In this document: positions 1-64,000 of the stretch, piece by piece | Layout of the letters: every line of letters begins with the position of its first letter | Position numbering within the stretch: position 1 is the stretch's first letter | Source: Palaeococcus ferrophilus DSM 13482 | GTDB taxonomy: Archaea; Methanobacteriota_B; Thermococci; Thermococcales; Thermococcaceae | Length of the DNA stretch: 64,000 nt | Reading direction: 5' to 3' | NCBI RefSeq assembly: GCF_000966265.1 | Contig: NZ_LANF01000019.1 | Location: forward strand, 186,001-250,000 | Program-made: the position numbers and the translations under genes | The notes under the pieces: model-generated | What the model saw: only the letters and a program-made list of their open reading frames with translations | Database searches by the model: none | Told to the model about the DNA's origin: nothing

Positions 1-477
1 TCCCTTGAGGAGGTACACGTGGCCAACCCCGGCGACAGGTTCGTTCTCGGGGAGGACGAGCTCATAATAACGCCCTCTATTCACTCGGACCCGACTACGG
101 TCGGGTTTCGCATGAGGACGGCGGAGGGGGATATATCCTACATTCCCGACACCGAATACTTTGAGGGTCTCAAGGAACTCCACGACGGGGCGAGGATCGT
201 GATAGCCTCCGTCACAAGGCCCCAGGACATGAAGATACCCTATCATCTCACGACCGAGGATGCTGTTTACTTCCTCAGGGGGCTAAAGAAGAAGCCCGAG
301 CTCTTCGTGATGAACCACGTGGGTATGAAGATGCACTTCGCCAATCCCCACAAGGAGGCAAAGTTCATCGAGAACGTCACTGGGGTCAAGACGATAGTGG
401 CCAAGGAAGGGCTTAAGGTCATGGTTCACGGCGACGAGGTCGCTTTGAGAACCCTCCGGCCGGTGCGCTTTGTTTAA
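1..477 (+). CDS. MBL-fold metallo-hydrolase, C-terminal part (5' end outside window)
   Basis: The reading frame is open from the first base, so the gene starts upstream and only about 158 C-terminal residues are seen. The visible part fits the second half of a metallo-beta-lactamase fold: a beta-rich stretch with ITPSIHSDPTTVGFRM, then a late acidic residue in IPDTEYFEGL, then a histidine in VMNHVGMKMH near the usual last metal ligand. The HxHxDH motif would lie before the window. Close relatives are archaeal MBL hydrolases of unassigned substrate. A GTG at position 19 could be misread as a start, but coding continues upstream of it. The gene converges with the next gene, leaving a 27-nt gap. 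Confidence 0.7.
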   Translation, partial: SLEEVHVANPGDRFVLGEDELIITPSIHSDPTTVGFRMRTAEGDISYIPDTEYFEGLKELHDGARIVIASVTRPQDMKIPYHLTTEDAVYFLRGLKKKPELFVMNHVGMKMHFANPHKEAKFIENVTGVKTIVAKEGLKVMVHGDEVALRTLRPVRFV

Positions 478-504
478 TCCCTTTATTTTTGGAAAAATGG
501 AAAA

Positions 505-1866
505 TCAGGCCTTTGCGGCCCTTTCCACGGCCCTTCTAACGGTTTCGTACGCGAGTTCAAAGAGCTCGTCCCTCCTCCTCTCGCTCGGGGCCTCAACGAC
601 CACCCTTATCTTGGGCTCGGTTCCACTCGGCCTGACGAGAACCCAGGAGCCGTCCCGGAGGTTGAAGCGAACGCCTGATATCGTGAGGAGTTCCTTCGTC
701 TCGTCCCGGAGCTTTTCTTCAAGCTCTACCGTTGCACGCTCCATCACGGCCTTCTTGAGCTCATCGGGACAGGGAACGTTCTTCTTTGTGAGGTAGAAGT
801 CGGGGATGTTCTCCTCGATGATCTTCGAGAGGGGCTTCCCCTCCTCGTCTATGAGCTTCAGCAGGAGGCCCATTGTGACAAAGGAATCTATCCAGGGCCC
901 GAAATTTGGATGAACCAGCTTCCAGGGCTCGGCCGCGAAGATTGCACCATAGCGCTTTATCCCGTCGTGAGGCTGGCCGAGGGGTATCCTGACGACCTTC
1001 CCTCCACCTTTCTCAACGACGGTGTCTATCCTCGAGCCGGTGTCTATGGAGACGACAACGGTTCCCCCGCCGTGTTCCTCTACGTAGAGCTTCGCGAAGA
1101 GCGCTATCACGGTATCCTCGCCCACGTAGTTGCCCTTCTCGTCGAAGACTGCTATCCTGTCCGCGTCGCCGTCCTGGGCAATAACAATATCCACCCCCAG
1201 CTCCCTCGCGAGTTCTCCAAGGTAGGCTATGTTCTCGTACCTGGGTTCGGGCTTCCTTCCCGGGAAGTGGCCGTCCACGTGGGCGTTGACGCTTATCACC
1301 TTCGCCCCCATCTCGCGGAGGAGGTACGGCGCGAGGACGCTTCCGGCACCGTTTGCCCCGTCGTAGAGAACCCTAAGGTTTGTCTCGTGGTTCACGAAGT
1401 CCAGAACCGCGTTTATATAATCGTCAATTACTTCCAGCTTCCTGACGGTTTTTATCTCATTCCAGTCCGCTTTTTTGAAGTTTCTGGAAAAGACCACCTC
1501 TTCAAGCTCGCGCTCCTGCTCGACGTAGAACTCCGTTCCATCGGAGTTGAAGACCTTTATCCCGTTGTCGGTCGGAGGGTTGTGGGAGGCCGTTATCATG
1601 ATTCCCCCGTCCGCGTACTCCCTCGTGGCCCATGCCAGCGCTGGAGTGGGGAGCAGACCGAGGTCGAGAACTTCCTTGCCCGTGCTTAGAAGCCCGGAAA
1701 TCATCGCGTTTTGGAGCATGACGCTCGACGTCCTGCCGTCCCTCGCGACGGCAATCCTCTCACCGTCTATGTACGTTCCAACCGCCCTGCCAATGTCCAT
1801 GGCGAGTTCAGGGGTGACCTTCTCCCACAGCGTTCCACGGATTCCAGCGGTTCCGAAGAGTCTCAT
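505..1866 (-). CDS. glmM: phosphohexomutase, phosphoglucosamine mutase type
   Basis: A 453-residue alpha-D-phosphohexomutase that interconverts hexose 6- and 1-phosphates; in this subfamily the favoured substrate is glucosamine phosphate, feeding UDP-GlcNAc synthesis. Visible motifs are the catalytic phosphoserine loop ITASHNPPTDNG (about residue 95), the metal loop DGDADR (about residue 230) and the C-terminal phosphate-binding loop RPSGTEPKIRV. The start is the ATG preceded by GGTGGT. A TATA-like TTTAAG/TATTTAA element lies about 30 bases upstream and overlaps the end of the neighbouring gene. Phosphomannomutase activity is also possible, since archaeal members of this family are often bifunctional. 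It sits beside the maltodextrin locus but is not obviously part of it. Confidence 0.85.
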   Translation of the reverse strand: MRLFGTAGIRGTLWEKVTPELAMDIGRAVGTYIDGERIAVARDGRTSSVMLQNAMISGLLSTGKEVLDLGLLPTPALAWATREYADGGIMITASHNPPTDNGIKVFNSDGTEFYVEQERELEEVVFSRNFKKADWNEIKTVRKLEVIDDYINAVLDFVNHETNLRVLYDGANGAGSVLAPYLLREMGAKVISVNAHVDGHFPGRKPEPRYENIAYLGELARELGVDIVIAQDGDADRIAVFDEKGNYVGEDTVIALFAKLYVEEHGGGTVVVSIDTGSRIDTVVEKGGGKVVRIPLGQPHDGIKRYGAIFAAEPWKLVHPNFGPWIDSFVTMGLLLKLIDEEGKPLSKIIEENIPDFYLTKKNVPCPDELKKAVMERATVELEEKLRDETKELLTISGVRFNLRDGSWVLVRPSGTEPKIRVVVEAPSERRRDELFELAYETVRRAVERAAKA

Positions 1867-1896
1867 GGTACCACCAAGAGCTACTTCGGGGCATGC

Positions 1897-1905
1897 TTAA
1901 ATACC
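1897..1905 (-). promoter_or_regulatory. TATA box of the phosphohexomutase gene
   Basis: Read on the minus strand this is GGTATTTAA preceded by AAA, a typical Thermococcales BRE/TATA. It lies about 32-38 nt upstream of the ATG and overlaps the stop codon of the UPF0146 gene, giving a short leader carrying GGTGGT. Confidence 0.5.
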
Positions 1906-2295
1906 TTTGCTGTATATCGCCAGACCCCTGTAGTTCTCGAGCCTCATACCTCTGGGAACCCTATCTCCGGAGAGGGGGAGGATGATAACGGGAACCTCTA
2001 GCTTCCTCCCAAGCTCCAGAATGGGTTTGATAATCTCCGGTGTGGGCCTAACGGCGTAAATCGCCCCAACACCCGTGTAAAGCTCGAGCCGCGGGTTGAA
2101 GACGTCGTCCCTGAAGGCCCTTAGGCCAAGCTCCCTTGCCCTCTCAACCGCTTTGGGGTTCCAGTCAACGACAAAAACGTCCCTCCCAAGGGAGCGCAGG
2201 GTTAGGGCCACCTTGAACTGAAAACCCACCCCAATCTCGGCGAGCCTTCCGGAGGTTCTCTCGTTGAGGTAGTACGCGAGGTCTTCAAGTGGCAT
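1897..2295 (-). CDS. UPF0146 family protein (Rossmann/methyltransferase-like)
   Basis: A 132-residue protein of the archaeal UPF0146 family. The N-terminus has a degenerate SAM-binding-like Rossmann pattern: LAEIGVGFQFKVALTLRSLG, then VFVVDWNPKAVERARELG, where an acidic residue ends strand 2. The family is too short to be a complete classical methyltransferase, and its function is not known to me. No Shine-Dalgarno is visible before the ATG. Instead a TTTTTAAT element lies roughly 20 nt upstream, which suggests a leaderless transcript. It is same-strand with the malK gene upstream and glmM downstream, but each appears to have its own promoter. Confidence 0.75.
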   Translation of the reverse strand: MPLEDLAYYLNERTSGRLAEIGVGFQFKVALTLRSLGRDVFVVDWNPKAVERARELGLRAFRDDVFNPRLELYTGVGAIYAVRPTPEIIKPILELGRKLEVPVIILPLSGDRVPRGMRLENYRGLAIYSKGI

Positions 2296-2334
2296 GAAGA
2301 AAAGAGGAAAGGGGGATTAAAAAGCTTACCGGCA

Positions 2335-3453
2335 CTAAAAGACGGCCCTGCCAGTACCCTTGTCGAATATGTGTGCCTTCGTCATGTCGAAGACTATGTC
2401 CAGCTCCTCGCCTTCCTTAACCCTCGACTCCGCGGGGAACTTGCCCACAAAGGCCAAATCCCCAACGCTCAAATGAACAACCTTCTCCCCGCCGAGGTTC
2501 TCCACAATCTCCACCATCGCCCTTGCCATGTTCTCCCCCGGAACCTTCACCTGGGCGAAGAAAGCGTCGTAGATGTCCTCGGGGCGGATGCCAAAAATGG
2601 CCTCCTTACTCAGGTAGCCTCTCTCTTCAAGCACTTCCACCTGCTCGGGCAGGAGCTTTAACCTGAACTCTCCGAAATCCACGAAGCCATCCTCCGTAAC
2701 GGTGGCGTCCATGAAATTCATCGGCGGGCTTCCAATAAATCCACCAACGAAGGTGTTCGCCGGCTTGCTGTAAACCTCGTCGGGAGAGCCGACCTGTTGA
2801 AGGACGCCCTGGTTGATAACGGCCACCCTGTCCCCCATCGTCATTGCCTCGACCTGGTCGTGGGTGACGTATATGGTGGTGACCCCAAGCTGTTTTTGAA
2901 GCTTCTTCAGCTCGGCGCGCATTTTCACCCTCAGCTTGGCGTCTAGGTTTGAGAGCGGCTCGTCCATGAGGAAGACCTTCGGTCTCCTCACGATGGCCCT
3001 GCCCAATGCCACGCGCTGTCTCTGCCCGCCGCTAAGCTCCCTCGGCTTCCTGTTGAGGAGTTCGCTGAGGCCGAGCATTTCCGCGACTTCTCTAACCCTC
3101 TGGTCAATCTCCTGCTTCGGAACCTTCCTGAGCTTGAGGGGGAATGCTATGTTGTCGTAGACGGTCATATGTGGATAGAGGGCGTAGCTCTGGAAGACCA
3201 TGGCGATGTCCCTGTCCTTTGGGGGGATGAAGAGGCCATTCTCCGGGTCCGCAACCAGCTTATCCCCAACGTAGATTTTACCCTTGGTGGGCTCCTCAAG
3301 ACCCGCGATCATTCTCAGGGTTGTGGTCTTTCCACAGCCGCTCGGGCCAAGGAGGATCATGAACTCCCCATCTTTAACCTCAAGATTCATATCCTTGACT
3401 GCCTCAAACTCGCCAAATATTTTCCACACGTTCTCCAATCTGACACCAGCCAT
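2335..3453 (-). CDS. malK: maltodextrin ABC transporter ATP-binding protein
   Basis: A 372-residue sugar ABC ATPase of the MalK/MsmX type that powers maltodextrin uptake through the MalF/MalG genes upstream. Seen directly: Walker A GPSGCGKT, Q-loop MVFQSYALYPHMTV, signature LSGGQRQR, Walker B VFLMDEPLSNLDA and the switch histidine in YVTHDQVEA, followed by a C-terminal OB/TOBE regulatory domain (FGIRPEDI). The start at MAGVRLENV is chosen over two slightly upstream candidates because GGGGTGAT sits just before it. It is the last gene of the minus-strand maltodextrin cluster, about 30 nt after the amylopullulanase stop. Confidence 0.92.
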   Translation of the reverse strand: MAGVRLENVWKIFGEFEAVKDMNLEVKDGEFMILLGPSGCGKTTTLRMIAGLEEPTKGKIYVGDKLVADPENGLFIPPKDRDIAMVFQSYALYPHMTVYDNIAFPLKLRKVPKQEIDQRVREVAEMLGLSELLNRKPRELSGGQRQRVALGRAIVRRPKVFLMDEPLSNLDAKLRVKMRAELKKLQKQLGVTTIYVTHDQVEAMTMGDRVAVINQGVLQQVGSPDEVYSKPANTFVGGFIGSPPMNFMDATVTEDGFVDFGEFRLKLLPEQVEVLEERGYLSKEAIFGIRPEDIYDAFFAQVKVPGENMARAMVEIVENLGGEKVVHLSVGDLAFVGKFPAESRVKEGEELDIVFDMTKAHIFDKGTGRAVF

Positions 3454-3483
3454 ACACATCACCCCTCGAAAAAATATTGGAGG

Positions 3484-6400
3484 TCAGCGCCTCCTCCTCG
3501 CCAGGAGCGGGAGGAGGGCGAAGATACCAAGCATGCCCGGTCCACAGGTTCCGGTTTTGGTGCTCGTGCTGCTCGTGGGCGTTCCCGTTGGGGAGGTTGT
3601 ACTGGATGTGCTTGATGGGCTGGTTGTCGTGCTCTCCGCTTTCTTGCCCTCAATGATGGGTATCATAACCACAGTGGCCCTCTTTGAGTTTGCCGCGTCG
3701 TAGCTGCTTAACTGCTCCTCCTGGGTCGGTTTGAAGCCCTCAGGAGCAAGAAGGTCGTAGACCCTCGGAGCGACGCCGTTTATTACCGCTTGGGCATCTG
3801 CTCCTCCACCCTTCCACTCCTCTGCATCAACTGCCACAGGTCTCCACTTGTCCGGTCCGTAACCGTCCTGGGAGCCCACGAGGAGGACGCCGTAGAGTCC
3901 GTAGTCCTCGTTTATCTTTATGTAATCCTTTGGTACCTTGACTATGATGGCGTTCTTAACGGGGTCAGCGCTTATCTGGAGCTCACCCTGGAGTGCGGTC
4001 CCGTCCGGCAGAACGATGAGGTTTCCGTAGTCCCAGCCCGCTATTCTAAAGGCCGCATCCCATGGGTGGTCCGGGTCGAGGTCAACGTTTGAACCCGGCC
4101 CATCAGGGAACATCTTGATGGCGCTGGTGTTACCTCCATCCTTGAAGTCGAGGTAGAGCTCTATGATTTGCAGACTGAAGCCGTTGGGCCCGTTCCACGG
4201 GTTGTCGCCGAGGTTCTTGAAGTAGAACTCCATGACGTACGAATCCGTCTGCTCGAGCATTCTAAACCTGAGCAGGTCGAGGTGACCCGGAACGAACACC
4301 TTGTTCGTGGCGTAGGTGTAGGTTCCGGGCCCGTGGTCATCTCCTTCAATATCGGCCACATCAACTATCGGGACGCCCTTAACCTCCATCGGGAGCTTGA
4401 GCTCTATCGGGGTGGTTATTACGTCAAGGTTGCCCTCATCGTCAACGGTCGAGATGGCGAAGTATACGTCGCTCGGGTTGCTGAGGTAGTCGAAGGGCAC
4501 CACGATCTCAACGCCCCCATCTTTCTTCTCCGCCTTCAGGTCGGCCACCTTCTCGGACTCATCGTAGCCTTTCGCGGCGTAGAGCTCGGCCTTTCCGTCC
4601 TTGTAGAGGATGTGCTTCGTTATCATGAGGCCGACGCTGTCCCTGCTGTAGGGGAAGAGGTCGTAGCGGAACTCGCTCGGCTTCTTCTGAAGGAGCGTGA
4701 ACGTGTTGCCGACCTTCTCACCGGCCTCCCACACGCTTATCTCGAACTTCTCGCTTCCCTTAACGACGAAGTGGAGGCCCTCTCCATCGAAGAACACCTT
4801 GAAGCCTTCCGCCCTCGTTGAGAGGCTCGACCACTCGAGCGTTTGTCCCTCTCCGAGTCCCTCAAGGGCCCTCGGGCTGTAGGGCTCACCGTCCGGGAAG
4901 TAGTTTCCGTAGAGGTAGCTCGGCACCTCAAGGCCCGCAAAGCGGTACATCTCGTAGAGGTAGAGCTTGAGGTAGCGGTCAAAGGCCTGATCCTCGCCGC
5001 TGAACTGGTCGCTTCCGTACCACCAGAACCAGTCGCTCGCCTCGGCCCTTAGGAGGTACTCGTAGGCAGTTTCCCAGTCCTTCACGTTGTCCCTGTTCTC
5101 GAAGAGGGCCTTCCTCGCGAGGTAGAGCCAGTACCATCCGATGTTCTCCTGGGGCTCGCCTATCCAGGTTGAGAGGGTTCCATCAATCCAGCTGCTCTCG
5201 GGCCACTGCATCTCCTCCTTCACACCAACGAGCTTGTAGAGGTTGTTGAGGCTGTCCGCCTCGAGGAGCTTCTCGGCCTTCTCGTCCGTGCTCAGGTCGA
5301 GGCGCTCCATCATGGTGGGGGTTAGCTTGTTGGCCCTGTCGCCGTAGAGCTCTACGTACTCGCTCGGGGTAACGGTTCTTATGAGTCCCTCCTTCTGGAG
5401 CTCCGTGAGTTTCTCGTAGAGCTTCTCAAGGAAGAGCTTACCGTCGAATGGGTAGTGCTCCCATGCGTTCTCGCCGTCGAGGGTCACAACGTAGACGAGC
5501 GACCCGTCGTAGTTCTGCTTCTGAACCTTGAGGAGCTCGTTCACAAAGTCCTCGACCGCCTGCTCCTGGTTCATGCCAGAATACCTGAAGCCGACGCGGT
5601 CGCTAAGGTCGTGGTTCCTCGGGAAGAGCCATATCTTCTTTCCGTTGAACTCGGCCACCCAGGGCCTGTAGTAGTTCTCCACAGTGTTGGGTATGCCCAT
5701 TCTGTCGAGAACCATCTGGTCGGTCATGACCCACTTCCATCCGTTCTCCGCGAGAATCTCAAGGGTCTTGTCGTTGAGTGCTGACTCGGCGGCCCAGCCA
5801 CCCTGGGGCTCCACCTTTCCGGCACCGAGGTACTCCCTGTAGAGCTCGTGGGACTTTTTCACGTGGGCCCTGAAGTCGTCCTCCCAGCCGAAGTCGTTGA
5901 GTATCGGCCCTATCGGGTGGGCGTAGGGCACAACCGTTACCTCAACGTTCCCGTTGCCGAGGAGGTAGTTTATCTTCTCGTGCTCCTCGAAGGTGTGGTT
6001 GAGGAGCCACATCTGGGCGTCGAGGACAGTTTTAACGTCCTCCCTCGTGTAGCCGCCTTCATCAACCTTGTCGTAAAGGGCCTTCAGCTCCGGGTGCTCC
6101 ATTATGTAGGCGTAGTCTATCCACGCGAGGTTGAAGAGGACGGCAAGGTCAATGTAGTCCTGATCCGTGAACTCGGCGGTTATCTTCTCCTTCTGCTCCT
6201 CGAGGGGAAGGTCCCCGTACTTCTTGAAGGCTTCGTTCCTCTTGTCCTTGAGCTCGGTGTAGCGCTTCCAGAACTTTCTCGTGGGGTTGCCGTTGCTGTC
6301 GGCCACGGGTTCGCCGTTCCACGGTGTTGTGTGGTCGAAGAACCCTCCCGGAGCCTGGAGCATGAACCACTTATCCTCGAGGGTGAGGTTGTTGTTTATG

Positions 6401-6726
6401 ACCTTCTCCGTCACTATCTGCGCCATGTCCTTCTTTCCGTTCATGTAGTCCGCTATCTGAGCTATGAGCGAACCGGAGAGGTCTATGGCCACGTGGACGT
6501 CGGGGTATTTGCTGAGGTAGTGGGCCATCTTCCAGTAGTCGTTCGCTGCATGAAGCCTGACCCAAGGCCTTATGTAGACGTCCTGAACGGGGTCGTAGTA
6601 GTAGGGCTGGTGCTGGTGCCACACTATAACCACGTTAAGGGGCTTTGGCTCCTCGGCGCTGGCCGGAACGGAGAGGGCGCCGAAGAGCATTAAAAAGATT
6701 GAAAGCAGGGCTAAAACCTTCTTCAT
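3484..6726 (-). CDS. apu: secreted GH57 amylopullulanase with CGP-CTERM-like tail
   Basis: A 1080-residue extracellular enzyme hydrolysing alpha-1,4 and alpha-1,6 bonds of starch and pullulan; the products feed the adjacent transporter. There is a signal peptide (MKKVLALLSIFLMLFGALSVPASA) and a GH57 catalytic domain with VVIWHQHQPYY at the start. E314 in GGWAAES and D417 in TLDGENAW have the spacing of the known nucleophile and acid pair of Thermococcus amylopullulanases. C-terminal beta-rich modules follow, then a Ser/Thr-rich linker and a terminal CGPG, hydrophobic stretch and RRRR, which looks like the Thermococcaceae CGP-CTERM surface-sorting signal. The start is set by GAGGTGATGGAA before MKKVL. 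Confidence 0.95.
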   Translation of the reverse strand: MKKVLALLSIFLMLFGALSVPASAEEPKPLNVVIVWHQHQPYYYDPVQDVYIRPWVRLHAANDYWKMAHYLSKYPDVHVAIDLSGSLIAQIADYMNGKKDMAQIVTEKVINNNLTLEDKWFMLQAPGGFFDHTTPWNGEPVADSNGNPTRKFWKRYTELKDKRNEAFKKYGDLPLEEQKEKITAEFTDQDYIDLAVLFNLAWIDYAYIMEHPELKALYDKVDEGGYTREDVKTVLDAQMWLLNHTFEEHEKINYLLGNGNVEVTVVPYAHPIGPILNDFGWEDDFRAHVKKSHELYREYLGAGKVEPQGGWAAESALNDKTLEILAENGWKWVMTDQMVLDRMGIPNTVENYYRPWVAEFNGKKIWLFPRNHDLSDRVGFRYSGMNQEQAVEDFVNELLKVQKQNYDGSLVYVVTLDGENAWEHYPFDGKLFLEKLYEKLTELQKEGLIRTVTPSEYVELYGDRANKLTPTMMERLDLSTDEKAEKLLEADSLNNLYKLVGVKEEMQWPESSWIDGTLSTWIGEPQENIGWYWLYLARKALFENRDNVKDWETAYEYLLRAEASDWFWWYGSDQFSGEDQAFDRYLKLYLYEMYRFAGLEVPSYLYGNYFPDGEPYSPRALEGLGEGQTLEWSSLSTRAEGFKVFFDGEGLHFVVKGSEKFEISVWEAGEKVGNTFTLLQKKPSEFRYDLFPYSRDSVGLMITKHILYKDGKAELYAAKGYDESEKVADLKAEKKDGGVEIVVPFDYLSNPSDVYFAISTVDDEGNLDVITTPIELKLPMEVKGVPIVDVADIEGDDHGPGTYTYATNKVFVPGHLDLLRFRMLEQTDSYVMEFYFKNLGDNPWNGPNGFSLQIIELYLDFKDGGNTSAIKMFPDGPGSNVDLDPDHPWDAAFRIAGWDYGNLIVLPDGTALQGELQISADPVKNAIIVKVPKDYIKINEDYGLYGVLLVGSQDGYGPDKWRPVAVDAEEWKGGGADAQAVINGVAPRVYDLLAPEGFKPTQEEQLSSYDAANSKRATVVMIPIIEGKKAESTTTSPSSTSSTTSPTGTPTSSTSTKTGTCGPGMLGIFALLPLLARRRR

Positions 6727-6736
6727 TTCCATCACC

Positions 6737-8071
6737 TCACTCTTTGAGACCACCCATCGTCAGGCCGCTCCTGACGTAGTTCTGGGCGAGCAGGAACATT
6801 ACGAAGACGGGCAGCGCAAATATGAGAGCGGCGGCGGCAAACTGGTTCCACGATACTGAGCGCAGGTTGGCGAGCATGGTGTAAATCCAAACCGTGAGTG
6901 GGTGTTTCTCCTGGTTGAGGAGCAGGTTGGCAAGGATAAGCTCCGTCCAGCCGCCTATGAAGGCGAATATCGCCACCGTCGCAAGGCCCGGCAGGGACAT
7001 TGGAATGAGCACGTGCCTTATGATCTGGAGGTAGCCCGCGCCGTCAACGAGGGCCGCTTCATCGAAGTCGGGGCTTATGGAGTCAAGGTATCCCTTGAGG
7101 AGCCATGTGTTGAAGGGAACGCTTCCAGCGGCATATATCACGGGGAGCACGTAGATGTTGTTCGTAAGGTGGAGCTTGACGAGCATACCGTAGAGGGCCA
7201 CGAGTCCAGCGATTCCAAGTCCCCCTGCGACCTGCGTGAACATCAGGTAGAAGTAAAGGATGTGCTCCCTGCCGAAGAACTTGAGCCTCGAAAAGGCGTA
7301 GGCGGAGGGTATGACGAAGAGCAGCGTCAGCACCACTGTAAGGCTTGCTATTATGAGGCTCCTCTTCATGTACCCCCACACCTGGCCGCCGACCTTGGCT
7401 ATTCTGATGTAGGCGAAGTTGTTCGCCTCAAGGGTTCCGGAGCTCGCCTCTATCTTTCCGCCGTCCGGGAGGTAGAGCTTGACGTTTTCGGCCTCGTAGG
7501 TGTCCTCTCCCGTCTTCGTGAACTTGCTGAGGTCAACGGGAGAATCCTCCGGTTTGCTCACCTTGAGGATTACCCTCCTCCCCTCGACGTTGAGCTTCCT
7601 TATTCCAACGACCGCCTCCATGCTTTCCGCCGAGGCCCTGAGGTATTCACCGTTTCTTATGAGCGTGGCGTCGCTTTCCTCGCTCGTCGTTCCCCCGCGC
7701 ACTTCGTCAACCTTCATGTTGCCGAGGGTCAGCTTTCCGGGGTAGTCGGAGGAAACCGTTCCACCCTCCACTATGAGCTCGTAGCGGTTGATGGTGTCCC
7801 TTATCTTTATCGTATCCGCCGTTATTTTGAAGCTCGATGTCTTTATCAGGCCCTCCTGGTGGCCGAACATTATCTCACGGTAGTTTTCGAGGGTGATTTT
7901 GTCTGGGATTAGGTCAATGTTGCTCGTTGCGAGCGTTCCCGATGGCTTAAGGGATATGGTGAACATGTAGTAGACAGGGAAGAGCAGGATTCCCATAACC
8001 ACGAGCGCCAGTAGCGTGGCGCCCGTTATCTTCAGGATTTCGCTCTTCCGCTTGGGCATCTCGAACTTCAT
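6737..8071 (-). CDS. malG: maltodextrin ABC transporter permease MalG with large extracytoplasmic insertion
   Basis: A 444-residue membrane permease; typical MalG proteins are about 280 residues. The first membrane segment (about residues 15-38) is followed by the usual SLKPSGTLATSNIDLIPD region and ENYREIMFGHQ. Then comes an extra beta-rich stretch of roughly 150 residues (about 75-225) rich in Thr, Glu, Val and Gly. The normal core resumes at GYMKRSLIIASLTVV. The EAA loop that contacts MalK is present as EAALVDGAGYLQIIRHVLIPMSLPG. The ATG overlaps the MalF stop (ATGA), so the two are translationally coupled. The insertion lies where it should face outside, next to the binding protein. Confidence 0.9.
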   Translation of the reverse strand: MKFEMPKRKSEILKITGATLLALVVMGILLFPVYYMFTISLKPSGTLATSNIDLIPDKITLENYREIMFGHQEGLIKTSSFKITADTIKIRDTINRYELIVEGGTVSSDYPGKLTLGNMKVDEVRGGTTSEESDATLIRNGEYLRASAESMEAVVGIRKLNVEGRRVILKVSKPEDSPVDLSKFTKTGEDTYEAENVKLYLPDGGKIEASSGTLEANNFAYIRIAKVGGQVWGYMKRSLIIASLTVVLTLLFVIPSAYAFSRLKFFGREHILYFYLMFTQVAGGLGIAGLVALYGMLVKLHLTNNIYVLPVIYAAGSVPFNTWLLKGYLDSISPDFDEAALVDGAGYLQIIRHVLIPMSLPGLATVAIFAFIGGWTELILANLLLNQEKHPLTVWIYTMLANLRSVSWNQFAAAALIFALPVFVMFLLAQNYVRSGLTMGGLKE

Positions 8072-8970
8072 GCTCCCGCCCCCTCCTGGAGTCTGGTTAT
8101 TCTCATGTTGACGAACATGTAGACCGCCAGCACGATGGTGGCGATGAGAAGCACCGCAGCTGCCTTCCCATACTCGGGAAGCGCCGACCCGAAGGCCTTT
8201 CTATAACCGTACAGCAGAAGGAAGCGGTCCTCGAAGAGGTTGCCGTTGTAGAGGAAGGGCACGAGGAAGTACTGGAAGCTGGCGGCGCTCGTTAGTATGG
8301 TGGCAAAGGCTATGGGCTTGCTGACTATGGGTATGACCACCCTTGTGAGCCTCTGCCAGTAGTTTGCCCCATCTATGATGGCCGCTTCCACGAGCGTGTC
8401 CGGGACCGACTGGAGGGCCGAGGTTATGACCGTCATCATGAAGGGGTACGCCAGCCACACCTCGATTATGTTGAGAGAGACAAAGCCCCACGTTATGTTG
8501 GTCATCCAGTCCGGCGGGTTGCTCCACCCGAGGTCCCTGAGGATTATGTTGATGGGCCCAACGACCGGGTCGAACATGAAGCGCCACACCATGACGGAGA
8601 AGAGGAGCGGAAGGGCCCAGGGGATTATGAGGAGGGCTCTATAAAGGGCCTTCCCCTTAACGTACTTGCTGTTGTAGAGGACGCTCAAGAAGATACCCGC
8701 AAACACCTTGAGGCTCACGCTCGTGAGCACGAAAACCCACGTCCAGAGAAAGGCGCTCCTAAACTTACTATCGCTCAGCGCCCATTTAAAGTTCTCAATC
8801 CCCACGAACCTCAGGGGCTCCGCATTGGGAGCCTGTATGGGGAAGTTCCCGAGCTTTGCATTTGTGAACGCGATGTAAATCGAATAAACGATTGGATATA
8901 TGTTGAAGAACAGGAACGCCACCATTCCGGGCAGGATTAAAGCAAGGGCTGCCATCGTCTTTTTGTCCAC
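8068..8970 (-). CDS. malF: maltodextrin ABC transporter permease MalF
   Basis: A 300-residue permease with about six membrane segments, pairing with MalG. The EAA loop is EAAIIDGANYWQRLTRVVIPIVSKPI. I set the start at the GTG giving VDKKTMAALALILPG, because GGGAGGTGA is 5 nt upstream; a start 7 codons earlier would bury that ribosome binding site in the coding region. The protein lacks the large P2 loop of Escherichia coli MalF, while the neighbouring MalG carries an insertion, so the extracytoplasmic domain appears to have moved between subunits. It lies about 45 nt after the binding-protein gene. Confidence 0.92.
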   Translation of the reverse strand: MDKKTMAALALILPGMVAFLFFNIYPIVYSIYIAFTNAKLGNFPIQAPNAEPLRFVGIENFKWALSDSKFRSAFLWTWVFVLTSVSLKVFAGIFLSVLYNSKYVKGKALYRALLIIPWALPLLFSVMVWRFMFDPVVGPINIILRDLGWSNPPDWMTNITWGFVSLNIIEVWLAYPFMMTVITSALQSVPDTLVEAAIIDGANYWQRLTRVVIPIVSKPIAFATILTSAASFQYFLVPFLYNGNLFEDRFLLLYGYRKAFGSALPEYGKAAAVLLIATIVLAVYMFVNMRITRLQEGAGA

Positions 8971-9015
8971 AGGTCTCACCTCCCGCATCAATAATAAAGA
9001 GAAAAGGAAACCCCA

Positions 9016-12338
<3,323 letters not shown>

Positions 12339-12361
12339 ATTAAACACCACCTATAGTGTAG

Positions 12362-12382
12362 TATCACTCCCAATGTTTAAAC
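12362..12382 (-). promoter_or_regulatory. degenerate TGM-like operator and TATA between cyclodextrinase and regulator genes
   Basis: For the minus-strand gene, TTTAAAC (12376-12382) is positioned as a TATA box about 40 nt before the ATG. Directly after it lies AAACAT-TGGGA-GTGATA, matching TATCAC-N5-GTGATA at 9 of 12 positions with an intact right half. It also lies in the leader of the divergent regulator gene, so it could serve for autoregulation. Confidence 0.45.
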
Positions 12383-12417
12383 TCGCAGGAGTGAATATAA
12401 AGTTTGGGGGAATGAAA

Positions 12418-13440
12418 ATGAACGAAGAGGAGATAATCGAAAAACTCCAGAAGCTGGGACTCACTAAATACGAGAGCCTCGCCTACATAACCCTGCTGAA
12501 GCTCGGCCCGAGCAAGGCTACGGACATCACGAAGGAGAGCGGGATACCCCACACGAGGGTGTACGACGTCCTGAGCTCCCTTCACAGGAAGGGCTTTGTG
12601 GACATGATGCCCGGCACCCCGAGGCTCTACAAGCCCGTGAATCCGGAACTCGTGCTTGAAAAGATAAAGGAAGACCTGGTTAACGACATTGACAGGCTAA
12701 AGGAGATGTTCGTCGAGCTCTACAAAACGGTTCACGGCGAGGATTTGCCGGAGATATGGACGATACACGGCTTCGAGAACACCGTCGAGAGGGCGGAGTA
12801 CATTATACGGAGTGCCCGCTACGAGGTTCTCATAAACACTCCCTTCGAGTTCCTGTCCCTCCTGAGGGAGGAGATAAAGAAGCGCAAGGACGTGCTCTTC
12901 ATAATCATCAGCAACTTCGAGGAAGTGCCCGAGTGGCTCAAGGGGGAGAACATCATACTCGCCCGGAGCGGAGGGGCACCGTGGCTCATGGCCAGCTGGA
13001 TCATAGGTGATGTGGAGTATGCGCTCTTCTTCGGCGCCCTTCCGAAGGACAGGAGAAGGGAGAAGTTCTATTCCTTCTGGGGCAAGTCCGCGAAGCTCAT
13101 CCAGAACTACATGCACTGGTTCTACACGATGTACTTTGACAACAGCGAGCTGATCAAGCCCCTCGAGTACGATAGACTAAAGAAGCCCCTGGAGCTTGTC
13201 AACATAAGGACGCTCATAACCGTTCTCAAGCAGACCACCCTGCCGAGGCGCATAGAGGTGGCGGGAAGAACGGTGGAGGACAAGGAGGAAATCACGATAG
13301 ACGGTGAGGTTGTGGAATACGAGTACACTCCTCTGACGGCCAGCGTCCTCGTAAGGGGCAGGGAAGGAGAATGGAAGGTCGGAGGGCTCGGAAGCTATTT
13401 CGAGGACATTGAGGGTGAGAAGTTCATACTCATTGACTGA
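12418..13440 (+). CDS. tgr: TrmB-family sugar-responsive transcriptional regulator (Tgr/TrmBL1 type)
   Basis: A 340-residue TrmB-family protein. The N-terminal winged helix (about residues 1-75) has LGLTKYESLAYITLLKLGPSKATDITKESGIPHTRVYDVLSSLHRKGFV, the hallmark of the family. The C-terminal part carries the sugar-binding domain ending in TPLTASVLVRGREGEWKVGGLGSYFED. By family and location, divergent from the maltodextrin operon, it should be the Thermococcales glycolytic regulator. That protein binds TGM sites, represses sugar uptake and glycolysis genes, and activates gluconeogenic ones in the absence of maltooligosaccharides. The start at MNEEE is chosen because GGGGG lies 7 nt upstream; ATGs at 12373 and 12412 are alternatives. 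Confidence 0.88.
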   Translation: MNEEEIIEKLQKLGLTKYESLAYITLLKLGPSKATDITKESGIPHTRVYDVLSSLHRKGFVDMMPGTPRLYKPVNPELVLEKIKEDLVNDIDRLKEMFVELYKTVHGEDLPEIWTIHGFENTVERAEYIIRSARYEVLINTPFEFLSLLREEIKKRKDVLFIIISNFEEVPEWLKGENIILARSGGAPWLMASWIIGDVEYALFFGALPKDRRREKFYSFWGKSAKLIQNYMHWFYTMYFDNSELIKPLEYDRLKKPLELVNIRTLITVLKQTTLPRRIEVAGRTVEDKEEITIDGEVVEYEYTPLTASVLVRGREGEWKVGGLGSYFEDIEGEKFILID

Positions 13441-13449
13441 GGGATACGT

Positions 13450-14808
13450 ATGAGGATACTCATACTCGGCTTCGAGTACCTCCCCGTCAAGGTGGGAGGT
13501 TTGGCGGAGGCCATAACCAGCATAGCGGAAACGCTCGCGAAGCTTGGCAACGAGGTGCTCGTCTTCACCCCCAGCCACGGCCACGTGGAGGGGGAGCCCC
13601 TCGCGAGGTTCAAGATGGATGTTAAAGGTGGTACCGTGGAGGTAACCGCCTACGAGAGGTCCCAGAACGGCGTTAGGGTATTTGCCCTCAGCGACCCCCT
13701 CCTTGACAACCCCGATGTTTACGGCCCGGGATGGGAAGGACTCCTCGAGAAGGCGGTGCACTTCGGGAAGGCGAGCGTGGGGCTGCTAAACAGGCTCATC
13801 GAGGAGGAAGGAAAGCCCGACGTGCTCCACTTCCACGACTGGCACACCGTCTTTGCGGGGGCGCTTCTGAAGAAGTACTTCCAGCTCCCGGCGGTCTTCA
13901 CGATTCACCGCCTCAACAAGGCAAAGGTTCCCGCCCACTACTTCCACGAGGCTAACCTCGGTGAATTAGCGCCGTACCCCGACATTGACCCCGAGTACGT
14001 TGGAGCCTACATAGCGGACGTCGTCACGACGGTGAGCAGGAGCTACCTCCTGGAGGAGTGGGACTTTTTCAGGAACTTCGAGGGCAAGGCAACGCACGTC
14101 TTCAACGGCATTGACTGCTCCTTCTGGAATGAGAACCTTCTCAAGAACGCAGACCTGCCGAGGCACGAGCGCAGAAAGGTGATGCTTAAAGAACTCGGCC
14201 TTGAGGACGGCGTCGCCTTCATGTTCATAGGGCGCTTCGACAGGGGGCAGAAGGGCGTTGACACTCTCCTGAGGGCGATTGAAGTGTTCGCGGAGCGCTA
14301 TCCCGAGGAGTTCTCAAAGGCCTGCTTCCTCATAATAGGGAAAGGCGACCCCGAGCTGGAGGGTATGGCGCGCTCCCTCGAGGGGAGGTATTCCAACGTC
14401 AAGGTAATCACGGAGATGCTGAGCAGGGAGTTCGTTAGGGAGCTCTACGGCAGTGTGGACTTCACCATCGTTCCGTCCTACTTCGAGCCCTTTGGCCTCG
14501 TTCAGATGGAGGCCATGTGCCTCGGGGCCATCCCGATAGGCTCCGCCGTGGGAGGGATAAAGGACACGATAGTGCCCCTGGAACGGGAGGGAGCCACGGG
14601 AATCCTTGTGCCGCCCAGGGATGCGGAAGCCCTTGCGGAGGCCATGAGGAAGGCGGTGCACCTCAGGGACGACGTGGAGAAGATAAGGCTGCTCCGGGAG
14701 AACGGCAAGGCCCGCACGGGAATTTTCACGTGGGAGAACGCTTGCAGACGATACCTCAGGGCTTATCGGAACGATATTGACAAGGCGGCCGGCTTCCTCA
14801 TTGAGTGA
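13450..14808 (+). CDS. glgA: glycogen synthase (GT-B fold, ADP/UDP-glucose dependent)
   Basis: A 452-residue glycosyltransferase extending alpha-1,4-glucan from a nucleotide-glucose. The N-terminal Rossmann domain begins MRILILGFEYLPVKVGGLAEA with the KxGGLA nucleotide-sugar loop. The middle has HFHDWHT. The C-terminal domain has FIGRFDRGQKGVD and the E-x7-E motif in EPFGLVQMEAM. It closely resembles the short (about 450 residue) Pyrococcus glycogen synthase. GAGGGATACGT precedes the ATG, 9 nt after the regulator stop, so the two genes probably share a transcript. Coupling storage-glucan synthesis to the sugar regulator makes biological sense. Confidence 0.93.
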   Translation: MRILILGFEYLPVKVGGLAEAITSIAETLAKLGNEVLVFTPSHGHVEGEPLARFKMDVKGGTVEVTAYERSQNGVRVFALSDPLLDNPDVYGPGWEGLLEKAVHFGKASVGLLNRLIEEEGKPDVLHFHDWHTVFAGALLKKYFQLPAVFTIHRLNKAKVPAHYFHEANLGELAPYPDIDPEYVGAYIADVVTTVSRSYLLEEWDFFRNFEGKATHVFNGIDCSFWNENLLKNADLPRHERRKVMLKELGLEDGVAFMFIGRFDRGQKGVDTLLRAIEVFAERYPEEFSKACFLIIGKGDPELEGMARSLEGRYSNVKVITEMLSREFVRELYGSVDFTIVPSYFEPFGLVQMEAMCLGAIPIGSAVGGIKDTIVPLEREGATGILVPPRDAEALAEAMRKAVHLRDDVEKIRLLRENGKARTGIFTWENACRRYLRAYRNDIDKAAGFLIE

Positions 14809-14810
14809 CA

Positions 14811-14827
14811 CTTTTCTTTTTCCCCTT
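14811..14827 (+). terminator. T-rich terminator after glgA
   Basis: Directly after the stop there is CTTTTCTTTTTCCCCTTT, a pyrimidine stretch with T runs of four and five, as archaeal RNA polymerase uses for intrinsic termination. Confidence 0.4.
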
Positions 14828-14907
14828 TGGGTGGCTTGAGCGTGTCAACGGCCCGGCCCACAGCCGCCTTGGCCATTATCCTAACAAAACCAAAGGATAA
14901 ACCGAAA

Positions 14908-14917
14908 AGTATTTAAC
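14908..14917 (+). promoter_or_regulatory. strong BRE/TATA promoter of alba
   Basis: CCGAAAAGTATTTAAC is a near-consensus archaeal BRE plus TATA, about 46-55 nt before the ATG, with a likely start near 14936. This fits high expression of a chromatin protein. Confidence 0.65.
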
Positions 14918-14962
14918 ACGAAAGCCGCGATTAGGCTATGACAAACTTCGGAGGTGCCAAAG

Positions 14963-15238
14963 ATGGCAGAGGAGCATGTTGTCTACATAGGAAAGAAGCC
15001 TGTTATGAACTACGTCCTGGCCGTTATAACCCAGTTCAACGAGGGTGCCAAGGAAGTCACCGTGAAGGCTCGCGGTAGGGCCATCAGCAGGGCCGTTGAC
15101 GTCGCAGAGATCGTCAGGAACAGGTTCCTCCCAGAGGTCAGGGTCAAGGAGATCAAGATCGGCACCGAGGAGCTTCCGACCGCCGACGGTAGGACCGCGA
15201 ACACCTCAACCATCGAGATCGTTCTCGAGAAGCCGTAA
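14963..15238 (+). CDS. albA: chromatin protein Alba
   Basis: A 91-residue DNA/RNA-binding protein of the Alba family, abundant in archaeal chromatin. The lysine pair and following motif in [14 protein letters not shown] form the DNA-binding face, and [20 protein letters not shown] is the dimer helix. Length matches the family. The start at MAEEHVVY is set by GGAGGTG 6 nt upstream; a GTG three codons before overlaps that ribosome binding site. It is monocistronic, with its own strong promoter and a T-rich end. Confidence 0.95.
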
Positions 15239-15253
15239 ATTGGTAAAATTTAG

Positions 15254-15268
15254 CTTTTCTCTCCTTTT
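15254..15268 (+). terminator. T-rich terminator after alba
   Basis: CTTTTCTCTCCTTTT lies 15 nt after the alba stop and precedes the next promoter. T-run termination is typical for Thermococcales. Confidence 0.35.
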
Positions 15269-15342
15269 AACCTTCACTTTAAGCCAACTTGAAGCCGTGA
15301 AAAGTTTTAATAGGTTTCCCTCCCACTATACTTGGGGTATCC

Positions 15343-15978
15343 ATGGTCGAGTTCGAGACGATAGACGTTGGCGATGAGAAGGCGAAGGAGCTCGCCCAGA
15401 TAATCGTTAACGATAAGGCCATCGCTATTCTCCGTCTCCTCCAGGAGAAATCCTATTCCGCCTCCGAGATATCGGAAAAGCTCGGGATGCCCCTGTCTAC
15501 CGTGGTCTATCACCTGGACAAGATGTCCCGTGTTGGCCTCGTTGAGGTCGTTGGAAAGCGCTACGGCAAGCGGCTCCAGGAGGTTAAGCTCTACCGCGCC
15601 TCCCCAAGACCAATCCTCCTTCTCCCCGCCAAAACTTCCTTTAAGAAGCGCCTCCTCCGCACGATAGAGAAGATACAGGTGATAAGTCTCTCCATAGCGG
15701 GGCTCATAAGCTACGCCGTTTACCGCGCGCTGGCCGGGGGCTTCGGTGCAGCCTCAGCACCTCCATCCCGGGAATTCGAGACCATGACGACGGCCCAGGT
15801 GGGTGTTGATAACGCTTCAAAGGCGCTCCCCATGGTGCCCAACACGACAACAAGCCTTTACACTGTGACACAGAAAGCCGCGTCTGAACCCCGTGTACAG
15901 GCGTTTGTGGGGGCATTGCTGGCATTCATTGTCATAGCATTGTTGCTTCACTATTACCTATCGCGCAGGAACCTCTGA
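15343..15978 (+). CDS. membrane-anchored winged-helix transcriptional regulator
   Basis: A 211-residue ArsR-like HTH protein. The winged helix (about residues 20-90) has AIAILRLLQEKSYSASEISEKLGMPLSTVVYHLDKMSRVGLVEVV. Two hydrophobic segments follow, VISLSIAGLISYAVYRAL near residue 115 and FVGALLAFIVIALLLHYYL at the C-terminus. The roughly 55-residue loop between them is rich in Thr, Ser and Ala and probably lies outside, giving a one-protein membrane sensor. The ligand is unknown. A TTTTAATAGG element at about 15304 is the likely TATA box with a short leader. Similar membrane-tethered ArsR proteins are common in Thermococcales. Confidence 0.75.
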   Translation: MVEFETIDVGDEKAKELAQIIVNDKAIAILRLLQEKSYSASEISEKLGMPLSTVVYHLDKMSRVGLVEVVGKRYGKRLQEVKLYRASPRPILLLPAKTSFKKRLLRTIEKIQVISLSIAGLISYAVYRALAGGFGAASAPPSREFETMTTAQVGVDNASKALPMVPNTTTSLYTVTQKAASEPRVQAFVGALLAFIVIALLLHYYLSRRNL

Positions 15979-16040
15979 GCTCGAAACGTTTTTAAGAATT
16001 GCCTCCCAACCCCCAAGTGTGAAATTTGGGAGGGATTTCA

Positions 16041-16580
16041 ATGGCTTCAGGAATCACTGTGGAGCAGGTGCTGAAGAGAAAGCCCGTTGTCGTTAGGCCC
16101 AGTGATACAGTTGATAAGGTCGCGAAAAAACTCTCGAGGGCCCAGGTCGGCAGCGCCATCGTCATGAAAAGGGACGACATAGTGGGCATAATCACGGACA
16201 GGGACATACTCAATAAGGTTGTTGCCAAGGGCAGGAACCCTCGCGAGGTGAAGGTTGAGGAGATAATGACCCCCAAGCCCTACACAATCGAGTACGACGA
16301 GGACATAAGCGACGCCGCGGAGCTCATGATCGAGAAGGGCATAAGGCGCGTCATAGTAACCAAGCTCGGCAAGCCCATCGGGTTTCTCCTGGCCGTTGAT
16401 GTGCTCTCGGCGATAAACAGCCACGAAGAGGAGGAAGAAGAGGTCGAGAACGTTGAGCCCGAATTCTACGGCTACTGCGAAGTCTGCGGACAGTACAAGC
16501 CCCTCGAGAAGGTCATTCACGAGGGGAGGGAACTCTGGGTCTGCGAGAGCTGCAAGGACATGCTCCTCAACGAACAGTGA
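16041..16580 (+). CDS. tandem CBS-domain protein with C-terminal zinc ribbon
   Basis: A 179-residue cytosolic protein. Two CBS motifs form a Bateman module: the first ends VGIITDRDILNKVVAKG and the second ends GFLLAVDVLSAIN. After an acidic linker (EEEEEEVENVEPE) comes a zinc ribbon with CEVC and CESC pairs about 25 residues apart. CBS pairs usually bind adenine nucleotides and the ribbon could bind nucleic acid or a partner. The specific role is unknown. The ATG is 8 nt after GGGAGGG; an in-frame TTG upstream is less likely. It appears to be a single-gene unit. Confidence 0.8.
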   Translation: MASGITVEQVLKRKPVVVRPSDTVDKVAKKLSRAQVGSAIVMKRDDIVGIITDRDILNKVVAKGRNPREVKVEEIMTPKPYTIEYDEDISDAAELMIEKGIRRVIVTKLGKPIGFLLAVDVLSAINSHEEEEEEVENVEPEFYGYCEVCGQYKPLEKVIHEGRELWVCESCKDMLLNEQ

Positions 16581-16692
16581 GCTTAAACCGTTCCCCGTGT
16601 TTCCCTTGCCCGGTTAGTCATTTCTTTGCCCCCTCTCATCACCCAATAGAGTTAAAAGTCATCGCCTCTTTCTCATATCAGGGGTGATCGAA

Positions 16693-17295
16693 ATGGAGAC
16701 CAAAAAGACCGGTACCACAACCGTAGGAATTAAGGTTAAGGAGGGCGTTGTTCTGGCCGCTGACACTCAGGCTTCCCTTGATCACATGGTTGAGACGCTC
16801 AACATAAAGAAAATCGTGCCGATAACCGACAGGATTGCCATAACGACCGCGGGGAGCGTTGGAGACGTTCAGGCCCTCGCGAGGATGCTCGAGGCGGAGG
16901 CGCGCTACTACCAGTTCACATGGCACAAGCCGATGAGCACCAGGGCAATGGCCAACCTGCTCAGCAACATACTCAACGAGAACAAGTTCTTCCCCTACCT
17001 CGTGCAGATCATCATAGGTGGCTACGTTGACGAGCCGACCCTGGCCAACCTCGACCCCCTCGGAGGCCTCGTCTTCGATGACTACACCGCAACAGGCTCA
17101 GGAAGTCCCTTCGCGATAGCCGTCCTCGAGGACGGGTATAGGGAGGACATGAGCATCGAGGAGGCCAGGGAACTCGCCGTTAGAGCCGTAAGGACGGCCG
17201 GAAAGAGGGACGTTTACACCGGCCACAGGAAGGTCCAGGTGGTGGTCATCACCAAAGACGGCATGAAGGAGGAGTTCGTCGAGTTCAAGGAGTGA
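16693..17295 (+). CDS. psmB2: 20S proteasome beta subunit (psmB2 type)
   Basis: A 200-residue catalytic subunit of the archaeal proteasome. A 7-residue propeptide METKKTG precedes the autocleavage site G/T. Numbering from the mature threonine, Asp17 (AAD) and Lys33 are in place, completing the Thr1/Asp17/Lys33 active site. The conserved [10 protein letters not shown] and [15 protein letters not shown] motifs are present. Thermococcales carry two beta subunits; this sequence resembles the one annotated as PsmB2 in Pyrococcus. The start follows GGGGTGAT. The next gene begins 4 nt after the stop and is probably co-transcribed. Confidence 0.95.
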
Positions 17296-17299
17296 TAGC

Positions 17300-18388
17300 A
17301 TGAGAAAAAGGGCACTCCTTGCCCTCCTTCTAGTTTTTGTGCTCCTGGGAGGCTACTTCTCATACGTTAACTTTTACGCGAGCAACGCCCCTGAGGACGT
17401 TCTCTCAAGTGTAAAGGCAATAGAGAAGGACGTTGAGGACATAAGAAACCTCACGTTCAGGCAGGAGCCCCGGGTCGTGGTTCTCACGAAGGAGGAGGCA
17501 CTTAGGAAGTGGGCCCCCTCGAAACCGAGCCCTGAGCTCATGGCGTGGGAGGAAATCTACAAGCTTACCCTCCTTGTATCTCCGGACTACAGCCTAATCA
17601 AGGGGGAGCAAAGGGCGACAGCGGGCTGGATAGCGGCCACATCCGGCAACACCCTTTACATCATAGAGGAGAACTTCAGGGAGACCGGTGATACGGCCTA
17701 CCGTGTCATAGCCCACGAGCTAACCCACGTCCTCCAGAAGCAGTACTTCGACCCCTCCTACGGGAACACGCTGGATGAGAGGCTCGCAATGCAGGCCCTC
17801 GTGGAGGGGGATGCAGATCTTGTTGCGGACACCTACTGCCGCCTTCATGGCATAAAAATCGAGAAGATAACCTCTTTTTCCTTTAGGGACCTCCCTGTGG
17901 AGCTCCACTACTTCCCCTACGTCTTCGGCGACCGCTTTGTGGAGTACCTCTACGACAAAGGCGGCTGGGAGCTCGTGAACTCCGCCTATTCAAAAAGACC
18001 CCTCTCAACGGCGCAGGTGATGCACCCCGAGCTCTACCTCAATTATACGCTCCCCGTTCACGTTGAGCTCGAAGCGGATGGGCAGGTCATCCACGAGGAC
18101 ACCATGGGCGAGTTCTACATCTACCTCCTCGTGAGCGGCCACCTTGGAAACGAGACGGGCTGGAGGGTTGCTGAAGGGTGGAGGGGAGATAAGTTAATCC
18201 TCTTCACCAACGGGAGCGAGGTTCTCCTCTGGAAGACGGTATGGGCGAGCGAGGAAGATGCCCGGGAGTTCTACGATGCGATGGGAGAAATATCAAAGGA
18301 CTCCACCTACGCGAGGGTGACGTTAAAGCTGGATGGAAGGACGGTGCTCTACGAGGCGGTTAGGGAGAGCCAGCCTGGAAAATCTTAA
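17300..18388 (+). CDS. putative membrane-anchored gluzincin metalloprotease
   Basis: A 362-residue protein with one N-terminal membrane segment ([20 protein letters not shown]) and the rest presumably outside. The zinc protease motif HELTH lies at residues 139-143 in [16 protein letters not shown] candidate third ligand is E169 in [12 protein letters not shown], the spacing and sequence of gluzincins. The C-terminal part (after about residue 230) is beta-rich and unassigned. I know no named family. The ribosome binding site GGAGTGAT overlaps the psmB stop, so expression is likely coupled to the proteasome subunit. The last 29 nt overlap the convergent MarC gene. Confidence 0.7.
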
Positions 18389-18980
18389 TCAAAATGCCGC
18401 CCGCCCCGCTTATCATCATCTGCGCCCCTATCGCCATCGTGAAGAGACCTATTATCCTTATGAAGACTCCAAGGGTCGTTTTGCTCACGTTCTCGCTAAG
18501 GTAGAGCGTGAGGAACATTATGGTCGCCGTGAGGGCTATCGCTATGAAGGTGGCCGCCGTTGAGACGACTATCCCGCTTTCAGCGGTCAGGGTGATGGCG
18601 GTTGTTATAGCAGCCGGCCCGGCTATAAGTGGAGTCGCCACGGGGACAGCCGCCAGGGCCAGTATGTTCTTCTCCTTCTTCAGCGTGACCATTCCACCGC
18701 CCTCGAGGGCCTCGAGACCTATCTTGAAGAGGACGAAGCCTCCGGCAACGCGGAGAGCGTCCACCTCGATGTGGAATATGTCCTGGAGGATTATCTTTCC
18801 GGCAACGGCGAAGAGGACGAGGAGGAGAAGGCCGATGAGGTTCGCCCTGACTATGAGGGTCTTTATGTCCTCTATGTGGAAGTCCTCTTTGAGGAGGGTA
18901 ACCAGGAGTATCTTATCGCTCGGGTCTATCATTATGGTCATTAACAGTGCTGCGCTGAGTATTTCGCCAATCCCGCTCAC
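18360..18980 (-). CDS. MarC family integral membrane protein
   Basis: A 206-residue membrane protein of the MarC/UPF0056 family with six predicted membrane segments. Family features include [15 protein letters not shown] near residue 115, preceded by [17 protein letters not shown], where the canonical DP motif is retained. The transported compound, if any, is unknown; the old link to multiple antibiotic resistance was withdrawn. The start is a GTG (GTGAGCGGG) following GGAGGGAAGGAA. It converges on and overlaps the metalloprotease gene by 29 nt. Confidence 0.85.
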
Positions 18981-19024
18981 TTCCTTCCCTCCATAGAGCT
19001 CAGCCCGGTAGCGCCAATCACAGG

Positions 19025-20467
19025 TCAGCCAGTGCCGATGTCATCATCGCCTTTTTTCTCCTCTTCTCCCGTATTTATTAAACTTTCTTTGCCCCTGAAG
19101 AGGGCCACAACGTTTAGAAATGCGCCCTTAAGCCATCTCCAGTACATCCAGAGGGATTCCTCGAAGTACTCCCACTTCACGACCTCGTAGAGGAAAACAC
19201 CAACGGCCACCGCGGCGGGGGGAACTAGGGGCGTTGCGTAGAAGCTGAACTGCGTCTTCCCTCCAAGAATCCACTGGAGGGCGTAGAAGCCTATTATGCT
19301 CCAGAACGCCCCGAAGGGTACGAGTATCTTCCCCCTCTTCCTGGCGGTGTAGGGGATTGCCAGAACCATCGCGAGCATGAGGAGCATGAGCACCGGGTCA
19401 GTGTGCGCGAAGATATCGGGGTTGTAGTGGAAGGGGAAGGGCTTCATGTTGATGAACCACTGCCAGAAGGGCGAGGTCGCTGGATGCTCCCCCTTGAAGC
19501 TTAAATGCCACTTGAAAGACCCCACGAACTGCCTGCCCCACCAGTAGGGGCCTACGGCGTACATGGCCGGCAGGTTTGCGAGGATGAATGCCGAGAGTGG
19601 AAGGACGAAGCCCTCGTAGAGGCCTTTCTTTATTCCCTTCTCGCGCCACAGCTTTATCGCGAGCACCGGGTAGGGAAAGCCGCCGTTTAGCTTTACAGCA
19701 GCGGCCAACCCTATGGACAGCCCGCTGCTTCCCAGGTCGTCCCTGATGAGGAAGTAGACGAACAGGGCCGTGAAGAAGGTCACGTGGATATCGAGCATGG
19801 CCGTTATTGATGTGGCGAAGAGGAGTGGGTCGAGCACCACGAAGAAGAACGCTATGAAAGCGGCCAGGTAGCTTCTGGCGATTTCGTAAGCGGCCAGGAA
19901 TACGAGGAGGGCAATAATAAGGTGTTCTATTATGCCGGGGAGGCGCCACATTATGGGTTCATCCTTGAGGAGCATGCCTAGGGAGATTATGCCCTTGCCG
20001 AGGTAGGGGTGCTCAAGGTTCTGGTAGGTGTGGATGTCCTCCTTGTCGGGATACTTAAACCCAGGAACCACCGTGAGGTTCAAACCGGATACGTTCGAGA
20101 GGAACGCGTCGTACTTCCCGGCCGGAATCTCGTAGTAAACGGCCGGAAACTTCTCGTAGGGGACGTATTCCGTGTAGTTGTACCCCTCGGCTATACGCCA
20201 TATTTTGAGCTTGAGGGTGTAGGCTGCGCTCTCGTCGAGCCCCTCGGGGAATATGAGGTTCACTCCAACGCTGCCGTTGTCCTCGTAGTGAACGCTTATG
20301 CCCATCTCGTGAAGGAGGTTCCTCGCGGCGGGGACGTACCACACCTCGTCCCCTATGTAATCCATAAGTTCCTCGCTCGAGGCCTCGCGGTAGGAATACC
20401 AGAAGAGGGCGATTAGAGTCAGTATCAGGATTCCAGCGTAGATTTTTCTCTTGGTTTCAGGCTTCAT
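19025..20467 (-). CDS. polytopic membrane glycosyltransferase-like protein (GT39/GT-C type)
   Basis: A 480-residue membrane protein with about ten hydrophobic segments. After TM1 ([18 protein letters not shown]) an acidic pair appears in [15 protein letters not shown], the usual place of the catalytic Asp/Glu of GT-C enzymes such as ArnT and protein mannosyltransferases. [20 protein letters not shown] resembles the second loop signature of the same fold. It would use a dolichyl-phosphate sugar on the outer face. The acceptor is unknown. The start MKPETKRK follows GGGGGGT. A low-complexity EEEKKGDDD tail ends the protein. Confidence 0.65.
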
Positions 20468-20583
20468 GCCGACCCCCCCTCGTTCATCCTCACGAAGAAT
20501 AATAAGCTTTTGGGATGCCAAAGGTTATAAGCCCTCCAAAAAGTATTTTTATCAGTTGACCCAAATGGAGGCGGTGGTAACGT

Positions 20584-22464
20584 ATGAGAATGCTGTTGAT
20601 TCACAGCGATTATCTGGAGTATGAGGTTAAGGGAAAGGCCCTGAAACAGCCGGAGGAGATAAGCGAGGAGCAGAAGAAGGGAAGGCTCGACGAGGTTCTC
20701 GCGGTTTTTATGAGCGTTGAGAAAGTTGACGAGACGAACCCTGATGAAGTCGCTGAGAAGGCCGTTAAGGAAATCAAGGACGTTGCCGGCCAGGTGAAGG
20801 CCGAGAGGGTTTTTGTCTACCCCTTCGCCCACCTCAGCAGTGAGCTGGCAAATCCGGACGTGGCCATGAAGATACTCAAGAGGATTGAGGAGCGCCTCAG
20901 AGAGGAGGGTTTCGAAGTTAAGAGGGCCCCCTTCGGCTACTACAAGGCTTTCAAGCTCTCATGTAAGGGCCACCCGCTGGCCGAGCTCAGCAGGACGGTA
21001 GTCCCGAGCGGAGAGGCCGTCAGCAGCGAGGAGCGCAACATCGCCCTCGAGAAGGAGGAGGAGCTCGTCAGCTACTGGTACATACTCACGCCCGAAGGAG
21101 AGCTTGTGGAGGTTGATAAGTTCGACTTCACGGGCCACGAGAACCTTAGAAAGTTTGCGAACTACGAGATAAGCAAGAGCCGCGTGGCCGAGAAGGAGCC
21201 GCCCCATGTGAGGATAATGCTCGAACAGGAATTGGTGGACTACGAACCCGGAAGCGATCCCGGAAACCTCCGCTACTATCCAAAGGGAAGGCTGATCAAG
21301 AGCCTCCTTGAGAACTACGTTACCGAAAAGGTCATTGAGTACGGGGCTATGGAGGTCGAAACGCCTCTCATGTACGACTTCGAGCACCCGGCGCTCAAGA
21401 GCTACCTCAACCGCTTTCCCGCCAGGCAGTACATCGTTAAAAGCGGCGACAAGAAGTTCTTCCTCCGCTTTGCTGCCTGTTTCGGCCAGTTCCTGATGAA
21501 GAAGGACGCCACCATAAGCTACCGCAACCTTCCGCTTAGGATGTACGAGCTTACCCGCTACTCCTTCAGGAGGGAGAAGAGGGGAGAGCTCTCCGGTTTG
21601 AGGAGGCTCAGGGCTTTCACCATGCCCGATATGCACACGGTGGCGAAGGACCTGCAGCAGGCCATGGACGAGTTCAAGAAGCAGTACAAGCTCAGCATGG
21701 AGGTCCTCAAGGGCGTTGGACTTACTCCGGAGGACTACGAGGTGGCCATAAGGTTCACGCGCGACTTCTGGAATGAGAACAAGGACTTCATAGTGGAGCT
21801 GGCGAAGATAATAGGCAAGCCCGTCCTCATCGAGATGTGGGACCAGAGGTTCTTCTACTTCATACTCAAGTTCGAGTTCAACTTCGTGGACAACCTCGAC
21901 AAGGCAGCGGCCCTAAGCACGGTGCAGATAGATGTAGAAAACGCCCAGCGCTACGGAGTAACCTACTACGACGAGGAGGGTAAAGAGAGATTCCCGCTCA
22001 TACTCCACTGCTCGCCGAGCGGTGCCATAGAGAGGGTAATGTATGCCATCCTTGAGAAGCAGGCCAAGCTCCAGACAAAGGGAATAAAGCCCATGTTCCC
22101 GCTCTGGCTCAGCCCGATACAGGTTAGGGTCATCCCCGTCGGCGAGGAGTACCTTGACTACGCCCTCTACGTTGCGGGCAAGCTCGAGGGCGCTAAGATA
22201 CGGGCCGACGTTGACGACACCAACGACACGCTCAGGAAGAAGATAAGGAAGGCGGAGAAGGAGTGGGTTCCCTACATCATCGTCGTTGGCGAGAGGGAGA
22301 AGGAGCAGAACACCATCACCGTCAGGAGGAGGAGCGACGGAAAGCAGGTTGAGATGCAGCTCGGGGACCTCATAAGGGAGATAAGGAGCCAGACGGAGGG
22401 CTTCCCCTACAAGCCGAGGCCCCTCCCGCTGCTTCTCTCGAGGAGGCCGAAGTTCAGGGGCTGA
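20584..22464 (+). CDS. thrS: threonyl-tRNA synthetase, archaeal type
   Basis: A 626-residue class II synthetase. The first 140 or so residues form the archaeal editing domain, related to D-aminoacyl-tRNA deacylase, which removes serine mischarged on tRNA-Thr. The catalytic core has motif 1-like [16 protein letters not shown], motif 2 in [33 protein letters not shown], and motif 3 near [16 protein letters not shown]. The C-terminal anticodon-binding domain begins near [14 protein letters not shown]. Length matches Pyrococcus ThrS. The ATG follows GGTGGT; a TTTTTATC element near 20545 is a plausible TATA. The 3' end overlaps the convergent gene by 11 nt. Confidence 0.95.
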
Positions 22465-23170
22465 GCCTTCTGGCCCTCAACCTTTCAACTTTTCTCCCCT
22501 TTGAGACCGTTAGCTTGAACGTGGTGGGCTCAAACCCCTCTTCGGGGGACATCATGAGGTGCAGTCTCTCCTCAATGCCCTTTTCACGCAACGCGGACGT
22601 CCCCAAGAAGACGTAATCGCTTATCCCTGCCACCCATGCGACGGTTTTTTCAGAGACGACGTCCTTGTTAACAAGGAGTATCAACGTTGAGTCGGGGGCA
22701 TCAATTCTCCTGAGGGCGATAGTTTGATTGAGGAGCCTTAACGTGGGCTCTTCTCCAAGCATGAGGGCCGCTCCATCCAGCGTATACACGAGCCGTATGA
22801 TCTGTCTGCCCTCCAGGTTCGGCTTTAGCTTCTCGTATATCCGGGATATCTTCGGGTTTATGGTCGCGGGGTCAACGCTGTCGAGCAGAAAAACGTTCTT
22901 GAGGGAGCAATCCCTGCCGTATTTGGAACCAAACAGGTCTATCACCGCGACGTTGTCTTCTCGGATTGCCTCTTTAAGGTTGTAGCCCAGGAACTCGAAC
23001 TTTTTGACGAGCTTTTGCACAGGGATGTTGTAGTTGGAGATCACCCCGAAGGCACCTTCGTTGAGTCCCCTCACCAGAAGGGCGAAACCCACTGCCCATG
23101 CCACCGAGAACTTGTCATATATCACGCTTATGATAACATCCTCTTGAGGTATGTTGAGAATATCCTCCAT
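22454..23170 (-). CDS. DUF257-like Thermococcales protein, RecA/KaiC-like fold suspected
   Basis: A 238-residue protein resembling the Pyrococcus/Thermococcus DUF257 group. It shows alternating hydrophobic strands and helices: [25 protein letters not shown], then [29 protein letters not shown] and [18 protein letters not shown]. This layout is like a degenerate KaiC/RadA ATPase core without a recognisable Walker A. The C-terminus ([20 protein letters not shown]) is basic. Function unknown. The start follows GGGGTGG. It converges on thrS with an 11-nt overlap. Confidence 0.5.
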
Positions 23171-23223
23171 CCCCGCCACCCCTGATGGCGGGTTTTCGCA
23201 AATGGTATAAAAGGGTATCGAAG

Positions 23224-23910
23224 CTACTCCTCTTCCATTGGGGTTATGCCCCTGAACATCTCCTTTATGAACGCCTTCGCCTCCTTGCTGAGCTCGCTCT
23301 CCTTGACCTCCTTGCCGAACTTATTGAAGACCTTGCCCCTGATGAAGTTGAGTTCGAAGACCTCGTAGAGCTCCTCGTTCCTGTCCGCGATGTTTACCCC
23401 GTGCTCCTCCATGTGGTCGGGCACGCTGTCTATGTCAACGTACTTACCGCACTTCTCGCACTTGTAGAACTGCCAGAACACGTAGTCCTGCCCGCTGGTC
23501 ATGTTGTTGCGGAGGTGATCTACCATAAGGCCGCCGAGGTATTCGTAGTAGTCCTCCTGGATGAGCTTGCCGTCGTCCGCGACCACCTTGAAGCCGTGCC
23601 ACACTATGTGGTCGTTTATGTCAACGAGGGTAGAGCGGAGGTAGTTGATGCTGACTATGAAGGTTCCATTCTGGATGTAGAACACGCCCCTCTTCGGAAC
23701 AACCACGATGTCTATTCCGTAGCCTTCTTTGCTCTCGCTGAGCTTCTCGGCCTCTTCCCTGGTTGAGGCGAACTTAATTCTCACCGGAAGCTCGCTCTTC
23801 TTGTGAACCCCAAGGAGTTCCTCCCCGAGGATGTCCCACCTGTAGTCGTCAAGGCTTCTAACGCGTGCGTAGGCGTTCTTGACCTCTGGCTTCAGCCCGT
23901 CGTAGTTCAT
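23224..23910 (-). CDS. conserved hypothetical protein with Cys/His zinc-finger-like motif
   Basis: A 228-residue cytosolic protein I do not recognise beyond Thermococcales. The first half is alpha/beta with long strands (YGIDIVVVPKRGVFYIQNGTFIVSINY). Near residue 150 lies CEKCGKYVDIDSVPDHMEEH, a C-x2-C-x11-H-x4-H zinc-finger-like pattern. The C-terminus is helical and charged. AGGTGGTGTGA precedes the ATG. No operon partner on either side: the same-strand DUF257-like gene is 53 nt downstream and the MFS gene is divergent. Confidence 0.6.
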   Translation of the reverse strand: MNYDGLKPEVKNAYARVRSLDDYRWDILGEELLGVHKKSELPVRIKFASTREEAEKLSESKEGYGIDIVVVPKRGVFYIQNGTFIVSINYLRSTLVDINDHIVWHGFKVVADDGKLIQEDYYEYLGGLMVDHLRNNMTSGQDYVFWQFYKCEKCGKYVDIDSVPDHMEEHGVNIADRNEELYEVFELNFIRGKVFNKFGKEVKESELSKEAKAFIKEMFRGITPMEEE

Positions 23911-24052
23911 TCACACCACCTGATGGCTACTAGCCGGGAGATTATTTAAGCCTTGCCGGAAAAGTTTAAAAAGCATAGAAGGGGCGGTGTAGGCTCGGGT
24001 TCTTGAGGGGAATGGGCCTTCACACTTCCGCAGCTCACTTCCAACCAACAAC

Positions 24053-24078
24053 CTTATAAACTGATATATCGTTCGATA
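24053..24078 (+). promoter_or_regulatory. TATA box and palindromic operator candidate of the MFS exporter
   Basis: CTTATAAAC (24053-24061) is the TATA box. Six bases further lies TATCG-TT-CGATA (24067-24078), a perfect 5-bp inverted repeat that would sit between TATA box and transcription start, the usual place for an archaeal repressor site. Confidence 0.5.
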
Positions 24079-24093
24079 GGTCGGTGATGAAAA

Positions 24094-25578
24094 ATGCAGG
24101 TTGTCGAGAAGGGTGAGACATACGACCTCTCATACGCGAAGAAAGCCATGTTCGTTGTCGTCCTGTTGCCTCTCCTCATCATGTACACCGAGGCAATGCT
24201 CACGCCCGCTTTGCCCACAATCCAGAAGGAGTTCACGATAAACCCCAACGACGTCAGCTGGGTTCTGACCATATATCTCCTCGTCGGAACGGTCAGCGTG
24301 GCCCTCTTCGGGAAGCTCGGCGACATGTACGGGAAAAAGAGGATGTTTCTGGTAGCGTTGGGATTCTACACAGCGGGCGTCATCCTCAACGGCTTCGCGC
24401 CGAGCTTCCAGTGGCTGCTCGTAACGAGGGCCATCCAGGGCTTTGGAATGGCTATCTTCCCTCTCGCTTTCTCCCTCGTCCGTGAGGAGTTCCCGCCGAG
24501 CATGGTGCCTCAGGTGCAGGGAATGATAAGCGCCATGTTCGGCGTCGGTATGGTCATAGCGCTCCCGCTTGGGGCCTACGTTACTCAGAACTACGGGTGG
24601 AGGTGGACGTACCACTCGGCCGCGCCCTTCGCCGTGCTGATGTTTTTCCTCGCCTGGATGATACTACGGGAGAGCCGCTATATAAACCCCGGAAAGATTG
24701 ACTGGGTCGGAGTGCTCCTTCTTACGGTCGCCGTTGTTCCCCTGCTCGTGGGCGTCACGAGAGCCCCTAACGTCGGCTGGACTGCAAGGGAAACCCTAAC
24801 CCTCTTCGGGGTGGGTATAATCGGTACAGTTCTCCTCGCCCTCTGGGAGAGGAGAGTGGAAAACCCGCTGCTGCCCCTTAAGATAATCTCCTCGAGAAAC
24901 CCCGCGATAGTCAACCTCGGCATAATGTTCGCCGCCTTCGGAATCTCCATGATGAGTCAGGCGAACACCTACATCCTCCAGCTTCCGGCACCGTACGGCT
25001 TCGGCAAGACGATACTCCAGAGCGGCCTCCTCATGACGCCGATGGCCCTCACGATGCTGGTAATAGCCCCGATAGCGGGCAAGCTGATGCCGAAGACGGG
25101 AGCAAAGCCCATAGCGGTAACCGGAGCCCTGACCGCCAGCGCAGGCCTCGCATTCATGTCGAAGTACGCGACGACGCTCTCCCTGGGGCAGTTCGTGGGC
25201 ATGATATCCCTCATCGGGGCGGGCATAACGCTAATGAACATATCCCTCATCAACGTGCTGGTCTTCTCAGTCCCGCCGAGGATGATGGGCGTGGCAACAG
25301 GCTCCAACAGCCTCTTCAGGAACTTCGGTTCAACCTGGGGGCCGGCAATAGCGGGAACGGTGATGAGCACCTACTACGTTCTCTTCCACCCTCCGAGGGC
25401 ACCGGCCTTCGTCCAGATCAGAATCCCGACGGAAGAGGCCTACCGCGTGCTCTTTGGAGGAGCCGCTGGAGTCTATCTCTTCCTTGCTCTCCTCGTACTG
25501 GGAGTAAGGGAGGTTATGAAGGGAGGAAAAATCCACGAGGTTGAAGATGGGGGCGAGAAAGAGGTCGTGGTGGAGTGA
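24094..25578 (+). CDS. MFS multidrug exporter, DHA2 (14-segment) type
   Basis: A 494-residue major facilitator. Fourteen hydrophobic segments are predicted. Motif A is GKLGDMYGKKRMFLVAL, between segments 2 and 3; the drug-exporter motif C-like region is GVGMVIALPLGAYVTQNYGWRWTYH. TPALPTIQKEF at the first periplasmic loop is the DHA2 signature. It probably exports hydrophobic or cationic compounds by proton antiport. The start follows GGTGATGAAAA. The palindrome in its promoter suggests substrate-inducible control by a regulator encoded elsewhere. A T-rich stretch (CTCTTTTCTTTTGTTT) after the stop is the likely terminator. Confidence 0.88.
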   Translation: MQVVEKGETYDLSYAKKAMFVVVLLPLLIMYTEAMLTPALPTIQKEFTINPNDVSWVLTIYLLVGTVSVALFGKLGDMYGKKRMFLVALGFYTAGVILNGFAPSFQWLLVTRAIQGFGMAIFPLAFSLVREEFPPSMVPQVQGMISAMFGVGMVIALPLGAYVTQNYGWRWTYHSAAPFAVLMFFLAWMILRESRYINPGKIDWVGVLLLTVAVVPLLVGVTRAPNVGWTARETLTLFGVGIIGTVLLALWERRVENPLLPLKIISSRNPAIVNLGIMFAAFGISMMSQANTYILQLPAPYGFGKTILQSGLLMTPMALTMLVIAPIAGKLMPKTGAKPIAVTGALTASAGLAFMSKYATTLSLGQFVGMISLIGAGITLMNISLINVLVFSVPPRMMGVATGSNSLFRNFGSTWGPAIAGTVMSTYYVLFHPPRAPAFVQIRIPTEEAYRVLFGGAAGVYLFLALLVLGVREVMKGGKIHEVEDGGEKEVVVE

Positions 25579-25962
25579 TGCTCTTCACTCTTTTCTTTTG
25601 TTTCGTTCATTTCCAATAACTCCCCGATATCCCCAGCCTCCCCGTGCTTTCAGAAACCTCTGCCCTTGAGAGTGACCTTTGGGAGTGTGGGTCTTACCTT
25701 GTTTGGGTCTGCCTTCTCAACGCTTCTTCCCATTCTGATGGTTAGCATTGTGATTGATACAAACTTTTGGAAAAGTCCCTCTTATGCCATCTTTCAAGTG
25801 ATTAAACTGCAAAAAACGTAGTGCTTAAGCCATACATAACAAAACGTATTTATACAAAGTTAACCTTGTCCTACATTGGGAATCACGAGCCATTCTTAAT
25901 CACTGAAATTCATTTCCAAACTTTCGGTTCTTCGTCCAACGGTCGTTTTGGAGGGGAACAAT
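25579..25962. other. intergenic region with terminator-like T tract and promoter
   Basis: No supported gene. It holds the T-rich end of the MFS transcript (25581-25606), about 230 nt without recognisable signals, then AAAACGTATTTATAC (TATA box about 25847-25855) and a leader of roughly 85 nt before the next ATG. Confidence 0.5.
25847..25855 (+). promoter_or_regulatory. TATA box of the secreted DNRLRE/caspase-like gene
   Basis: TATTTATAC preceded by the purine-rich AAAACG (BRE-like). The expected start near 25880 leaves an unusually long leader for this genome. Confidence 0.5.
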
Positions 25963-28110
25963 ATGCGGAAAGCTGCGGCCTTTGTTGTTGGCCTTTTGGT
26001 TCTCGGGGCCCTTGCTGGCCTCGGCCTGAGTGATGGTTTTCCAGGGATCGTCATTCCCCCAATCATCATTCCTCCGGCCATCCTCAACTCCAGGAACGTT
26101 ACCCTCATAGCGGACGCCGACACCTACGTCTCCGAGGCTCTCCCCCGGGACAACTTCGAGGAGGAATTCTACCTCCGTGTGGGCTACGACGGCTCTGAGT
26201 TCGGGGGCCTCTGGTACTCCTACGTTTGGTTCAACCTGAGCGAAATCCCGCAGGACACGAACGTAACCGCCGCATACATGTGCATCTACCTCAAAAACCA
26301 GGTGCCTGCTCGCAATGACCTTGTGAGCGCCTACGATGTGAGGGTTGCGGTGCCCGGCGACTCATGGAGTGAAGAGCGCGTCACATGGAACAACCGTCCA
26401 TCCATAGCAAAGAACGTCTCCTCCCTGAAGATCGACCGCGGGACGGAGAGGTACTACTGCTGGGACGTGAGTGACGAGGTGAAGTACTGGGTCTCGACGC
26501 CCTACATTGGATGCCCCACTCCAGCATGCCTCAGCATGCCCACGAACAAGGGTTTCGTGATATACACCGACGACCTCCCCACCACTGCCTTCTTCGATTT
26601 TGAGAGCAGGGAGAACATCCATCCACCCAAGCTGGTCATCTACTACAACTCCCCCGGGGAGCTCAACGTAACGGAGTCCAGCGGAGCTGTTGCGAACGAC
26701 ACAATTCCTCCCTCTATAATCATATCCGAGGTGATGGAAGGGTTGAACTTCAAGGACTGCGAAATCCGCATCACGGACAACCATGGAATAAAAGGCATAA
26801 GGATTTACGAGAACGGGGAGCTGCTTTTCTCCGAGGATGACTACCGGTACACGAATTACAGGAAGGAGCTTAGGGTGGAAAGCTATGGGGACCACGTCAT
26901 TAGGGTCGTGGCCCTCGATTACGGTGGCAACAGCGCCGAGGAGACCCATGGAGTGCACATCGGAGGATACCACCCTCCTAAAGTTTCCATAAAATTTGAG
27001 CCGGAGCATCCAGCGATCGGTGACATTGTCGCGATAGAGGTCACCGCCGACTCCCTTCCCCAGAGACTGACCAGAATGCAGGTCTATGTCAACTCCACGC
27101 CCATGGACTTTCAGGTTCTTGAGGACACTCCCATGCTCCAGTACAAGTTCAACAAGACCTATTACATAAGGGCGGAGAGAGGAGTAAGGGCGTACACCGT
27201 CACCGCCTACGCCTATGACGAGGAGAATCTTCTCACAATAGAAAACGAAACAACGCTGGTAGGCAGGTGCAACGACATGGTGCTCAACCAGAATGAGGAG
27301 GGGGTGGACTGCGGTGGCGTCTGCGACGACTGCAACCCCTATGAATACGGTCTTGTCTCCGTGGGCTACTATGAGCCGCCATGTGAGCAGCACGACATTG
27401 GGGATATATACTACATTGTCCACGGCTTTGGGAACAACCTCCCCGAGAGGTGGGTAAAGAAATTTGACCGCTCGTGGAGCGCCGCCTACGAGCGCATGTT
27501 CCGGGATAAGAACTGTAGTAGGTGGGTGAACAACAGCACAGTTTTTGGGGAGGATGACCTCTACGTGGACAGCGTTGACCTGGTCTTCTACGGAGGACAC
27601 GGTGGTATGTCAAATGGAACCAGAGGTGGGGTCTCCTCCTGGGTGTACACGGGAGCCTTTGGGGTGAAGAAAGACTCATGTAGCATGCTAAGCTGGTACC
27701 TGCGCTTTGACGAAGACCTGGACTGGCTGATACTCTACTCCTGCCACTCCCTTGAGAACAGCGACGGAAATAATCAGTGGCTGGAGGCATGGAACGGGAC
27801 CTTCCACGGCCTTCACATGATAATGGGCTTCAATGGAGTAGCGTGGATTGGGTGGACAACCATCGAAATCGGCGAGGACTTCGCCGACAACCTCAAGGAC
27901 GGCGATACCTTCGCGCAGGCGTGGCTCGATGCGGCAACGGACTGGGCGTGCTGCAACAAGCCAGCAGTGATGGCGGTGAATCCGTACGTTCTTGACCACG
28001 ACCATCTGCCTGGCGAGGGCGAGGTCGTTTACGTGCCGAACGAAAAGGCAGACCCCTCCAGAATGGTGTGGGTTGGTTACACTGACTGCTGGGGGCTTGA
28101 CAGCTGCTGA
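25963..28110 (+). CDS. secreted protein with DNRLRE domain and caspase/gingipain-like (DUF6345-like) domain
   Basis: A 715-residue exported protein. The signal peptide MRKAAAFVVGLLVLGALAG is followed by a repetitive Pro/Ile stretch (IVIPPIIIPP). Residues about 35-225 form a DNRLRE-type beta domain (ADADTYVSEALPRDNF, WNNRPS, SRENIHPPKLVIYY). Ig-like segments follow to about 440, then a Cys-rich motif (CNDMVLNQNEEGVDCGGVCDDC). The C-terminal domain carries VDLVFYGGHGG (His546) and WLILYSCHSL (Cys594), the His/Cys arrangement of clan CD peptidases, plus GLHMIMGF as in DUF6345 proteins. It may be a surface protease. GGAGGGG sets the start; the next gene follows after 10 nt. Confidence 0.65.
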   Translation: MRKAAAFVVGLLVLGALAGLGLSDGFPGIVIPPIIIPPAILNSRNVTLIADADTYVSEALPRDNFEEEFYLRVGYDGSEFGGLWYSYVWFNLSEIPQDTNVTAAYMCIYLKNQVPARNDLVSAYDVRVAVPGDSWSEERVTWNNRPSIAKNVSSLKIDRGTERYYCWDVSDEVKYWVSTPYIGCPTPACLSMPTNKGFVIYTDDLPTTAFFDFESRENIHPPKLVIYYNSPGELNVTESSGAVANDTIPPSIIISEVMEGLNFKDCEIRITDNHGIKGIRIYENGELLFSEDDYRYTNYRKELRVESYGDHVIRVVALDYGGNSAEETHGVHIGGYHPPKVSIKFEPEHPAIGDIVAIEVTADSLPQRLTRMQVYVNSTPMDFQVLEDTPMLQYKFNKTYYIRAERGVRAYTVTAYAYDEENLLTIENETTLVGRCNDMVLNQNEEGVDCGGVCDDCNPYEYGLVSVGYYEPPCEQHDIGDIYYIVHGFGNNLPERWVKKFDRSWSAAYERMFRDKNCSRWVNNSTVFGEDDLYVDSVDLVFYGGHGGMSNGTRGGVSSWVYTGAFGVKKDSCSMLSWYLRFDEDLDWLILYSCHSLENSDGNNQWLEAWNGTFHGLHMIMGFNGVAWIGWTTIEIGEDFADNLKDGDTFAQAWLDAATDWACCNKPAVMAVNPYVLDHDHLPGEGEVVYVPNEKADPSRMVWVGYTDCWGLDSC

Positions 28111-28120
28111 GGTGAGGAAG

Positions 28121-29176
28121 ATGGGAAAGGGAGCTGTTGCTGCAATTCTAATCCTCGTGCTCATCGCGGCGGCCTACTTCACCCTTCAGAACTTTGGAAC
28201 ACCCGGAACATCGGGAAGCGAAACCCCAACGAAAACGGAGACGGTGACGGAGACCATAAGCGAGAGCTCGACCTCGACCTATACGGTTACCGAGACGGTG
28301 AGCGAGACCCCCACGGAGAGTTCCCCTCCATCGCAAACGAAAACTCCAGCGCCAACGAGGGAGGAGCTCGAGAAGGAGTTCGGCTACAAAATAACCGCTA
28401 CTCTACCAGAGATTCCCGAGAAGAGCCCCGTGGTCGTTCTTGACAGGCCGGAGGTAAACGGGGAGTACGCCATAACCGTGGCCAGGGCCTTCAACGTCGA
28501 ACCCAAGAACGTCACGGAGAGGAGCAACTACTACCGCGTCTTCGACGGAAGGTACGCGGTGAAGGTCTACAAAAAATCGGGGGCAGTCTTCTACCAGGAC
28601 ACAGAGAGGCTCTTCAAGCTCTCCAAGGGGAATTACTCCCTAACCGATGATGAGGCGAGGAGGATAGCCGACCAGGTGCTCGAACGCTACAACCTCCTGC
28701 CCTCTGATCCCAGGGATAAAGCATACTTCTACAACATAAGACACCTCTACAGCGCCACCGGGAGCGGGGAGACGAGGATAGAGGACACAGAGGTCATCTA
28801 CCGGCGCAAGATAAACGGCATCCCCGTTCTCGGCCCGGGATCGATGATGGTGGTCTACCTCGACAACGAGGGGAACCTCATAGGCCTGTACCGCGACTGG
28901 AAGCCCCTAAAGGAGCTCACCGGTGAGATGCCCAACGACGGCATAGAGACGGCCTTTTCGAGGATGAAGACGCTCGACGACTCGCGGAACCTCACCACAT
29001 CGGACATAACGGTTTACTCCGCGGCCTTCGGCTACTACGACGGCGGCAGATACTCAGGGCAGAGCTACCTCCAGCCCTCCCTGATCTTCAAGAGGGACTA
29101 CGGTGAAAACGAGATTATATACGCCTATATCGCCGTCCCGACCCTTAAGGAGCCCATGGAAGAAATGAAAGGGTAG
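28121..29176 (+). CDS. membrane-anchored protein with Thr-rich stalk, partner of the caspase-like protein
   Basis: A 351-residue protein with an N-terminal membrane anchor (GAVAAILILVLIAAAYFTL), a Thr/Ser/Glu-rich stalk (about residues 25-80, with ETVTETISESSTSTYTVTE), and an alpha/beta domain. The domain contains RKINGIPVLGPGSMMVVYLDNEGNLIGLYRDWKPL, which recalls PepSY/FTP propeptide-type inhibitory modules; this is inference. The GGTGAGG ribosome binding site overlaps the stop region of the preceding gene and the gap is 10 nt, so both are likely made together. It could be an inhibitor, chaperone or docking partner of the secreted peptidase. It converges with mtnA at 6 nt. Confidence 0.6.
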   Translation: MGKGAVAAILILVLIAAAYFTLQNFGTPGTSGSETPTKTETVTETISESSTSTYTVTETVSETPTESSPPSQTKTPAPTREELEKEFGYKITATLPEIPEKSPVVVLDRPEVNGEYAITVARAFNVEPKNVTERSNYYRVFDGRYAVKVYKKSGAVFYQDTERLFKLSKGNYSLTDDEARRIADQVLERYNLLPSDPRDKAYFYNIRHLYSATGSGETRIEDTEVIYRRKINGIPVLGPGSMMVVYLDNEGNLIGLYRDWKPLKELTGEMPNDGIETAFSRMKTLDDSRNLTTSDITVYSAAFGYYDGGRYSGQSYLQPSLIFKRDYGENEIIYAYIAVPTLKEPMEEMKG

Positions 29177-29182
29177 GGCTTT

Positions 29183-30250
29183 TCATTCTTTGAACAATTT
29201 TTTCAGATTCCTTTCGAAGGGCGGCCACACTACACCTTGGTCGGTGATTATCCCGGTCAGGTACTTGTGGGGTGTCACGTCAAAGGCGGGGTTGTAAACG
29301 TCCACATCTGGAGCTATCTTGCAGCCGCCGCAGGTGAGAACCTCCTCGGGCTTGCGCTCCTCTATGGGTATCTCCTTCCCGCTCTTGAGGCTCATGTCTA
29401 TCGTCGAGAGCGGCGCGACCGTGAAGAAGGGAATCCCGTGCTCCCTCGCGAGAACCGCCAGGCTGTACGTCCCTATCTTGTTGGCGAAGTCTCCGTTGGC
29501 AACTATCCTGTCGGCGCCGACGATGATGGCATCGACTTTACCCTGTTGCATCACGAAGCCCGCCATGTTATCGCTTATGAGCTTTAGGAGAATGCCGTCG
29601 TAGTGGTACTCCCAGGCTGAGAGTCTCGCGCCCTGGAGGACGGGTCTCGTCTCGTCCACCCAGAGGAGCTTCAGCGTTCCATCGCGGTGCATGACCCTCA
29701 GAACTGCACCGACGGTTCCGAGCTGAACCGTTGCAAGGCTTCCCGCGTTGCAGTGGGTTAGAACGTTCCCCTCAGGGAGAACCTCGGCACCGTAGTGACC
29801 CATCCTGAGGTTAGCTTCCACATCTTCGTCCGCTATCTTCCCCGCTTCCGCGACTATGAGCCTCTTTATCTCGTCGAGGTTGTCTTCCATATGCTCCTCT
29901 ACGAGACCCTTTATCCTGTTGAGCGCCCAGAAGAGGTTCACCGCTGTAGGTCTCGTGTTCTTGAGCCTCTCGTAGGCCGAATAAAACCCATCCATGAACT
30001 CGTCCTTTGTTTTAGCGTTGGAAGTGTCCGCGTAGAGGGCCAATCCAAAGGCGGCAGCGGCACCTATCGCCGGAGCACCGCGAACCTTCATGGTAATGAT
30101 AGCCTCGGCGACCTCATCGATGGTTCTGAGCTCTATCGTCTTAAACTCTCTCGGGAGGAGGGTCTGGTCGATCATGACAACCCTTCCCCTCTCGTAGGTC
30201 ACGCTCCTCGGGAGCCTCGTGAGTTCCTCGGGCCTGTACCTCATCTCCAT
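29183..30250 (-). CDS. mtnA: S-methyl-5-thioribose-1-phosphate isomerase
   Basis: A 355-residue member of the eIF2B/MtnA fold that isomerises methylthioribose 1-phosphate to the ribulose form in methionine salvage. Seen: RGAPAIGAAAAFGLAL, TAVNLFWALNR, the catalytic cysteine in THCNAGSLATVQLGT, and the catalytic aspartate in VGADRIVANGDFANKIGTYSLA. The length fits MtnA better than the shorter archaeal ribose-1,5-bisphosphate isomerase, a paralogue to keep in mind. The start MEMRYRPEE is chosen because GGGGTG lies 6 nt upstream; ATG two codons earlier is possible. That ribosome binding site lies inside a hairpin. Confidence 0.9.
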   Translation of the reverse strand: MEMRYRPEELTRLPRSVTYERGRVVMIDQTLLPREFKTIELRTIDEVAEAIITMKVRGAPAIGAAAAFGLALYADTSNAKTKDEFMDGFYSAYERLKNTRPTAVNLFWALNRIKGLVEEHMEDNLDEIKRLIVAEAGKIADEDVEANLRMGHYGAEVLPEGNVLTHCNAGSLATVQLGTVGAVLRVMHRDGTLKLLWVDETRPVLQGARLSAWEYHYDGILLKLISDNMAGFVMQQGKVDAIIVGADRIVANGDFANKIGTYSLAVLAREHGIPFFTVAPLSTIDMSLKSGKEIPIEERKPEEVLTCGGCKIAPDVDVYNPAFDVTPHKYLTGIITDQGVVWPPFERNLKKLFKE

Positions 30251-30257
30251 GAGCATC

Positions 30258-30276
30258 ACCCCAAAGATGTTGGGGT
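30258..30276 (-). promoter_or_regulatory. hairpin sequestering the mtnA ribosome binding site
   Basis: On the mRNA strand ACCCCAA-CATCT-TTGGGGT forms a perfect 7-bp stem with a 5-nt loop. Its 3' arm is the Shine-Dalgarno GGGGTG of mtnA. Opening of the stem would be required for initiation, so it may control translation. Confidence 0.5.
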
Positions 30277-30423
30277 TGGCCCTTAAAATCCGTTCGGTCA
30301 GGTTATCTCACTCGGAACCATCATGCCTAGGGAGAGAACGGTTTTGTTCCGTCCGTAACCGTTGTTTAACGCCCGGAACCCCTAAAAGCTCCCATGAAAT
30401 GCCTGATTTAACGAAGATAAACG

Positions 30424-30442
30424 GTTAAAAACATTTTTTAAC
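30424..30442. repeat. A/T inverted repeat
   Basis: GTTAAAAA-CAT-TTTTTAAC is an 8-bp inverted repeat about 90 nt upstream of the next promoter. It could be a regulator site or the end of a transcript. Confidence 0.35.
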
Positions 30443-30444
30443 GT

Positions 30445-30465
30445 TCTTCCGGCAAAAACGGAAGA
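30445..30465. repeat. 7-bp perfect inverted repeat (hairpin)
   Basis: TCTTCCG-GCAAAAA-CGGAAGA forms a perfect 7-bp stem with a 7-nt loop, 2 nt after the preceding A/T repeat. No T tract follows on the plus strand. Confidence 0.4.
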
Positions 30466-30510
30466 TGCTGCCTTCTCTGTGAACAATCAGTAATTTACGC
30501 AAACGATTTC

Positions 30511-30540
30511 GTGAAAAAAGCTTAAATAGGACTTTTTCAC
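30511..30540 (+). promoter_or_regulatory. 8-bp inverted repeat flanking the TATA box of the cell-wall-binding-repeat gene
   Basis: GTGAAAAA (30511-30518) and TTTTTCAC (30533-30540) are exact inverted copies separated by 14 bp that contain AGCTTAAATAGG, the TATA box. A dimeric regulator here would block TBP access. Confidence 0.55.
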
Positions 30541-30564
30541 TACATAATAGCGAGGTGATGTGGT

Positions 30565-31752
30565 ATGATGTGGAAGAAAGTCCTGGCTAGCCTCTTTGGA
30601 GTGCTGCTCTTGGCCGGGATTGTGCCCCTAATAAGTGCCGAGGAGAATAACACCGTTGACCTCAGCATGGTAATCCTCGTCAGCGACAACGAGGCGGACT
30701 CAGCGCTGGCGGAGAAGATAGCGGAGAGCCTTAACGTCTCGATTGTTGTGACCCCCTGGGGCGTCTACGACCCCAACGTGACGTCGGAGATAGCGAGCTA
30801 CGCTCCGGATAAGGTGCTCATCATAGGCGGCCCTGCGGCGGTTCCAAAGCTCTACGAGGACGACCTCGTGAGCCTCAACATAAGCTACGCGAGGGTCTGG
30901 GGCAAAGACCGCTACGGAACCAACGCGCAGGCCCTTGAGTACCTCGTTAAGAACTACCCCGAGCTCATGAAGAACGTCAAAATCGTCATCGCCCACGGCC
31001 GCGACCTTGGAGCGATAAAGGACATAGAGAACAGGAGCAACGTCTTTCCGATATACGTGGATAACGGTCATGAGAACCAGACGGACCTCCTCGGAATAAT
31101 AAAGGTCTCGGGCGTTGTGATAATAAAAACCCCGATTTCGGGCAACATTACGGAGCGCATAAGGGAGCGCGTCAGGGAGAGGGCCGAGAACGTTACGGAG
31201 GTCGAGGAGAACATAACGGCGGAGGTTGCGTGGGAGGCCATTGAAATCGCCCAGAACAAGACTGCCCTTGCAGAGAGCATGGTGGAGAACGCGACCATCC
31301 CAGCCGCGCCAAAGCTCCTTGAGCTCGCCAAGAAGGAGCTTGACAGGGCCCTTGAGGCCTACAACGAGAGCAACTATGGAAAAGCCTACGGCCAGGCAAT
31401 GGCCGCCAAGGTGCACGCCGAGGCTGTGATAAGGATGAGCACCGAGAAGTTCAGCGAGAAGTTCAGGAACAACCTTGAGGTCAGGGCGAAGGTCGAGATA
31501 GCCAAGGTCGAGCGCATGGTGGAGCGCTTCGGTGAGATGGGCTTCAACGTAACAGCTGCCAACGAGACCCTCCAGCAGGCCAAAGCCGCTTACGATGGGG
31601 GCAGGTACGGCGAGGCCTACTCACTGGCCAAGGAAGCGGAGGACATGCTCAGGGGTCTCATCCATGAGAAGAAGCTCGAGATCAGGGAGAAAATGAGGGA
31701 GAAGATAAAAGAACGGATCCAGAGGGGCCGAAGGCATGGACAGAGGCCGTGA
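30565..31752 (+). CDS. secreted cell-wall-binding-repeat (CWB2-like) protein with helical repeats
   Basis: A 395-residue exported protein. After the signal peptide (WKKVLASLFGVLLLAGIVPLISA) a single CWB2-like alpha/beta unit spans about residues 30-165: MVILVSDNEADSALAEKIAESL, then YAPDKVLIIGGPAAVPKLYEDDL and ARVWGKDRYGTNAQALEYL. The rest is helical and charged, with repeated units such as ALEAYNESNYGKAYGQAMAA and AKAAYDGGRYGEAYSLAKEA. Many N-x-T/S sites suggest glycosylation. It probably sits on the cell surface; the ligand is unknown. GAGGTGAT precedes the ATG. The tail is strongly basic (HEKKLEIREKMREKIKERI). Related helical units occur in two other genes of this window. Confidence 0.7.
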   Translation: MMWKKVLASLFGVLLLAGIVPLISAEENNTVDLSMVILVSDNEADSALAEKIAESLNVSIVVTPWGVYDPNVTSEIASYAPDKVLIIGGPAAVPKLYEDDLVSLNISYARVWGKDRYGTNAQALEYLVKNYPELMKNVKIVIAHGRDLGAIKDIENRSNVFPIYVDNGHENQTDLLGIIKVSGVVIIKTPISGNITERIRERVRERAENVTEVEENITAEVAWEAIEIAQNKTALAESMVENATIPAAPKLLELAKKELDRALEAYNESNYGKAYGQAMAAKVHAEAVIRMSTEKFSEKFRNNLEVRAKVEIAKVERMVERFGEMGFNVTAANETLQQAKAAYDGGRYGEAYSLAKEAEDMLRGLIHEKKLEIREKMREKIKERIQRGRRHGQRP

Positions 31753-31766
31753 GCCCTATTTTTCTT

Positions 31767-32819
31767 CTAACTTTTGCCGTAGAGTTCGTTCAATGCCATG
31801 AGAAACTCGCTCGCCGTTACTATGTCCCTCACGTCAATGTGCTCGTTTTTCGTGTGTGATATGTCGAGGTTCCCGGGCCCAAAGACTATGGTTCTGGTTC
31901 CGTTGTACATGAAGTTTATCGCATCCGTCCAGCTCCTCATTCCGCCGAACTCGTCTATGTCCGTTATCTCCATCGCCCTCTTCGCCAGCTGGACTATCTC
32001 CTCGTCCTCCTCAAGCTCGTAGCCATCCCATATCTCCGTGTACTCGTAGCTGAGCGTGTACTCATCCAGTATGGGGTCGAGGAGGTCGAGTATGTCCTCC
32101 ACCTCCTGGTCCGGAAGGAGCCTCGCCTCAAGCCTTCCCCTGCAGAGGGCGGGGATGAGGTAGACGGGATTCTCGCATATGAGCTCCTGGATGCCTATGT
32201 GGGGGTCGAAGTACTTTCCACTCCTCTTAAAGGGTTCCAGGTTCTTCAGTTCGGTTACCATCTTGTAGGTCTCCTCTATTGCGTTGATGCCGCTCTCGGG
32301 GCACGCTCCATGCGCTTCCTTGCCGTCCACCTCAAAGTAGGCCTCTATGTTGCCGGCGTGGGCGATGTGGACTTCCAGATCCGTCGGTTCGAGAACTACG
32401 GCCATCTTGGGCTTGTAGCGCTCCATGAAGAGGGCGCTTCCCTTCCCGCCGTGCTCCTCGTCGCTGACGAAGACAACACCAACGTTCAGCTCCTGATTGA
32501 GCTTCTTGATGTTCTCCATCATGAGGAGTATTGCTGCCGCTCCGCCCTTTATGTCGCTCGCGCCGGTTCCGTAGACTATGTTGCCCCTCACGAAGGGCTC
32601 CGTCCTGACGGGGATTGTGTCAATGTGCACCTCGAAGAAGAGCTCCGCGTCCGGATTAACGACAAGGTCAATTATCTCGCCGTCGCTCTCGATGTGAACG
32701 TCGTAGTCGAGTTTGTGGAGGAATTCCATGATGTGGAGCGCTACCCTGTCCTCATGGCCCGAAGGCGAGGGTATTTTGAGGAGATTAACAAGAACCTCCT
32801 TGGCCCTTTCAGCTTTCAT
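31767..32819 (-). CDS. M20 family metallohydrolase (LysK/ArgE/DapE type)
   Basis: A 350-residue zinc amidohydrolase. All M20 ligands are visible: His in FEVHIDTIPV, bridging Asp in GTGASDIKGG, Glu pair in FVSDEEHGG, Glu in VLEPTDLEVH and C-terminal His in NLDISHTKNEHI. The dimerisation domain lies between. Likely reactions are removal of an acetyl or related group from an amino acid (lysine or ornithine pathway) or peptide cleavage. It is not near amino-acid biosynthesis genes, so I do not assign LysK. The start MKAERAKE follows GGTGA. A TTTAATAAAC element (about 32849-32860) is the likely TATA box. Confidence 0.82.
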   Translation of the reverse strand: MKAERAKEVLVNLLKIPSPSGHEDRVALHIMEFLHKLDYDVHIESDGEIIDLVVNPDAELFFEVHIDTIPVRTEPFVRGNIVYGTGASDIKGGAAAILLMMENIKKLNQELNVGVVFVSDEEHGGKGSALFMERYKPKMAVVLEPTDLEVHIAHAGNIEAYFEVDGKEAHGACPESGINAIEETYKMVTELKNLEPFKRSGKYFDPHIGIQELICENPVYLIPALCRGRLEARLLPDQEVEDILDLLDPILDEYTLSYEYTEIWDGYELEEDEEIVQLAKRAMEITDIDEFGGMRSWTDAINFMYNGTRTIVFGPGNLDISHTKNEHIDVRDIVTASEFLMALNELYGKS

Positions 32820-32880
32820 TTGGGTCACCTAATTCATGTGCACCCTTCACGTTTATTAAACTGTTGGGGTATCAAGCACT

Positions 32881-32912
32881 GACCTTCTCCCCGCCTGAAG
32901 GACGAGACTCGC
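32881..32912. mobile_element. possible IS200/IS605-type end relic
   Basis: CTTCTCCCCGCCTGAAGGACGAGAC resembles, from memory, the CCCCGCC-TGAAGG-GCGAGG sequence found beside IS605-family elements in archaea, but with an imperfect stem. No transposase or TnpB frame is nearby. Confidence 0.2.
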
Positions 32913-32926
32913 TAAAAGGAATAATG

Positions 32927-33655
32927 TCAGAGTATAAACAAAAGAGCATAAAGGATACTCACGAGCACGAGCACCACACCCATAACCAGGTTTCCTCTTC
33001 CGCTCATTGAAGAGAGCCTGTCAACGGCACTCCCCAGTTTGGCATATTTCGCCCCGTAGTGGAACCCCAGGGTCACAAGGGCAAAGGGCAGTACGGAGAT
33101 TCCCACGAAGACTATGAGAAGTGCGGTGGTTGTGCTTGCAGAGAACCCTCCAGAAAGGAGGGAGCTGACCAGCAGGTACGAGGGGAGGACACAGGATAGT
33201 GAGAGGAACGCCATGACGCTTCCTATTACGAATGCTGCAGGAGGGGACGTTGCTTTTTCCAGAATTCGGTTGCTCTTCTCCCTCAGGGGACTGGAAATGG
33301 AGAGTGCCACGTATCCCAAAGCGGAAAGTATTTTGTAAATGCCAACGGTGACCCCAAAGGCCACCACAAAGTACCTCAGGAAAGGTATTTTAGAGTGCAG
33401 ATTCATGAGGGCGACAGCAATAACAGAATAACCTAAAAACGCGCCGAGTGTGAAGGCAAAGCCTACCCTGAGAACCCTTCTCTCATCTGTCAGGGCTATC
33501 ATCGAGAGGAGGAAAATTATCATTAGAAAGATTGAGGGGCGGAGGGCGTTTAGAACACCGAGGGCCACCACAGAGAGCGTGACACCGGTGAACTCAGCAA
33601 TATTCTGAGCTCCTAATGGTATTTCTCCGGCTGCCACTGTTAGCACCGCATCCAT
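32927..33655 (-). CDS. CcdA/DsbD-like integral membrane protein
   Basis: A 242-residue protein with six to seven membrane segments. The pattern GVLNALRPSIFLMIIFLLSMIAL followed later by VMAFLSLSCVLPSYLLVSSLL is that of CcdA/DsbD transmembrane electron carriers and the wider LysE-like superfamily. The first repeat has ALRPS where CcdA has NPC, so only one of the two redox cysteines is present. It is therefore unlikely to be a classical thiol transporter and may move another substrate. Start MDAVLTV follows GAGGTGG. It stands alone, with TTAAATGG as probable TATA box on the minus strand. Confidence 0.55.
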   Translation of the reverse strand: MDAVLTVAAGEIPLGAQNIAEFTGVTLSVVALGVLNALRPSIFLMIIFLLSMIALTDERRVLRVGFAFTLGAFLGYSVIAVALMNLHSKIPFLRYFVVAFGVTVGIYKILSALGYVALSISSPLREKSNRILEKATSPPAAFVIGSVMAFLSLSCVLPSYLLVSSLLSGGFSASTTTALLIVFVGISVLPFALVTLGFHYGAKYAKLGSAVDRLSSMSGRGNLVMGVVLVLVSILYALLFIL

Positions 33656-33877
33656 CGCCTCCACCTCAAGGGATAGTTATGAACAGAGACCATAGTTGAA
33701 TCAGTTTTCTCCCATTTAACCTTACCCCCTTCTAAATGAACATAAAAACGTGAAAACGCTTTCCAAACTCATAAACCCAGTCCATTATGGTCATGAATAT
33801 TGAAAGTGATGTTCAAAAAACAGCAACACTATTCACGATGACTTGAAATCAAAAGTAAGGGGAGGAAAAATACTCCA

Positions 33878-34222
33878 TCAACTCTCGTCCTCGATGCCCA
33901 TTGCCTTCTCGCAGGCCTCGTGCATTTCTGCCCAGTTGTTGCCCATGTACTGGTTCATGTAGGGCTCCATCTCCTCGTGGATCTCGGTGAAGTTGCCGCT
34001 CGCCATGTAATCCTGCATCTGCTCGTACATCTCGTCGTCCATCATGCCGCGCATGCCGTAGCCCATCATTCCCATGCCCATTCCATGGCCGCCCATTGGG
34101 CCAAAGCCCCAGCGCGAACCGGTCTTTTCTCCTACGTCAAACCCGCCACTGTGGGCCATCCCAAGGGGGACAGCAACGAGTACTCCGACTATGAGCCCTA
34201 TAAACAGGGACTTCCATTCCAC
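33878..34222 (-). CDS. small exported Met/Gly/His-rich protein, probable metal binder
   Basis: A 114-residue protein with an N-terminal signal or anchor (LFIGLIVGVLVAVPLGMAHS). Then comes a Met/Gly stretch (GPMGGHGMGMGMMGYGMRGMMDDEMYEQM) and an acidic, Met-containing helical tail (EEMEPYMNQYMGNNWAEMHEACEKAM). Clusters of Met and His outside the membrane usually bind copper or silver. The start is a GTG, with GAGGTGAT 5 nt upstream. Its promoter shares an 18/22 identical motif with that of the Met-rich DUF302 gene, which suggests a common regulator. The gene is divergent from the methyltransferase. Confidence 0.6.
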   Translation of the reverse strand: MEWKSLFIGLIVGVLVAVPLGMAHSGGFDVGEKTGSRWGFGPMGGHGMGMGMMGYGMRGMMDDEMYEQMQDYMASGNFTEIHEEMEPYMNQYMGNNWAEMHEACEKAMGIEDES

Positions 34223-34272
34223 TTCGCATCACCTCTTATACTGCTTCCATTGATATGTTGGGGAATAAAGGC

Positions 34273-34294
34273 TAATAGGCTTATTATTTACAAA
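34273..34294 (-). promoter_or_regulatory. shared metal-gene promoter motif, copy 1
   Basis: Minus strand TTTGTAAA-N4-AAG-CCTATTA, upstream of the Met-rich gene. The same pattern occurs before the DUF302 gene at 52524-52545 (18 of 22 identical). It also contains the inverted pair TAATA/TATTA. Confidence 0.45.
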
Positions 34295-34369
34295 GTGAGA
34301 ACGCGTAAATGGATATTTTTCTGGAGTGAAAGGATAAATGCCATCAGTAATTTGCACGAAGGAACAGTG

Positions 34370-35020
34370 ATGAAAATGTCAAAAACTGCCAAAAAATACG
34401 ATAGGTTTTCTTGGATATACGACTCTTTTGAGGGACTCGCTGAAAGGAGGGCTTTCTCAAAGTACAGAAGAAAGGCCCTCCGCCTAGCAGAAGGCAAAGT
34501 CCTCGAGGTGGGGGTGGGAACCGGAAAGAACCTGCCGTACTACCCCCGGGGGGTGGAGGTTGTAGGTATAGACTTCAGTAGGGGAATGCTGGAGAAGGCT
34601 GAGAGGAAGGTAGAAAGACTCGGCTTGGAAAACGTTATGCTTTTACACATGGACGCTCAGAGCCTCGAGTTTGAGGACAACACCTTTGACACCGCCGTGA
34701 GTACATTCGTCTTCTGCACAGTACCCGATCCTGTTAAGGGCCTGAAGGAGGTATACAGGGTTCTAAAACCTGGAGGGAAGGCGATATTCCTCGAACACAT
34801 GAAGAGCGGCTCAGGACTGTTAAACATTTCCCTCTACATGATGGAGCCTTTCACACGGGCGCTCCTGGGGACCTCAATGCTCAGGGAGACCCAGAAGAAC
34901 ATCGAGAGGGCCGGGTTCCAAATAGAGAAGGTGGAGAACCTGTTTTTTGACATTGTGAGGCTGATAATTGCGAGGAAACCGGGTGGTGAATATGATAGCG
35001 AAGAAAAACCTGTTCCATGA
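34370..35020 (+). CDS. class I SAM-dependent methyltransferase (UbiE-like)
   Basis: A 216-residue Rossmann methyltransferase. SAM-binding motif I is VLEVGVGTGKNLPYY; motif II is VVGIDFSRGMLEKAE; post-motifs are MDAQSLEFEDNTFDTAVSTFVFC and LKEVYRVLKPGGKAIFLEH. It matches the UbiE/phospholipid N-methyltransferase-like branch. The reading frame stays open about 450 nt upstream, but that part runs opposite the Met-rich gene and has no ribosome binding site. ATG at 34376 is an alternative start. It overlaps the ABC permease gene by 29 nt, so it probably belongs to that operon and may modify a lipid or exported compound. Confidence 0.78.
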   Translation: MKMSKTAKKYDRFSWIYDSFEGLAERRAFSKYRRKALRLAEGKVLEVGVGTGKNLPYYPRGVEVVGIDFSRGMLEKAERKVERLGLENVMLLHMDAQSLEFEDNTFDTAVSTFVFCTVPDPVKGLKEVYRVLKPGGKAIFLEHMKSGSGLLNISLYMMEPFTRALLGTSMLRETQKNIERAGFQIEKVENLFFDIVRLIIARKPGGEYDSEEKPVP

Positions 35021-36113
35021 CAGGGGCAGGCTGGCGATGAGCGTGGCCGGTGTGGCCCTCTCGGTCACGCTGGTTATCATACTCCTTGGAGTCTACTACG
35101 GCATGACAACGCTTGGAACAAACTACATTGTACATACCGATGCCGATCTGTGGGTCGGGCAGGAGGGGATCCACGACCTCTGGCACACGTATTCCCTCCT
35201 CCCACGGGGCCTAAGTGACGAAATAAAAAGTGTGGACGGCGTCAAAGGCGTCCACGAGCTCATAGGGAGGGCCGTTCAGATAGAGGTCCCAAACACCGGC
35301 GCCAGGAAGACCGTCTACATAGTCGGCTTTGATCCCGCCAGCGGGGTCGGGGGTCCCTGGGACATTGTCAGGGGCACGGGGAAACCGCAGAGGGGCGAGG
35401 CCGTGGTTGATCAGGTGTTTTTTACGAGGAACGGCCTTAAACTCGGCCAGACGCTTAAGATTGGGAACAAGGAGCTGGAGATAGTCGGCGTTTCAAAGGG
35501 GACGTTCGCGGTGGTCTATCCCTACATCTTCGTGACAACCGAGGACGCGGCGGAGATATTCGGCACCACGCAGTACGTGAACTACTACCTCGTCCAGCTC
35601 TCCGGCGAGAGGCCGGCCGACGGGGTGATCAGTGACATCACCGAAAGGCTGGCAGAGAGGAGTGTAGCGGTCGAGATACTGACGAAGGAGCGGTTCATCC
35701 AGAACCATAAAGATGTGATAAACGAGAGCTTCAACTCGATACTCTTCCCGCTGGTGTTCATAGGCTTCATAATCGGGGCGGCGGTCATAGGCCTTACACT
35801 CTACACCATGACGATGGAGAAGATGAGAGAGTACGCAATACTGAAGGCAATTGGGGCCCAGAACAGCTTCCTGAGGAGGATAGTATTTGAACAAGCGGCC
35901 ATCATAACCATGCTGGGCTTTATAGCCGGCATCAGCCTCTCCCTGCTCGCCACGGCCCTTGTGCCAAGGTTCGCCCCGGAGTTCTTCGTTGAGATGAACC
36001 CCACGACAGTGGGCGTAACGTTCGCGGCAGTCCTGCTCATGGGGCTGACCGCGCCGCTGGTCCCGATAAGGAGGCTCAACAGAGTCGACCCGGTGGTGGT
36101 ATTCAATGCCTGA
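34992..36113 (+). CDS. FtsX/MacB-type ABC transporter permease
   Basis: A 373-residue permease. One membrane segment (MSVAGVALSVTLVIILLGVYYG) precedes a large extracytoplasmic domain of about 220 residues (MacB periplasmic core-like, QTLKIGNKELEIVGVSKG). Three C-terminal segments follow, with the MEKMREYAILKAIGAQNSFLRRI coupling motif typical of FtsX/LolC. These mechanotransmission-type ABC systems extrude lipoproteins, lipids or toxic molecules. The start at MIAKKN follows GGGTGGTGAA, within the end of the methyltransferase gene. The last 8 nt overlap the ATPase gene. Confidence 0.88.
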   Translation: MIAKKNLFHDRGRLAMSVAGVALSVTLVIILLGVYYGMTTLGTNYIVHTDADLWVGQEGIHDLWHTYSLLPRGLSDEIKSVDGVKGVHELIGRAVQIEVPNTGARKTVYIVGFDPASGVGGPWDIVRGTGKPQRGEAVVDQVFFTRNGLKLGQTLKIGNKELEIVGVSKGTFAVVYPYIFVTTEDAAEIFGTTQYVNYYLVQLSGERPADGVISDITERLAERSVAVEILTKERFIQNHKDVINESFNSILFPLVFIGFIIGAAVIGLTLYTMTMEKMREYAILKAIGAQNSFLRRIVFEQAAIITMLGFIAGISLSLLATALVPRFAPEFFVEMNPTTVGVTFAAVLLMGLTAPLVPIRRLNRVDPVVVFNA

Positions 36114-36846
36114 GGCCATCCTGAGGGCAAAGAACATTACAAAGGTGTACGGCTCGGGCAGAACCGCCGTGAGGGCCGTTGATAACGTGTCCCTTATCCT
36201 CAAGAGGGGCGAGGTGGTACTCCTCATGGGGCCGTCCGGTTCGGGGAAGACGACGCTCCTCACCATGCTCAGCGGGCTCCTAAGGCCGACCTCCGGGAGC
36301 ATAGAGCTGTACCCGCCAGAAAACCCCAAAAGGACCATAGAACTAACGGGGCTAACACGGGATGCACTTGCAAGGCTCAGGCGGGAGAGGATGGGCTTCA
36401 TCTTCCAGCACTCCAACCTGCTTGAGGCACTGACCGCTGTGGAGAACGTCATGGTGCCCCTGCTGATCAAGGGCGTAAAAAAGGTGGAGGCAAGGGAGGG
36501 GGCCGAGCGCCTCCTGGTGGAGCTGGGCATGGAGGACAGACTTGACAGCAGGCCCTCCGAGCTTTCCGGGGGTGAGCAACAGCGCGTTGCAATAGCGAGG
36601 GCCCTGATAACCGACCCGGACATCATAATAGCCGACGAGCCCACGGCAAACCTGGACTCCAAAAACGGAAAGGAGGTCATAAAACTCATCCACGAGAAGG
36701 CAAAGAACGGGGGCAAGTGCGTGATGATAGCCACCCACGACCCGAGGATACTCGGCTTCGCGGACAGGATACTCTATATGGAAGACGGAAAGATATACCT
36801 GAAGGACAGAGGACAGGCTGAAAAGTTGCTGGTTTTTAAGGGATAG
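36106..36846 (+). CDS. LolD/MacB-type ABC transporter ATP-binding protein
   Basis: A 246-residue ATPase for the preceding permease. Walker A GPSGSGKT, Q-loop FIFQHSNLLEALTAVENVM, signature LSGGEQQR, Walker B IIIADEPTANLDS and the His switch in IATHDPRIL are all present. The family signature around the Q-loop (NLL..LTA.ENV) is that of LolD/MacB/FtsE ATPases. Its ATG lies 8 nt inside the permease gene, so the stoichiometry is translationally coupled. No third membrane-fusion gene follows, as expected for an archaeon with a single membrane. Confidence 0.92.
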   Translation: MPEAILRAKNITKVYGSGRTAVRAVDNVSLILKRGEVVLLMGPSGSGKTTLLTMLSGLLRPTSGSIELYPPENPKRTIELTGLTRDALARLRRERMGFIFQHSNLLEALTAVENVMVPLLIKGVKKVEAREGAERLLVELGMEDRLDSRPSELSGGEQQRVAIARALITDPDIIIADEPTANLDSKNGKEVIKLIHEKAKNGGKCVMIATHDPRILGFADRILYMEDGKIYLKDRGQAEKLLVFKG

Positions 36847-36974
36847 ATACGCGGGCATATAAGGGGACAGCTCCCAGCCCCATTTATGTCCATAACCATT
36901 TATTATAAACCTATTGTTAAACTGGCGTTTGTAAGTCCTGTTCTCCAAAAAAGAAGCCTTGCCGTAATCGAAAG

Positions 36975-36982
36975 ATATATAT
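36975..36982 (+). promoter_or_regulatory. TATA box of the sulfur amino acid operon
   Basis: CGAAAGATATATATGC is a BRE/TATA with the ATATATAT core about 37-44 nt before the chosen ATG. It drives the three overlapping genes that follow. Confidence 0.6.
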
Positions 36983-37018
36983 GCATCTTTATTCAAGAAT
37001 GGGCAGGTGATGGGCAAA

Positions 37019-38191
37019 ATGATAGAAGATTATACAAAAATGGGTATTCATAATGACATTGTGCAGACGATAGGCAACACTCCCCTGGTGAGACTCAGGA
37101 AGATGGAGAGGTACTTCAACCTTAGAAACGAACTGTATGCCAAGGTGGAGTTCTTCAACCCAGGGGGTAGCATAAAGGACAGGATAGGTAAGTACATGAT
37201 CGAGGGAGCGAAGAGGGAGGGTAAAATCGTCGAGGGCGGCGTTATAGTGGAGCCGACCTCAGGAAACACCGGTGTAGGCCTCGCACTGGTGGCAGCGGAT
37301 GAGGGCTACATGACGGTCTTCACGATGCCGGACAAGATGAGCACCGAGAAGGAGCTCCTCCTTAAGGCACTAGGAGCGTTCGTCATAAGAACTCCAACGG
37401 CCGTTGCCCCAAGTGATCCGAACTCATACTACAGGGTGGCCGAGGCCGTGAGGAACCTCATCTGGAAGAAGGGGAGGTCCATCAGCAGGGAGGAGCTCGG
37501 GGAGATAGTCAAGTACGTCCAGCGGCTCGTTGATGAGGAAAGGCTCGACGAGCTCAGGGCGATCCTTGAGGAGGAAGTTGAGGAAACCCCCTACGCCTAC
37601 ATCCCCAACCAGTACTTCAACAAATACAACCCCCTGGCACACTACGAAACCACAGCGAGGGAGATATGGGAACAGACCGGAGGGGAGATGAATTACCTTT
37701 TCGCAGGAATAGGCACCGGCGGGACGATAACCGGGATCGGGCGCTATCTAAAGGAGAGGAAGAAAGATGTAAGGATAATAGGCGTTGACCCGGTAGGCTC
37801 CATATACAGCCTTGTTAAGGGTGGAATGAGCCTTGAAGAAGCCCTCAAGAAGGCCCACCCCTACCTCGTCGAGGGAATAGGCGAAGACATCCTTCCGGAG
37901 ACCGTTGACCTGAGCCTCGTCGATGGCATGGTGGTCGTCAACGACCAGGAGGCCTTTGCGATGACTCGATTCCTCGCGAGGAAGGAGGGAATCCTCGCGG
38001 GAGGCTCTTCGGGAGCAGCTCTCTATGGAACTATAAAGTACCTCAAAGAAAATGGTGTTGAGGGCAAGAAGGCCGTCGTGATATTCCCGGATACGGGAAG
38101 AAACTACCTGACGAAGATCTTCAACGATGAATGGATGCTGGAGAACGGCTTCGAGATTGACGATGAAAAGGTTCTGGAGGTGCTGAGATGA
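37019..38191 (+). CDS. cysteine synthase / cystathionine beta-synthase family PLP enzyme
   Basis: A 390-residue fold-type II PLP enzyme. The PLP lysine is in FFNPGGSIKDRIGKYM, the substrate loop is EPTSGNTGVGL, the phosphate-binding glycine loop is FAGIGTGGTITGIGRYL, and GGSSGAALY lies near the end. An extra helical insert (about residues 155-200, REELGEIVKYVQRLVDEERLDEL) makes it longer than ordinary CysK. It makes cysteine from O-acyl-serine or phosphoserine, or condenses serine with homocysteine. The next gene, of the cystathionine gamma class, overlaps by 4 nt, which favours a transsulfuration role. AGGTGAT sets the start. Confidence 0.88.
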   Translation: MIEDYTKMGIHNDIVQTIGNTPLVRLRKMERYFNLRNELYAKVEFFNPGGSIKDRIGKYMIEGAKREGKIVEGGVIVEPTSGNTGVGLALVAADEGYMTVFTMPDKMSTEKELLLKALGAFVIRTPTAVAPSDPNSYYRVAEAVRNLIWKKGRSISREELGEIVKYVQRLVDEERLDELRAILEEEVEETPYAYIPNQYFNKYNPLAHYETTAREIWEQTGGEMNYLFAGIGTGGTITGIGRYLKERKKDVRIIGVDPVGSIYSLVKGGMSLEEALKKAHPYLVEGIGEDILPETVDLSLVDGMVVVNDQEAFAMTRFLARKEGILAGGSSGAALYGTIKYLKENGVEGKKAVVIFPDTGRNYLTKIFNDEWMLENGFEIDDEKVLEVLR

Positions 38192-39345
38192 GGTTCTCAA
38201 CCAGGGCAATCCACGTCGGCGAAGAGCCGGAGAGAATGCAATACGGCGATGTGGTATCACCGATCCACCTCTCAACAACCTTTGCAAAGAAGAGCATAAA
38301 GGAGGTTGAAGAGGACTACGTCTACTCGAGGAGCGGCAATCCAACGAGGGACGGTCTTGAGAGAAAGTTAGCGGCGCTTGAGAACGCAAAGTACGGACTC
38401 GCCTTCTCTTCCGGACTTGCAGCCGAGTCAACGGTGCTCCTGGCGCTGTTAAAGAGAGGGGACCACGTTATAGCGTTCGATGACCTCTACGGCGGCACTA
38501 AAAGGCTCTTCAACCAGGTGATGGAGCGCTTTGGACTTGAGTTCACCTACGTCGATGCAAGAAATCCAGAGAACGTTAGAAAGGCAATAAGAGAAAATAC
38601 GCGGATGATCTGGCTCGAAACCCCCACGAACCCGCTCCTGAAGCTTGCAGACATAAAGGCGATAGCCGAGATCGCCCACGAGGGGGACATCATACTGGTA
38701 GTGGACAACACCTTCGCGAGCCCCTACTTCCAGAACCCCCTTGACCTCGGAGCGGATATAACCCTCCACAGCGTCACCAAGTACCTCGGCGGGCACTCGG
38801 ATGTCGTCGGTGGGGCGGTTATGGTAAACGATGGTGAGCTCTATGAAAAGCTCAGGTTCCACCAGAACGCGGTTGGAGCTGTTCTTTCGCCCTTTGACTC
38901 CTGGCTGGTCATGAGGGGCATCAAAACCCTCGCCATCAGGATGGAGAGGCACGAGAAGAACGCCATGGCAATAGCGGAGTACCTCGAAGGGCACCCGCTG
39001 GTTGAGAGGGTCTACTATCCTGGATTGCCCTCACACCCGCAGCACGAGCTCGCGAAGAGACAGATGCGCGGCTTCGGCGGAATGCTCTCCTTTGAGCTCA
39101 AAGGCGGCCTTGAGGAGGCGGTGAGGTTCGTGGAGAGCCTTGAGATATTCGCTCTGGCGGAGAGCCTCGGAGGTGTCGAGTCGCTCATAGAGCTGCCGGC
39201 GATCATGACGCACGCCTCTGTCCCCCGGGAAGAGAGGGAGAAGGTGGGAATAAAAGACTCGCTCATCAGGGTCTCGGTGGGGATAGAGGACGTTGAAGAC
39301 CTCATCGAAGACCTTGAGAGGGGATTCCAGGCGGTGAGAGCATGA
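38188..39345 (+). CDS. cystathionine gamma-synthase/lyase family PLP enzyme
   Basis: A 385-residue Cys/Met-metabolism PLP enzyme. The PLP lysine is in LHSVTKYLGGHSDVVGGAV. VYSRSGNPTRDGLERKLAALE and FSSGLAAESTVLLALLKRGDHVI are family blocks; the C-terminal SLGGVESLIELPAIMTHAS motif is also present. Gamma-synthase, gamma-lyase or methionine gamma-lyase activities cannot be separated by sequence alone. ATGA overlap with the gene before and with the methyltransferase after shows one operon for interconverting cysteine, homocysteine and cystathionine. Confidence 0.88.
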   Translation: MRFSTRAIHVGEEPERMQYGDVVSPIHLSTTFAKKSIKEVEEDYVYSRSGNPTRDGLERKLAALENAKYGLAFSSGLAAESTVLLALLKRGDHVIAFDDLYGGTKRLFNQVMERFGLEFTYVDARNPENVRKAIRENTRMIWLETPTNPLLKLADIKAIAEIAHEGDIILVVDNTFASPYFQNPLDLGADITLHSVTKYLGGHSDVVGGAVMVNDGELYEKLRFHQNAVGAVLSPFDSWLVMRGIKTLAIRMERHEKNAMAIAEYLEGHPLVERVYYPGLPSHPQHELAKRQMRGFGGMLSFELKGGLEEAVRFVESLEIFALAESLGGVESLIELPAIMTHASVPREEREKVGIKDSLIRVSVGIEDVEDLIEDLERGFQAVRA

Positions 39346-40073
39346 TACCCGATATTGATGAGGTGCGGCTCTTCCTTCGGAGGCTGGGCTTTGAGGAAAG
39401 TTCACTCAGAGAGCTGATAGAGCAGATAGAATACTTTGAGACGGAGGCTCCCGAGAGGGACGACATCGTCAGGGACTACCTCAGGGACGAGTGCATAGAG
39501 CGGCTCGTGAAGGAGATAGTGAGGGAAATCCTGCGGCTGGGAAAGGGAAGGGTGAAGCTCCTCGACGTTGCCGCTGGCTCGGGTTTTTTCACCGAGGGGA
39601 TCATGAGGAAGCTCGAGGAAAACGGAATCAGTGTGGAGGTTTACGGGCTGGACATAACGCCAAGCATGCTGAAGAGGCTTAGAGATAAGGGCATAACCCC
39701 AATCTGGGGCGTCGCCGAGAGAATCGGGGACTCGATACGGATAGCCAACGAGTACTACGGACTCGAAGTGCCGGAGAAGTTCGACATCGTGGTCTCCACA
39801 CTGGCATTTCACCATTTCCTCAACCCGGAGGAGGTCCTGAGAAGCATCAAAGACGTCCTTGGGGAAGAGGGCAGGGCGATAATCGTTGATGTCCTCAAGC
39901 ACAGCCATGAGGAGTTCAGGGAGGCCCTAAAGGACACCCACACCGGGTTCTCCCTAGAGGAAATTCAAGAGATGGGCTCAAAGGTGTTCCGTGAGATTGA
40001 TGCCCGACCCCTTGGGCTCCACTGTGAGGTCAACGGTGTGATGGTCGGCCTCTACAAGGCGGTGTTCTTCTGA
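39342..40073 (+). CDS. SAM-dependent methyltransferase of the sulfur amino acid operon
   Basis: A 243-residue class I methyltransferase. After an N-terminal helical region (residues 1-60), the SAM motif is LLDVAAGSGFFTEGIM, then VYGLDITPSMLKRLRDKG and VVSTLAFHHFLNPEEVLRSIKDVLG. The substrate is unknown. Its overlap with the cystathionine enzyme gene suggests a link to homocysteine/SAM turnover or a small thiol. It is the third and last gene of the operon; the next gene is on the other strand. Confidence 0.8.
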   Translation: MIPDIDEVRLFLRRLGFEESSLRELIEQIEYFETEAPERDDIVRDYLRDECIERLVKEIVREILRLGKGRVKLLDVAAGSGFFTEGIMRKLEENGISVEVYGLDITPSMLKRLRDKGITPIWGVAERIGDSIRIANEYYGLEVPEKFDIVVSTLAFHHFLNPEEVLRSIKDVLGEEGRAIIVDVLKHSHEEFREALKDTHTGFSLEEIQEMGSKVFREIDARPLGLHCEVNGVMVGLYKAVFF

Positions 40074-40171
40074 GACACTCCCCCAACGTTCCATTTTTTT
40101 AAAGGGGCTCTTTAAGTGCGAATTCTCGAGTTCTCTAACCTGCAAAAACCTGCCGGAGAATAAAAAATAAG

Positions 40172-40618
40172 TCAGGCGAGCCTGAGGAAGCCCACCACGC
40201 GGCCGTCCTTGAGGAGCTGAACCCTGGTGCCCCACATTCCCTGGACGTAGGTTCCAATTTCAACCTCATTCAGGTCAACGTCCTCCCAGAGCTGGCCGGC
40301 TATCTGGCCGTTGATGATTATCGGTATCCTGACCGGCCCCCAGAAGTTCTGCCACGGAGTTCCCTTCGAGGCGTTCTGGAGTGCCTCTTTGGCCCTGGAC
40401 TTTATCTCCTCAAAGCTGGCGCCCATTCCTGACATGGGCCCCATGCCGCCCATTCCCTGGAACATGCCCATCCTGCAGCCGCCCATCGGGCCACCGTAGG
40501 CCCCAGGCATCATGTCCATCTCGGGCCCCATATCCATAGCCTCCTCCGGCATCTCCATACCCCACATTCTTCCGAACCTTCTCATCATGTGCATCCACCT
40601 CGGCATTCCAAACCTCAT
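40172..40618 (-). CDS. Met-rich protein of the copper locus
   Basis: A 148-residue protein without a signal peptide. The first half is exceptionally rich in Met, Arg and Gly (MRFGMPRWMHMMRRFGRMWG, then MDMGPEMDMMPGAYGGPMGG with one Cys). The second half is a compact beta domain: VRIPIIINGQIAGQLWEDVDLNEVE and MWGTRVQLLKDGRVVGFLRL. Met clusters suggest Cu(I)/Ag(I) buffering, inferred also from the CopB ATPase nearby. It is divergent from the HTH regulator at 40754, sharing a 135-nt AT-rich promoter region. The ribosome binding site is GGAGGTGGT. Confidence 0.6.
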   Translation of the reverse strand: MRFGMPRWMHMMRRFGRMWGMEMPEEAMDMGPEMDMMPGAYGGPMGGCRMGMFQGMGGMGPMSGMGASFEEIKSRAKEALQNASKGTPWQNFWGPVRIPIIINGQIAGQLWEDVDLNEVEIGTYVQGMWGTRVQLLKDGRVVGFLRLA

Positions 40619-40753
40619 TCACACCACCTCCACTGTATCTTCGTTTTAGAATATCACAAAAGTATTTATAAAGTTTTCTGTTATATTATTGTTAAAGCAC
40701 AGGTAAACAGATAGAATTATAAAGGTTGGGAGATAAGTGGCTACGGTGATAGA
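40619..40753. promoter_or_regulatory. divergent promoter region of the copper locus
   Basis: AT-rich. On the minus strand TTTATAAAT (40664-40672) serves the Met-rich gene. On the plus strand AATTATAAAGG (40715-40725) serves the regulator. An operator is likely between them, but I cannot define a clear palindrome. Confidence 0.5.
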
Positions 40754-41083
40754 ATGCCAAGATGGATGCGATGCGACCCTTCAAACATGAGGGCATTTAC
40801 GGCGATGCTGAAGTCCCTACTATCGGAGCCCAGGAGGAGTATTATACGGGCTCTCGCGGACGGCGTTAAGGGTACGAACGATATCTACATCGAACTCCAG
40901 AGAAACGGCTTTCACATGCCCCGGTCAACGCTTTACTACCACCTTTCCGCGCTCCAGAAAGCCGGAATAATTGAAATGGTCGGTTACAGGGAGCAGGGAG
41001 GTGGTGCACCGGAGAAGCTCTGGAAGCTCAAAGTGAGGAGAATAGGCGTGGATTTAGTTACCGGGGATGTGTTCAGGGAGTAG
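40754..41083 (+). CDS. winged-helix transcriptional regulator
   Basis: A 109-residue ArsR/PadR-like winged helix covering nearly the whole protein: LLSEPRRSIIRALADGVKGTNDIYIEL, recognition helix HMPRSTLYYHLSALQKAGIIEMVGYREQGGGAPEKLWKL. The N-terminus MPRWMRCDP carries one cysteine and is similar to the MPRWMHMM stretch of the divergent Met-rich protein, which may be chance. It is a good candidate regulator of the Met-rich and CopB genes. GGTGAT precedes the ATG. Confidence 0.75.
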   Translation: MPRWMRCDPSNMRAFTAMLKSLLSEPRRSIIRALADGVKGTNDIYIELQRNGFHMPRSTLYYHLSALQKAGIIEMVGYREQGGGAPEKLWKLKVRRIGVDLVTGDVFRE

Positions 41084-41208
41084 TGGCCTATTCTCCCCTG
41101 AAGAAGAGGGCTTCTAAAAAGGAAGGGTTAATCCCGTTCGTTCAAACTAAGGGGTGTACCTATTGTTATGTCTTAGATATGGCCAAAAAAGAATGGATAA
41201 AGGGAGAT

Positions 41209-41517
41209 TCACTCCTCAAGTATCTTCCGCCTTCTCCTCTCGTACTCCTCGTCGTCTATCTCACCGCGAGCGTACGCCTCGTCGAGGAGCTCAAGGGCCC
41301 TCTCCTTCGATGTCGAGACCTTTGAACCCCCTGACCCCTGATTCAGGAGCCACTTGACGAGCCACACTATCCCGACTATTATCAGGACCCAGAAGATCAG
41401 CATGAAGAGCATGCCAAACCATCCAAACCAGCCGAATCCCATCATGTCGTGCCACCCCCACGTTCCTTCTCCAGCGTGAACCAAAAACCCGCTACTGCCA
41501 GTGCTTTCAAACATCAT
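41209..41517 (-). CDS. single-span SHOCT-domain membrane protein
   Basis: A 102-residue protein with one or two membrane segments ([24 protein letters not shown]) preceded by a Trp/Gly/Met-rich outer part ([19 protein letters not shown]). The C-terminal SHOCT motif is [37 protein letters not shown] segments mediate oligomerisation and often accompany copper-resistance genes. GGAGGT lies before the ATG. It follows the CopB gene on the same strand but with its own GGTTATACC TATA-like box. Confidence 0.75.
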
Positions 41518-41614
41518 TTTCGTACCTCCAACTACTACTCAATAGGAACCGGTATAACCCTTATCCTTACCAGAATGGGAAGAGTAAGGGACAAAAATTC
41601 CAAAAATAAAAGTT

Positions 41615-43771
41615 TCAAGCCTTCAGGAACTTCGCGTTGATAGCCACTATCACCGTGCTCATGCTCATCAGCAGTGCTCCGAGGGCCGGACTGAGCAGTA
41701 TCCCGTAGGAGTAGAGGGCTCCAGCGGCGAGAGGGATTGCGAAGGAGTTATAGCCAGTCGCCCACGCTAAATTCTGCACCATCTTCCCGTAGGTCTTCCT
41801 CGCGAGGTGTACCGCCGTTATCACATCCCTTGGGTCGTTCTTGACGAGGATTATGTCCGCGCTCTCTATTGCAACGTCGGTTCCAGCTCCGATGGCTATG
41901 CCCACATCGGCCTGTATCAAAGCCGGAGCATCGTTTATGCCGTCGCCGACCATTGCCGTTACCAACCCCTGGCTCTGGAGCTCCTTGACCTTCTCCGACT
42001 TCTGGTGGGGCAGAACCTCCGCAAAGAAGCCGTCCAGACCTAGTTCTTCAGCCACCCACTTCGCCACCTTGGCGTTGTCGCCGGTAAGCATGTAGGCCTT
42101 TATCCCCATCTCGTGGAGCCTCTTGACGGCTTCCCTTGACTCCGGCCTTATCCTGTCCGCCAGGGCCATCGCTCCGGCGAGCTTTCCATCAACCACCAGG
42201 AAAACCACCGTCTTTCCCTGCTCCAAAACCCTGTTCACGCGCTCGTCCTCTTTCCAGAGCCCGTTCTCCTTCAGGAAACCGGGGCTCACAACGAGGACTT
42301 CCCTTCCGTTGATAACTCCCTGAACGCCCTTGCCGGGAAGGACCTTTGACTCCTTCACGTCATAGGGCTTAAGGCCGAGCTCCCTGGCCTTTTCAACTAC
42401 TCCCTGCGCTATCGGGTGGCTTGAATGCGATTCAAGCGCCGCGGCGTACTTCAGGATTTCCTCCTCACTAAGCTCGTCCAGCGGAATAACGTCCGTGACC
42501 TCGAACCTGCCCTCGGTCAGCGTCCCCGTCTTGTCGAAGACAACAACTTCAACGTCCTTAGCCCTCTCAAAGGCCTCCCTGTTCCTGATGAGGATCCCCT
42601 TCTCGGCGGAGATGGAAGTAGAGACCGAAACGACCAGCGGAACGGCCAGTCCTAAGGCATGGGGACACGTTATGACCATTACCGTCACCATTCTTTCCAG
42701 GGCAAAGACGAAGGGCTTTCCGAGGTAGAGCCACGTCCCGAGCGTTATACTGCCGGCTGTAATCGCTATCAGAGTGAGGTAGAATGCGGCCCTGTTGGCC
42801 AAATCCTGGGTTTTAGAGCGCGTCTCCTGGGCCTGTCTCACCAGTTCGACGACCTGCATGAGGTAGGTGTCCTTCCCCGTCTTCTCTATCCTGACCTTTA
42901 TTGCGCCTTCGAGGTTTATCGAGCCGCCTATAACGGTATCACCGGGCTTTTTGTAGACGGGCTTCGACTCACCGGTGAGCATAGCCTCGTTCACGCTCGT
43001 TTCACCCTCGACGATGACGCCATCGGAGGGTATCTTCTCTCCGGGCTTGACGAGGACAATGTCACCTTTCTTCAGCTCGCTGACCGGGACGTCCTTTATT
43101 CCCTCCGGCGTCACGAGGTGGGCTTCCGTCGGCATGAGCTTTATGAGCTCCTCCAGCGCCCTCGAAGCACCGAGGACGGAGCGCATCTCGATGTAGTGCC
43201 CCACTAGCATGATGTCAATAAGCGTTGCCAGCTCCCAGTAGAAGGTCTTGCCCGGTACTCCGAAGGTCACCGCGACGCTGTAAGAGAAGGCAACCGTGAT
43301 TGCCAGCCCTATCAGCGTCATCATTCCCGGGTTCCTCTTCCTCAGCTCGTCCTGCATCCCCTTGAGGAAAGGCCAGCCGCCGTAGAAGTAGACCACCGCC
43401 GAGAGGCCGAAGAGAACGTAGTGATCCCCGGGAAAGCTCAGCTCGAAGCCGAAGAAGTTCTGTATCAGCGGCGAGAGAAGGAGTATCGGAATCGTGAGTA
43501 TCGAGGAAACGATGAACCTCCTCTTGAAGTCCTCCATCATCATCCTGTGGTGCTCCGCGTGGGAGTGCTTGTGCTCGCCATGTCCCCTGTGTTCGTGCTC
43601 CATGCCCCCATGTCCGGCGTGTTCTTCCATTCCTCCGCTTCCGTGGGCATGTTCGTGGTTTCCGGCCATCTGCATCTCATGCCCCTCGTGCTCCATATGT
43701 TCCATCTCAGAACCATCTCCATCATCGTGCATGTGTGCGTGCTCACGGTGCACGCTGTCTTCTTCTTTCAT
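41615..43771 (-). CDS. copB: P1B-type copper/silver ATPase CopB
   Basis: A 718-residue heavy-metal pump. Residues 1-75 form a His/Met-rich cytosolic tail with many HxH, GHE and GHGG units in place of HMA domains. The membrane metal site is CPH (TCPHALGLAVPLV), which defines the CopB-like P1B-3 class for Cu(II)/Cu(I)/Ag(I). MLTGES, the phosphorylated Asp in DKTGTLTEG and GDGINDAPAL are intact. A GGGTGATGTGTT sequence precedes the ATG. The promoter contains TTTGTACA-N4-AAG, partly like the motif before the two other Met-rich genes. It exports surplus copper. Confidence 0.93.
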   Translation of the reverse strand: MKEEDSVHREHAHMHDDGDGSEMEHMEHEGHEMQMAGNHEHAHGSGGMEEHAGHGGMEHEHRGHGEHKHSHAEHHRMMMEDFKRRFIVSSILTIPILLLSPLIQNFFGFELSFPGDHYVLFGLSAVVYFYGGWPFLKGMQDELRKRNPGMMTLIGLAITVAFSYSVAVTFGVPGKTFYWELATLIDIMLVGHYIEMRSVLGASRALEELIKLMPTEAHLVTPEGIKDVPVSELKKGDIVLVKPGEKIPSDGVIVEGETSVNEAMLTGESKPVYKKPGDTVIGGSINLEGAIKVRIEKTGKDTYLMQVVELVRQAQETRSKTQDLANRAAFYLTLIAITAGSITLGTWLYLGKPFVFALERMVTVMVITCPHALGLAVPLVVSVSTSISAEKGILIRNREAFERAKDVEVVVFDKTGTLTEGRFEVTDVIPLDELSEEEILKYAAALESHSSHPIAQGVVEKARELGLKPYDVKESKVLPGKGVQGVINGREVLVVSPGFLKENGLWKEDERVNRVLEQGKTVVFLVVDGKLAGAMALADRIRPESREAVKRLHEMGIKAYMLTGDNAKVAKWVAEELGLDGFFAEVLPHQKSEKVKELQSQGLVTAMVGDGINDAPALIQADVGIAIGAGTDVAIESADIILVKNDPRDVITAVHLARKTYGKMVQNLAWATGYNSFAIPLAAGALYSYGILLSPALGALLMSMSTVIVAINAKFLKA

Positions 43772-43880
43772 AACACATCACCCTCGTGACTTACTATTGT
43801 GCCAAGAATACTTAACCTTTTCCTGTACAAAAGAGAAAATTTGATGCACCAATTCTTCCAAATAATAAAAAAGAGAAAGG

Positions 43881-44447
43881 CTACCCCTTCATCATCTCCT
43901 CGATTTCCTTCAGCCTCTTTCCAGGTTCGAGCTCCTTCTCGGCCGAGGATGTCATCAGACCTTCCGCCATCTCTACCGTCTCGGCATCGAACTCTCCGGT
44001 GAGTATGCTCTCGCTCGTGAGGTCTATCATCGTGCTGAGGGCCTCCTCAAGGCTCTCGACCTTCCCCATTGCCTTCTCAAACTCCACCTGCATCTTTGCA
44101 ACATCCTCCGCCCCCGGCCCTTCGGCTATGCTTTTGACAACGTCCTTGCTGAACCCTATGAACTCGGCCGAGACCTTAACGAGCTCCCTCTGTATCTCGG
44201 CCTCCTCCATGAGGAGAAGCAGCCTCTTTGCCTGCTTTATCCTCTGCTCCAGAGTCAGATACTTTACAGCGCTTCTCTTGAGAAGGGCCTCGTCCCCGAG
44301 TTTGGCAGCTTCCTTTCCCTGGAGAAAAATCTTGCGCTTCAGGTTCTCAAGGTTGTTTATGTACTGCTTCAGAGCCATCTTGGCCTTTCTCATCCGAATC
44401 TTCCGCTCTATCTCCTTCTCCTCCTTGGATTTCCAGAGCCTCACCAT
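43881..44447 (-). CDS. ESCRT-III-like coiled-coil protein (cluster gene 8)
   Basis: A 188-residue all-helical protein. A basic N-terminal pair of long helices (KEEKEIERKIRMRKAKMALKQ, then LQGKEAAKLGDEALLKRSAVKYLTLEQRIKQAKRLLLLMEEAE) is followed by shorter acidic helices (KMQVEFEKAMGKVESLEEALSTMIDLTSESI). This charge layout and the order of elements resemble ESCRT-III/CHMP and CdvB proteins. The last residues, GKRLKEIEEMMKG, look like a weak MIM1 motif that could bind the MIT-like domain of the AAA ATPase two genes upstream. Start MVRLWKSK follows GGGGGT. Homology is inferred from architecture, not from a search. Confidence 0.55.
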   Translation of the reverse strand: MVRLWKSKEEKEIERKIRMRKAKMALKQYINNLENLKRKIFLQGKEAAKLGDEALLKRSAVKYLTLEQRIKQAKRLLLLMEEAEIQRELVKVSAEFIGFSKDVVKSIAEGPGAEDVAKMQVEFEKAMGKVESLEEALSTMIDLTSESILTGEFDAETVEMAEGLMTSSAEKELEPGKRLKEIEEMMKG

Positions 44448-44452
44448 TAACA

Positions 44453-45190
44453 CTACCCCCGTTTGAACACGATTACCGTGATGTTGTCTTCGGCGACTTT
44501 CAAAGCCTCCCCAACGAGCCGCTCCGCAGCCTCCTTCGGGCCACCCTGGGAGGCGAGTTCCGCTATCTCCCCGTCATCTAGGGTATCGTGAAGGCCGTCC
44601 GTGCTCAGGAGCAGGACGTCGGTCTCTTCAATTTCCCACACGTACGTATCAACCGCCAGCTCTATTCCCAGGGCCTTCGTCACGACGTGTCTCATCGGAT
44701 GGGAGCGAACCTCCTCCTCCCATATAACGCCCCTTTCAAGCAGTTCCCCCACGATGGAGTGGTCCCTCGTCCTTGAGATCACCTTACCATCCCTTATCAG
44801 GTAGGCCCTGCTGTCGCCGGTGTTCGCTATCACTGCCGTGTCCTCCCTCACGAAGGCAGCCACCATCGTCGTGCCGGTCTTTCCTGGCTCTGGGGACATC
44901 TCCATTATCCGGCGGTGTGCGTCCTTGTAGGCCGTTTTCAGGAGCTCTTCAACTTCTCTCAGTGCAAACCCCTCGGTGTATTCCCTCTCAAACGTCTCCC
45001 GGAGCGTCTCCACCGCCGCCTTCGAGGCTATTTCTCCTCCCTCATGCCCCCCGAGGCCGTCCGCGACGGCAAGGAGGTACGCATTTCCAAGGGGCAGTAT
45101 CAGAAGCGCGTCCTCGTTTTTCTCCCTCGGCCCCGGGTGTGAGATGCCCCACGCCCTATTCCCAACACCCGTTGAGATGACCCTGCTCAT
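44453..45190 (-). CDS. PP2C-family protein phosphatase (cluster gene 7)
   Basis: A 245-residue metal-dependent Ser/Thr phosphatase. Motifs in order: GPREKNEDALLI near residue 25 (metal Asp of motif 1), VADGLGGHEGGEIAS (motif 2), GTTMVAAFV, NTGDSRAYLIRDGKV, STDGLHDTLDD and EDNITVIVFKRG. All metal-binding Asp residues are present. It should reverse phosphorylation by the kinase encoded two genes upstream. The ATG overlaps the AAA ATPase stop by 4 nt and the ribosome binding site GGAGGAG lies within that gene. The longer upstream reading is less likely. Confidence 0.92.
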   Translation of the reverse strand: MSRVISTGVGNRAWGISHPGPREKNEDALLILPLGNAYLLAVADGLGGHEGGEIASKAAVETLRETFEREYTEGFALREVEELLKTAYKDAHRRIMEMSPEPGKTGTTMVAAFVREDTAVIANTGDSRAYLIRDGKVISRTRDHSIVGELLERGVIWEEEVRSHPMRHVVTKALGIELAVDTYVWEIEETDVLLLSTDGLHDTLDDGEIAELASQGGPKEAAERLVGEALKVAEDNITVIVFKRG

Positions 45191-46368
45191 CCCCCGAACT
45201 CCTCCGCCCACTTCTCATACCTCTCGATGTCCCTCTTTGTTAACGGAGACTTGATCTTCCTGAACGCCTCCTCGAAGTCCCTCATCTCAAGCGGACGCGT
45301 TCTTAATGACCTCTTTCTCAGTTCCTCCAGGGGGAGGGAGGCGAGCTTGTGCAGATCCCTGTTTTCCTCGCGTATCATGTTCCACACCGCCTCCTGGCAG
45401 AGATTTCTCACGTCCCTGCCCGAGTACAGCCTTCTGACGCTCTCTTCGGCAATCGCGTCTAAATCGAGTCTCGAAACGTCCAGGCCCTTCGTATGTATCC
45501 GGACTATCGCCTTGACGGCCTCTTTATCGGGCAGGGGCACGTAGATCCTCTTGGGGAAGCGCGAGAGTACCGCCTCGTCTAGGTCCCACGGTGTGTTAGT
45601 CGCCGCTAGCGTGAGGACTAGCCTCTCACTCTCCCCTTCGTGGAACCCCTCAAGCTCGGTGAGGAGTGTGGAGAGCATCCTCCTCGTTGCCTCGCTTGTG
45701 TCGTTTGAGCGCCTCGTGGTGAGGGCGTCTATCTCGTCGAGGAACACTATGCTGGGTGCCTTCTCCCTCGCCACCTCGTAGAGTGCGGAGATTATCTTAC
45801 TCGACTCACCAAAGTACTTGCTGAGGACGCTTGACGCCTTAACGTTGAAGAACGTCGCGTCCAGGCTTCCAGCGGCGGCCGAAGCTAGGAGGGTCTTCCC
45901 GGTTCCTGGCGGCCCAAAGAGAAGGATGCCCTTCCAGGGCTGGATTGAGGCGGGCTTTCTAAGGGCCGAGATGACCACGGTCTCCATCATGAGGAGCTTG
46001 ACGTTATCAAGGCCCCCTATGTCGTCCCAGGTTACACGGGACTTCGACACAAGCCCCAGGACGTACTCCCTGAACTGGTCCTCTTCTTCCTTCTCCTGGG
46101 TAGTGCTCTTTCCTTCGGCCCCGACGATGGCTTTCCTGCCGTACTCCCCCCTCTCAATCTGACCGGCTACATCCTCCCACTTCTTGGCCTTCTTCAGGTA
46201 CAGCTCCCCGTTGTAGGGCACGTGTTTGGCCAGCTGTCTGAGTATGGAGGCACAGCGGAGGGCGCTCTTCTTAGCCCTCTCCATGTTCCCAGCGGCAACG
46301 GCCTTCTCGAACTCCTTTTTGGCCCTCTCGAACTCCGTGAGGAGGGGCCCCGAGAGGTCAACAGGCAT
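45187..46368 (-). CDS. Vps4/CdvC-type AAA ATPase with N-terminal MIT-like domain (cluster gene 6)
   Basis: A 393-residue AAA ATPase. Residues about 8-75 form a three-helix bundle (FERAKKEFEKAVAAGNMERAKKSA... YLKKAKKWEDVAGQIE) like the MIT domain that recruits Vps4 to ESCRT-III. A linker leads to the AAA core: VTWDDIGGLDNVKLLMMETV, Walker A GPPGTGKT, Walker B IVFLDEIDAL, TNTPWDLDEAVLSRFPKRIY. The final DIERYEKWAEEFGG matches the C-terminal helix signature of the Vps4/katanin/spastin clade, which separates it from Cdc48/PAN ATPases. It probably disassembles the three ESCRT-III-like polymers encoded nearby. GGAGGTG sets the start, 2 nt after the kinase stop. Confidence 0.85.
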   Translation of the reverse strand: MPVDLSGPLLTEFERAKKEFEKAVAAGNMERAKKSALRCASILRQLAKHVPYNGELYLKKAKKWEDVAGQIERGEYGRKAIVGAEGKSTTQEKEEEDQFREYVLGLVSKSRVTWDDIGGLDNVKLLMMETVVISALRKPASIQPWKGILLFGPPGTGKTLLASAAAGSLDATFFNVKASSVLSKYFGESSKIISALYEVAREKAPSIVFLDEIDALTTRRSNDTSEATRRMLSTLLTELEGFHEGESERLVLTLAATNTPWDLDEAVLSRFPKRIYVPLPDKEAVKAIVRIHTKGLDVSRLDLDAIAEESVRRLYSGRDVRNLCQEAVWNMIREENRDLHKLASLPLEELRKRSLRTRPLEMRDFEEAFRKIKSPLTKRDIERYEKWAEEFGG

Positions 46369-46370
46369 TT

Positions 46371-48086
46371 TCACACCTCCTTAAAGCCAAGTTTTACCCT
46401 GTGGACTATTATCTCGGCCTTCTCTATGAGTTCCTCGGGAACCTCCAGGCCGTTCTCAAGGCGCAGTTTCAGCTGCTCCCTCAGCTTCATAAGCTCCCTC
46501 CTTGTCTCGCCCCTTGCGTAGTGAACCAAGTCATCGGCGTACTTGAGCGCGTTCACGAGGTCGTTGAGCTTTAGATACAGGAGAAACAGCTCTCCGGCAA
46601 AGTACGCACTCCTCGAAAGGTCCCTAACCGAAACGCTCCTGCCGAGTTTTTCGCGGTAGCTGGTGCCGAGGAACTCTGCTATGTCCTTCTGGAGTTCTTC
46701 AACGCTCCCGTAGCGCTCCTCCTTTTTCTTCGCGAGGCACTTCATTACTACATGCTCAAGGGGCTTTGCTTCCGGGTTAAGCTGGCTCGGAGGAACGGGT
46801 TCCTCAAGGGTTATCTTTGAGGCCACCTCGACGAAGTCCTCGCCCTCGAAGGGTGGCCTTCCCGTGAGAAGCTCGTAGAGCACCGCTCCAATCTGCCATA
46901 CGTCGGTCCTCTCGTCGGTGCCTCCGAAGCGGGAGCTTATCTGTTCCGGAGCGGCGTAGAGCGGCGTGAAGCTCACGGCCTGGGTGGTTCTGCTCTCCTT
47001 GAGGAGCTTGCTCAGCCCCCAGTCGCTCACCTTTGCCCTGCCGTTCTTGAGGAGGATGTTGCTGGGCTTGAGGTCGCGGTGGATGATACCCTTGGAGTGG
47101 GCGTACTTTATGCCCTCTGCAACGTCGAAGATGATTCTCGCGGCCCTCTCCGGATTTAGGGGCTTCTCGAGCTTGGCCAGCGAACTCTCACAGTACTCCA
47201 TTTCCAAATAGGGAACTGGGAAGATGTTGTAGTCGTAGAGCTCGACTATGTTGGGGTGGCTGAGGAGGGACCAGTTCCGCACTTCCCGGAGGAATGCCTT
47301 TCCCCCCGCTTCAGTCAGGCTTATGGGTATCTTGAGGGCCACGACGCTTCCGTCTTCCCTCTCCGCCCTGTAAACCCTCGCAAAGCCGCCCTCACCTATT
47401 AGCTCGACGTTCTTATACCTCGCAAAGAGCTCCTCCAGCGGGGTGCGAGGCCCTTCCGCTGAATTTTTCGAACCTCCTTGTGCCGGAACGGGGACTGGAA
47501 GGGGAGTTTTGGGCTCCACCTTTGGCCTCTCGATTATCTCAGTGCTCACCTTAACTTTAGCACTCACAATTCCGGAGCGGGCGACAACCTTGGCGCTGAC
47601 CTTTCCGGACCTCCTCGGGACCGCCCTCACGCTCTGGGAGACGTATTCACCTGGCCTCACACTCTTGAAGTAAATCCTCGTGGAGCTGAGGTCGAAGTGC
47701 CTTGAGAGGTCGCTGAGGTTTATCTCAACGTTTATCGTCCCCCTGAGCAGGTTCCTGAAGCCGACGTTGAGGGGTATCTCCTCGCCGGCGTGAACCTTCG
47801 GCGGAAGCTCGACTATCACTGACTTACGGAGAAGCTCCTTCATATCCTCTCTCGGAACCGGCGGAGCCGGTGGAACGGGTTTAGGATAGCGATACTTGTA
47901 CCTTTTACTGGACTTCGAAACGTCTTTGAGCAGGTGCTTTATCAGGTGTCCAATCCACATGGCTATCACGATGAAAATTATAAACCCCGCGGCCCTCCCG
48001 AAGATGACGGAGATCAGCACTATAACTATGAAGAGCTTGACTATCCCTTCCAGGATGTCGTCATCGAACATATGGCCCATGTGCAC
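46371..48086 (-). CDS. membrane-anchored eukaryote-type Ser/Thr protein kinase (cluster gene 5)
   Basis: A 571-residue protein. One or two N-terminal membrane segments (about residues 12-50) precede an Ig-like beta-sandwich (about 80-195, VIVELPPKVHAGEEIPLNVGFRNLL) and a Pro-rich linker. The kinase domain runs from about 222: IGEGGFARVYRA, VALKIP (ATP Lys), IIHRDLKPSNILL, SDWGLSKLL (DWG instead of DFG), YAAPEQ and TDVWQIGAVLYELLTG. A helical C-terminus follows. All catalytic residues are present. It heads the second transcription unit, with the TATA box at 48128-48137. The start is a GTG after GGAGGG. Likely targets are the coiled-coil proteins of the cluster. Confidence 0.9.
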   Translation of the reverse strand: MHMGHMFDDDILEGIVKLFIVIVLISVIFGRAAGFIIFIVIAMWIGHLIKHLLKDVSKSSKRYKYRYPKPVPPAPPVPREDMKELLRKSVIVELPPKVHAGEEIPLNVGFRNLLRGTINVEINLSDLSRHFDLSSTRIYFKSVRPGEYVSQSVRAVPRRSGKVSAKVVARSGIVSAKVKVSTEIIERPKVEPKTPLPVPVPAQGGSKNSAEGPRTPLEELFARYKNVELIGEGGFARVYRAEREDGSVVALKIPISLTEAGGKAFLREVRNWSLLSHPNIVELYDYNIFPVPYLEMEYCESSLAKLEKPLNPERAARIIFDVAEGIKYAHSKGIIHRDLKPSNILLKNGRAKVSDWGLSKLLKESRTTQAVSFTPLYAAPEQISSRFGGTDERTDVWQIGAVLYELLTGRPPFEGEDFVEVASKITLEEPVPPSQLNPEAKPLEHVVMKCLAKKKEERYGSVEELQKDIAEFLGTSYREKLGRSVSVRDLSRSAYFAGELFLLYLKLNDLVNALKYADDLVHYARGETRRELMKLREQLKLRLENGLEVPEELIEKAEIIVHRVKLGFKEV

Positions 48087-48127
48087 GTCAATCCCTCCGT
48101 TCTCCCATGGTCACCATCTCTGGCAAA

Positions 48128-48137
48128 CATTTAACCC
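48128..48137 (-). promoter_or_regulatory. internal promoter before the kinase gene
   Basis: Minus strand AAAAAGGGTTAAATGTTT has the form of a BRE/TATA about 42-51 nt before the kinase GTG. It lies in a 135-nt gap, so genes 5-8 of the cluster can be transcribed separately from genes 1-4. Confidence 0.5.
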
Positions 48138-48221
48138 TTTTTGGTGTCGTTTTGAAAATCTGCAGGAGGTTATCTTTCATTTAGGGCAAATATTGAAGGG
48201 AGGTTAGCAACAAAGTGGAAG

Positions 48222-48827
48222 TCACTCCGTAACGACTTCCTCTGTCTCCTCCTTCTCCCCCGCCACTTTCTCGGCAGCTTTCTCCGGCTCCAGCTCGCCC
48301 TCCTTCACCGCCTCTATCGTCTTCATTATCTCAGCGAGCTCTTCGTCCTCCTCGAACTCAACGCCCGCACCTAGAGCCTGGTCGGTGTACTCGAGCATCG
48401 TGTTCAGGTTCTCGTTGAGGTTCTGGGCATCGAGCCTCATGCTCACGAGGTTCTTCTCCAGCTCCTCGGGGGACATCTTTCTCAGGAGTTCCCACGTGGG
48501 CGTGCCCCTGAGGATGGCCTCGTTCTCCTTGATTATCAGCAGGTTGCTGACGAGCATTAGCTGTTTGTTGAGCTGGGCGTGGGTGTTCTGGAGGCTCTTC
48601 TTGCGCTGGTTGAGGGTTTTTATCTTCGTAGCTATCGTGAGTTCCTCGCTTTTGCTTCTGGCATTCTTGGCCCTCTCGAAGAGGAGGGCTATTTCTCTGT
48701 CTATCTCAGCTATCTCGTTCTCGATCTTCCCTATCTGCATGTCAAGCTTAACCTGGTTCTCCCTGAGCTTGTCAATCGGTATGTCGAGCGGGTTCTTCTT
48801 TCCAAAAAACCTTGAAAGGAGGCCCAT
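48222..48827 (-). CDS. ESCRT-III-like protein, CHMP4/Snf7-type layout (cluster gene 4)
   Basis: A 201-residue helical protein starting MGLLSRFFGKKNP, a short amphipathic segment like that of Snf7. Then comes a long basic hairpin (KLRENQVKLDMQIGKIENEI; TIATKIKTLNQRKKSLQNTH; QLNKQLMLVSNLLIIKENEAIL), then MSPEELEKNLVSMRLDAQNLNENLNTMLEY. An acidic stretch, GAGVEFEEDEELAEIMKTIE, recalls the FGEEFDEDELMAELEEL region of CHMP4. The tail is Glu-rich. The order and charge switch match ESCRT-III subunits closely. The ATG overlaps the stop of the preceding gene (TGATG). Confidence 0.6.
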   Translation of the reverse strand: MGLLSRFFGKKNPLDIPIDKLRENQVKLDMQIGKIENEIAEIDREIALLFERAKNARSKSEELTIATKIKTLNQRKKSLQNTHAQLNKQLMLVSNLLIIKENEAILRGTPTWELLRKMSPEELEKNLVSMRLDAQNLNENLNTMLEYTDQALGAGVEFEEDEELAEIMKTIEAVKEGELEPEKAAEKVAGEKEETEEVVTE

Positions 48828-49423
48828 CACAGCTCCTCCTCCGTATCCTTCTCGATCTTAGGCGAGGCTATCTCGGAGGATACCTCCTCAGCGTCTGCCT
48901 CCCCTGTCTCGACCTTGGCCCAGGCTTCCATGAGCTCCCTCTCGGTCTGGTCTTCCGTCGCCTCAAACTCGGCCACGTCCATCTCGAAGACCCTGTTGAG
49001 GCCCTCAACCATCTCATCGAACTCCCTGCCGTCGAGACTCACCCTGACGAGCACGCTTTCAAGCTGCTCCGGCTCGACCTTGGAGAGCTTGTCCCAGAGG
49101 CCTATCTTCCTCAACTCCTTCTCGTACTTCTTGACCACTATCAGGTTCTTGATGAAGGTGTACTGCTTCTGGGCGGTGGTGAAGTCCCTCAGCTTGAGCT
49201 TCTGCTCCATGTCGAGGCTCTTAATTTCTTGGGCGAGCATCTTCTTCTTGAGGACGTCCGCCCCGATGCCCTCCTGAAAAAGCTGCTTCTTTTTCTTCTC
49301 GATGCGCTCGATTTCCTTCTTCGCCCTCTCAAGCCTGTTCCTCAGGCGTATCTCCTCCTCCTGAAGCTCCCTGAGGGAGAGCTTTTCAATCGGGTTCTTC
49401 CTAAACCTGTCGAGTATCCCCAT
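48827..49423 (-). CDS. ESCRT-III-like protein (cluster gene 3)
   Basis: A 198-residue paralogue-like partner of the following gene. It begins MGILDRFRKNPIEKLS and continues with a Lys/Arg/Glu-rich long hairpin: RNRLERAKKEIERIEKKKKQL, then LKKKMLAQEIKSLDMEQKLKLRD. VEPEQLESVLVRVSLDGREFDEMVEGLNRVFEMDV corresponds to the third/fourth helices. An acidic C-terminal third (EATEDQTERELMEAWAKVETGEADAEEVSSEI) follows. The AxEIKxL phrase in the second helix is typical of Snf7-like proteins. The start is set by AGGTGAT. It is 10 nt from the large coiled-coil gene and overlaps the next by 1 nt. Confidence 0.58.
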   Translation of the reverse strand: MGILDRFRKNPIEKLSLRELQEEEIRLRNRLERAKKEIERIEKKKKQLFQEGIGADVLKKKMLAQEIKSLDMEQKLKLRDFTTAQKQYTFIKNLIVVKKYEKELRKIGLWDKLSKVEPEQLESVLVRVSLDGREFDEMVEGLNRVFEMDVAEFEATEDQTERELMEAWAKVETGEADAEEVSSEIASPKIEKDTEEEL

Positions 49424-49433
49424 CACAATCACC

Positions 49434-51257
49434 TCACTTCCTTATCAGCACGAGTCCAAACCCGTCTATGTATTTCACCACATGGCCTTCCCGGCCGAGT
49501 TCATAGAACGCCCTCCTCACCTGCTCCTCGTCCCCGCATTCGAGGCACTCGCTGAGGGGGAGGTAGTCCCTGCCCTCAAGCTTCTCCCTGACGCACTCCC
49601 TCACCTTGGCATAGACCTCCTCGTCCAGTTCAAGGCTCACCAGTGGAGCTAGAGCCCCGGCGTAGCGGTCGTTGGGGTTGTGGATCACCTCTCCCGTCTC
49701 GGTGTCGAGGAGTATGAGCGAGACGTTCTCGGAGTAGAAGTTCCTGTGGAAGTCCTCGGATGAGACGTACCTCCTGATGCGCTCCTCAAAGCCGAGGGGT
49801 GAAGCTACCACGAGCACGGTTCTTCCCCCGCCAGGGGATTCTCTCGCCCCCACAAGGTGTACGTTCAGCTCCGCCAGGGTCAGCGGGTCAGTATCCATAC
49901 CTAACTCTGCGAGCCTCTCCACGCGGGTAAGGTAAATCGCCTTTATGAGGATCCTCTCCTTTCTTCCGAGGAGCTTCCTCTCCTTCAGGCGGATCTCCAG
50001 GTATCTGTTCTCAGGCAGGTTCCAGAGGGCCGTTTCGTCGAGCTTTCCCCTGAAGCCTGAAACATCGACCCCCTTCTTTTCCTCAACGTCCTCAACGGAG
50101 TACCGCTTTCCAAGGAGGCTTATCTTATCCCTGAACTTGCTCTTCACCCTGCCGATGAAGTTGAGCTCCTGAATTCTCGCCTCCTCCCTCACAACGAGCC
50201 TGCTGCCCTTCTCCACCTTGCCCGAGATGGCGAGCACTTCCTCTATCTTCCTCCTAAGTTCCTCGTCCCTCTGTGAGACCTCGATTTCCCTCTTCCTGAG
50301 CTCCATCTCCTTCTGCTTGAGCTCAAGCTCCCTTCTCCGTATCCTTTCTTCGAGAAGCTTCGCCTCGCGCAGGGCCTCTTCCCTGGCCTTTGCAAGCTCT
50401 TCCTCCAGTTTTTCCCTCAGCTCCTCGTCCTTGAGTTCGAGCAACCTTTTAGTCAGCTCCTCCTTCTCACGCTCAAACTTTCTGATCAGCTCCTCCTTCT
50501 CCCTGCGGAGCCTCTCTATCTCGGCCAAGTTTGACGTGGAGAGCTCCTCCTCAAGCTTCCTGCGCTCACCCTCGAAGAACTCGACCATCTCGGCCATTCT
50601 CCTCTTCAGCTCTCTAACCCGGGTCTCGTAGGTCTCCCTCACGGCTTCGACTTCCCCGGCCTTTTCCCTCTCCCACTCCTCCATGAGCGTCCGGAACCAG
50701 CCGTATTTGCTCGCCTCGTTTATTGCCGCATCAATCTTCTCGCGGTATCTCCTCCAGGTTCTCTTGAGGTGGTACCTGAGGGGGAGCTTTATCTCCGGGT
50801 CTTCGAGCTGCTCCTCTATCCATCTGTCCATGCCGAGGTAGTAGGTTTTGAGCAGCTGGAGAACCTCTTCATCCCTGCGGTAGAGCTTTCCGAGGATGTC
50901 CTCCTTCGTGGTTATTTCGAAAACGTTGTACTTCAGTATCTCATCTATCAGTCCTATTTCGCGCTCCGAAAAGCGCTCGCTGGCAGGAGAGAACTCCTCC
51001 CCCTTCCTCCAGAAGCTCCACGCGAGAACCGCCAGGGCGGCCTCAAATTTTGCCCGGAAGGCCGTATCAACATCGTTCAGGAAATCGCCGCATTCCCCCT
51101 CCAGATAGCGTGAATACGATTCAAGAACCCGCTCCCAGAGCTCCTTTCTCGTATCAAAGCTCTCCACGAGGATATCTCGCCCCTGCCTGATGACCCTCTC
51201 CGCAGGTCTCAGAAGAGTTCTCACGCAGTCGGGATTACCTTCGTTGAATATCACCAT
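49434..51257 (-). CDS. large coiled-coil protein (cluster gene 2)
   Basis: A 607-residue protein I do not recognise. Residues 1-205 are helical with aromatic residues (FEAALAVLAWSFWRKGEEF, LKRTWRRYREKIDAAINEASKYGWF). About 205-350 is a continuous coiled coil (EREKEELTKRLLELKDEELREKLEEELAKAREEAL). The C-terminal 250 residues are alpha/beta (YLEIRLKERKLLGRKERILIKAIYL; VLVVASPLGFEERIRRYVS; SLILLDTETGEVIHNPNDRYAGAL) and end in a winged-helix-like segment (EEQVRRAFYELGREGHVVKYIDGFGLVLIRK). No signal or membrane segment. It may scaffold or position the ESCRT-like proteins encoded just downstream. GAGGTGATACC precedes the ATG. Confidence 0.6.
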   Translation of the reverse strand: MVIFNEGNPDCVRTLLRPAERVIRQGRDILVESFDTRKELWERVLESYSRYLEGECGDFLNDVDTAFRAKFEAALAVLAWSFWRKGEEFSPASERFSEREIGLIDEILKYNVFEITTKEDILGKLYRRDEEVLQLLKTYYLGMDRWIEEQLEDPEIKLPLRYHLKRTWRRYREKIDAAINEASKYGWFRTLMEEWEREKAGEVEAVRETYETRVRELKRRMAEMVEFFEGERRKLEEELSTSNLAEIERLRREKEELIRKFEREKEELTKRLLELKDEELREKLEEELAKAREEALREAKLLEERIRRRELELKQKEMELRKREIEVSQRDEELRRKIEEVLAISGKVEKGSRLVVREEARIQELNFIGRVKSKFRDKISLLGKRYSVEDVEEKKGVDVSGFRGKLDETALWNLPENRYLEIRLKERKLLGRKERILIKAIYLTRVERLAELGMDTDPLTLAELNVHLVGARESPGGGRTVLVVASPLGFEERIRRYVSSEDFHRNFYSENVSLILLDTETGEVIHNPNDRYAGALAPLVSLELDEEVYAKVRECVREKLEGRDYLPLSECLECGDEEQVRRAFYELGREGHVVKYIDGFGLVLIRK

Positions 51258-51266
51258 GGTATCACC

Positions 51267-51785
51267 TCACAGGAGCAGGGAAAGCTCCCTCTCGAGTTTT
51301 TTTGCCATATCCTCCACCGCGCTGCCGTATCCTTCAAGGCTGATGTTAACGGCCGTTCCTCCATCTTCCTCTTCAACGGACACCGTTATCTCCAGCCTGC
51401 CCTTCTTCGTGTAGGCCCTGTACCGTGATACGCTACCCTCGCCGGAAACGTAATATGCGCCGAACTTGGAGAGGACGTACCTGAGGAGCTTGGCCACGAT
51501 TGCCGGCTCTTCGCTGCTCGTGTGGCGTATTTCAACTACTTTGGGGGTTACCTTTGAGCCGATATCCTCCGGCTCGACTCTGTACACCCTAACTTTGCCC
51601 TCCGTCGGCGGGTCGAGCTTTGAGAGGAGTTCCTCCATGAGCTTGGACACATCGGAGGCCTCAACCATGAAGGAGATGCCCTTCAGCTTGGACACCCTGG
51701 CCCGATTTGACCACTTGTCAATTAGGTATTCAACGCGCTTTCGCTCAGCATCGTTATCGTAAACCACCACGAACAGGTGTGTCAC
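51267..51785 (-). CDS. conserved hypothetical alpha/beta protein, first gene of the ESCRT-like cluster
   Basis: A 172-residue protein of unknown function. The N-terminal half has strand/helix alternation (HLFVVVYDNDAERKRVEYLIDKW, then ISFMVEASDVSKLMEELLSKL). The C-terminal half is a curved-sheet-like domain (RYRAYTKKGRLEITVSVEEEDGGTAVNISLEGYG) ending in an amphipathic helix, which resembles small START/SRPBCC-like or pleckstrin-like folds only in outline. The GTG start is chosen because GAGGTGA lies 5 nt upstream. It lies directly behind the promoter of unit 1 and 9 nt before the large coiled-coil gene. Confidence 0.6.
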   Translation of the reverse strand: MTHLFVVVYDNDAERKRVEYLIDKWSNRARVSKLKGISFMVEASDVSKLMEELLSKLDPPTEGKVRVYRVEPEDIGSKVTPKVVEIRHTSSEEPAIVAKLLRYVLSKFGAYYVSGEGSVSRYRAYTKKGRLEITVSVEEEDGGTAVNISLEGYGSAVEDMAKKLERELSLLL

Positions 51786-51831
51786 GGTCTTCACCTCTGC
51801 ACTTCCTTTGGATTGTGTTGGGCATCGGGAG

Positions 51832-51839
51832 TATATAAC
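51832..51839 (-). promoter_or_regulatory. promoter of ESCRT-like cluster unit 1
   Basis: Minus strand GAAAACGTTATATACTC gives a BRE/TATA about 47-54 nt before the first start codon. It probably drives genes 1-4, with read-through possible into genes 5-8. Confidence 0.6.
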
Positions 51840-51929
51840 GTTTTCGGCATTTTGGAGAAAAGTACAATACAGTCAAATTTTCCACTTTGTTAAATGTTGG
51901 AAAATAGGAGGAGAAACTCATGAAGAAAA

Positions 51930-52478
51930 TCAAACCCTCTCAACGACGCCCTTCAGTATCTCCTCAACCTTCCCCGCCACCTCGAGCAGTTCCTCGTTCC
52001 CGGTAACGCCCATGGCCACCGTCGGGAGAAGTAAGCTCACGTGGGTCTTCCCTTCCTCCACGTAGACTACCATGTTGCACGGCAGGAACGTGCCGCTGTT
52101 GATGTCTATGCCTATCAGCTCGCTTGAGTAGTTCGGATTGCACGCCCCGAGGATTACGTAGGGCTCCATATCAAGGCCGAGTTTCTCCTTAAAGAGTTTA
52201 TCAACCCTTATCTCGCTGAGCACTCCGAAGCCTTCCTTCTTCAGCTCCTCCTTGACCTTCTCAACGGTCTCGTCAAATCCTGCCTCGACCCCCAAGACGT
52301 AGGCGTACTCCTTCGTGGGCTCTTCCATCCCGTGCATTCCGCGACCTTTCATGCCCTTTCCGTGCCCCTTGCAGCCACCTTTCATCTTGCCTTTGCCCTT
52401 CATTCCCTGCATGCCGCCTTCCATGCCTTCCTTGTCTTTTCCCTTCATTCCACCCATTTCATTCATTTTGCCGTTCAT
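51930..52478 (-). CDS. DUF302 domain protein with Met/Gly/Lys/His-rich N-terminus
   Basis: A 182-residue protein. Residues 1-50 are low complexity, made of GMKGK, GMQGMKGKGKMKGG and HGKGMKGRGMHGM units with one Cys, a probable metal-binding tail. The remainder is a DUF302 domain: YVLGVEAGFDETVEKVKEELKKEGFGVLSEIRVDKLFKEKLG, then YVILGACNPNYSSELIGIDINSGTFLPCNMVVYVEEGKTHVSLLLPT. The ACNP and LPCN motifs hold two conserved cysteines. No signal peptide. DUF302 proteins often occur with metal-stress genes. The start follows GAGGTGATTCAGA. The promoter shares a motif with the Met-rich gene at 33878. Confidence 0.8.
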   Translation of the reverse strand: MNGKMNEMGGMKGKDKEGMEGGMQGMKGKGKMKGGCKGHGKGMKGRGMHGMEEPTKEYAYVLGVEAGFDETVEKVKEELKKEGFGVLSEIRVDKLFKEKLGLDMEPYVILGACNPNYSSELIGIDINSGTFLPCNMVVYVEEGKTHVSLLLPTVAMGVTGNEELLEVAGKVEEILKGVVERV

Positions 52479-52523
52479 TCTGAATCACCTCATTCCTTAC
52501 AGTACTTAATTGATTGGAGGGAA

Positions 52524-52545
52524 TAATAGGTTTGTCTTTTACAAA
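52524..52545 (-). promoter_or_regulatory. shared metal-gene promoter motif, copy 2
   Basis: Minus strand TTTGTAAA-N4-AAA-CCTATTA before the DUF302 gene, with 18 of 22 positions identical to the copy at 34273-34294. Confidence 0.45.
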
Positions 52546-52577
52546 ATGGAAAAATTGGAGGCCAAAAATTCTCACAA

Positions 52578-53480
52578 TTAAGGCGATCCTTTGAGTCCTT
52601 TATAAACCGCCTTCAGGAGCAGAAGAATGCAGACAGTGGAGGTGGTCAGTGCCACAGGAACGTTCACCTCAAACCAGAGGCCTCTCAGTGCGGCGTAGGT
52701 GGGAACGGCGAAGAGCGGAATAATCAAGGGAAGAAGGTACCTGCGGGCGGGAGCTCTCGAACCCTTAAGGGCGTTTTTCTCGCCCTTCAGCCTCCTGAGT
52801 GTATACAGAGTTAGGGCAAGCAGGGGGAGAAGCACAAGGGGTGAAAAGGTCACCGCTACAAACGTGAAGACTGCAAAGAACGCCACCACCGCGCCAAACA
52901 CCCCAACCTCCCATCTGGTGGGTATGAACTCCGCAGGAGAGGTTAAATCGAAGGTGGAGTATGCAACCATGAGAAAAGCCGTCGAGATTAAAGTGTAGGC
53001 CGCGAAGTGCCCCACACTAACGGCGTAGCCGTCCTCAAGCTTCCAGTAGGTCGCCCAGAGGCCGAAGAAAACGCCGATGCCGGCAAAAAGGGCTATCGCC
53101 CGGAGGAGGCTCCACTCACCAATGGCCTTTCTCGCGAAGTAAGTCCCTAAGAGCACGGAAATCAGGGCGTGCCACGCTAAAGGCGTCCACACCAGCTGGA
53201 ATGGAAACGCCTTGTATGCTTCCTGGACGATAACACCCTCAACGAGCCAGCCGAAGACCGCCCCCACCAGAAAGATGGAGTAAAGGGAATCCGCTTTGAA
53301 GCGCTCCGCCATTAGGAGGACGAAGAATGCTAAAACTGAGTATATCAGCCACGTCATAATCGCCCCGATGATAGTGTCTCCCGCTTTCCACCGGCTCCAG
53401 AAGGTGAGCTCGGAGTAGAAGTAGAGAATGTAGCCGAGGGAAAGCGTGGAGATAAGTCTTCTAGCGAGTGCTCTGCCCAT
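52578..53480 (-). CDS. eight-segment integral membrane protein, function unknown
   Basis: A 300-residue membrane protein with about eight to nine hydrophobic segments. Trp-rich and aromatic loops (SELTFWSRWKAGDTIIGAIMTWLIY, FGLWATYWKLEDGYAVSVGHFAAYTL) and a single Glu in a membrane segment (GWLVEGVIVQEAY) are notable. I do not recognise the family. Its start lies 20 nt inside the end of the methyltransferase gene, so the two are translationally coupled. A lipid-modifying role together with that methyltransferase is conceivable but unproven. Confidence 0.55.
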   Translation of the reverse strand: MGRALARRLISTLSLGYILYFYSELTFWSRWKAGDTIIGAIMTWLIYSVLAFFVLLMAERFKADSLYSIFLVGAVFGWLVEGVIVQEAYKAFPFQLVWTPLAWHALISVLLGTYFARKAIGEWSLLRAIALFAGIGVFFGLWATYWKLEDGYAVSVGHFAAYTLISTAFLMVAYSTFDLTSPAEFIPTRWEVGVFGAVVAFFAVFTFVAVTFSPLVLLPLLALTLYTLRRLKGEKNALKGSRAPARRYLLPLIIPLFAVPTYAALRGLWFEVNVPVALTTSTVCILLLLKAVYKGLKGSP

Positions 53481-54150
53481 AGTCCTTCCTCCTGGGTTTC
53501 AATGCGATGACAATTTCAACGGGAAGCCCGAAAATCCGTCCCTTCTTCTCCTGCACCACCACAAAACCAGCACCCTTTAAAACCTCAGAGAGATAAATCG
53601 GCCGGCAGTCCAGGTACCGGGGGAACCTCTCGTGAAGCCATTCGTAGAGCCTCACGGCCAGCCCTTCACCCTTTGACATACCCACCACACCAAGCCTTCC
53701 ACCAGGCTTCAGGACTCTCTTAACCTCACCGAGCACTTTCGGAATCTCGGGCGTATCAAAGAGCTCGAGAGTGAAGCTCATGAAGACAGCATCAAACGTG
53801 TTATCCTCATAGGGTAATCGTGAGGCATCTCCACGGTACAGCTCAACCCTATCCAACAGTCCAGCTTTCTGGAGTCTCTTTTTACTGACCTCCAGCATCC
53901 CGGAAGAGATATCAATACCGTAAACCTTTCCTTTCTCCCCCACGAGCCCGGCCATCTCCACCAAGGCATGGCCCGTTCCAAAGCCTATCTCCAGAACCGT
54001 TTCCCCAGTTTGGATGTTGAGGAGCTCCAGCGCCCTGTCTCTGTATTTCCTCTCGGGAAAAGCGAACAAATCGTAGAATCTGCTGATTCTGTCGTAGAGC
54101 TTCTTTGCCTCCTCCTGAGTCCGGCAAACCCGCGATACTTTTGAACCCAT
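53461..54150 (-). CDS. class I SAM-dependent methyltransferase (UbiE/PMT-like)
   Basis: A 229-residue methyltransferase. YDRISRFYDLFAFPERKYRDRALELL at the N-terminus is the usual helical entry of the UbiE-like group. Motif I is VLEIGFGTGHALVEMAG, then VYGIDISSGMLEVSKKRLQ, then GDASRLPYEDNTFDAVFMSFTLELF, and VKRVLKPGGRLGVVGMSKG. The C-terminus is basic. Substrate unknown; quinone or phospholipid methylation is typical for this family. A CCATAAATAATTCC element around 54180-54192 is the promoter. It heads a two-gene operon with the membrane protein. Confidence 0.82.
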   Translation of the reverse strand: MGSKVSRVCRTQEEAKKLYDRISRFYDLFAFPERKYRDRALELLNIQTGETVLEIGFGTGHALVEMAGLVGEKGKVYGIDISSGMLEVSKKRLQKAGLLDRVELYRGDASRLPYEDNTFDAVFMSFTLELFDTPEIPKVLGEVKRVLKPGGRLGVVGMSKGEGLAVRLYEWLHERFPRYLDCRPIYLSEVLKGAGFVVVQEKKGRIFGLPVEIVIALKPRRKDYGQSTR

Positions 54151-54226
54151 CCGGCTCGCCCGGTGGAGTTTTGTTCAAGGAATTATTTATGGGTTGTTAC
54201 CTCAGGTGAGCGGCTGGAAACAGAGT

Positions 54227-55045
54227 TCACCTCCTCACCCTCCGGTACGCCAGCACGAGCACCAGCACAAGCCCAGCAAAAAGCATCGGGTAGAACTCCA
54301 GATACCCAACCCCACTGGCAACAGGACAGGTCGGTAGCTCTTTTTCAAGACCCCTCGTGAGATTCAACCTCCAAAGGGAGCTCCCATCGTAGTAAAGCAC
54401 GGTAATGTCCTTCCAGTCAAGGGGGACGAAGGGATTTTTAGGCTGGATGTAGATAAGGGCCCCTTCTCCCAGGAAGACTGCACGCAGGGTTGTGTTGCTC
54501 GGAAGATGAAGAGTCATGTTGTCGGGGACTTTAATTGTGTAGGACACTCTGCCGTTCGAAACGTGGAGCTTTGAGCCGTTGAATTCGACCGGGTACGAGG
54601 GCGAGGTTATGGAAACGTTGCCGCAGGAGCACAGCTCATTTCGGATTTCCTCCGGAATCATAACGTTGTTGGTTACGCACGGTTTTTCCGGGTCTATGGC
54701 CCTTCCGTCGCTCAAATACCAAAGCCCCCTGTAGAATGTATAAAAGAGCTCCTCCGCCCCGGTGGTGCTGCCAAGGTAGTAGAGCTTCCCATCCCTGAAG
54801 TAGAAGTAGTACCCCCCAACCATGCTCGGGGTGGGTACCCCCTGCATTCCCGAGCCCAGTGCGTCCCAGGAGAGGGTTATTATCGCGTCGTCTTTTCCGA
54901 CTTTAATAAATGGGGCGAAACTGCAGTATTCCGTGGGGCCGAGAACAGGATGCGGGCCGCAGAGAGACTCGGTAGCTAAAACCGGGGACAAGAACAAAAA
55001 CAGAAGAAAAACAAAAAAGCCCAATTTCCATGTGGGGTTATACAT
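54227..55045 (-). CDS. secreted, C-terminally anchored hypothetical protein
   Basis: A 272-residue protein. The signal peptide is WKLGFFVFLLFLFLSPVLATES. The exported part has cysteines probably paired (CGPHPVLGPTEYC, CVTNN, CSCG, CPVA), several N-x-T/S sites, and mostly beta structure (VGGYYFYFRDGKLYYLGSTTGAEELFYTFYRGLWYLSD). A C-terminal membrane segment (FYPMLFAGLVLVLVLAY) with RRVRR anchors it with the domain outside. I do not recognise a family. The start MYNPTWK follows GGGGGT and overlaps the end of the DUF4855-like gene by 8 nt, which suggests the pair forms one unit. Confidence 0.6.
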   Translation of the reverse strand: MYNPTWKLGFFVFLLFLFLSPVLATESLCGPHPVLGPTEYCSFAPFIKVGKDDAIITLSWDALGSGMQGVPTPSMVGGYYFYFRDGKLYYLGSTTGAEELFYTFYRGLWYLSDGRAIDPEKPCVTNNVMIPEEIRNELCSCGNVSITSPSYPVEFNGSKLHVSNGRVSYTIKVPDNMTLHLPSNTTLRAVFLGEGALIYIQPKNPFVPLDWKDITVLYYDGSSLWRLNLTRGLEKELPTCPVASGVGYLEFYPMLFAGLVLVLVLAYRRVRR

Positions 55046-55928
55046 ACGATACCCCCAAATTGTTTCTGCAGTATGAATCAACGTGTCTAACAACATCAAA
55101 AGTCACTCCAAAGTAGTATGCCCTCTGAGAATATTTTCTGCCAATATTATTAATCTGAGCCTGTATGTAGTCGCTTGCTAATTTTGTGCAGTTGTTTGAG
55201 TCACTGCAAGTTTTGCAGTTTCCTCCACCACCTATAACACATTCATCAGCTTCCATTTCCATGAACACGTTCCAGCAATTGTACTTAAGCTTTGATCCCT
55301 CAAGATTAAGTACCCAGCCATTTATGTTACTTATCCGGCCCATATAATAATTTGGCTGTGCGAAAATATAGTCAAAATATTCGCAGGCTCCGGGATAGTT
55401 TGGAGGATAATACCAGGGGAATATATTCGTCCCCTCAATATTCATTGTTGGTACACTTGGAATCCAGATGAATTCAAATCCCGTGCTGTGTATCTTTTGT
55501 GACATTTCTTTGATCAATTCGTGGGAGATTCCCACTCCCCTCTCTATCTGATCCTGTTTAAACATCCAAGCATTCTCAAGGCTCCAATAGAATCCCCTTA
55601 AATTAGGGTCTGATGATCCAGTAAATACATTGATCCATTTTTCCCAATAGGACCCTTCAAAACTTCCTGTTATGTTGCCACGAGGTGTCTTTGAGGGCGT
55701 AAAGAAAGGTATTGTAACATAGTATGGCATGTTCATGTGCTCACTCAGATATTCTGAAAGGTTATATGCGTCAGTCTCTGCATCTCCGGTATACTGGATG
55801 TGAGCTGGCTGTCCTAGTACTACAGCATAGCCAAAACCTAGTTCTCTAAACTCATTTAGGCTCCCGCTCATCCTCGATTCGTAGTTCGAGCCATTCCATC
55901 TGATCCACCACAGTCCAAAGTTCGCCAT
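55038..55928 (-). CDS. DUF4855-like, glycoside-hydrolase-fold protein on an AT-rich insert
   Basis: A 296-residue protein with features of the DUF4855 family: LRGFYWSLENAWMFKQ, FEFIWIPSVPTMN and FDYIFAQPNYYMGR fit the strands of a TIM barrel. WSLEN and the Asp/Glu positions could be catalytic. No signal peptide is seen at the chosen start, MANFGLWWIRWNG, behind GGTGATTTCC. A Cys-rich loop (CVIGGGGNCKTCSDSNNCTK) may bind metal or form disulfides. The base composition is visibly richer in A/T than neighbours and codons such as AAT, ATA and TTT are frequent, suggesting recent acquisition. Function unknown. Confidence 0.5.
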   Translation of the reverse strand: MANFGLWWIRWNGSNYESRMSGSLNEFRELGFGYAVVLGQPAHIQYTGDAETDAYNLSEYLSEHMNMPYYVTIPFFTPSKTPRGNITGSFEGSYWEKWINVFTGSSDPNLRGFYWSLENAWMFKQDQIERGVGISHELIKEMSQKIHSTGFEFIWIPSVPTMNIEGTNIFPWYYPPNYPGACEYFDYIFAQPNYYMGRISNINGWVLNLEGSKLKYNCWNVFMEMEADECVIGGGGNCKTCSDSNNCTKLASDYIQAQINNIGRKYSQRAYYFGVTFDVVRHVDSYCRNNLGVSYV

Positions 55929-56421
55929 GGAAATCACCAACACATGTTATCTATTAAAGTATAAAAATCTTTTGAACAAGAAGATGGTTACAAACTTAAT
56001 AATAGCTAATCAAAATAATATGGGCCATGCTACCGTCCGGGAGGTAGTTTATCGGTCTGGGGTCTGTTTAGCCGTTGGGAACCTTTGCGATGAGGGAATG
56101 TCTTCCTGATTGGGGGACAGTCCAGTACCGAACTCCGCTTTCAGGAGCCTGTTATATGCCCAAAACACGACACCCTTGCATGGAGGTAGAACGCCATCCC
56201 TCGGGGAGAGTGTAAAAACACCTCGTGTGCTTCGTATCTCTGTGCTTCTGGCATTTCAACGGTTCTTTACGTGTTTGGAACCTGCTGAAACCACGTGAAC
56301 CTGAACGGCCCTCAACTTTTCAAATCCAAGCGCGGCTTTTCACGTGAAACCATCTGGAACGTCCTCTTCCCGCCGGTTCCCTGAAATAGCAGAGGGAACA
56401 AGTAGAGTATGGTGATGCAAC
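55929..56421. other. gene-free region, possible decayed DNA
   Basis: About 490 nt without a convincing gene. The first 80 nt are AT-rich and hold the minus-strand promoter (TTTTTATACTTTAATAG). From about 56020 the composition changes and short frames are interrupted by stops in all phases, as if a former gene had decayed. I cannot name the origin. Confidence 0.4.
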
Positions 56422-56802
56422 ATGCAGAGTGGAAGGATTGTAAGCACTATGGAGATTATCGGCGGAGCTGATTGGGCGAACCCGGGCATAACGGCACAGA
56501 ACGGCTACATGGGGAACATGGAGAAAATGTTCCGGGCGGCAGAGAAGACCCCCACCGAGGATACCTACGCCATACTTGAGGGCATTGAGTTTGCATTGAA
56601 ATCCCTCAGGAACAGGATGAGTATCAAGGAGATGGCCCTCCCGGAGGTCGCAAACCTTATGCTGGAAATCGAAAACCTCATAGAAAGCGCCAGGGTGGCT
56701 TATGAGCTTGGATATTATGATTCCACAGAGGCTGTGGCGCTGGCGGCCCTGGAAGCCTACAGGGCTCTCGAGGAGGTTATCAAAGGGAAAAGGTCAAAAT
56801 GA
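56422..56802 (+). CDS. small helical-repeat hypothetical protein
   Basis: A 126-residue cytosolic protein, mostly helical after residue 30: DTYAILEGIEFALKSLRNRMSIKEMALPEVANLMLEIENLIESARVAYELGYYDSTEAVALAALEAYRALEEVI. The unit AYELGYYDSTEAVALAALEAY resembles units in the surface proteins at 30565 and 63152. The N-terminus (IIGGADWANPGITAQNGYMGNM) is Gly/Asn-rich and unassigned. GGTGATGC lies before the ATG. Function unknown. It converges with feoA, leaving 18 nt. Confidence 0.55.
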   Translation: MQSGRIVSTMEIIGGADWANPGITAQNGYMGNMEKMFRAAEKTPTEDTYAILEGIEFALKSLRNRMSIKEMALPEVANLMLEIENLIESARVAYELGYYDSTEAVALAALEAYRALEEVIKGKRSK

Positions 56803-56820
56803 AGCCGGCGTTAACCGGCC

Positions 56821-57075
56821 CTATGTTTCCTCCTCTCCTTTGGCGGCAGCAACGTATATTTTCCCTGCTACCTCTTCTCCAAGTGCAACCGTCGTGTTCC
56901 CCACCCGAATCACGTAGGAAGGGAACCTGTGCAACACTTCCACCCTTCTCCCCGGCATGATGCCCATTGATACCAGCTTCCTCAGAGTTCTAACGTCCTC
57001 CTGGGCGATGTGCACTATTCTAAGAATCCCCTCTCTTGCCTTACTCAGTGGTAGGGCTTCCCTTAACCTTTCCAT
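56821..57075 (-). CDS. feoA: FeoA-type ferrous iron transport protein
   Basis: An 84-residue SH3-like protein. LRKLVSMGIMPGRRVEVLHRFPSYVIRVGNTTVALGEEVAGKIYV is the FeoA core. The preceding 25 residues (REGILRIVHIAQEDVRT) complete the barrel. It modulates FeoB in the cytoplasm. It is the last gene of the feo operon, starting 35 nt inside the zinc-ribbon gene, an unusually long overlap for this window. Iron-dependent control would be expected, but I see no obvious MDR1/DtxR site. Confidence 0.85.
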   Translation of the reverse strand: MERLREALPLSKAREGILRIVHIAQEDVRTLRKLVSMGIMPGRRVEVLHRFPSYVIRVGNTTVALGEEVAGKIYVAAAKGEEET

Positions 57076-57241
57076 AAATCCACCTCCAGGTGTTTTTAAG
57101 CGAGTTCAGCGTTCTGGGCTCAGGGACCATCTCATAGCCGCAGTTGGGACATTTTACCAGCGAGCAGGAGCCTGCAAGGGGGCATCCCTTACATGCCTTT
57201 GATCCCTCGGTGAACTCAAACCCGCAGAGGGGACACTTCAC
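57041..57241 (-). CDS. small zinc-ribbon/Cys-rich protein between feoA and feoB
   Basis: A 66-residue protein with eight cysteines: CPLCGF, then CKGCPLAGSCSLVKCPNCGYEMVPEPRT. The outer pairs (CPLC and CPNC) form a zinc ribbon, while CKGCPLAGSC could hold iron or an Fe-S centre. It overlaps feoB by 4 nt and feoA by 35 nt, so it is a full member of the operon. Its place and Cys content suggest a role like bacterial FeoC, sensing iron or oxygen for FeoB; this is inference. Confidence 0.65.
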   Translation of the reverse strand: MKCPLCGFEFTEGSKACKGCPLAGSCSLVKCPNCGYEMVPEPRTLNSLKNTWRWIYGKVKGSPTTE

Positions 57242-59235
57242 AGGCTCACCCCCAGGGAAGTCAGGAGGAGGCTCAGTACAGCCCCCACCGTAAAGGCAAA
57301 GGTTATGTTAAAGGCAAACACCGACAGGGCAATCTTTGGTCCGCGCTCCTTCCACATGACCGAGAACTGGGCTATACACGGTACGAAGAGCGTAAGCACC
57401 ACCGCGGACACCACGAGGGGGATGCCGCTCAGCGCACCCGCCTGGGCCAGGTCGTAGAGTCCAGCTGCACCGTAGTCCCTCCTGAAGAACCCGAAGAGGA
57501 AGGCCACCGCACTCTCCCTCGGCAGGCCTATCCAAGTCACAGGATAGCTCACGAGGCCGACCACGAAGTCGAACACTCCGGTAATCCTCCCCGCCCATAT
57601 CAGGACGCTCGCTATTACGAAGATTGGAAAGACCTCCTTGAAGTACCACTCCATCCTGGCCCATGTTTTGATGACCACGTTCGAGAGCTTCGGCATCCTG
57701 AGGGGCGGTATTTCCATGAAGAACTGGGGCCTCTCACCGGGCATGAGCTTTGCAGCCAGCCATCCTATGAGGAGCAGAACCAGTACGTCAACCGCGAGCC
57801 AGATTGCCAGAGCTTTCGAGTTGCCCGCGAGGAGGGCGAGTATAACCCCGAGCTGGGCGGAGCACGGAATGGCCAGGGCGAGGAGGAAGGTCGCTATGAC
57901 GCGCTCCCTCTTCGTTTCAAGGGTTCTCGTAACGATTGTGGCCATTGTGTCGCACCCGAAGCCGAGGACTATCGGGATCACCGCCCTGCCGTTCAGCCCT
58001 ATCCTTTTGAAGACCCTGTCCACGAGCATCGCCAGCCTCGGCAGATAGCCGCTGTCTTCAAGGATGGAGAACGCCAGGAAGAACGTACCCACTATTGGGA
58101 GGATTATGGCCACGGCGTACCTTATCCCAAGTGTGATGATGCCGTACTCGTGTACGAAGAGGTCCTGGATCACGGGCCAGGGGATTATGCTCTCGAAGAG
58201 CCTGTTCATGTAGGGGTTTATGTGGCCCTCAAAGACCGTCCCCTCGATGAAGTCCACGAGGGTCTGCGCACCGAAGACGCCCACGAAGAGGTAGAACCCG
58301 TAGAGCACTCCCAATAGTATCGGTAGCCCCGTTATCGGGTTCATCGTCAGCCTGCTGAGCTTCTCACCTAAGGTCTCCTTTTTCTGCCCCTTTTTCTCCG
58401 TAACTTCCTCCGCTATGGCCGACGCGACCTCATAGTATTTTGACATTATCCTGTATGCCAGTGAATCGCCGTATCTCTGTGAGAGCCTCCGGGCGGCTTC
58501 TCTGGCAGCGTCATCCCTCGCAAACCTATCGGGGTCAATGAGGGCCAGCACCGCTTCGAGCCGTGTGTAGCCGTGGCCAGAGGCCAGGTTCTCCAACTCC
58601 CTCTCAATACCCTCCTCATGAAGCACCTTAACCTTTGGAGCCCTCTTTCTGTAGTTAACTATCACCTCCCTCAGCCTATCGAGATTCCTCCCTTCGATGG
58701 CCACCGTGTCAACCACGGGGATTCCGAGAACTTCCGCAAGCTTCCCAACATCTATGGAAACGCCGTATCTTTGAGCCTCGTCCATCAGGTTGAGAACGAG
58801 GGCAACGTTCTTACCGGCCTCAATAAGCTGGAGCGTCAGGGGTATCATCCTCTCGAGGTTCTTTGCATCCACAACGTGAACCACAACATCGGGATTGTCG
58901 TTGAGGATTATGTCCCTCGCGATTTCTTCCTCCTGGGTTATTGGGGAGATGAGGGAGTACATCCCGGGGGTATCTATGACCCCGAACTCCCTTCCACCTA
59001 TCGTGGCCTTCCCGGTTGATATGTCCACAGTTGTACCTGGATAGTTAGACACCGTAACGTACCTTCCGGTAAGGTGGTTGAAGATAACGCTCTTCCCGAC
59101 GTTTGGATTGCCGACCAGCGCTATCTTTGGCACATCCCCCAGATCCTCCATCACGCCACCGTGACATGAGCACGAGGCGTTCCTTGCTTCTCCTTTGGAA
59201 TCCCTTTCCCGGTGAAGTCGAAGTTCCAGCTTCAT
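57238..59235 (-). CDS. feoB: ferrous iron transporter FeoB
   Basis: A 665-residue GTP-gated Fe(II) uptake protein. The G domain has GNPNVGKS (G1, after residue 40), NYPGTTVDIS (G2), DTPGMYSL (G3) and NLMDEA (G4). The membrane part begins near residue 300 with the two Gate motifs (FGCDTMATIVTRTLETKRER and FVPCIAQFSVMWKERG). The first 35 residues carry CSCHGG, an extra Cys/His element before the G domain. The start MKLELRLHR is chosen since GGGGGG precedes it. It heads the feoB / zinc ribbon / feoA operon. Confidence 0.95.
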   Translation of the reverse strand: MKLELRLHRERDSKGEARNASCSCHGGVMEDLGDVPKIALVGNPNVGKSVIFNHLTGRYVTVSNYPGTTVDISTGKATIGGREFGVIDTPGMYSLISPITQEEEIARDIILNDNPDVVVHVVDAKNLERMIPLTLQLIEAGKNVALVLNLMDEAQRYGVSIDVGKLAEVLGIPVVDTVAIEGRNLDRLREVIVNYRKRAPKVKVLHEEGIERELENLASGHGYTRLEAVLALIDPDRFARDDAAREAARRLSQRYGDSLAYRIMSKYYEVASAIAEEVTEKKGQKKETLGEKLSRLTMNPITGLPILLGVLYGFYLFVGVFGAQTLVDFIEGTVFEGHINPYMNRLFESIIPWPVIQDLFVHEYGIITLGIRYAVAIILPIVGTFFLAFSILEDSGYLPRLAMLVDRVFKRIGLNGRAVIPIVLGFGCDTMATIVTRTLETKRERVIATFLLALAIPCSAQLGVILALLAGNSKALAIWLAVDVLVLLLIGWLAAKLMPGERPQFFMEIPPLRMPKLSNVVIKTWARMEWYFKEVFPIFVIASVLIWAGRITGVFDFVVGLVSYPVTWIGLPRESAVAFLFGFFRRDYGAAGLYDLAQAGALSGIPLVVSAVVLTLFVPCIAQFSVMWKERGPKIALSVFAFNITFAFTVGAVLSLLLTSLGVSL

Positions 59236-59339
59236 GTTTACCCCCCTTTGTTTTATCCTCCGATATTTATTCGGCATATCTAATTTTATAAGACCTTCCG
59301 AAACCCTAGGTTTGAAACTTTACGTGTGGATACGCGCCC

Positions 59340-59915
59340 TTACTCAGATACCCTTTTCCGCCCGGGCCTTCCAAAGTATCGGGGAGTTCTTTCTTTGTAT
59401 CTCCTGTACCCTTCTCCGAATATCCTCTCAAGATACGGTTCCTCGAGTCTAACAACATACGTATGAAACCCGAGGGCAAACACTGCGGTGAGCAGGAGGG
59501 CGAGGAACGACCGACCTGCAGTTGATATACCCAGGAAAACCAGGAGTAACCCTAGATTTTGAGGATTCCTGCTGTAGCGGTATATCCCCGTGGTTACGAG
59601 CTTAGATGTATCTACTCCCGACATTCGTTTGAATGAGCGGAACTCCAGCACGCCGAGAAGCATTATGATGAAGCCTGCAGCAACAAAGATGAACCCTCCG
59701 ATTAGGGCAACGGTTGTGTTGATGGGAACCTCCCAGAATCCCTTTAATGAGGCCCATGCTATCAGGACGAAATGGAGTATATACAATGCCCATACCGCAA
59801 CGACAACGTTAGTTGGCAAAGTTTCTCCCCTGTCATAGATTTTCCCAATTTTCAAGAGCATATAGATAACCACAATCCCCCAGATAGCAAAGAGAGCTGC
59901 ATAAGACCAGCTCAT
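59340..59915 (-). CDS. ICMT-like membrane methyltransferase
   Basis: A 191-residue protein with four to five membrane segments. The C-terminal signature is YRYSRNPQNLGLLLVFLGIS, followed by YVVRLEEPYLERIFGEGYRRYKERTPRYFG, the SAM-binding end of the isoprenylcysteine carboxyl methyltransferase/PEMT superfamily. All expected elements (R-x-P, E-E, Y-x-x-Y, P-R) are intact. Substrate unknown. The ATG overlaps the stop of the preceding paralogue by 4 nt. It is the last gene of a heavy-metal operon that begins with ArsR. Confidence 0.8.
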   Translation of the reverse strand: MSWSYAALFAIWGIVVIYMLLKIGKIYDRGETLPTNVVVAVWALYILHFVLIAWASLKGFWEVPINTTVALIGGFIFVAAGFIIMLLGVLEFRSFKRMSGVDTSKLVTTGIYRYSRNPQNLGLLLVFLGISTAGRSFLALLLTAVFALGFHTYVVRLEEPYLERIFGEGYRRYKERTPRYFGRPGRKRVSE

Positions 59916-60472
59916 CGTTTACCACCTCCATTACTCCAAAACGCCACAGGGTCTGCCTCCATATCTTTAGCATTCCCCTTCAAACATTCTTCCAGGCAGG
60001 ACTTTCCAAGCGTGAGGTTATACAGGCCAATTCTGACGATGAGTGCCACTGTGAGGAGGAGGGCGAGTAGTGAGCGCCCTATTACCGAAATCCCAGTTAG
60101 GGCTATAAACCACCCAGTGTATCTGGGGTTCCCGCTGTATTGGTAGATCCCCGCGGTGAGAACTTTAGAGGTATTCAGTTTATAGAGCCCTTTTGGGTTG
60201 TTGTATTTCATAACGTTGGTAGCTATCATGAGAAGCCCAGTAAAAGCCAGTATCGAGCCAACAATCATCGTGTAGGTACCATCAATAGGAATTGGCCATA
60301 TCCTCCATATTACGGCCCCGCCGATCAGAGCGAAGTGCACCGCATCGTTTAGTCCAATTAACGTAAAAACGCGGAAGGGGATGCTTGTTCCACTCTCACA
60401 GGCACGCTTTAGTTCAAACCATGAGTATACGGAGAGAAAAAAGGTAAAAAGTATCCCAAGCGCATAGAGCAT
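59912..60472 (-). CDS. ICMT-like paralogue with divergent C-terminus
   Basis: A 186-residue paralogue of the following gene with similar membrane layout and YQYSGNPRYTGWFIALTGISVIGRSLLALLLT. The C-terminal catalytic end has changed: instead of the EEPYLERIFGEGYRRY phrase it reads GKSCLEECLKGNAKDMEADPVAFWSNGGG. The paired acidic residues are shifted and the tyrosines are missing, so it may have lost methyltransferase activity or changed substrate. The new stretch has two cysteines (CLEEC). The frame is open, so this is divergence rather than a simple frameshift. It starts 4 nt after the P1B ATPase stop. Confidence 0.65.
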   Translation of the reverse strand: MLYALGILFTFFLSVYSWFELKRACESGTSIPFRVFTLIGLNDAVHFALIGGAVIWRIWPIPIDGTYTMIVGSILAFTGLLMIATNVMKYNNPKGLYKLNTSKVLTAGIYQYSGNPRYTGWFIALTGISVIGRSLLALLLTVALIVRIGLYNLTLGKSCLEECLKGNAKDMEADPVAFWSNGGGKR

Positions 60473-60476
60473 GCCC

Positions 60477-62558
60477 TCACCTCAGAATCCTCATCGCGTT
60501 GAAGACCGCTATCAGGGAGACGCCCACGTCTGCAAACACCGCCTCCCACATGGTCGCCTCGCCAAGGATTCCAAGGCTTACGAAGGTCAGCTTAACGGCG
60601 AGCGCAAGGATTATGTTCTGCCAGACTATCCTCTGCGTCCTTCTGGCGATCTTTATTCCCCTTGGCAGCTTCGAGGGTTTGTCGTCCATTATGACCACAT
60701 CGGCCGTCTCTATTGCCGCGTCGCTTCCAAGGGCGCCCATTGCCACGCCAACGTCTGCCCTGGCCAGGACGGGAGCATCGTTTATGCCGTCCCCGACGAA
60801 GACGACCTTCCCGTTGCCCTTCTCCTTCTCAAGCTCCTCTACGACCTTCACCTTGTCCTCGGGGAGGAGCTCCGCGTAGAAGCCGTCGAGACCTATCTCC
60901 TTCGCTATCTCCGCCGCGACTTCCCTGCTGTCGCCGGTGACCATGACTACTTTCTTCACTCCAAGGCGCTTGAGCTCCTTCACGGCTGTGGGTGAGTCCT
61001 CCTTTATTTCGTCCGAGATTATGATGTAGCCCGCGTACTTCCCGTTGATGACGACGTGAGCTACGGTTCCCTTTACGCGGCAGGTGTCGTGCTCGATGTT
61101 GAACCTATGGAGGAGCCTGTCGTTTCCGACCATCACTTCAATGCCGTCTATCTTTGCCCTCACGCCGTGGCCGGCTATCTCCTCATACTCCTTGATTTCG
61201 GCCTCGTTGATCTCCTTCCCGTAGGCGTCCCTGATGGCCTTCGCTATAGGGTGGTTGGAGTGGGCCTCGGCTAATGCCGCGAACCTTATTATCTCCTCCT
61301 CGGTGTAACCGTTCCGCGTTTCCACCTTCGTGACCTTGAAGACGCCCTTGGTTAGGGTTCCGGTCTTGTCGAAAGCCACTATCGTGGCTTCCTTGAGGGC
61401 ATCCAGATAGTTGGAGCCCTTGACAAGTATTCCCTCCTTTGCGGACCTCCCAATGCCGCCGAAGTAGCCGAGCGGGATCGAGAGGACGAGGGCACACGGG
61501 CACGAGATGACGAGTATCACAAGCGCCCTGTAAACCCAGGGAGTGAACGGGTCTCCAGTTAGGAGCGGCGGCACGAGGGCTATCAGGGCCGCTATCCCCA
61601 CCACAGCCGGCGTGTAGTAGTGGGCGAAGCGCGTTATGAACTTCTCCGTCTTTGCCTTCCTGGCGCTGGCGTTCTCGACGAGCTCAAGGATGCGCGAGAT
61701 GGTTGATTCGCTCAGCTCCTTGGTGACTCTCACCTTTAGGAGGCCGCTGAGGTTGACCATGCCGGAGAGGATCTCCTCCCCTTCTTTCACCGTCCTCGGC
61801 ACGCTCTCACCGGTTAAGGCAGATGTATCAACGCTCGAAGTCCCTTCGATAATGACACCGTCAACGGGGACCTTCTCGCCCGGCTTGACGAGGATTACGT
61901 CCCCCACCTTAAGCTCCTCCGGCTTGACCTGGACGACCTCGCCGTTCCTGAGCAGGTTGGCGTACTCCGCTTTGAGTGCGAGTAGAGCCTTAATTGAGCG
62001 TCTTGACTTCCCAACTGCAAGATCCTGGAAGAACTCGCCAACGACGTAGAACAGCATGACCGCTACTCCTTCCGGATATTCCCTGATTATGAAAGCACCT
62101 ACGGTCGCCACTGCTATCAGGAAGTTCTCGTCGAAGACGTTGCCGCGGATGGAGTTGACTACAGCACTCCTCAGTACTTTCCAGCCGGAGATGACGTAGC
62201 TCGCCAGGAATATTCCGAACACGAGGGCGTTGTCCATGTCGTAGTAGTAGCGCAGGACTATCCCTATGAAGAAGAGCAGCAGTGAGGTTCCTATCAGGTA
62301 CACCGTCTTCCCGTACTCCTCTTCCTCTCCGTGCTCGTGGCTGTGTCCGTGCCCGTGCTCGTCCGCCTCCAAAACTTCAACGTCCGGCTCGACCTTCTTG
62401 ATTATCTCCTTGGCCTTCCCGATGTCGCCTTCGATTATAGCTTCCTTTGTTGTGAAGTTCACAACAGCGAACTCAAAACCCTCTTTCTTTAAGGCCTCCT
62501 CTATCTCGTAGGCGCAGCTTGCGCAGTCGAGACCCTCCAGCTTGAGCTTCTTTGGCAT
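60477..62558 (-). CDS. P1B-type zinc/cadmium/lead-exporting ATPase (ZntA/CadA-like)
   Basis: A 693-residue heavy-metal pump. One N-terminal HMA domain with LDCASCAYEIEEAL is followed by a His-rich linker (HGHGHSHEHGEEEE). The membrane metal motif is CPC (ISCPCALVLSIPLGYFGG). TGES, the phosphorylated Asp in DKTGTLTKG and GDGINDAPVLARAD are present. The layout with CPC and a conserved late Asp (ADVGVSLIAV) fits the P1B-2 class for Zn/Cd/Pb rather than copper. It is adjacent to the ArsR stop (TGA then ATG) and controlled by the operator upstream. Confidence 0.92.
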   Translation of the reverse strand: MPKKLKLEGLDCASCAYEIEEALKKEGFEFAVVNFTTKEAIIEGDIGKAKEIIKKVEPDVEVLEADEHGHGHSHEHGEEEEYGKTVYLIGTSLLLFFIGIVLRYYYDMDNALVFGIFLASYVISGWKVLRSAVVNSIRGNVFDENFLIAVATVGAFIIREYPEGVAVMLFYVVGEFFQDLAVGKSRRSIKALLALKAEYANLLRNGEVVQVKPEELKVGDVILVKPGEKVPVDGVIIEGTSSVDTSALTGESVPRTVKEGEEILSGMVNLSGLLKVRVTKELSESTISRILELVENASARKAKTEKFITRFAHYYTPAVVGIAALIALVPPLLTGDPFTPWVYRALVILVISCPCALVLSIPLGYFGGIGRSAKEGILVKGSNYLDALKEATIVAFDKTGTLTKGVFKVTKVETRNGYTEEEIIRFAALAEAHSNHPIAKAIRDAYGKEINEAEIKEYEEIAGHGVRAKIDGIEVMVGNDRLLHRFNIEHDTCRVKGTVAHVVINGKYAGYIIISDEIKEDSPTAVKELKRLGVKKVVMVTGDSREVAAEIAKEIGLDGFYAELLPEDKVKVVEELEKEKGNGKVVFVGDGINDAPVLARADVGVAMGALGSDAAIETADVVIMDDKPSKLPRGIKIARRTQRIVWQNIILALAVKLTFVSLGILGEATMWEAVFADVGVSLIAVFNAMRILR

Positions 62559-62915
62559 TCACTTCACCTCCGAGAGATGCTCCATAGCCGTTCTCAGAAT
62601 GTCCTTGATGTGCTCATCATCGAGGCGGTAGAAGACGTTCTTGCCCTCCTTGCGGTAGGCGACTATCTTCCTGTCTTTGAGGATTCTAAGCTGGTGCGAA
62701 ATGGCGGATACCGAAAGCTTCGTTACCGCCGATAGGTCGCAGGTGCAGAGCTCGCCGGCCTCCATTAGTGCCAGCAGGATTTTGAGCCTCGTTGGGTTGC
62801 CGAGGGCGTCAAAAAAATCCGCCACCTCCAATACGGTCTCCTCCTCCGGGATTTTTGATTGGGCCTCAAGCACCTTGTCGAGGTGCTCCTCGTACACCCT
62901 ACATACCTCGGTCAT
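62559..62915 (-). CDS. ArsR/SmtB-family metal-sensing repressor (CadC-like)
   Basis: A 118-residue winged-helix repressor. FFDALGNPTRLKILLALMEAGELCTCDLSAVTKLSVSAISHQLRILKDRKIVAYRKEGKNVFYRLDDEHI is a complete ArsR domain. ELCTCDL gives the alpha3 cysteine pair of CadC/ArsR sensors and an N-terminal Cys (TEVCRVYEEH) can complete the site, as in CadC. The C-terminal DEHIKDILRTAMEH holds His residues as in alpha5-type sensors. It is the first gene of the metal operon, with GGTGATG before the ATG and a palindromic operator directly upstream, so it is probably autoregulated. Confidence 0.9.
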   Translation of the reverse strand: MTEVCRVYEEHLDKVLEAQSKIPEEETVLEVADFFDALGNPTRLKILLALMEAGELCTCDLSAVTKLSVSAISHQLRILKDRKIVAYRKEGKNVFYRLDDEHIKDILRTAMEHLSEVK

Positions 62916-62938
62916 TTTTCATCACCTTTACATTTGAG

Positions 62939-62961
62939 CATTTGTGCAAATGTTTATAAAC
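62939..62961 (-). promoter_or_regulatory. palindromic ArsR operator next to the TATA box
   Basis: CATTTG-TG-CAAATG (62939-62952) is a perfect 6-bp inverted repeat. On the minus strand it follows TTTATAAAC (62953-62961), the TATA box. The half site CATTTG occurs again 8 nt upstream on the plus strand (62931). This resembles SmtB/CadC-type operators. Confidence 0.7.
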
Positions 62962-63151
62962 CTTGCTATTGAGGGGATTGCATAGGCATGGAGTTCCCAG
63001 GTTGAGGAGAAAGCAACTCCACGATTCCCAAGAATAATCGGGTGTTAAAGGAGGATTAACCCTATGGGACCCGGAGAAACCCCTTGAAACCCTAAAATCC
63101 CGCCGTTTCCCTAAAATAAGTGACGAATTAAGGTAGGATTGGTGATGTGAT

Positions 63152-64000
63152 ATGTGGGCAGAGTTGAGGAAAATGAAAAAACTGATCGCAGGCCTTTTGC
63201 TCGCCCTGCTCCTCGCGGGCGGGCAGGCGTTTGCCGACAACGTGACAGGAACAGTGGGAGGCAGCAACAGTGGAACCCTCCAGGTGGGTGTGAACGTGAC
63301 TACCAACGTCACCCTCCAGGAGAGGGCATACAATATGCTTATCATTCTTGAGAGGGTGGCCAACTACACCACGATCCTAATTGACAACTCCGGTACCGTG
63401 GACAACGAAACCCTGAGCCTCTACGCTCAAGCGGAGAACCTCAGGGGAAGTGCATGGGCAGCATACAATGCCGGCAACTACAGCGAGGCGATAACCGCTG
63501 CGATGAGCGCAATGGAGACCTACGAGCTTGTGATCGAGAGGATGACTCCCTCTAGTGGCATGCAGCAGATGAATCCCTCCGCTAACATGAACAGCCAGGC
63601 TCTCTACTGGGCCAGTATTGAACTTCAGAGGGCCAAAGAGTACCTCGCCTACGCCGCAGAGATAATAGACGAGGCCTCAGGGCTTGGCATTGATACCTCT
63701 CAGGCCTCAGAGCTCTACGATCAGACCGTCGAGGCTTACACCCGGGTGGAAGTGGACATAAAGAACGGCGATGTGAGCAACCTCAGAAACGACATGAGGG
63801 TTGCAGAGAACCTCAGGATGCGGCTCGAGATGGCCGTCGAAGGGCTCGTTAGGGGAATACTCTCGGCCAACGCCGGCGACATAGCCGAGACCTTCACAAA
63901 AAAGCTCGAGGTCGAGCTCAACAGAACCGCCGAGTTAATGACCCTTATGGAGAGCGTGATGGGGAACTCCAGCGCTGACGACCCCAGGGCGTCCATGATG
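63152..64000 (+). CDS. secreted helical-repeat protein (3' end outside window)
   Basis: An open frame of 283 codons running off the window. The signal peptide is MKKLIAGLLLALLLAGGQAFADN, preceded by seven residues from the ATG chosen for its GGTGATG; ATG at 63173 is an alternative. After a Gly/Asn/Thr stretch (NVTGTVGGSNSGTLQVGVNVTTNVT) come helical units: AENLRGSAWAAYNAGNYSEAITAAMSAMETYE, then SIELQRAKEYLAYAAEIIDEA. The AYxxGxYxxA unit is shared with genes at 30565 and 56422. Many N-x-T/S sites suggest glycosylation. It is divergent from the metal operon. Surface-located; function unknown. Confidence 0.65.
   Translation, partial: MWAELRKMKKLIAGLLLALLLAGGQAFADNVTGTVGGSNSGTLQVGVNVTTNVTLQERAYNMLIILERVANYTTILIDNSGTVDNETLSLYAQAENLRGSAWAAYNAGNYSEAITAAMSAMETYELVIERMTPSSGMQQMNPSANMNSQALYWASIELQRAKEYLAYAAEIIDEASGLGIDTSQASELYDQTVEAYTRVEVDIKNGDVSNLRNDMRVAENLRMRLEMAVEGLVRGILSANAGDIAETFTKKLEVELNRTAELMTLMESVMGNSSADDPRASMM

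Follow-up and report, generated by a model that had tools for sequence, protein, structure and literature searches.

Does a string of eight genes in the euryarchaeon Palaeococcus ferrophilus DSM 13482 encode an ESCRT-like system that includes a dedicated protein kinase and phosphatase, and if so, is that system new and what might it do? The question was raised by a preliminary description of part of a 64,000-nucleotide stretch of contig NZ_LANF01000019.1 (below, the window). Thermococcales were said to lack ESCRT-III in a 2021 review (PMC10117752), a statement that was corrected by sequence analysis in the 2024 survey of Makarova et al. (mBio, PMC10936438), where, in the part of the text available to us, the same gene set is named the "Main" clade of archaeal ESCRT systems and Thermococcales are among its carriers. 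Measured against that text, the window locus is quite probably a Main-clade archaeal ESCRT, a known kind and not a new one.

Layout of the locus

All eight of the co-directional genes previously claimed were found as minus-strand ORFs between 43881 and 51794, with the transcription order A-B-C-D-E-F-G-H (Table 1). Their arrangement in two halves agrees with the measured spacing, which is tight (9 nt between A and B, 1 nt between B and C, a 4 nt overlap of C and D, a 4 nt overlap of E and F, a single shared nucleotide of G and H, and an F/G overlap of 25 nt if G is the longest ORF or 4 nt if it starts at its internal ATG) except for a gap of 135 nt between D and E. The string is not a chance assembly, because the same eight genes recur in the same order in other Thermococcaceae, with protein identities of about 54-98%. 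This conservation of the neighborhood, which the preliminary description had proposed as a check, extends in part to another euryarchaeal order, as in the Main clade: in three Methanothermococcus loci (L153, L155 and L156) A, B, C, D and Vps4 follow one another in that order, with an extra ORF separating C from D in L156; in L155 the kinase and PP2C genes come after them.

Table 1. Genes and putative control elements of the ESCRT-like locus (window coordinates)
Feature	Coordinates	Strand	Length and description
Conserved promoter upstream of A	51833..51861	-	BRE/TATA-like CCGAAAAcgTTATAT, TTTTCTCCA before it; from alignment of 8 loci
Gene A	51267..51794	-	175 aa
Gene B	49434..51257	-	607 aa, helical/coiled-coil
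Gene C	48827..49432	-	201 aa, ESCRT-III-like
Gene D	48222..48830	-	202 aa, ESCRT-III-like
D-E intergenic gap	48087..48221	-	candidate second promoter; from alignment of 8 loci
Gene E	46371..48086	-	571 aa, membrane-anchored Ser/Thr protein kinase
Gene F	45187..46374	-	395 aa, Vps4-type AAA ATPase
Gene G	44453..45211	-	252 aa, PP2C Ser/Thr phosphatase; alternative ATG start 45190
Gene H	43881..44453	-	190 aa, third ESCRT-III-like protein

The displayed stretch ends, at position 51839, within the conserved promoter element upstream of A. The pattern of this element matches once within the window (0 expected) and has a single match with 0 mismatches genome-wide, the next best having 2 mismatches. 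A regulon sharing the element was considered and rejected, since every other genomic match has at least 2 mismatches and the pattern in reverse, used as a control, is matched about as often (7 against 11). The gap between D and E may contain a second promoter, to judge from the alignment, in which a conserved GGAGGGAT is the predicted ribosome site ahead of E; RNA folding of this gap gave no unusual structure (z 1.0).

The encoded proteins

The three small proteins C, D and H had been taken to be ESCRT-III-like, and this is supported. C and D are paralogues by profile-profile comparison (probability 98.7, E 4e-16), and C is 53-55% identical to its Methanothermococcus counterparts. The best Snf7 match of any C/D member is 1e-3, and those of the window copies are insignificant. 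The AlphaFold2 model of D (pLDDT 75, pTM 0.60) is a helical hairpin followed by short helices, and a Foldseek search of the PDB with it gave ESCRT-III proteins (CdvB, CdvB2, CHMP3, CHMP2A-CHMP3 and Asgard ESCRT-IIIB) as 15 of the 24 top matches, with a weak best E-value of 0.27. Thus the commonest matches of the predicted fold, among which CdvB2, CHMP3 and Asgard ESCRT-III are the most frequent at weak E-values, are ESCRT-III proteins and not the unrelated folds that would have spoken against the assignment. H matches Pfam Snf7 in 8 of 8 orthologues (best 1.1e-5), the window copy at 5.7e-5 with 23.3 bits, below the gathering score of 27.3, and its C-terminal tail is strongly conserved with invariant residues. 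A profile comparison of D with H found no significant link (probability 8%), and PDB sequence searches with the ESCRT-III profiles A1 and A2 returned unrelated weak matches only. Main-clade systems have at least one ESCRT-III protein of the Snf7 superfamily; here H is one by its Snf7 match and D by its fold.

The ATPase F carries AAA (2.2e-38) and Vps4_C (1.1e-8) domains, both above the Pfam cut-offs, with intact GPPGTGKT, FLDEID, SKYFGES (pore loop) and RFPKR motifs, and it matches the CdvC family NF041006 at 7e-60, below the equivalog cut-off. An N-terminal MIT domain, for which the preliminary description had proposed a search, was not recovered: the sole Pfam match was in 1 of 17 orthologues (E 0.17), the Methanothermococcus Vps4 copies had none, and a PDB profile search with F gave none. 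For Main-clade Vps4 proteins, genomic context is accepted as an alternative criterion to MIT (PMC10936438, text available to us).

The kinase E has a Pfam Pkinase domain (E 5.7e-48, residues 224-466), an N-terminal hydrophobic segment and intact catalytic motifs (G-loop, VALK, HRDLKPSN, DWG and APE). The phosphatase G matches PP2C_2 (Pfam, 2.3e-17) and, below the cut-off, a Stp1/IreP-type family (1.3e-59), and its ADGLGG, GDSR, TDG and DNIT motifs are intact. A membrane Ser/Thr kinase and a Ser/Thr phosphatase in one locus, as in many members of the Main clade, are represented by E and G.

A, which always leads the A-B-C-D order, has no significant Pfam match. In its place and size it resembles the arCOG08177-type protein (an inactive Cas2-like domain plus a TBP-fold DUF3568 domain), an identity that we infer from the available text of PMC10936438. 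The AlphaFold2 model of B (mean pLDDT 75.5, pTM 0.40) predicts an N-terminal helical domain, a long coiled coil, an alpha/beta domain and a C-terminal winged-helix-like fold, the last with winged-helix topology (helices 546-560, 568-574 and 577-588; strands 565-567, 592-597 and 601-606). A PDB fold search with the whole protein gave nothing informative, and on the model B is a candidate arCOG09748-type (ESCRT-II-like) protein.

Distribution and enlarged loci

Is the ATPase found together with the ESCRT-III genes in other genomes? Among 115 Thermococci genomes, B is present in 40, C/D in 39, the F-type Vps4 in 38 and the H-type gene in 30. B and the F-type Vps4 occur together in 36, and apart from G067 the few genomes that break this pattern are incomplete or fragmented drafts. 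An absence of such co-occurrence had been named as evidence that would count against the system, and the opposite was found. In G067, D (79%) is fused within a single ORF to the N-terminal end of B (33%), which points to contact between B and D. A solo Vps4 is also encoded by Thermococcales; the idea that it and the full system exclude one another was rejected, as both are present in six genomes.

The eight-gene cassette appears, from sequence comparison, to have been transferred horizontally between genera. Threonyl-tRNA synthetase, used as a control, is at 87-90% to all and does not resolve their kinship; it is thus uninformative, and the argument for transfer is that of the FtsZ comparison alone. 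Related loci are larger, up to 14-42 kb with 3-7 kinases each, and several of these kinases combine transmembrane segments with large PEGA or beta-propeller regions, in keeping with a membrane sensor. Genes of the TIR, HEPN/MNT, Schlafen-type and archaeal ATPase kinds are present in these enlarged loci. The text of PMC10936438 available to us does not mention transfer between genera, the fusion of B with D, the promoter element or the TIR/Schlafen genes of enlarged loci.

Possible function and relation to known systems

The locus is, in our judgement, quite probably a compact Main-clade ESCRT, switched by kinase and phosphatase, that serves accessory membrane remodelling rather than primary division. 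B, together with A, would act at the membrane as nucleator or adaptor in an ESCRT-I/II-like role and recruit C and D, the ESCRT-III pair that would polymerise and bend or cut the membrane; H would be a third ESCRT-III that acts separately, and F would pull out subunits to reset the filament. Depending on the condition of the envelope, E and G would switch assembly on and off through phosphorylation of components of the system, and the use might be stimulus-gated sorting, budding or membrane repair. We infer the filament assembly, the kinase targets and the membrane process, the last of which may be budding, vesicle release or repair. The earlier reading as phosphorylation-controlled membrane remodelling is largely right, being supported by the genes, the fold and the co-occurrence, and it was already in print: the accessible text of PMC10936438 proposes phosphorylation control and vesicle or protein sorting for the Main clade. 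The papers that we consulted describe no experiment on a Main-clade system.

A reading in which F is a chaperone of the Cdc48 kind and the small coiled-coil proteins do not belong to ESCRT-III would fit the insignificant Snf7 matches of C and D and the VCP-like ATPases that head the PDB sequence matches of F, but we give this almost no credence in view of the D fold, the Snf7 matches of H and the HHpred/DALI work that backs the Main-clade assignment (PMC10936438, in the text available), and because F has Vps4_C, a single AAA module and a distinct clade (72-100% identity, apart from Cdc48-type matches at about 40%). A role in cell division like that of Cdv in Thermoproteota is very improbable. 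ESCRT is multifunctional and related ESCRT-III and Vps4 proteins drive division in Sulfolobales, but the host genome has three FtsZ/tubulin-family genes over the cut-off and the system is missing from most Thermococci, which together argue against a primary division role; moreover, none of the eight proteins has a Pfam match to CdvA or to a PRC barrel, where Cdv has CdvA beside CdvB and CdvC, and the available text of PMC10936438 argues for vesicle or sorting roles.

General machinery for the extracellular vesicles of Thermococcales is the least improbable of these alternatives, though still unlikely: many vesicles are shed by these organisms and those of Sulfolobus islandicus need ESCRT-III and Vps4 (PMC10117752), but only 38 of 115 Thermococci genomes have the F-type Vps4, and disruption of each of three Vps4 homologues of T. 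kodakarensis, which may belong to another clade, left vesicle production unchanged (unpublished, in PMC10117752). The locus could also be a mobile stress or antiviral defense module, in which ESCRT repairs or sheds membrane when triggered by kinase signalling. Its patchy distribution, its apparent transfer between genera and the TIR, HEPN/MNT and Schlafen-type genes and archaeal ATPases of related loci favor this, but we think it rather improbable since the compact locus of the window has none of these additional genes and the PADLOC matches of the kinase and ATPase are broad-family matches. HEPN/MNT genes and PF01637 ATPases are, moreover, common generally in such archaea. We are equally doubtful of a wider version, in which the ESCRT of Thermococcales would be an envelope-defense module, exchanged horizontally and gated by receptor kinases, with TIR/HEPN/Schlafen-type effectors in the enlarged loci; membrane kinases would then detect damage to the surface or the activity of viruses and turn on ESCRT-III scission, which would seal or shed the membrane.

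An ESCRT that comes with a kinase and a phosphatase in a euryarchaeon is of interest both for the way ESCRT operated before there were eukaryotes and for membrane remodelling in Thermococcales, and the compact form, with its eight genes, lends itself to deletion or to reconstitution in vitro. The window locus shares Vps4, ESCRT-III, a membrane Ser/Thr kinase and a Ser/Thr phosphatase with the Main clade, which spans Thermococcales and other euryarchaeal orders; B and A are its candidates for the winged-helix/coiled-coil arCOG09748 protein and the Cas2-like/DUF3568 arCOG08177 protein of that clade, and no departing feature was found in comparison with the available text of PMC10936438. The solo Vps4 of Thermococcales is likewise an AAA, Vps4-type ATPase with an N-terminal helical region similar to that of F, but it is only 48-52% identical to F and lies without ESCRT neighbors among housekeeping genes such as that for seryl-tRNA synthetase. 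The Cdv system of Thermoproteota (CdvA, CdvB and CdvC) likewise clusters ESCRT-III-like proteins with a Vps4-type ATPase; unlike Cdv, the window locus includes a kinase, a phosphatase and candidate arCOG09748/08177-type proteins, in a genome that also has FtsZ-family genes. With eukaryotic and Asgard ESCRT-III and Vps4 it has the core machine and the type of fold in common, whereas no ubiquitin components are seen at the locus and regulation would be by a dedicated kinase and phosphatase.

Layout of the locus and its flanks

The preliminary description had placed here an ESCRT-like system encoded by eight co-directional genes in two halves, and ORF calling bears out this layout: eight ORFs (A to H in transcription order) lie head to tail from 51794 to 43881, and "two halves" is correct because the sole wide gap is the 135 nt between D and E, all other spacings being tight. 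The promoter-like element upstream of A could be aligned across eight loci; its pattern matches once in the window, where none is expected, and a genome-wide scan gave one match with 0 mismatches. The same two flanking genes accompany the cassette in 12/12 compact loci compared. By inspection only, the genes at 2335-14808 of the window (an ABC transporter, glycosidases and a TrmB-like regulator) resemble a cluster for taking up and processing maltodextrin/alpha-glucan.

Genes of the ESCRT-like locus and neighbouring features
Feature	Position	Strand	Length or sequence
A	first gene	minus	175 aa
B	second gene	minus	607 aa
C	third gene	minus	201 aa
D	fourth gene	minus	202 aa
E, kinase	fifth gene	minus	571 aa
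F, AAA ATPase	sixth gene	minus	395 aa
G, PP2C	seventh gene	minus	252 aa
H	eighth gene	minus	190 aa
BRE/TATA-like archaeal element	51833-51861, upstream of A		CCGAAAAcgTTATAT, preceded by TTTTCTCCA
DUF302-like gene	51930-52478, flank		
His-rich heavy-metal P-type ATPase	41615-43771, flank		

Components of the system

F matches AAA (2.2e-38) and Vps4_C (1.1e-8) above the Pfam cut-offs, E carries a Pkinase domain (5.7e-48) and a hydrophobic N-terminal segment, and G carries a PP2C domain (2.3e-17); the nearest NCBIfam families, CDC48/CdvC for F and Stp1/IreP for G, fall below curated cut-offs. The catalytic motifs of all three enzymes are intact, with DWG in E where DFG is usual. Pfam MIT gave a weak match in 1/17 Vps4 orthologues (E 0.17) and was not found in the Methanothermococcus Vps4 copies, and there was no MIT structure among the matches of a structure-database search with Vps4.

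Among the candidate filament proteins, H matches Snf7 at 5.7e-5, below the Pfam threshold; all eight H orthologues scanned match it too (best 1.1e-5), and C/D match it marginally (5/14 members, best 1e-3). Profile comparison makes C and D clear paralogues (98.7% probability) and found no connection between H and D. D was modelled with AlphaFold2, using 14 C/D sequences (mean pLDDT 75, pTM 0.60); the model has long helices at 17-53 and 58-100, then short ones. Foldseek against 350,542 PDB chains returned nothing at E < 0.001 (best 0.27), but is the ranking itself informative? By manual count, ESCRT-III proteins make up 15 of the first 24 matches (Sulfolobus CdvB2 and CdvB, human CHMP3 and CHMP2A-CHMP3, Asgard ESCRT-IIIB), and PspA and VIPP1 rank below the leading ones. 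This concentration supports, short of proof, an ESCRT-III fold for D, probably a flexible filament protein.

The whole-fold search with B was uninformative. In its model a helical N-terminus precedes a coiled coil and an alpha/beta domain, and the elements at the C-terminus run H-E-H-H-E-E, as a winged helix would. In genome G067 a single 641-aa ORF (L157:11396-13321) combines a D-like ESCRT-III protein (79%) with the N-terminal part of B (33%), a fusion which suggests that the N-terminus of B contacts D.

Distribution, transfer and enlarged loci

Of 115 Thermococci genomes, 40 contain B, 39 contain C/D, 30 contain H-type proteins and 38 contain the locus-type Vps4 (72-100% identity). In 36 genomes B and this Vps4 occur together, and three Methanothermococcus loci, outside Thermococci, keep the order A-B-C-D-Vps4 (followed in one, L155, by kinase and PP2C), so that the predicted association of the ATPase with the coiled-coil genes holds. 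The exceptions are incomplete or highly fragmented drafts (G092, G105; G098, G103, G117), apart from G067, which is not such a draft and lacks the locus-type Vps4. A second Vps4 (48-54% identical), alone in 11 Thermococci genomes and present together with the full system in six, matches the published "solo Vps4" (PMC10936438); its N-terminal helical region resembles that of the locus type, and its neighbours (in L042-L050, where it is 48-52% identical) are housekeeping genes such as seryl-tRNA synthetase, with no ESCRT-III gene nearby. A contig labelled Archaeoglobus sp. MAG (L144) also bears a Thermococci-type locus, at 62% for B and 79-81% for C and D, as a result of either transfer or mis-binning.

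A to F and H of the window are 93-98% identical, and G 86-91%, to their counterparts in G063 and G073, of another genus, whereas the locus is 55-89% identical to that of the congener G001. FtsZ shows the opposite kinship (92% to G001, 84-86% to G063 and G073); a second control, ThrRS, did not resolve it. Since locus and FtsZ disagree, these comparisons indicate that the entire cassette has probably crossed genus boundaries recently.

Enlarged loci (L124-L143, in G066, G064, G084, G036, G113, G075, G033, G070, G022 and G097) span about 14-42 kb with 3-7 kinases, several bearing PEGA, beta-propeller or macro domains, and their PP2Cs may have transmembrane segments. Directly next to H there is often a second Vps4 (60-63% identical; L037 and L039 are examples), which suggests that H and this Vps4 form a pair of their own. 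Some enlarged loci also contain HEPN/MNT, TIR, Schlafen-type or archaeal ATPase genes, or SPFH and pentapeptide-ion-channel genes.

Proposed role and relation to known systems

The data show gene content, gene order and co-occurrence; that filaments form, which proteins are phosphorylated and what happens at the membrane are inferred. The best-supported mechanism is one of kinase/phosphatase-gated ESCRT-III filaments: B/A at the membrane would nucleate filaments of C, D and H, the membrane-anchored kinase and the PP2C phosphatase would gate them, and Vps4 (F) would recycle them. A primary role in division is unlikely because the genome has three FtsZ/tubulin-family genes and most relatives lack the system; its patchy distribution and apparent transfer suggest an accessory, condition-dependent function.

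An earlier survey credited Euryarchaeota with no coherent Cdv system (PMC8970359), and a 2021 review (PMC10117752) reported ESCRT-III as absent from Thermococcales and, from unpublished data, vesicles as unaffected by disruption of the T. kodakarensis Vps4 homologues. The preliminary interpretation was largely right; the system itself is already described. Our additions are modest: the co-occurrence counts, apparent horizontal cassette transfer, B-D fusion, conserved promoter and enlarged loci. The system probably belongs to the Main clade, which Makarova et al. 2024 (mBio, PMC10936438) define by Vps4, ESCRT-III, arCOG09748 (C-terminal wH) and arCOG08177 (Cas2-like plus DUF3568), with a membrane STK and an STP in many loci and Thermococcales among its carriers; those authors infer that phosphorylation is key to these systems and that their roles are vesicle formation and protein sorting.

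Follow-up and report, generated by a model that had tools for sequence, protein, structure and literature searches.

ESCRT regulation outside eukaryotes is little known, and a gene cluster of the heat-loving archaeon Palaeococcus ferrophilus raises the question of what a single kinase and a single phosphatase, whose genes lie within an ESCRT locus, do there. We analyzed a 64,000-nucleotide stretch of the genome, referred to here as the window. According to the open reading frame positions, an eight-gene euryarchaeal ESCRT locus occupies 43881-51794 of the window on the minus strand, with the following features:

51267..51794, minus strand: 175-aa protein, the first gene of the locus, kept in compact loci
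49434..51257, minus strand: 607-aa coiled-coil protein, candidate arCOG09748 counterpart
48827..49432, minus strand: SnfA, 201 aa, helical ESCRT-III-like candidate
48222..48830, minus strand: SnfB, 202 aa, helical ESCRT-III-like candidate with a 4-nt overlap with SnfA
48087..48221, minus strand: spacer between SnfB and the kinase, 135 nt, with a terminator-like hairpin at 48240-48217
46371..48086, minus strand: membrane Hanks-type Ser/Thr kinase, Pkinase match, intact motifs
45187..46368, minus strand: Vps4-type AAA ATPase, AAA and Vps4_C matches
44453..45190, minus strand: PP2C phosphatase, PP2C_2 match, intact motifs
43881..44453, minus strand: SnfC, 190 aa, ESCRT-III-like, sub-threshold Snf7 match

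The kinase (48086-46371), ATPase (46368-45187), and phosphatase (45190-44453) genes are contiguous, and their junctions bear out the coupling by a 2-nt gap and a 4-nt overlap that a preliminary description of the sequence had claimed. The kinase gene ends with GGAGGTGTGA, which is followed by AA and then by the ATG of the Vps4-type ATPase, whose Shine-Dalgarno sequence lies within the 3' end of the kinase gene. The Vps4/PP2C junction is a 4-nt ATGA overlap with GGAGGAG upstream, and the gene of the Snf7-like protein SnfC lies directly 3' of PP2C. Every junction of the kinase-Vps4-PP2C-SnfC run is seen again in close orthologues; hence, these junctions are not due to chance. An alternative Vps4 start, GTG, is situated 6 nt upstream and would give a 4-nt overlap with the kinase instead of the gap. 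The four genes likely form a separate transcription unit that starts in the 135-nt spacer. The hairpin count showed no excess over shuffled sequence.

This gene arrangement has been known since 2024. In passages on archaeal ESCRT loci, Makarova et al. 2024 (PMC10936438) describe a 'Main' type in Thermococcales with a membrane kinase, an Ig domain, and a phosphatase; it is defined by arCOG09748/08177 and not by CdvA, and STK and STP genes occur in many 'Main'-clade euryarchaeal loci, with a TM, Ig, kinase, and PCI-like layout. Judged by sequence, the locus in the window is such a 'Main'-type system, and as far as those passages go there is no essential difference: both have Vps4, ESCRT-III, two conserved companions (matched by place and size), a phosphatase, and a membrane Ser/Thr kinase that combines a TM with an Ig-like domain and a helical domain at the C-terminus; a Palaeococcus protein was modelled in PMC10936438. 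The preliminary description knew of no counterpart of the pair in Cdv operons; that view is outdated by the 'Main'-clade loci, and its Cdv frame does not fit a genome with FtsZ and a locus of the euryarchaeal 'Main' type. Beyond these passages, our analysis adds that the two enzymes are the only ones of their kind in the genome and are absent from locus-free relatives; the DWG motif, the cytosolic Ig placement, and the bacterial copies described below were also not found in them. Statements in reviews to the effect that ESCRT-III is missing from Thermococcales or Euryarchaeota need correction in view of this locus.

The Cdv system of Sulfolobales (CdvA, CdvB, and CdvC) is similar in having an ESCRT-III-like fold, with CdvB as the best match, and a Vps4-type ATPase, whereas the locus in the window has a kinase and a phosphatase and its genome carries FtsZ-family genes. 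A Pfam scan of the eight locus genes gave no CdvA match. Identity with a Cdv operon was rejected in view of the kinase/PP2C pair, the other companions, and FtsZ; Thaumarchaeota also keep FtsZ and, hence, its presence alone is not decisive. The bacterial pairs PknB/PstP and PrkC/PrpC likewise place a membrane Hanks-type kinase gene beside a PP2C gene, but here the two genes flank the AAA ATPase of an ESCRT locus, and the kinase has a DWG motif and a hairpin anchor. No PASTA domain was found in this kinase. Eukaryotic ESCRT-III control by Aurora B (on CHMP4C) and ULK3 offers a similar phosphorylation idea by analogy only; those kinases are shared cell-cycle regulators, in contrast to a kinase encoded inside the ESCRT locus.

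The kinase (Pfam Pkinase, E=5.7e-48) possesses the membrane anchor and the Ig-like domain noticed previously. The anchor is an N-terminal helical hairpin of two hydrophobic helices (residues 10-29 and 31-57), followed by an Ig-like β-sandwich (90-185), the kinase domain (218-470), and, in the predicted structure, a high-confidence helical tail (462-566) with a five-helix C-terminal domain. Because no membrane span lies between them, the Ig-like and kinase domains should be on one side of the membrane, and the positive charges following helix 2 place them in the cytosol; an Ig-like domain acting as an extracellular sensor was rejected for this kinase owing to the missing span. The catalytic residues are K252, E268, HRD (336-338), DWG (355-357), and APE (379-381). 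The Gly-loop, the VAIK Lys, the alpha-C Glu, HRD, N, the DFG Asp, and APE are intact, and the sole change in DFG is F to W. This DWG, also reported earlier, is invariant among the aligned orthologues, as are the remaining catalytic residues. It occurs in 86 of 88 kinases of the family, where APE accompanies it and HRD does so almost without exception; at the sequence level, it is a trait of the family. Among solved structures, PknB and StkP are its nearest relatives, with PknB closest to the kinase domain in both sequence and fold, and the fold search with the entire kinase model matched kinases only.

The Vps4-type ATPase (Pfam AAA, 2.2e-38; Vps4_C, 1.1e-8) contains Walker A GPPGTGKT, Walker B FLDEID, and an SRF Arg finger. 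MIT-like N-terminal helices can be read from its sequence; a Pfam scan gave no MIT match. In the tree, it falls within the Vps4 clade, separate from Cdc48, and the 'solo' Thermococcales Vps4 proteins form a group of their own; the locus make-up agrees with the published Main clade. The phosphatase is the only PP2C_2 match in the genome (E=2.3e-17) and shows the RExNED, VADGLGGHEGG, GTT, NTGDSRAY, DHS, STDGL, and DNITV motifs, of which the metal-binding Asp motifs (NED, DGxGG, DGL, and DN) are invariant in the alignment.

SnfC matches Snf7 under the Pfam cut-off (E=5.7e-5). Its AF2 model contains helices at 10-52, 55-109, 115-152, 157-171, and 177-189, with a MIM1-like C-terminal helix (E..P..RLKEI), and its best PDB fold matches are CdvB and CdvB2 of S. 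islandicus (prob 1.00-0.85, but E>=0.011), CdvB being closest (prob 1.00, E 0.011). A PDB profile search with the SnfC alignment gave no ESCRT-III match, and the fold search matched ESCRT-III weakly. SnfA has no Snf7 match in the Pfam scan; its homology with SnfB by profile (99.3%, E=5e-20) is the only firm link among the three proteins, the SnfB-SnfC match being weak (31.6%). The 607-aa protein, which has a 67.6% orthologue in P. pacificus, and the 175-aa protein are without meaningful Pfam matches and fit arCOG09748 and arCOG08177, respectively, by size, layout, and place, labels that rest on synteny with the loci in the passages of PMC10936438 and not on profiles. In those passages, arCOG09748 is helical and ESCRT-II/CdvB-like, with a coiled coil and a C-terminal winged helix (P. 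pacificus was used for the AF2 model), and arCOG08177 comprises Cas2-like and TBP/helix-grip domains (PMC10936438).

The distribution of the genes ties the two enzymes to the locus. SnfC occurs in 30 of the 115 genomes of the phylum, all Thermococcaceae, and is missing from many close relatives. The kinase is present in 30/30 of these genomes and PP2C lies in the locus in 29/30, the exception being a 4.2-kb contig; gene order is conserved across the Thermococcaceae. Genomes with compact loci have exactly one Hanks-type kinase and one PP2C, both in the locus, and the window's kinase is the only full-length Hanks-type kinase of P. ferrophilus. Five relatives without SnfC and the locus have neither enzyme, in line with the earlier idea of a dedicated pair. 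The preliminary description had also asked about orthologous clusters lacking the pair, a condition that holds only in part: the kinase is found in every examined locus with sufficient contig, but two more distant Halobacteriota genomes keep the kinase and have no PP2C and, therefore, the eraser is not always required. Expanded loci carry several kinases with large β-propeller/PEGA regions ahead of the TM, probably extracellular and confined to these loci, and TM and PEGA on some PP2Cs. PP2C lies inside the cluster in genome G036 and at its far end in G066.

Since the kinase and PP2C are the sole ones in the cell and are encoded on either side of Vps4, they probably turn ESCRT on and off. On balance, we consider it somewhat probable that they form a dedicated reversible switch on the Main-type ESCRT for membrane remodelling. 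What the sequence shows is which genes are present and that they are coupled, that their active sites are intact and their co-occurrence exclusive, and that the predicted fold of SnfC is CdvB-like; we infer the substrates, the direction of the switch, and its output. The hairpin would hold the kinase at the membrane, where its Ig-like domain and its helical C-terminal domain, both in the cytosol, may dock ESCRT-III or the winged-helix/coiled-coil adaptor. Phosphorylation of ESCRT-III tails or of the adaptor would alter polymer assembly or Vps4 (MIT) recruitment; Vps4 would strip the polymer using ATP, and PP2C would reset the state. The output may be vesicle budding or envelope repair and not primary cell division, which probably uses FtsZ. 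The passages of PMC10936438 infer that phosphorylation is key to these ESCRT systems, and a literature search on phosphorylation of Thermococcus ESCRT found nothing. A review mentions, as unpublished, that disrupting any Vps4-like gene in T. kodakarensis left vesicle production unaffected, which weakens vesicle output, although the review is not explicit on whether those genes include the Main-type Vps4. The lack of an FHA reader in the P. ferrophilus genome and the two Halobacteriota genomes with a kinase but no PP2C also speak against the switch. The Thermococcales include genetically tractable Thermococcus species, making a clean test possible.

The same genes could serve other ends. If the pair were a general signalling switch with cell-wide targets, co-transcribed with ESCRT via a common envelope-stress response, it would resemble PrkC/PrpC and PknB/PstP, which act on many targets in bacteria, and its standing as the only such pair in the genome and the kinship with PknB and StkP would fit. 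Such a switch would not predict the absence of both genes from relatives without the ESCRT locus; the conserved gene order likewise speaks against it, and we regard it as unlikely. Marking of cargo, in which phosphorylated membrane proteins are sorted into vesicles by ESCRT and rescued by PP2C, is also rather doubtful. Many kinases with differing N-terminal regions in expanded loci fit diverse cargo or signals, and an FHA protein adjoins a related Dehalococcoidia locus; however, P. ferrophilus encodes no FHA domain and has one single kinase. Phosphorylated cargo was proposed in passages of PMC10936438 for FHA-type ESCRT systems, and the window's locus is not of that type.

A Cdv-like division machine controlled by a cell-cycle kinase would account for Vps4 and the CdvB-like SnfC model, but it is improbable in a genome with three FtsZ/tubulin-family genes, given that SnfC is missing from so many close relatives and that in the literature such systems are tied to the formation of vesicles or to sorting. 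Least credible, and rejected here, is a pseudokinase scaffold in which DWG signals lost activity: the motif is uncommon in bacterial-type kinases, but the other catalytic residues are invariant in orthologues and DWG is fixed in 86 of the 88 kinases alongside APE. CK2, among others, is an active kinase that has W for F in DFG.

Returning to the dedicated switch, we tentatively extend it to a portable phosphorylation-switched ESCRT module, which is possible but not our expectation: the kinase and PP2C would serve nothing else, the module would be tuned by multiplication of receptor kinases with varied ecto-domains, and it would also work in bacteria, since a homologous ESCRT-like locus adjoins ftsZ/mraZ in a Dehalococcoidia bacterium (Chloroflexota). 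If so, kinase/phosphatase-controlled ESCRT in archaea and Chloroflexota would mean that phosphorylation control is not a eukaryotic invention. The bacterial locus is unexpected because ESCRT has been reported as missing from bacteria. Contamination is unlikely as its source, because the loci come from three single-cell genomes with bacterial genes on the same contigs. The gene order is partly conserved there; the SnfA homologue has 51% identity and the homologue of the 175-aa protein 28.6% (E=2e-21). The FHA protein mentioned above lies next to a related locus of this class.

Eight minus-strand genes, running from 51794 to 43881, make up the ESCRT locus of this 2.2 Mb genome:

51794-43881, minus strand: 175-aa protein, 607-aa coiled-coil protein, SnfA, SnfB, kinase, Vps4-type ATPase, PP2C and SnfC, in this order
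Within this interval, minus strand: SnfA and SnfB, helical proteins of ~200 aa each
43881-44453, minus strand: SnfC, a Snf7-like protein of 190 aa

The kinase and Vps4 genes are separated by a 2-nt gap and the Vps4 and PP2C genes share a 4-nt ATGA overlap, which confirms the coordinates and coupling given in the preliminary description; at each junction a Shine-Dalgarno-like sequence lies inside the end of the preceding gene. The spacer between SnfB and the kinase is 135 nt, and the kinase, Vps4, PP2C and SnfC genes may therefore form a separate transcription unit. A P-type (copper-type) ATPase gene (41615-43771) lies directly downstream, a conserved neighbor of the compact loci that was not seen at the enlarged ones.

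The kinase/Vps4/PP2C arrangement is already known, because Makarova et al. 2024 (PMC10936438) defined a "Main" clade of euryarchaeal Vps4 that includes Thermococcales; its loci contain ESCRT-III, arCOG09748 (helical, with a coiled coil and a C-terminal wH) and arCOG08177, and in many genomes also an STP together with a membrane STK that has TM, Ig-like and PCI-like parts. The preliminary description, which knew of no counterpart to the pair in Cdv operons, is superseded on this point. The same study modelled the arCOG09748 protein of P. pacificus, from the same genus, and suggested phosphorylation as key and vesicle formation or protein sorting as the output. A 2021 review still states that Thermococcales have no ESCRT-III.

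The kinase retains all catalytic motifs, with DWG replacing DFG, and its kinase domain most resembles PknB. DWG is a family trait rather than an oddity of this kinase, since it occurs in 86 of the 88 kinases of the family (DFG in the other two). In the predicted model (mean pLDDT 72.6, only about 60 for the hairpin), two helices (10-29, 31-57) pair as a hairpin; an Ig-like sandwich (90-185), the kinase domain and a C-terminal domain of five helices follow, in keeping with the membrane anchor and Ig-like domain first read from the sequence. A role of the Ig-like domain as an outside sensor was rejected, because no membrane span is predicted between it and the kinase domain. The PP2C motifs are invariant in the alignment, and the Vps4 possesses Vps4_C, the Walker motifs and an SRF Arg finger, while its N-terminal helices are MIT-like.

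SnfC matches Pfam Snf7 with E=5.7e-5, below the Pfam cut-off. Its predicted model has the helix order of ESCRT-III, and the best solved fold matches, S. islandicus CdvB and CdvB2 (E 0.011 and above), are supportive rather than decisive for an ESCRT-III identity. The C-terminal tail motif E..P..RLKEI is conserved in Thermococcaceae, and its Geoglobus counterpart, D..I..RLREV, is nearer the MIM1 consensus; we read the motif as MIM1-like. A published survey (PMC8970359) reported no interaction domains for euryarchaeal Cdv proteins. SnfA is homologous to SnfB, and their relation to SnfC is weak. Elsewhere in the genome, a second weak Snf7 match (L002, G000:C19:8103-8249; E=0.017, 430-aa frame) is probably a chance coiled coil.

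The genome encodes no other full-length Hanks-type kinase and no second PP2C. The SnfC profile matches 30 of the 115 genomes of the phylum, all within one family; the kinase is present in all 30 and the PP2C lies within the locus in 29 (tblastn and follow-up), the exception being a 4.2-kb contig. Each of five further compact-locus genomes has a single kinase and a single PP2C, encoded within the locus, and neither enzyme was found in five family members without SnfC. This co-occurrence strengthens the case for a dedicated pair and is the strongest new evidence that the two enzymes act in the service of the ESCRT locus. The preliminary description had named orthologous clusters lacking the pair as a refutation; in two Halobacteriota genomes the kinase is present and a PP2C was found nowhere in the assemblies, hence the pairing is not universal beyond Thermococcaceae. 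Gene content, coupling, intact catalytic motifs, co-occurrence and the predicted fold are what the sequence shows. The pair would act as a switch on ESCRT, for which we infer the substrate, the sign of regulation and the physiological output alike. The original observation is confirmed and its interpretation partly supported, with the function predicted.

Other Thermococcaceae carry different versions of the system:

L039, L040-L041, L042-L043, L044, L107-L124: enlarged loci with several receptor kinases, tandem Vps4 genes and a membrane PP2C with PEGA
L045-L054: solo ATPase of Vps4 type (44-48% identical), with no ESCRT-III, kinase or PP2C gene in the vicinity

In the enlarged loci (G021, G022, G033, G036 and other genomes), the several kinases are about 500-1,580 aa, with N-terminal beta-propeller and PEGA domains and in some cases macro domains, often before a membrane span, and some PP2Cs gain a membrane span and PEGA. 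Receptors seem to have diversified here around an output machine that stayed fixed. Several of these genomes contain a second Vps4 type. The third, solo type, found in other Thermococcaceae without the other locus genes, agrees with the published solo clade. On a contig binned as an "Archaeoglobus sp." MAG (L057) there is a locus that shares 76-84% identity with Thermococcaceae and groups with G022, reflecting either transfer or misbinning.

The SnfC-profile scan also reached three single-cell genomes of Dehalococcoidia (Chloroflexota), and related loci occur in this bacterial class:

L140:14041-16459 and L128:1432-14247 (G119, contig C107); L129 (G118): ESCRT locus of Main type, in which a receptor kinase, Vps4 and PP2C occur with the full set of companions
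L062:6898-11656, L063:9121-11656, L064:2-2914: second block in the same single-cell genomes, with kinase, PP2C, SnfC and MIT-AAA ATPase
L137, L138, L139: additional loci of this class, where Snf and MIT-AAA relatives stand beside kinase or kinase-tail relatives

Two of the three genomes have the locus, with Vps4 55%, SnfA about 50% and SnfB 41-43% identical, a homologue of the 607-aa protein and a receptor kinase whose kinase domain is 48% identical; G119 additionally has a homologue of the 175-aa protein and a PP2C. Such a locus is unexpected, as ESCRT had been reported absent from bacteria: Makarova et al. (PMC10936438) state that ESCRT homologues were not identifiable there. Ravi et al. noted that bacteria have received Vps4-like ATPases by transfer and that Snf7-family proteins occur in them, and we found no prior report of a Dehalococcoidia ESCRT locus in the literature searched. 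The tree places the bacterial Vps4 inside the archaeal Vps4 group (100/100 for the group as a whole), beside the Thermococcaceae type (sister position 84/64), and acquisition by transfer from archaea is likely. A chimeric assembly is unlikely. The locus of G119 shares its contig with mraZ, rsmH, ftsA and ftsZ, and additional Snf, MIT-AAA, kinase and PP2C genes come after it. A SnfC relative of some kind occurs in 5 of 393 Dehalococcoidia genomes. SnfC of the second block is 50% identical to that of Thermococcaceae, and in L063 the kinase gene is reduced to a remnant (87% to L130 over about 110 codons). Two of the other Dehalococcoidia Snf loci adjoin genes for an SPFH/band-7 protein (L137:3289-4275) and for an FHA protein (L139:542-1246), respectively.
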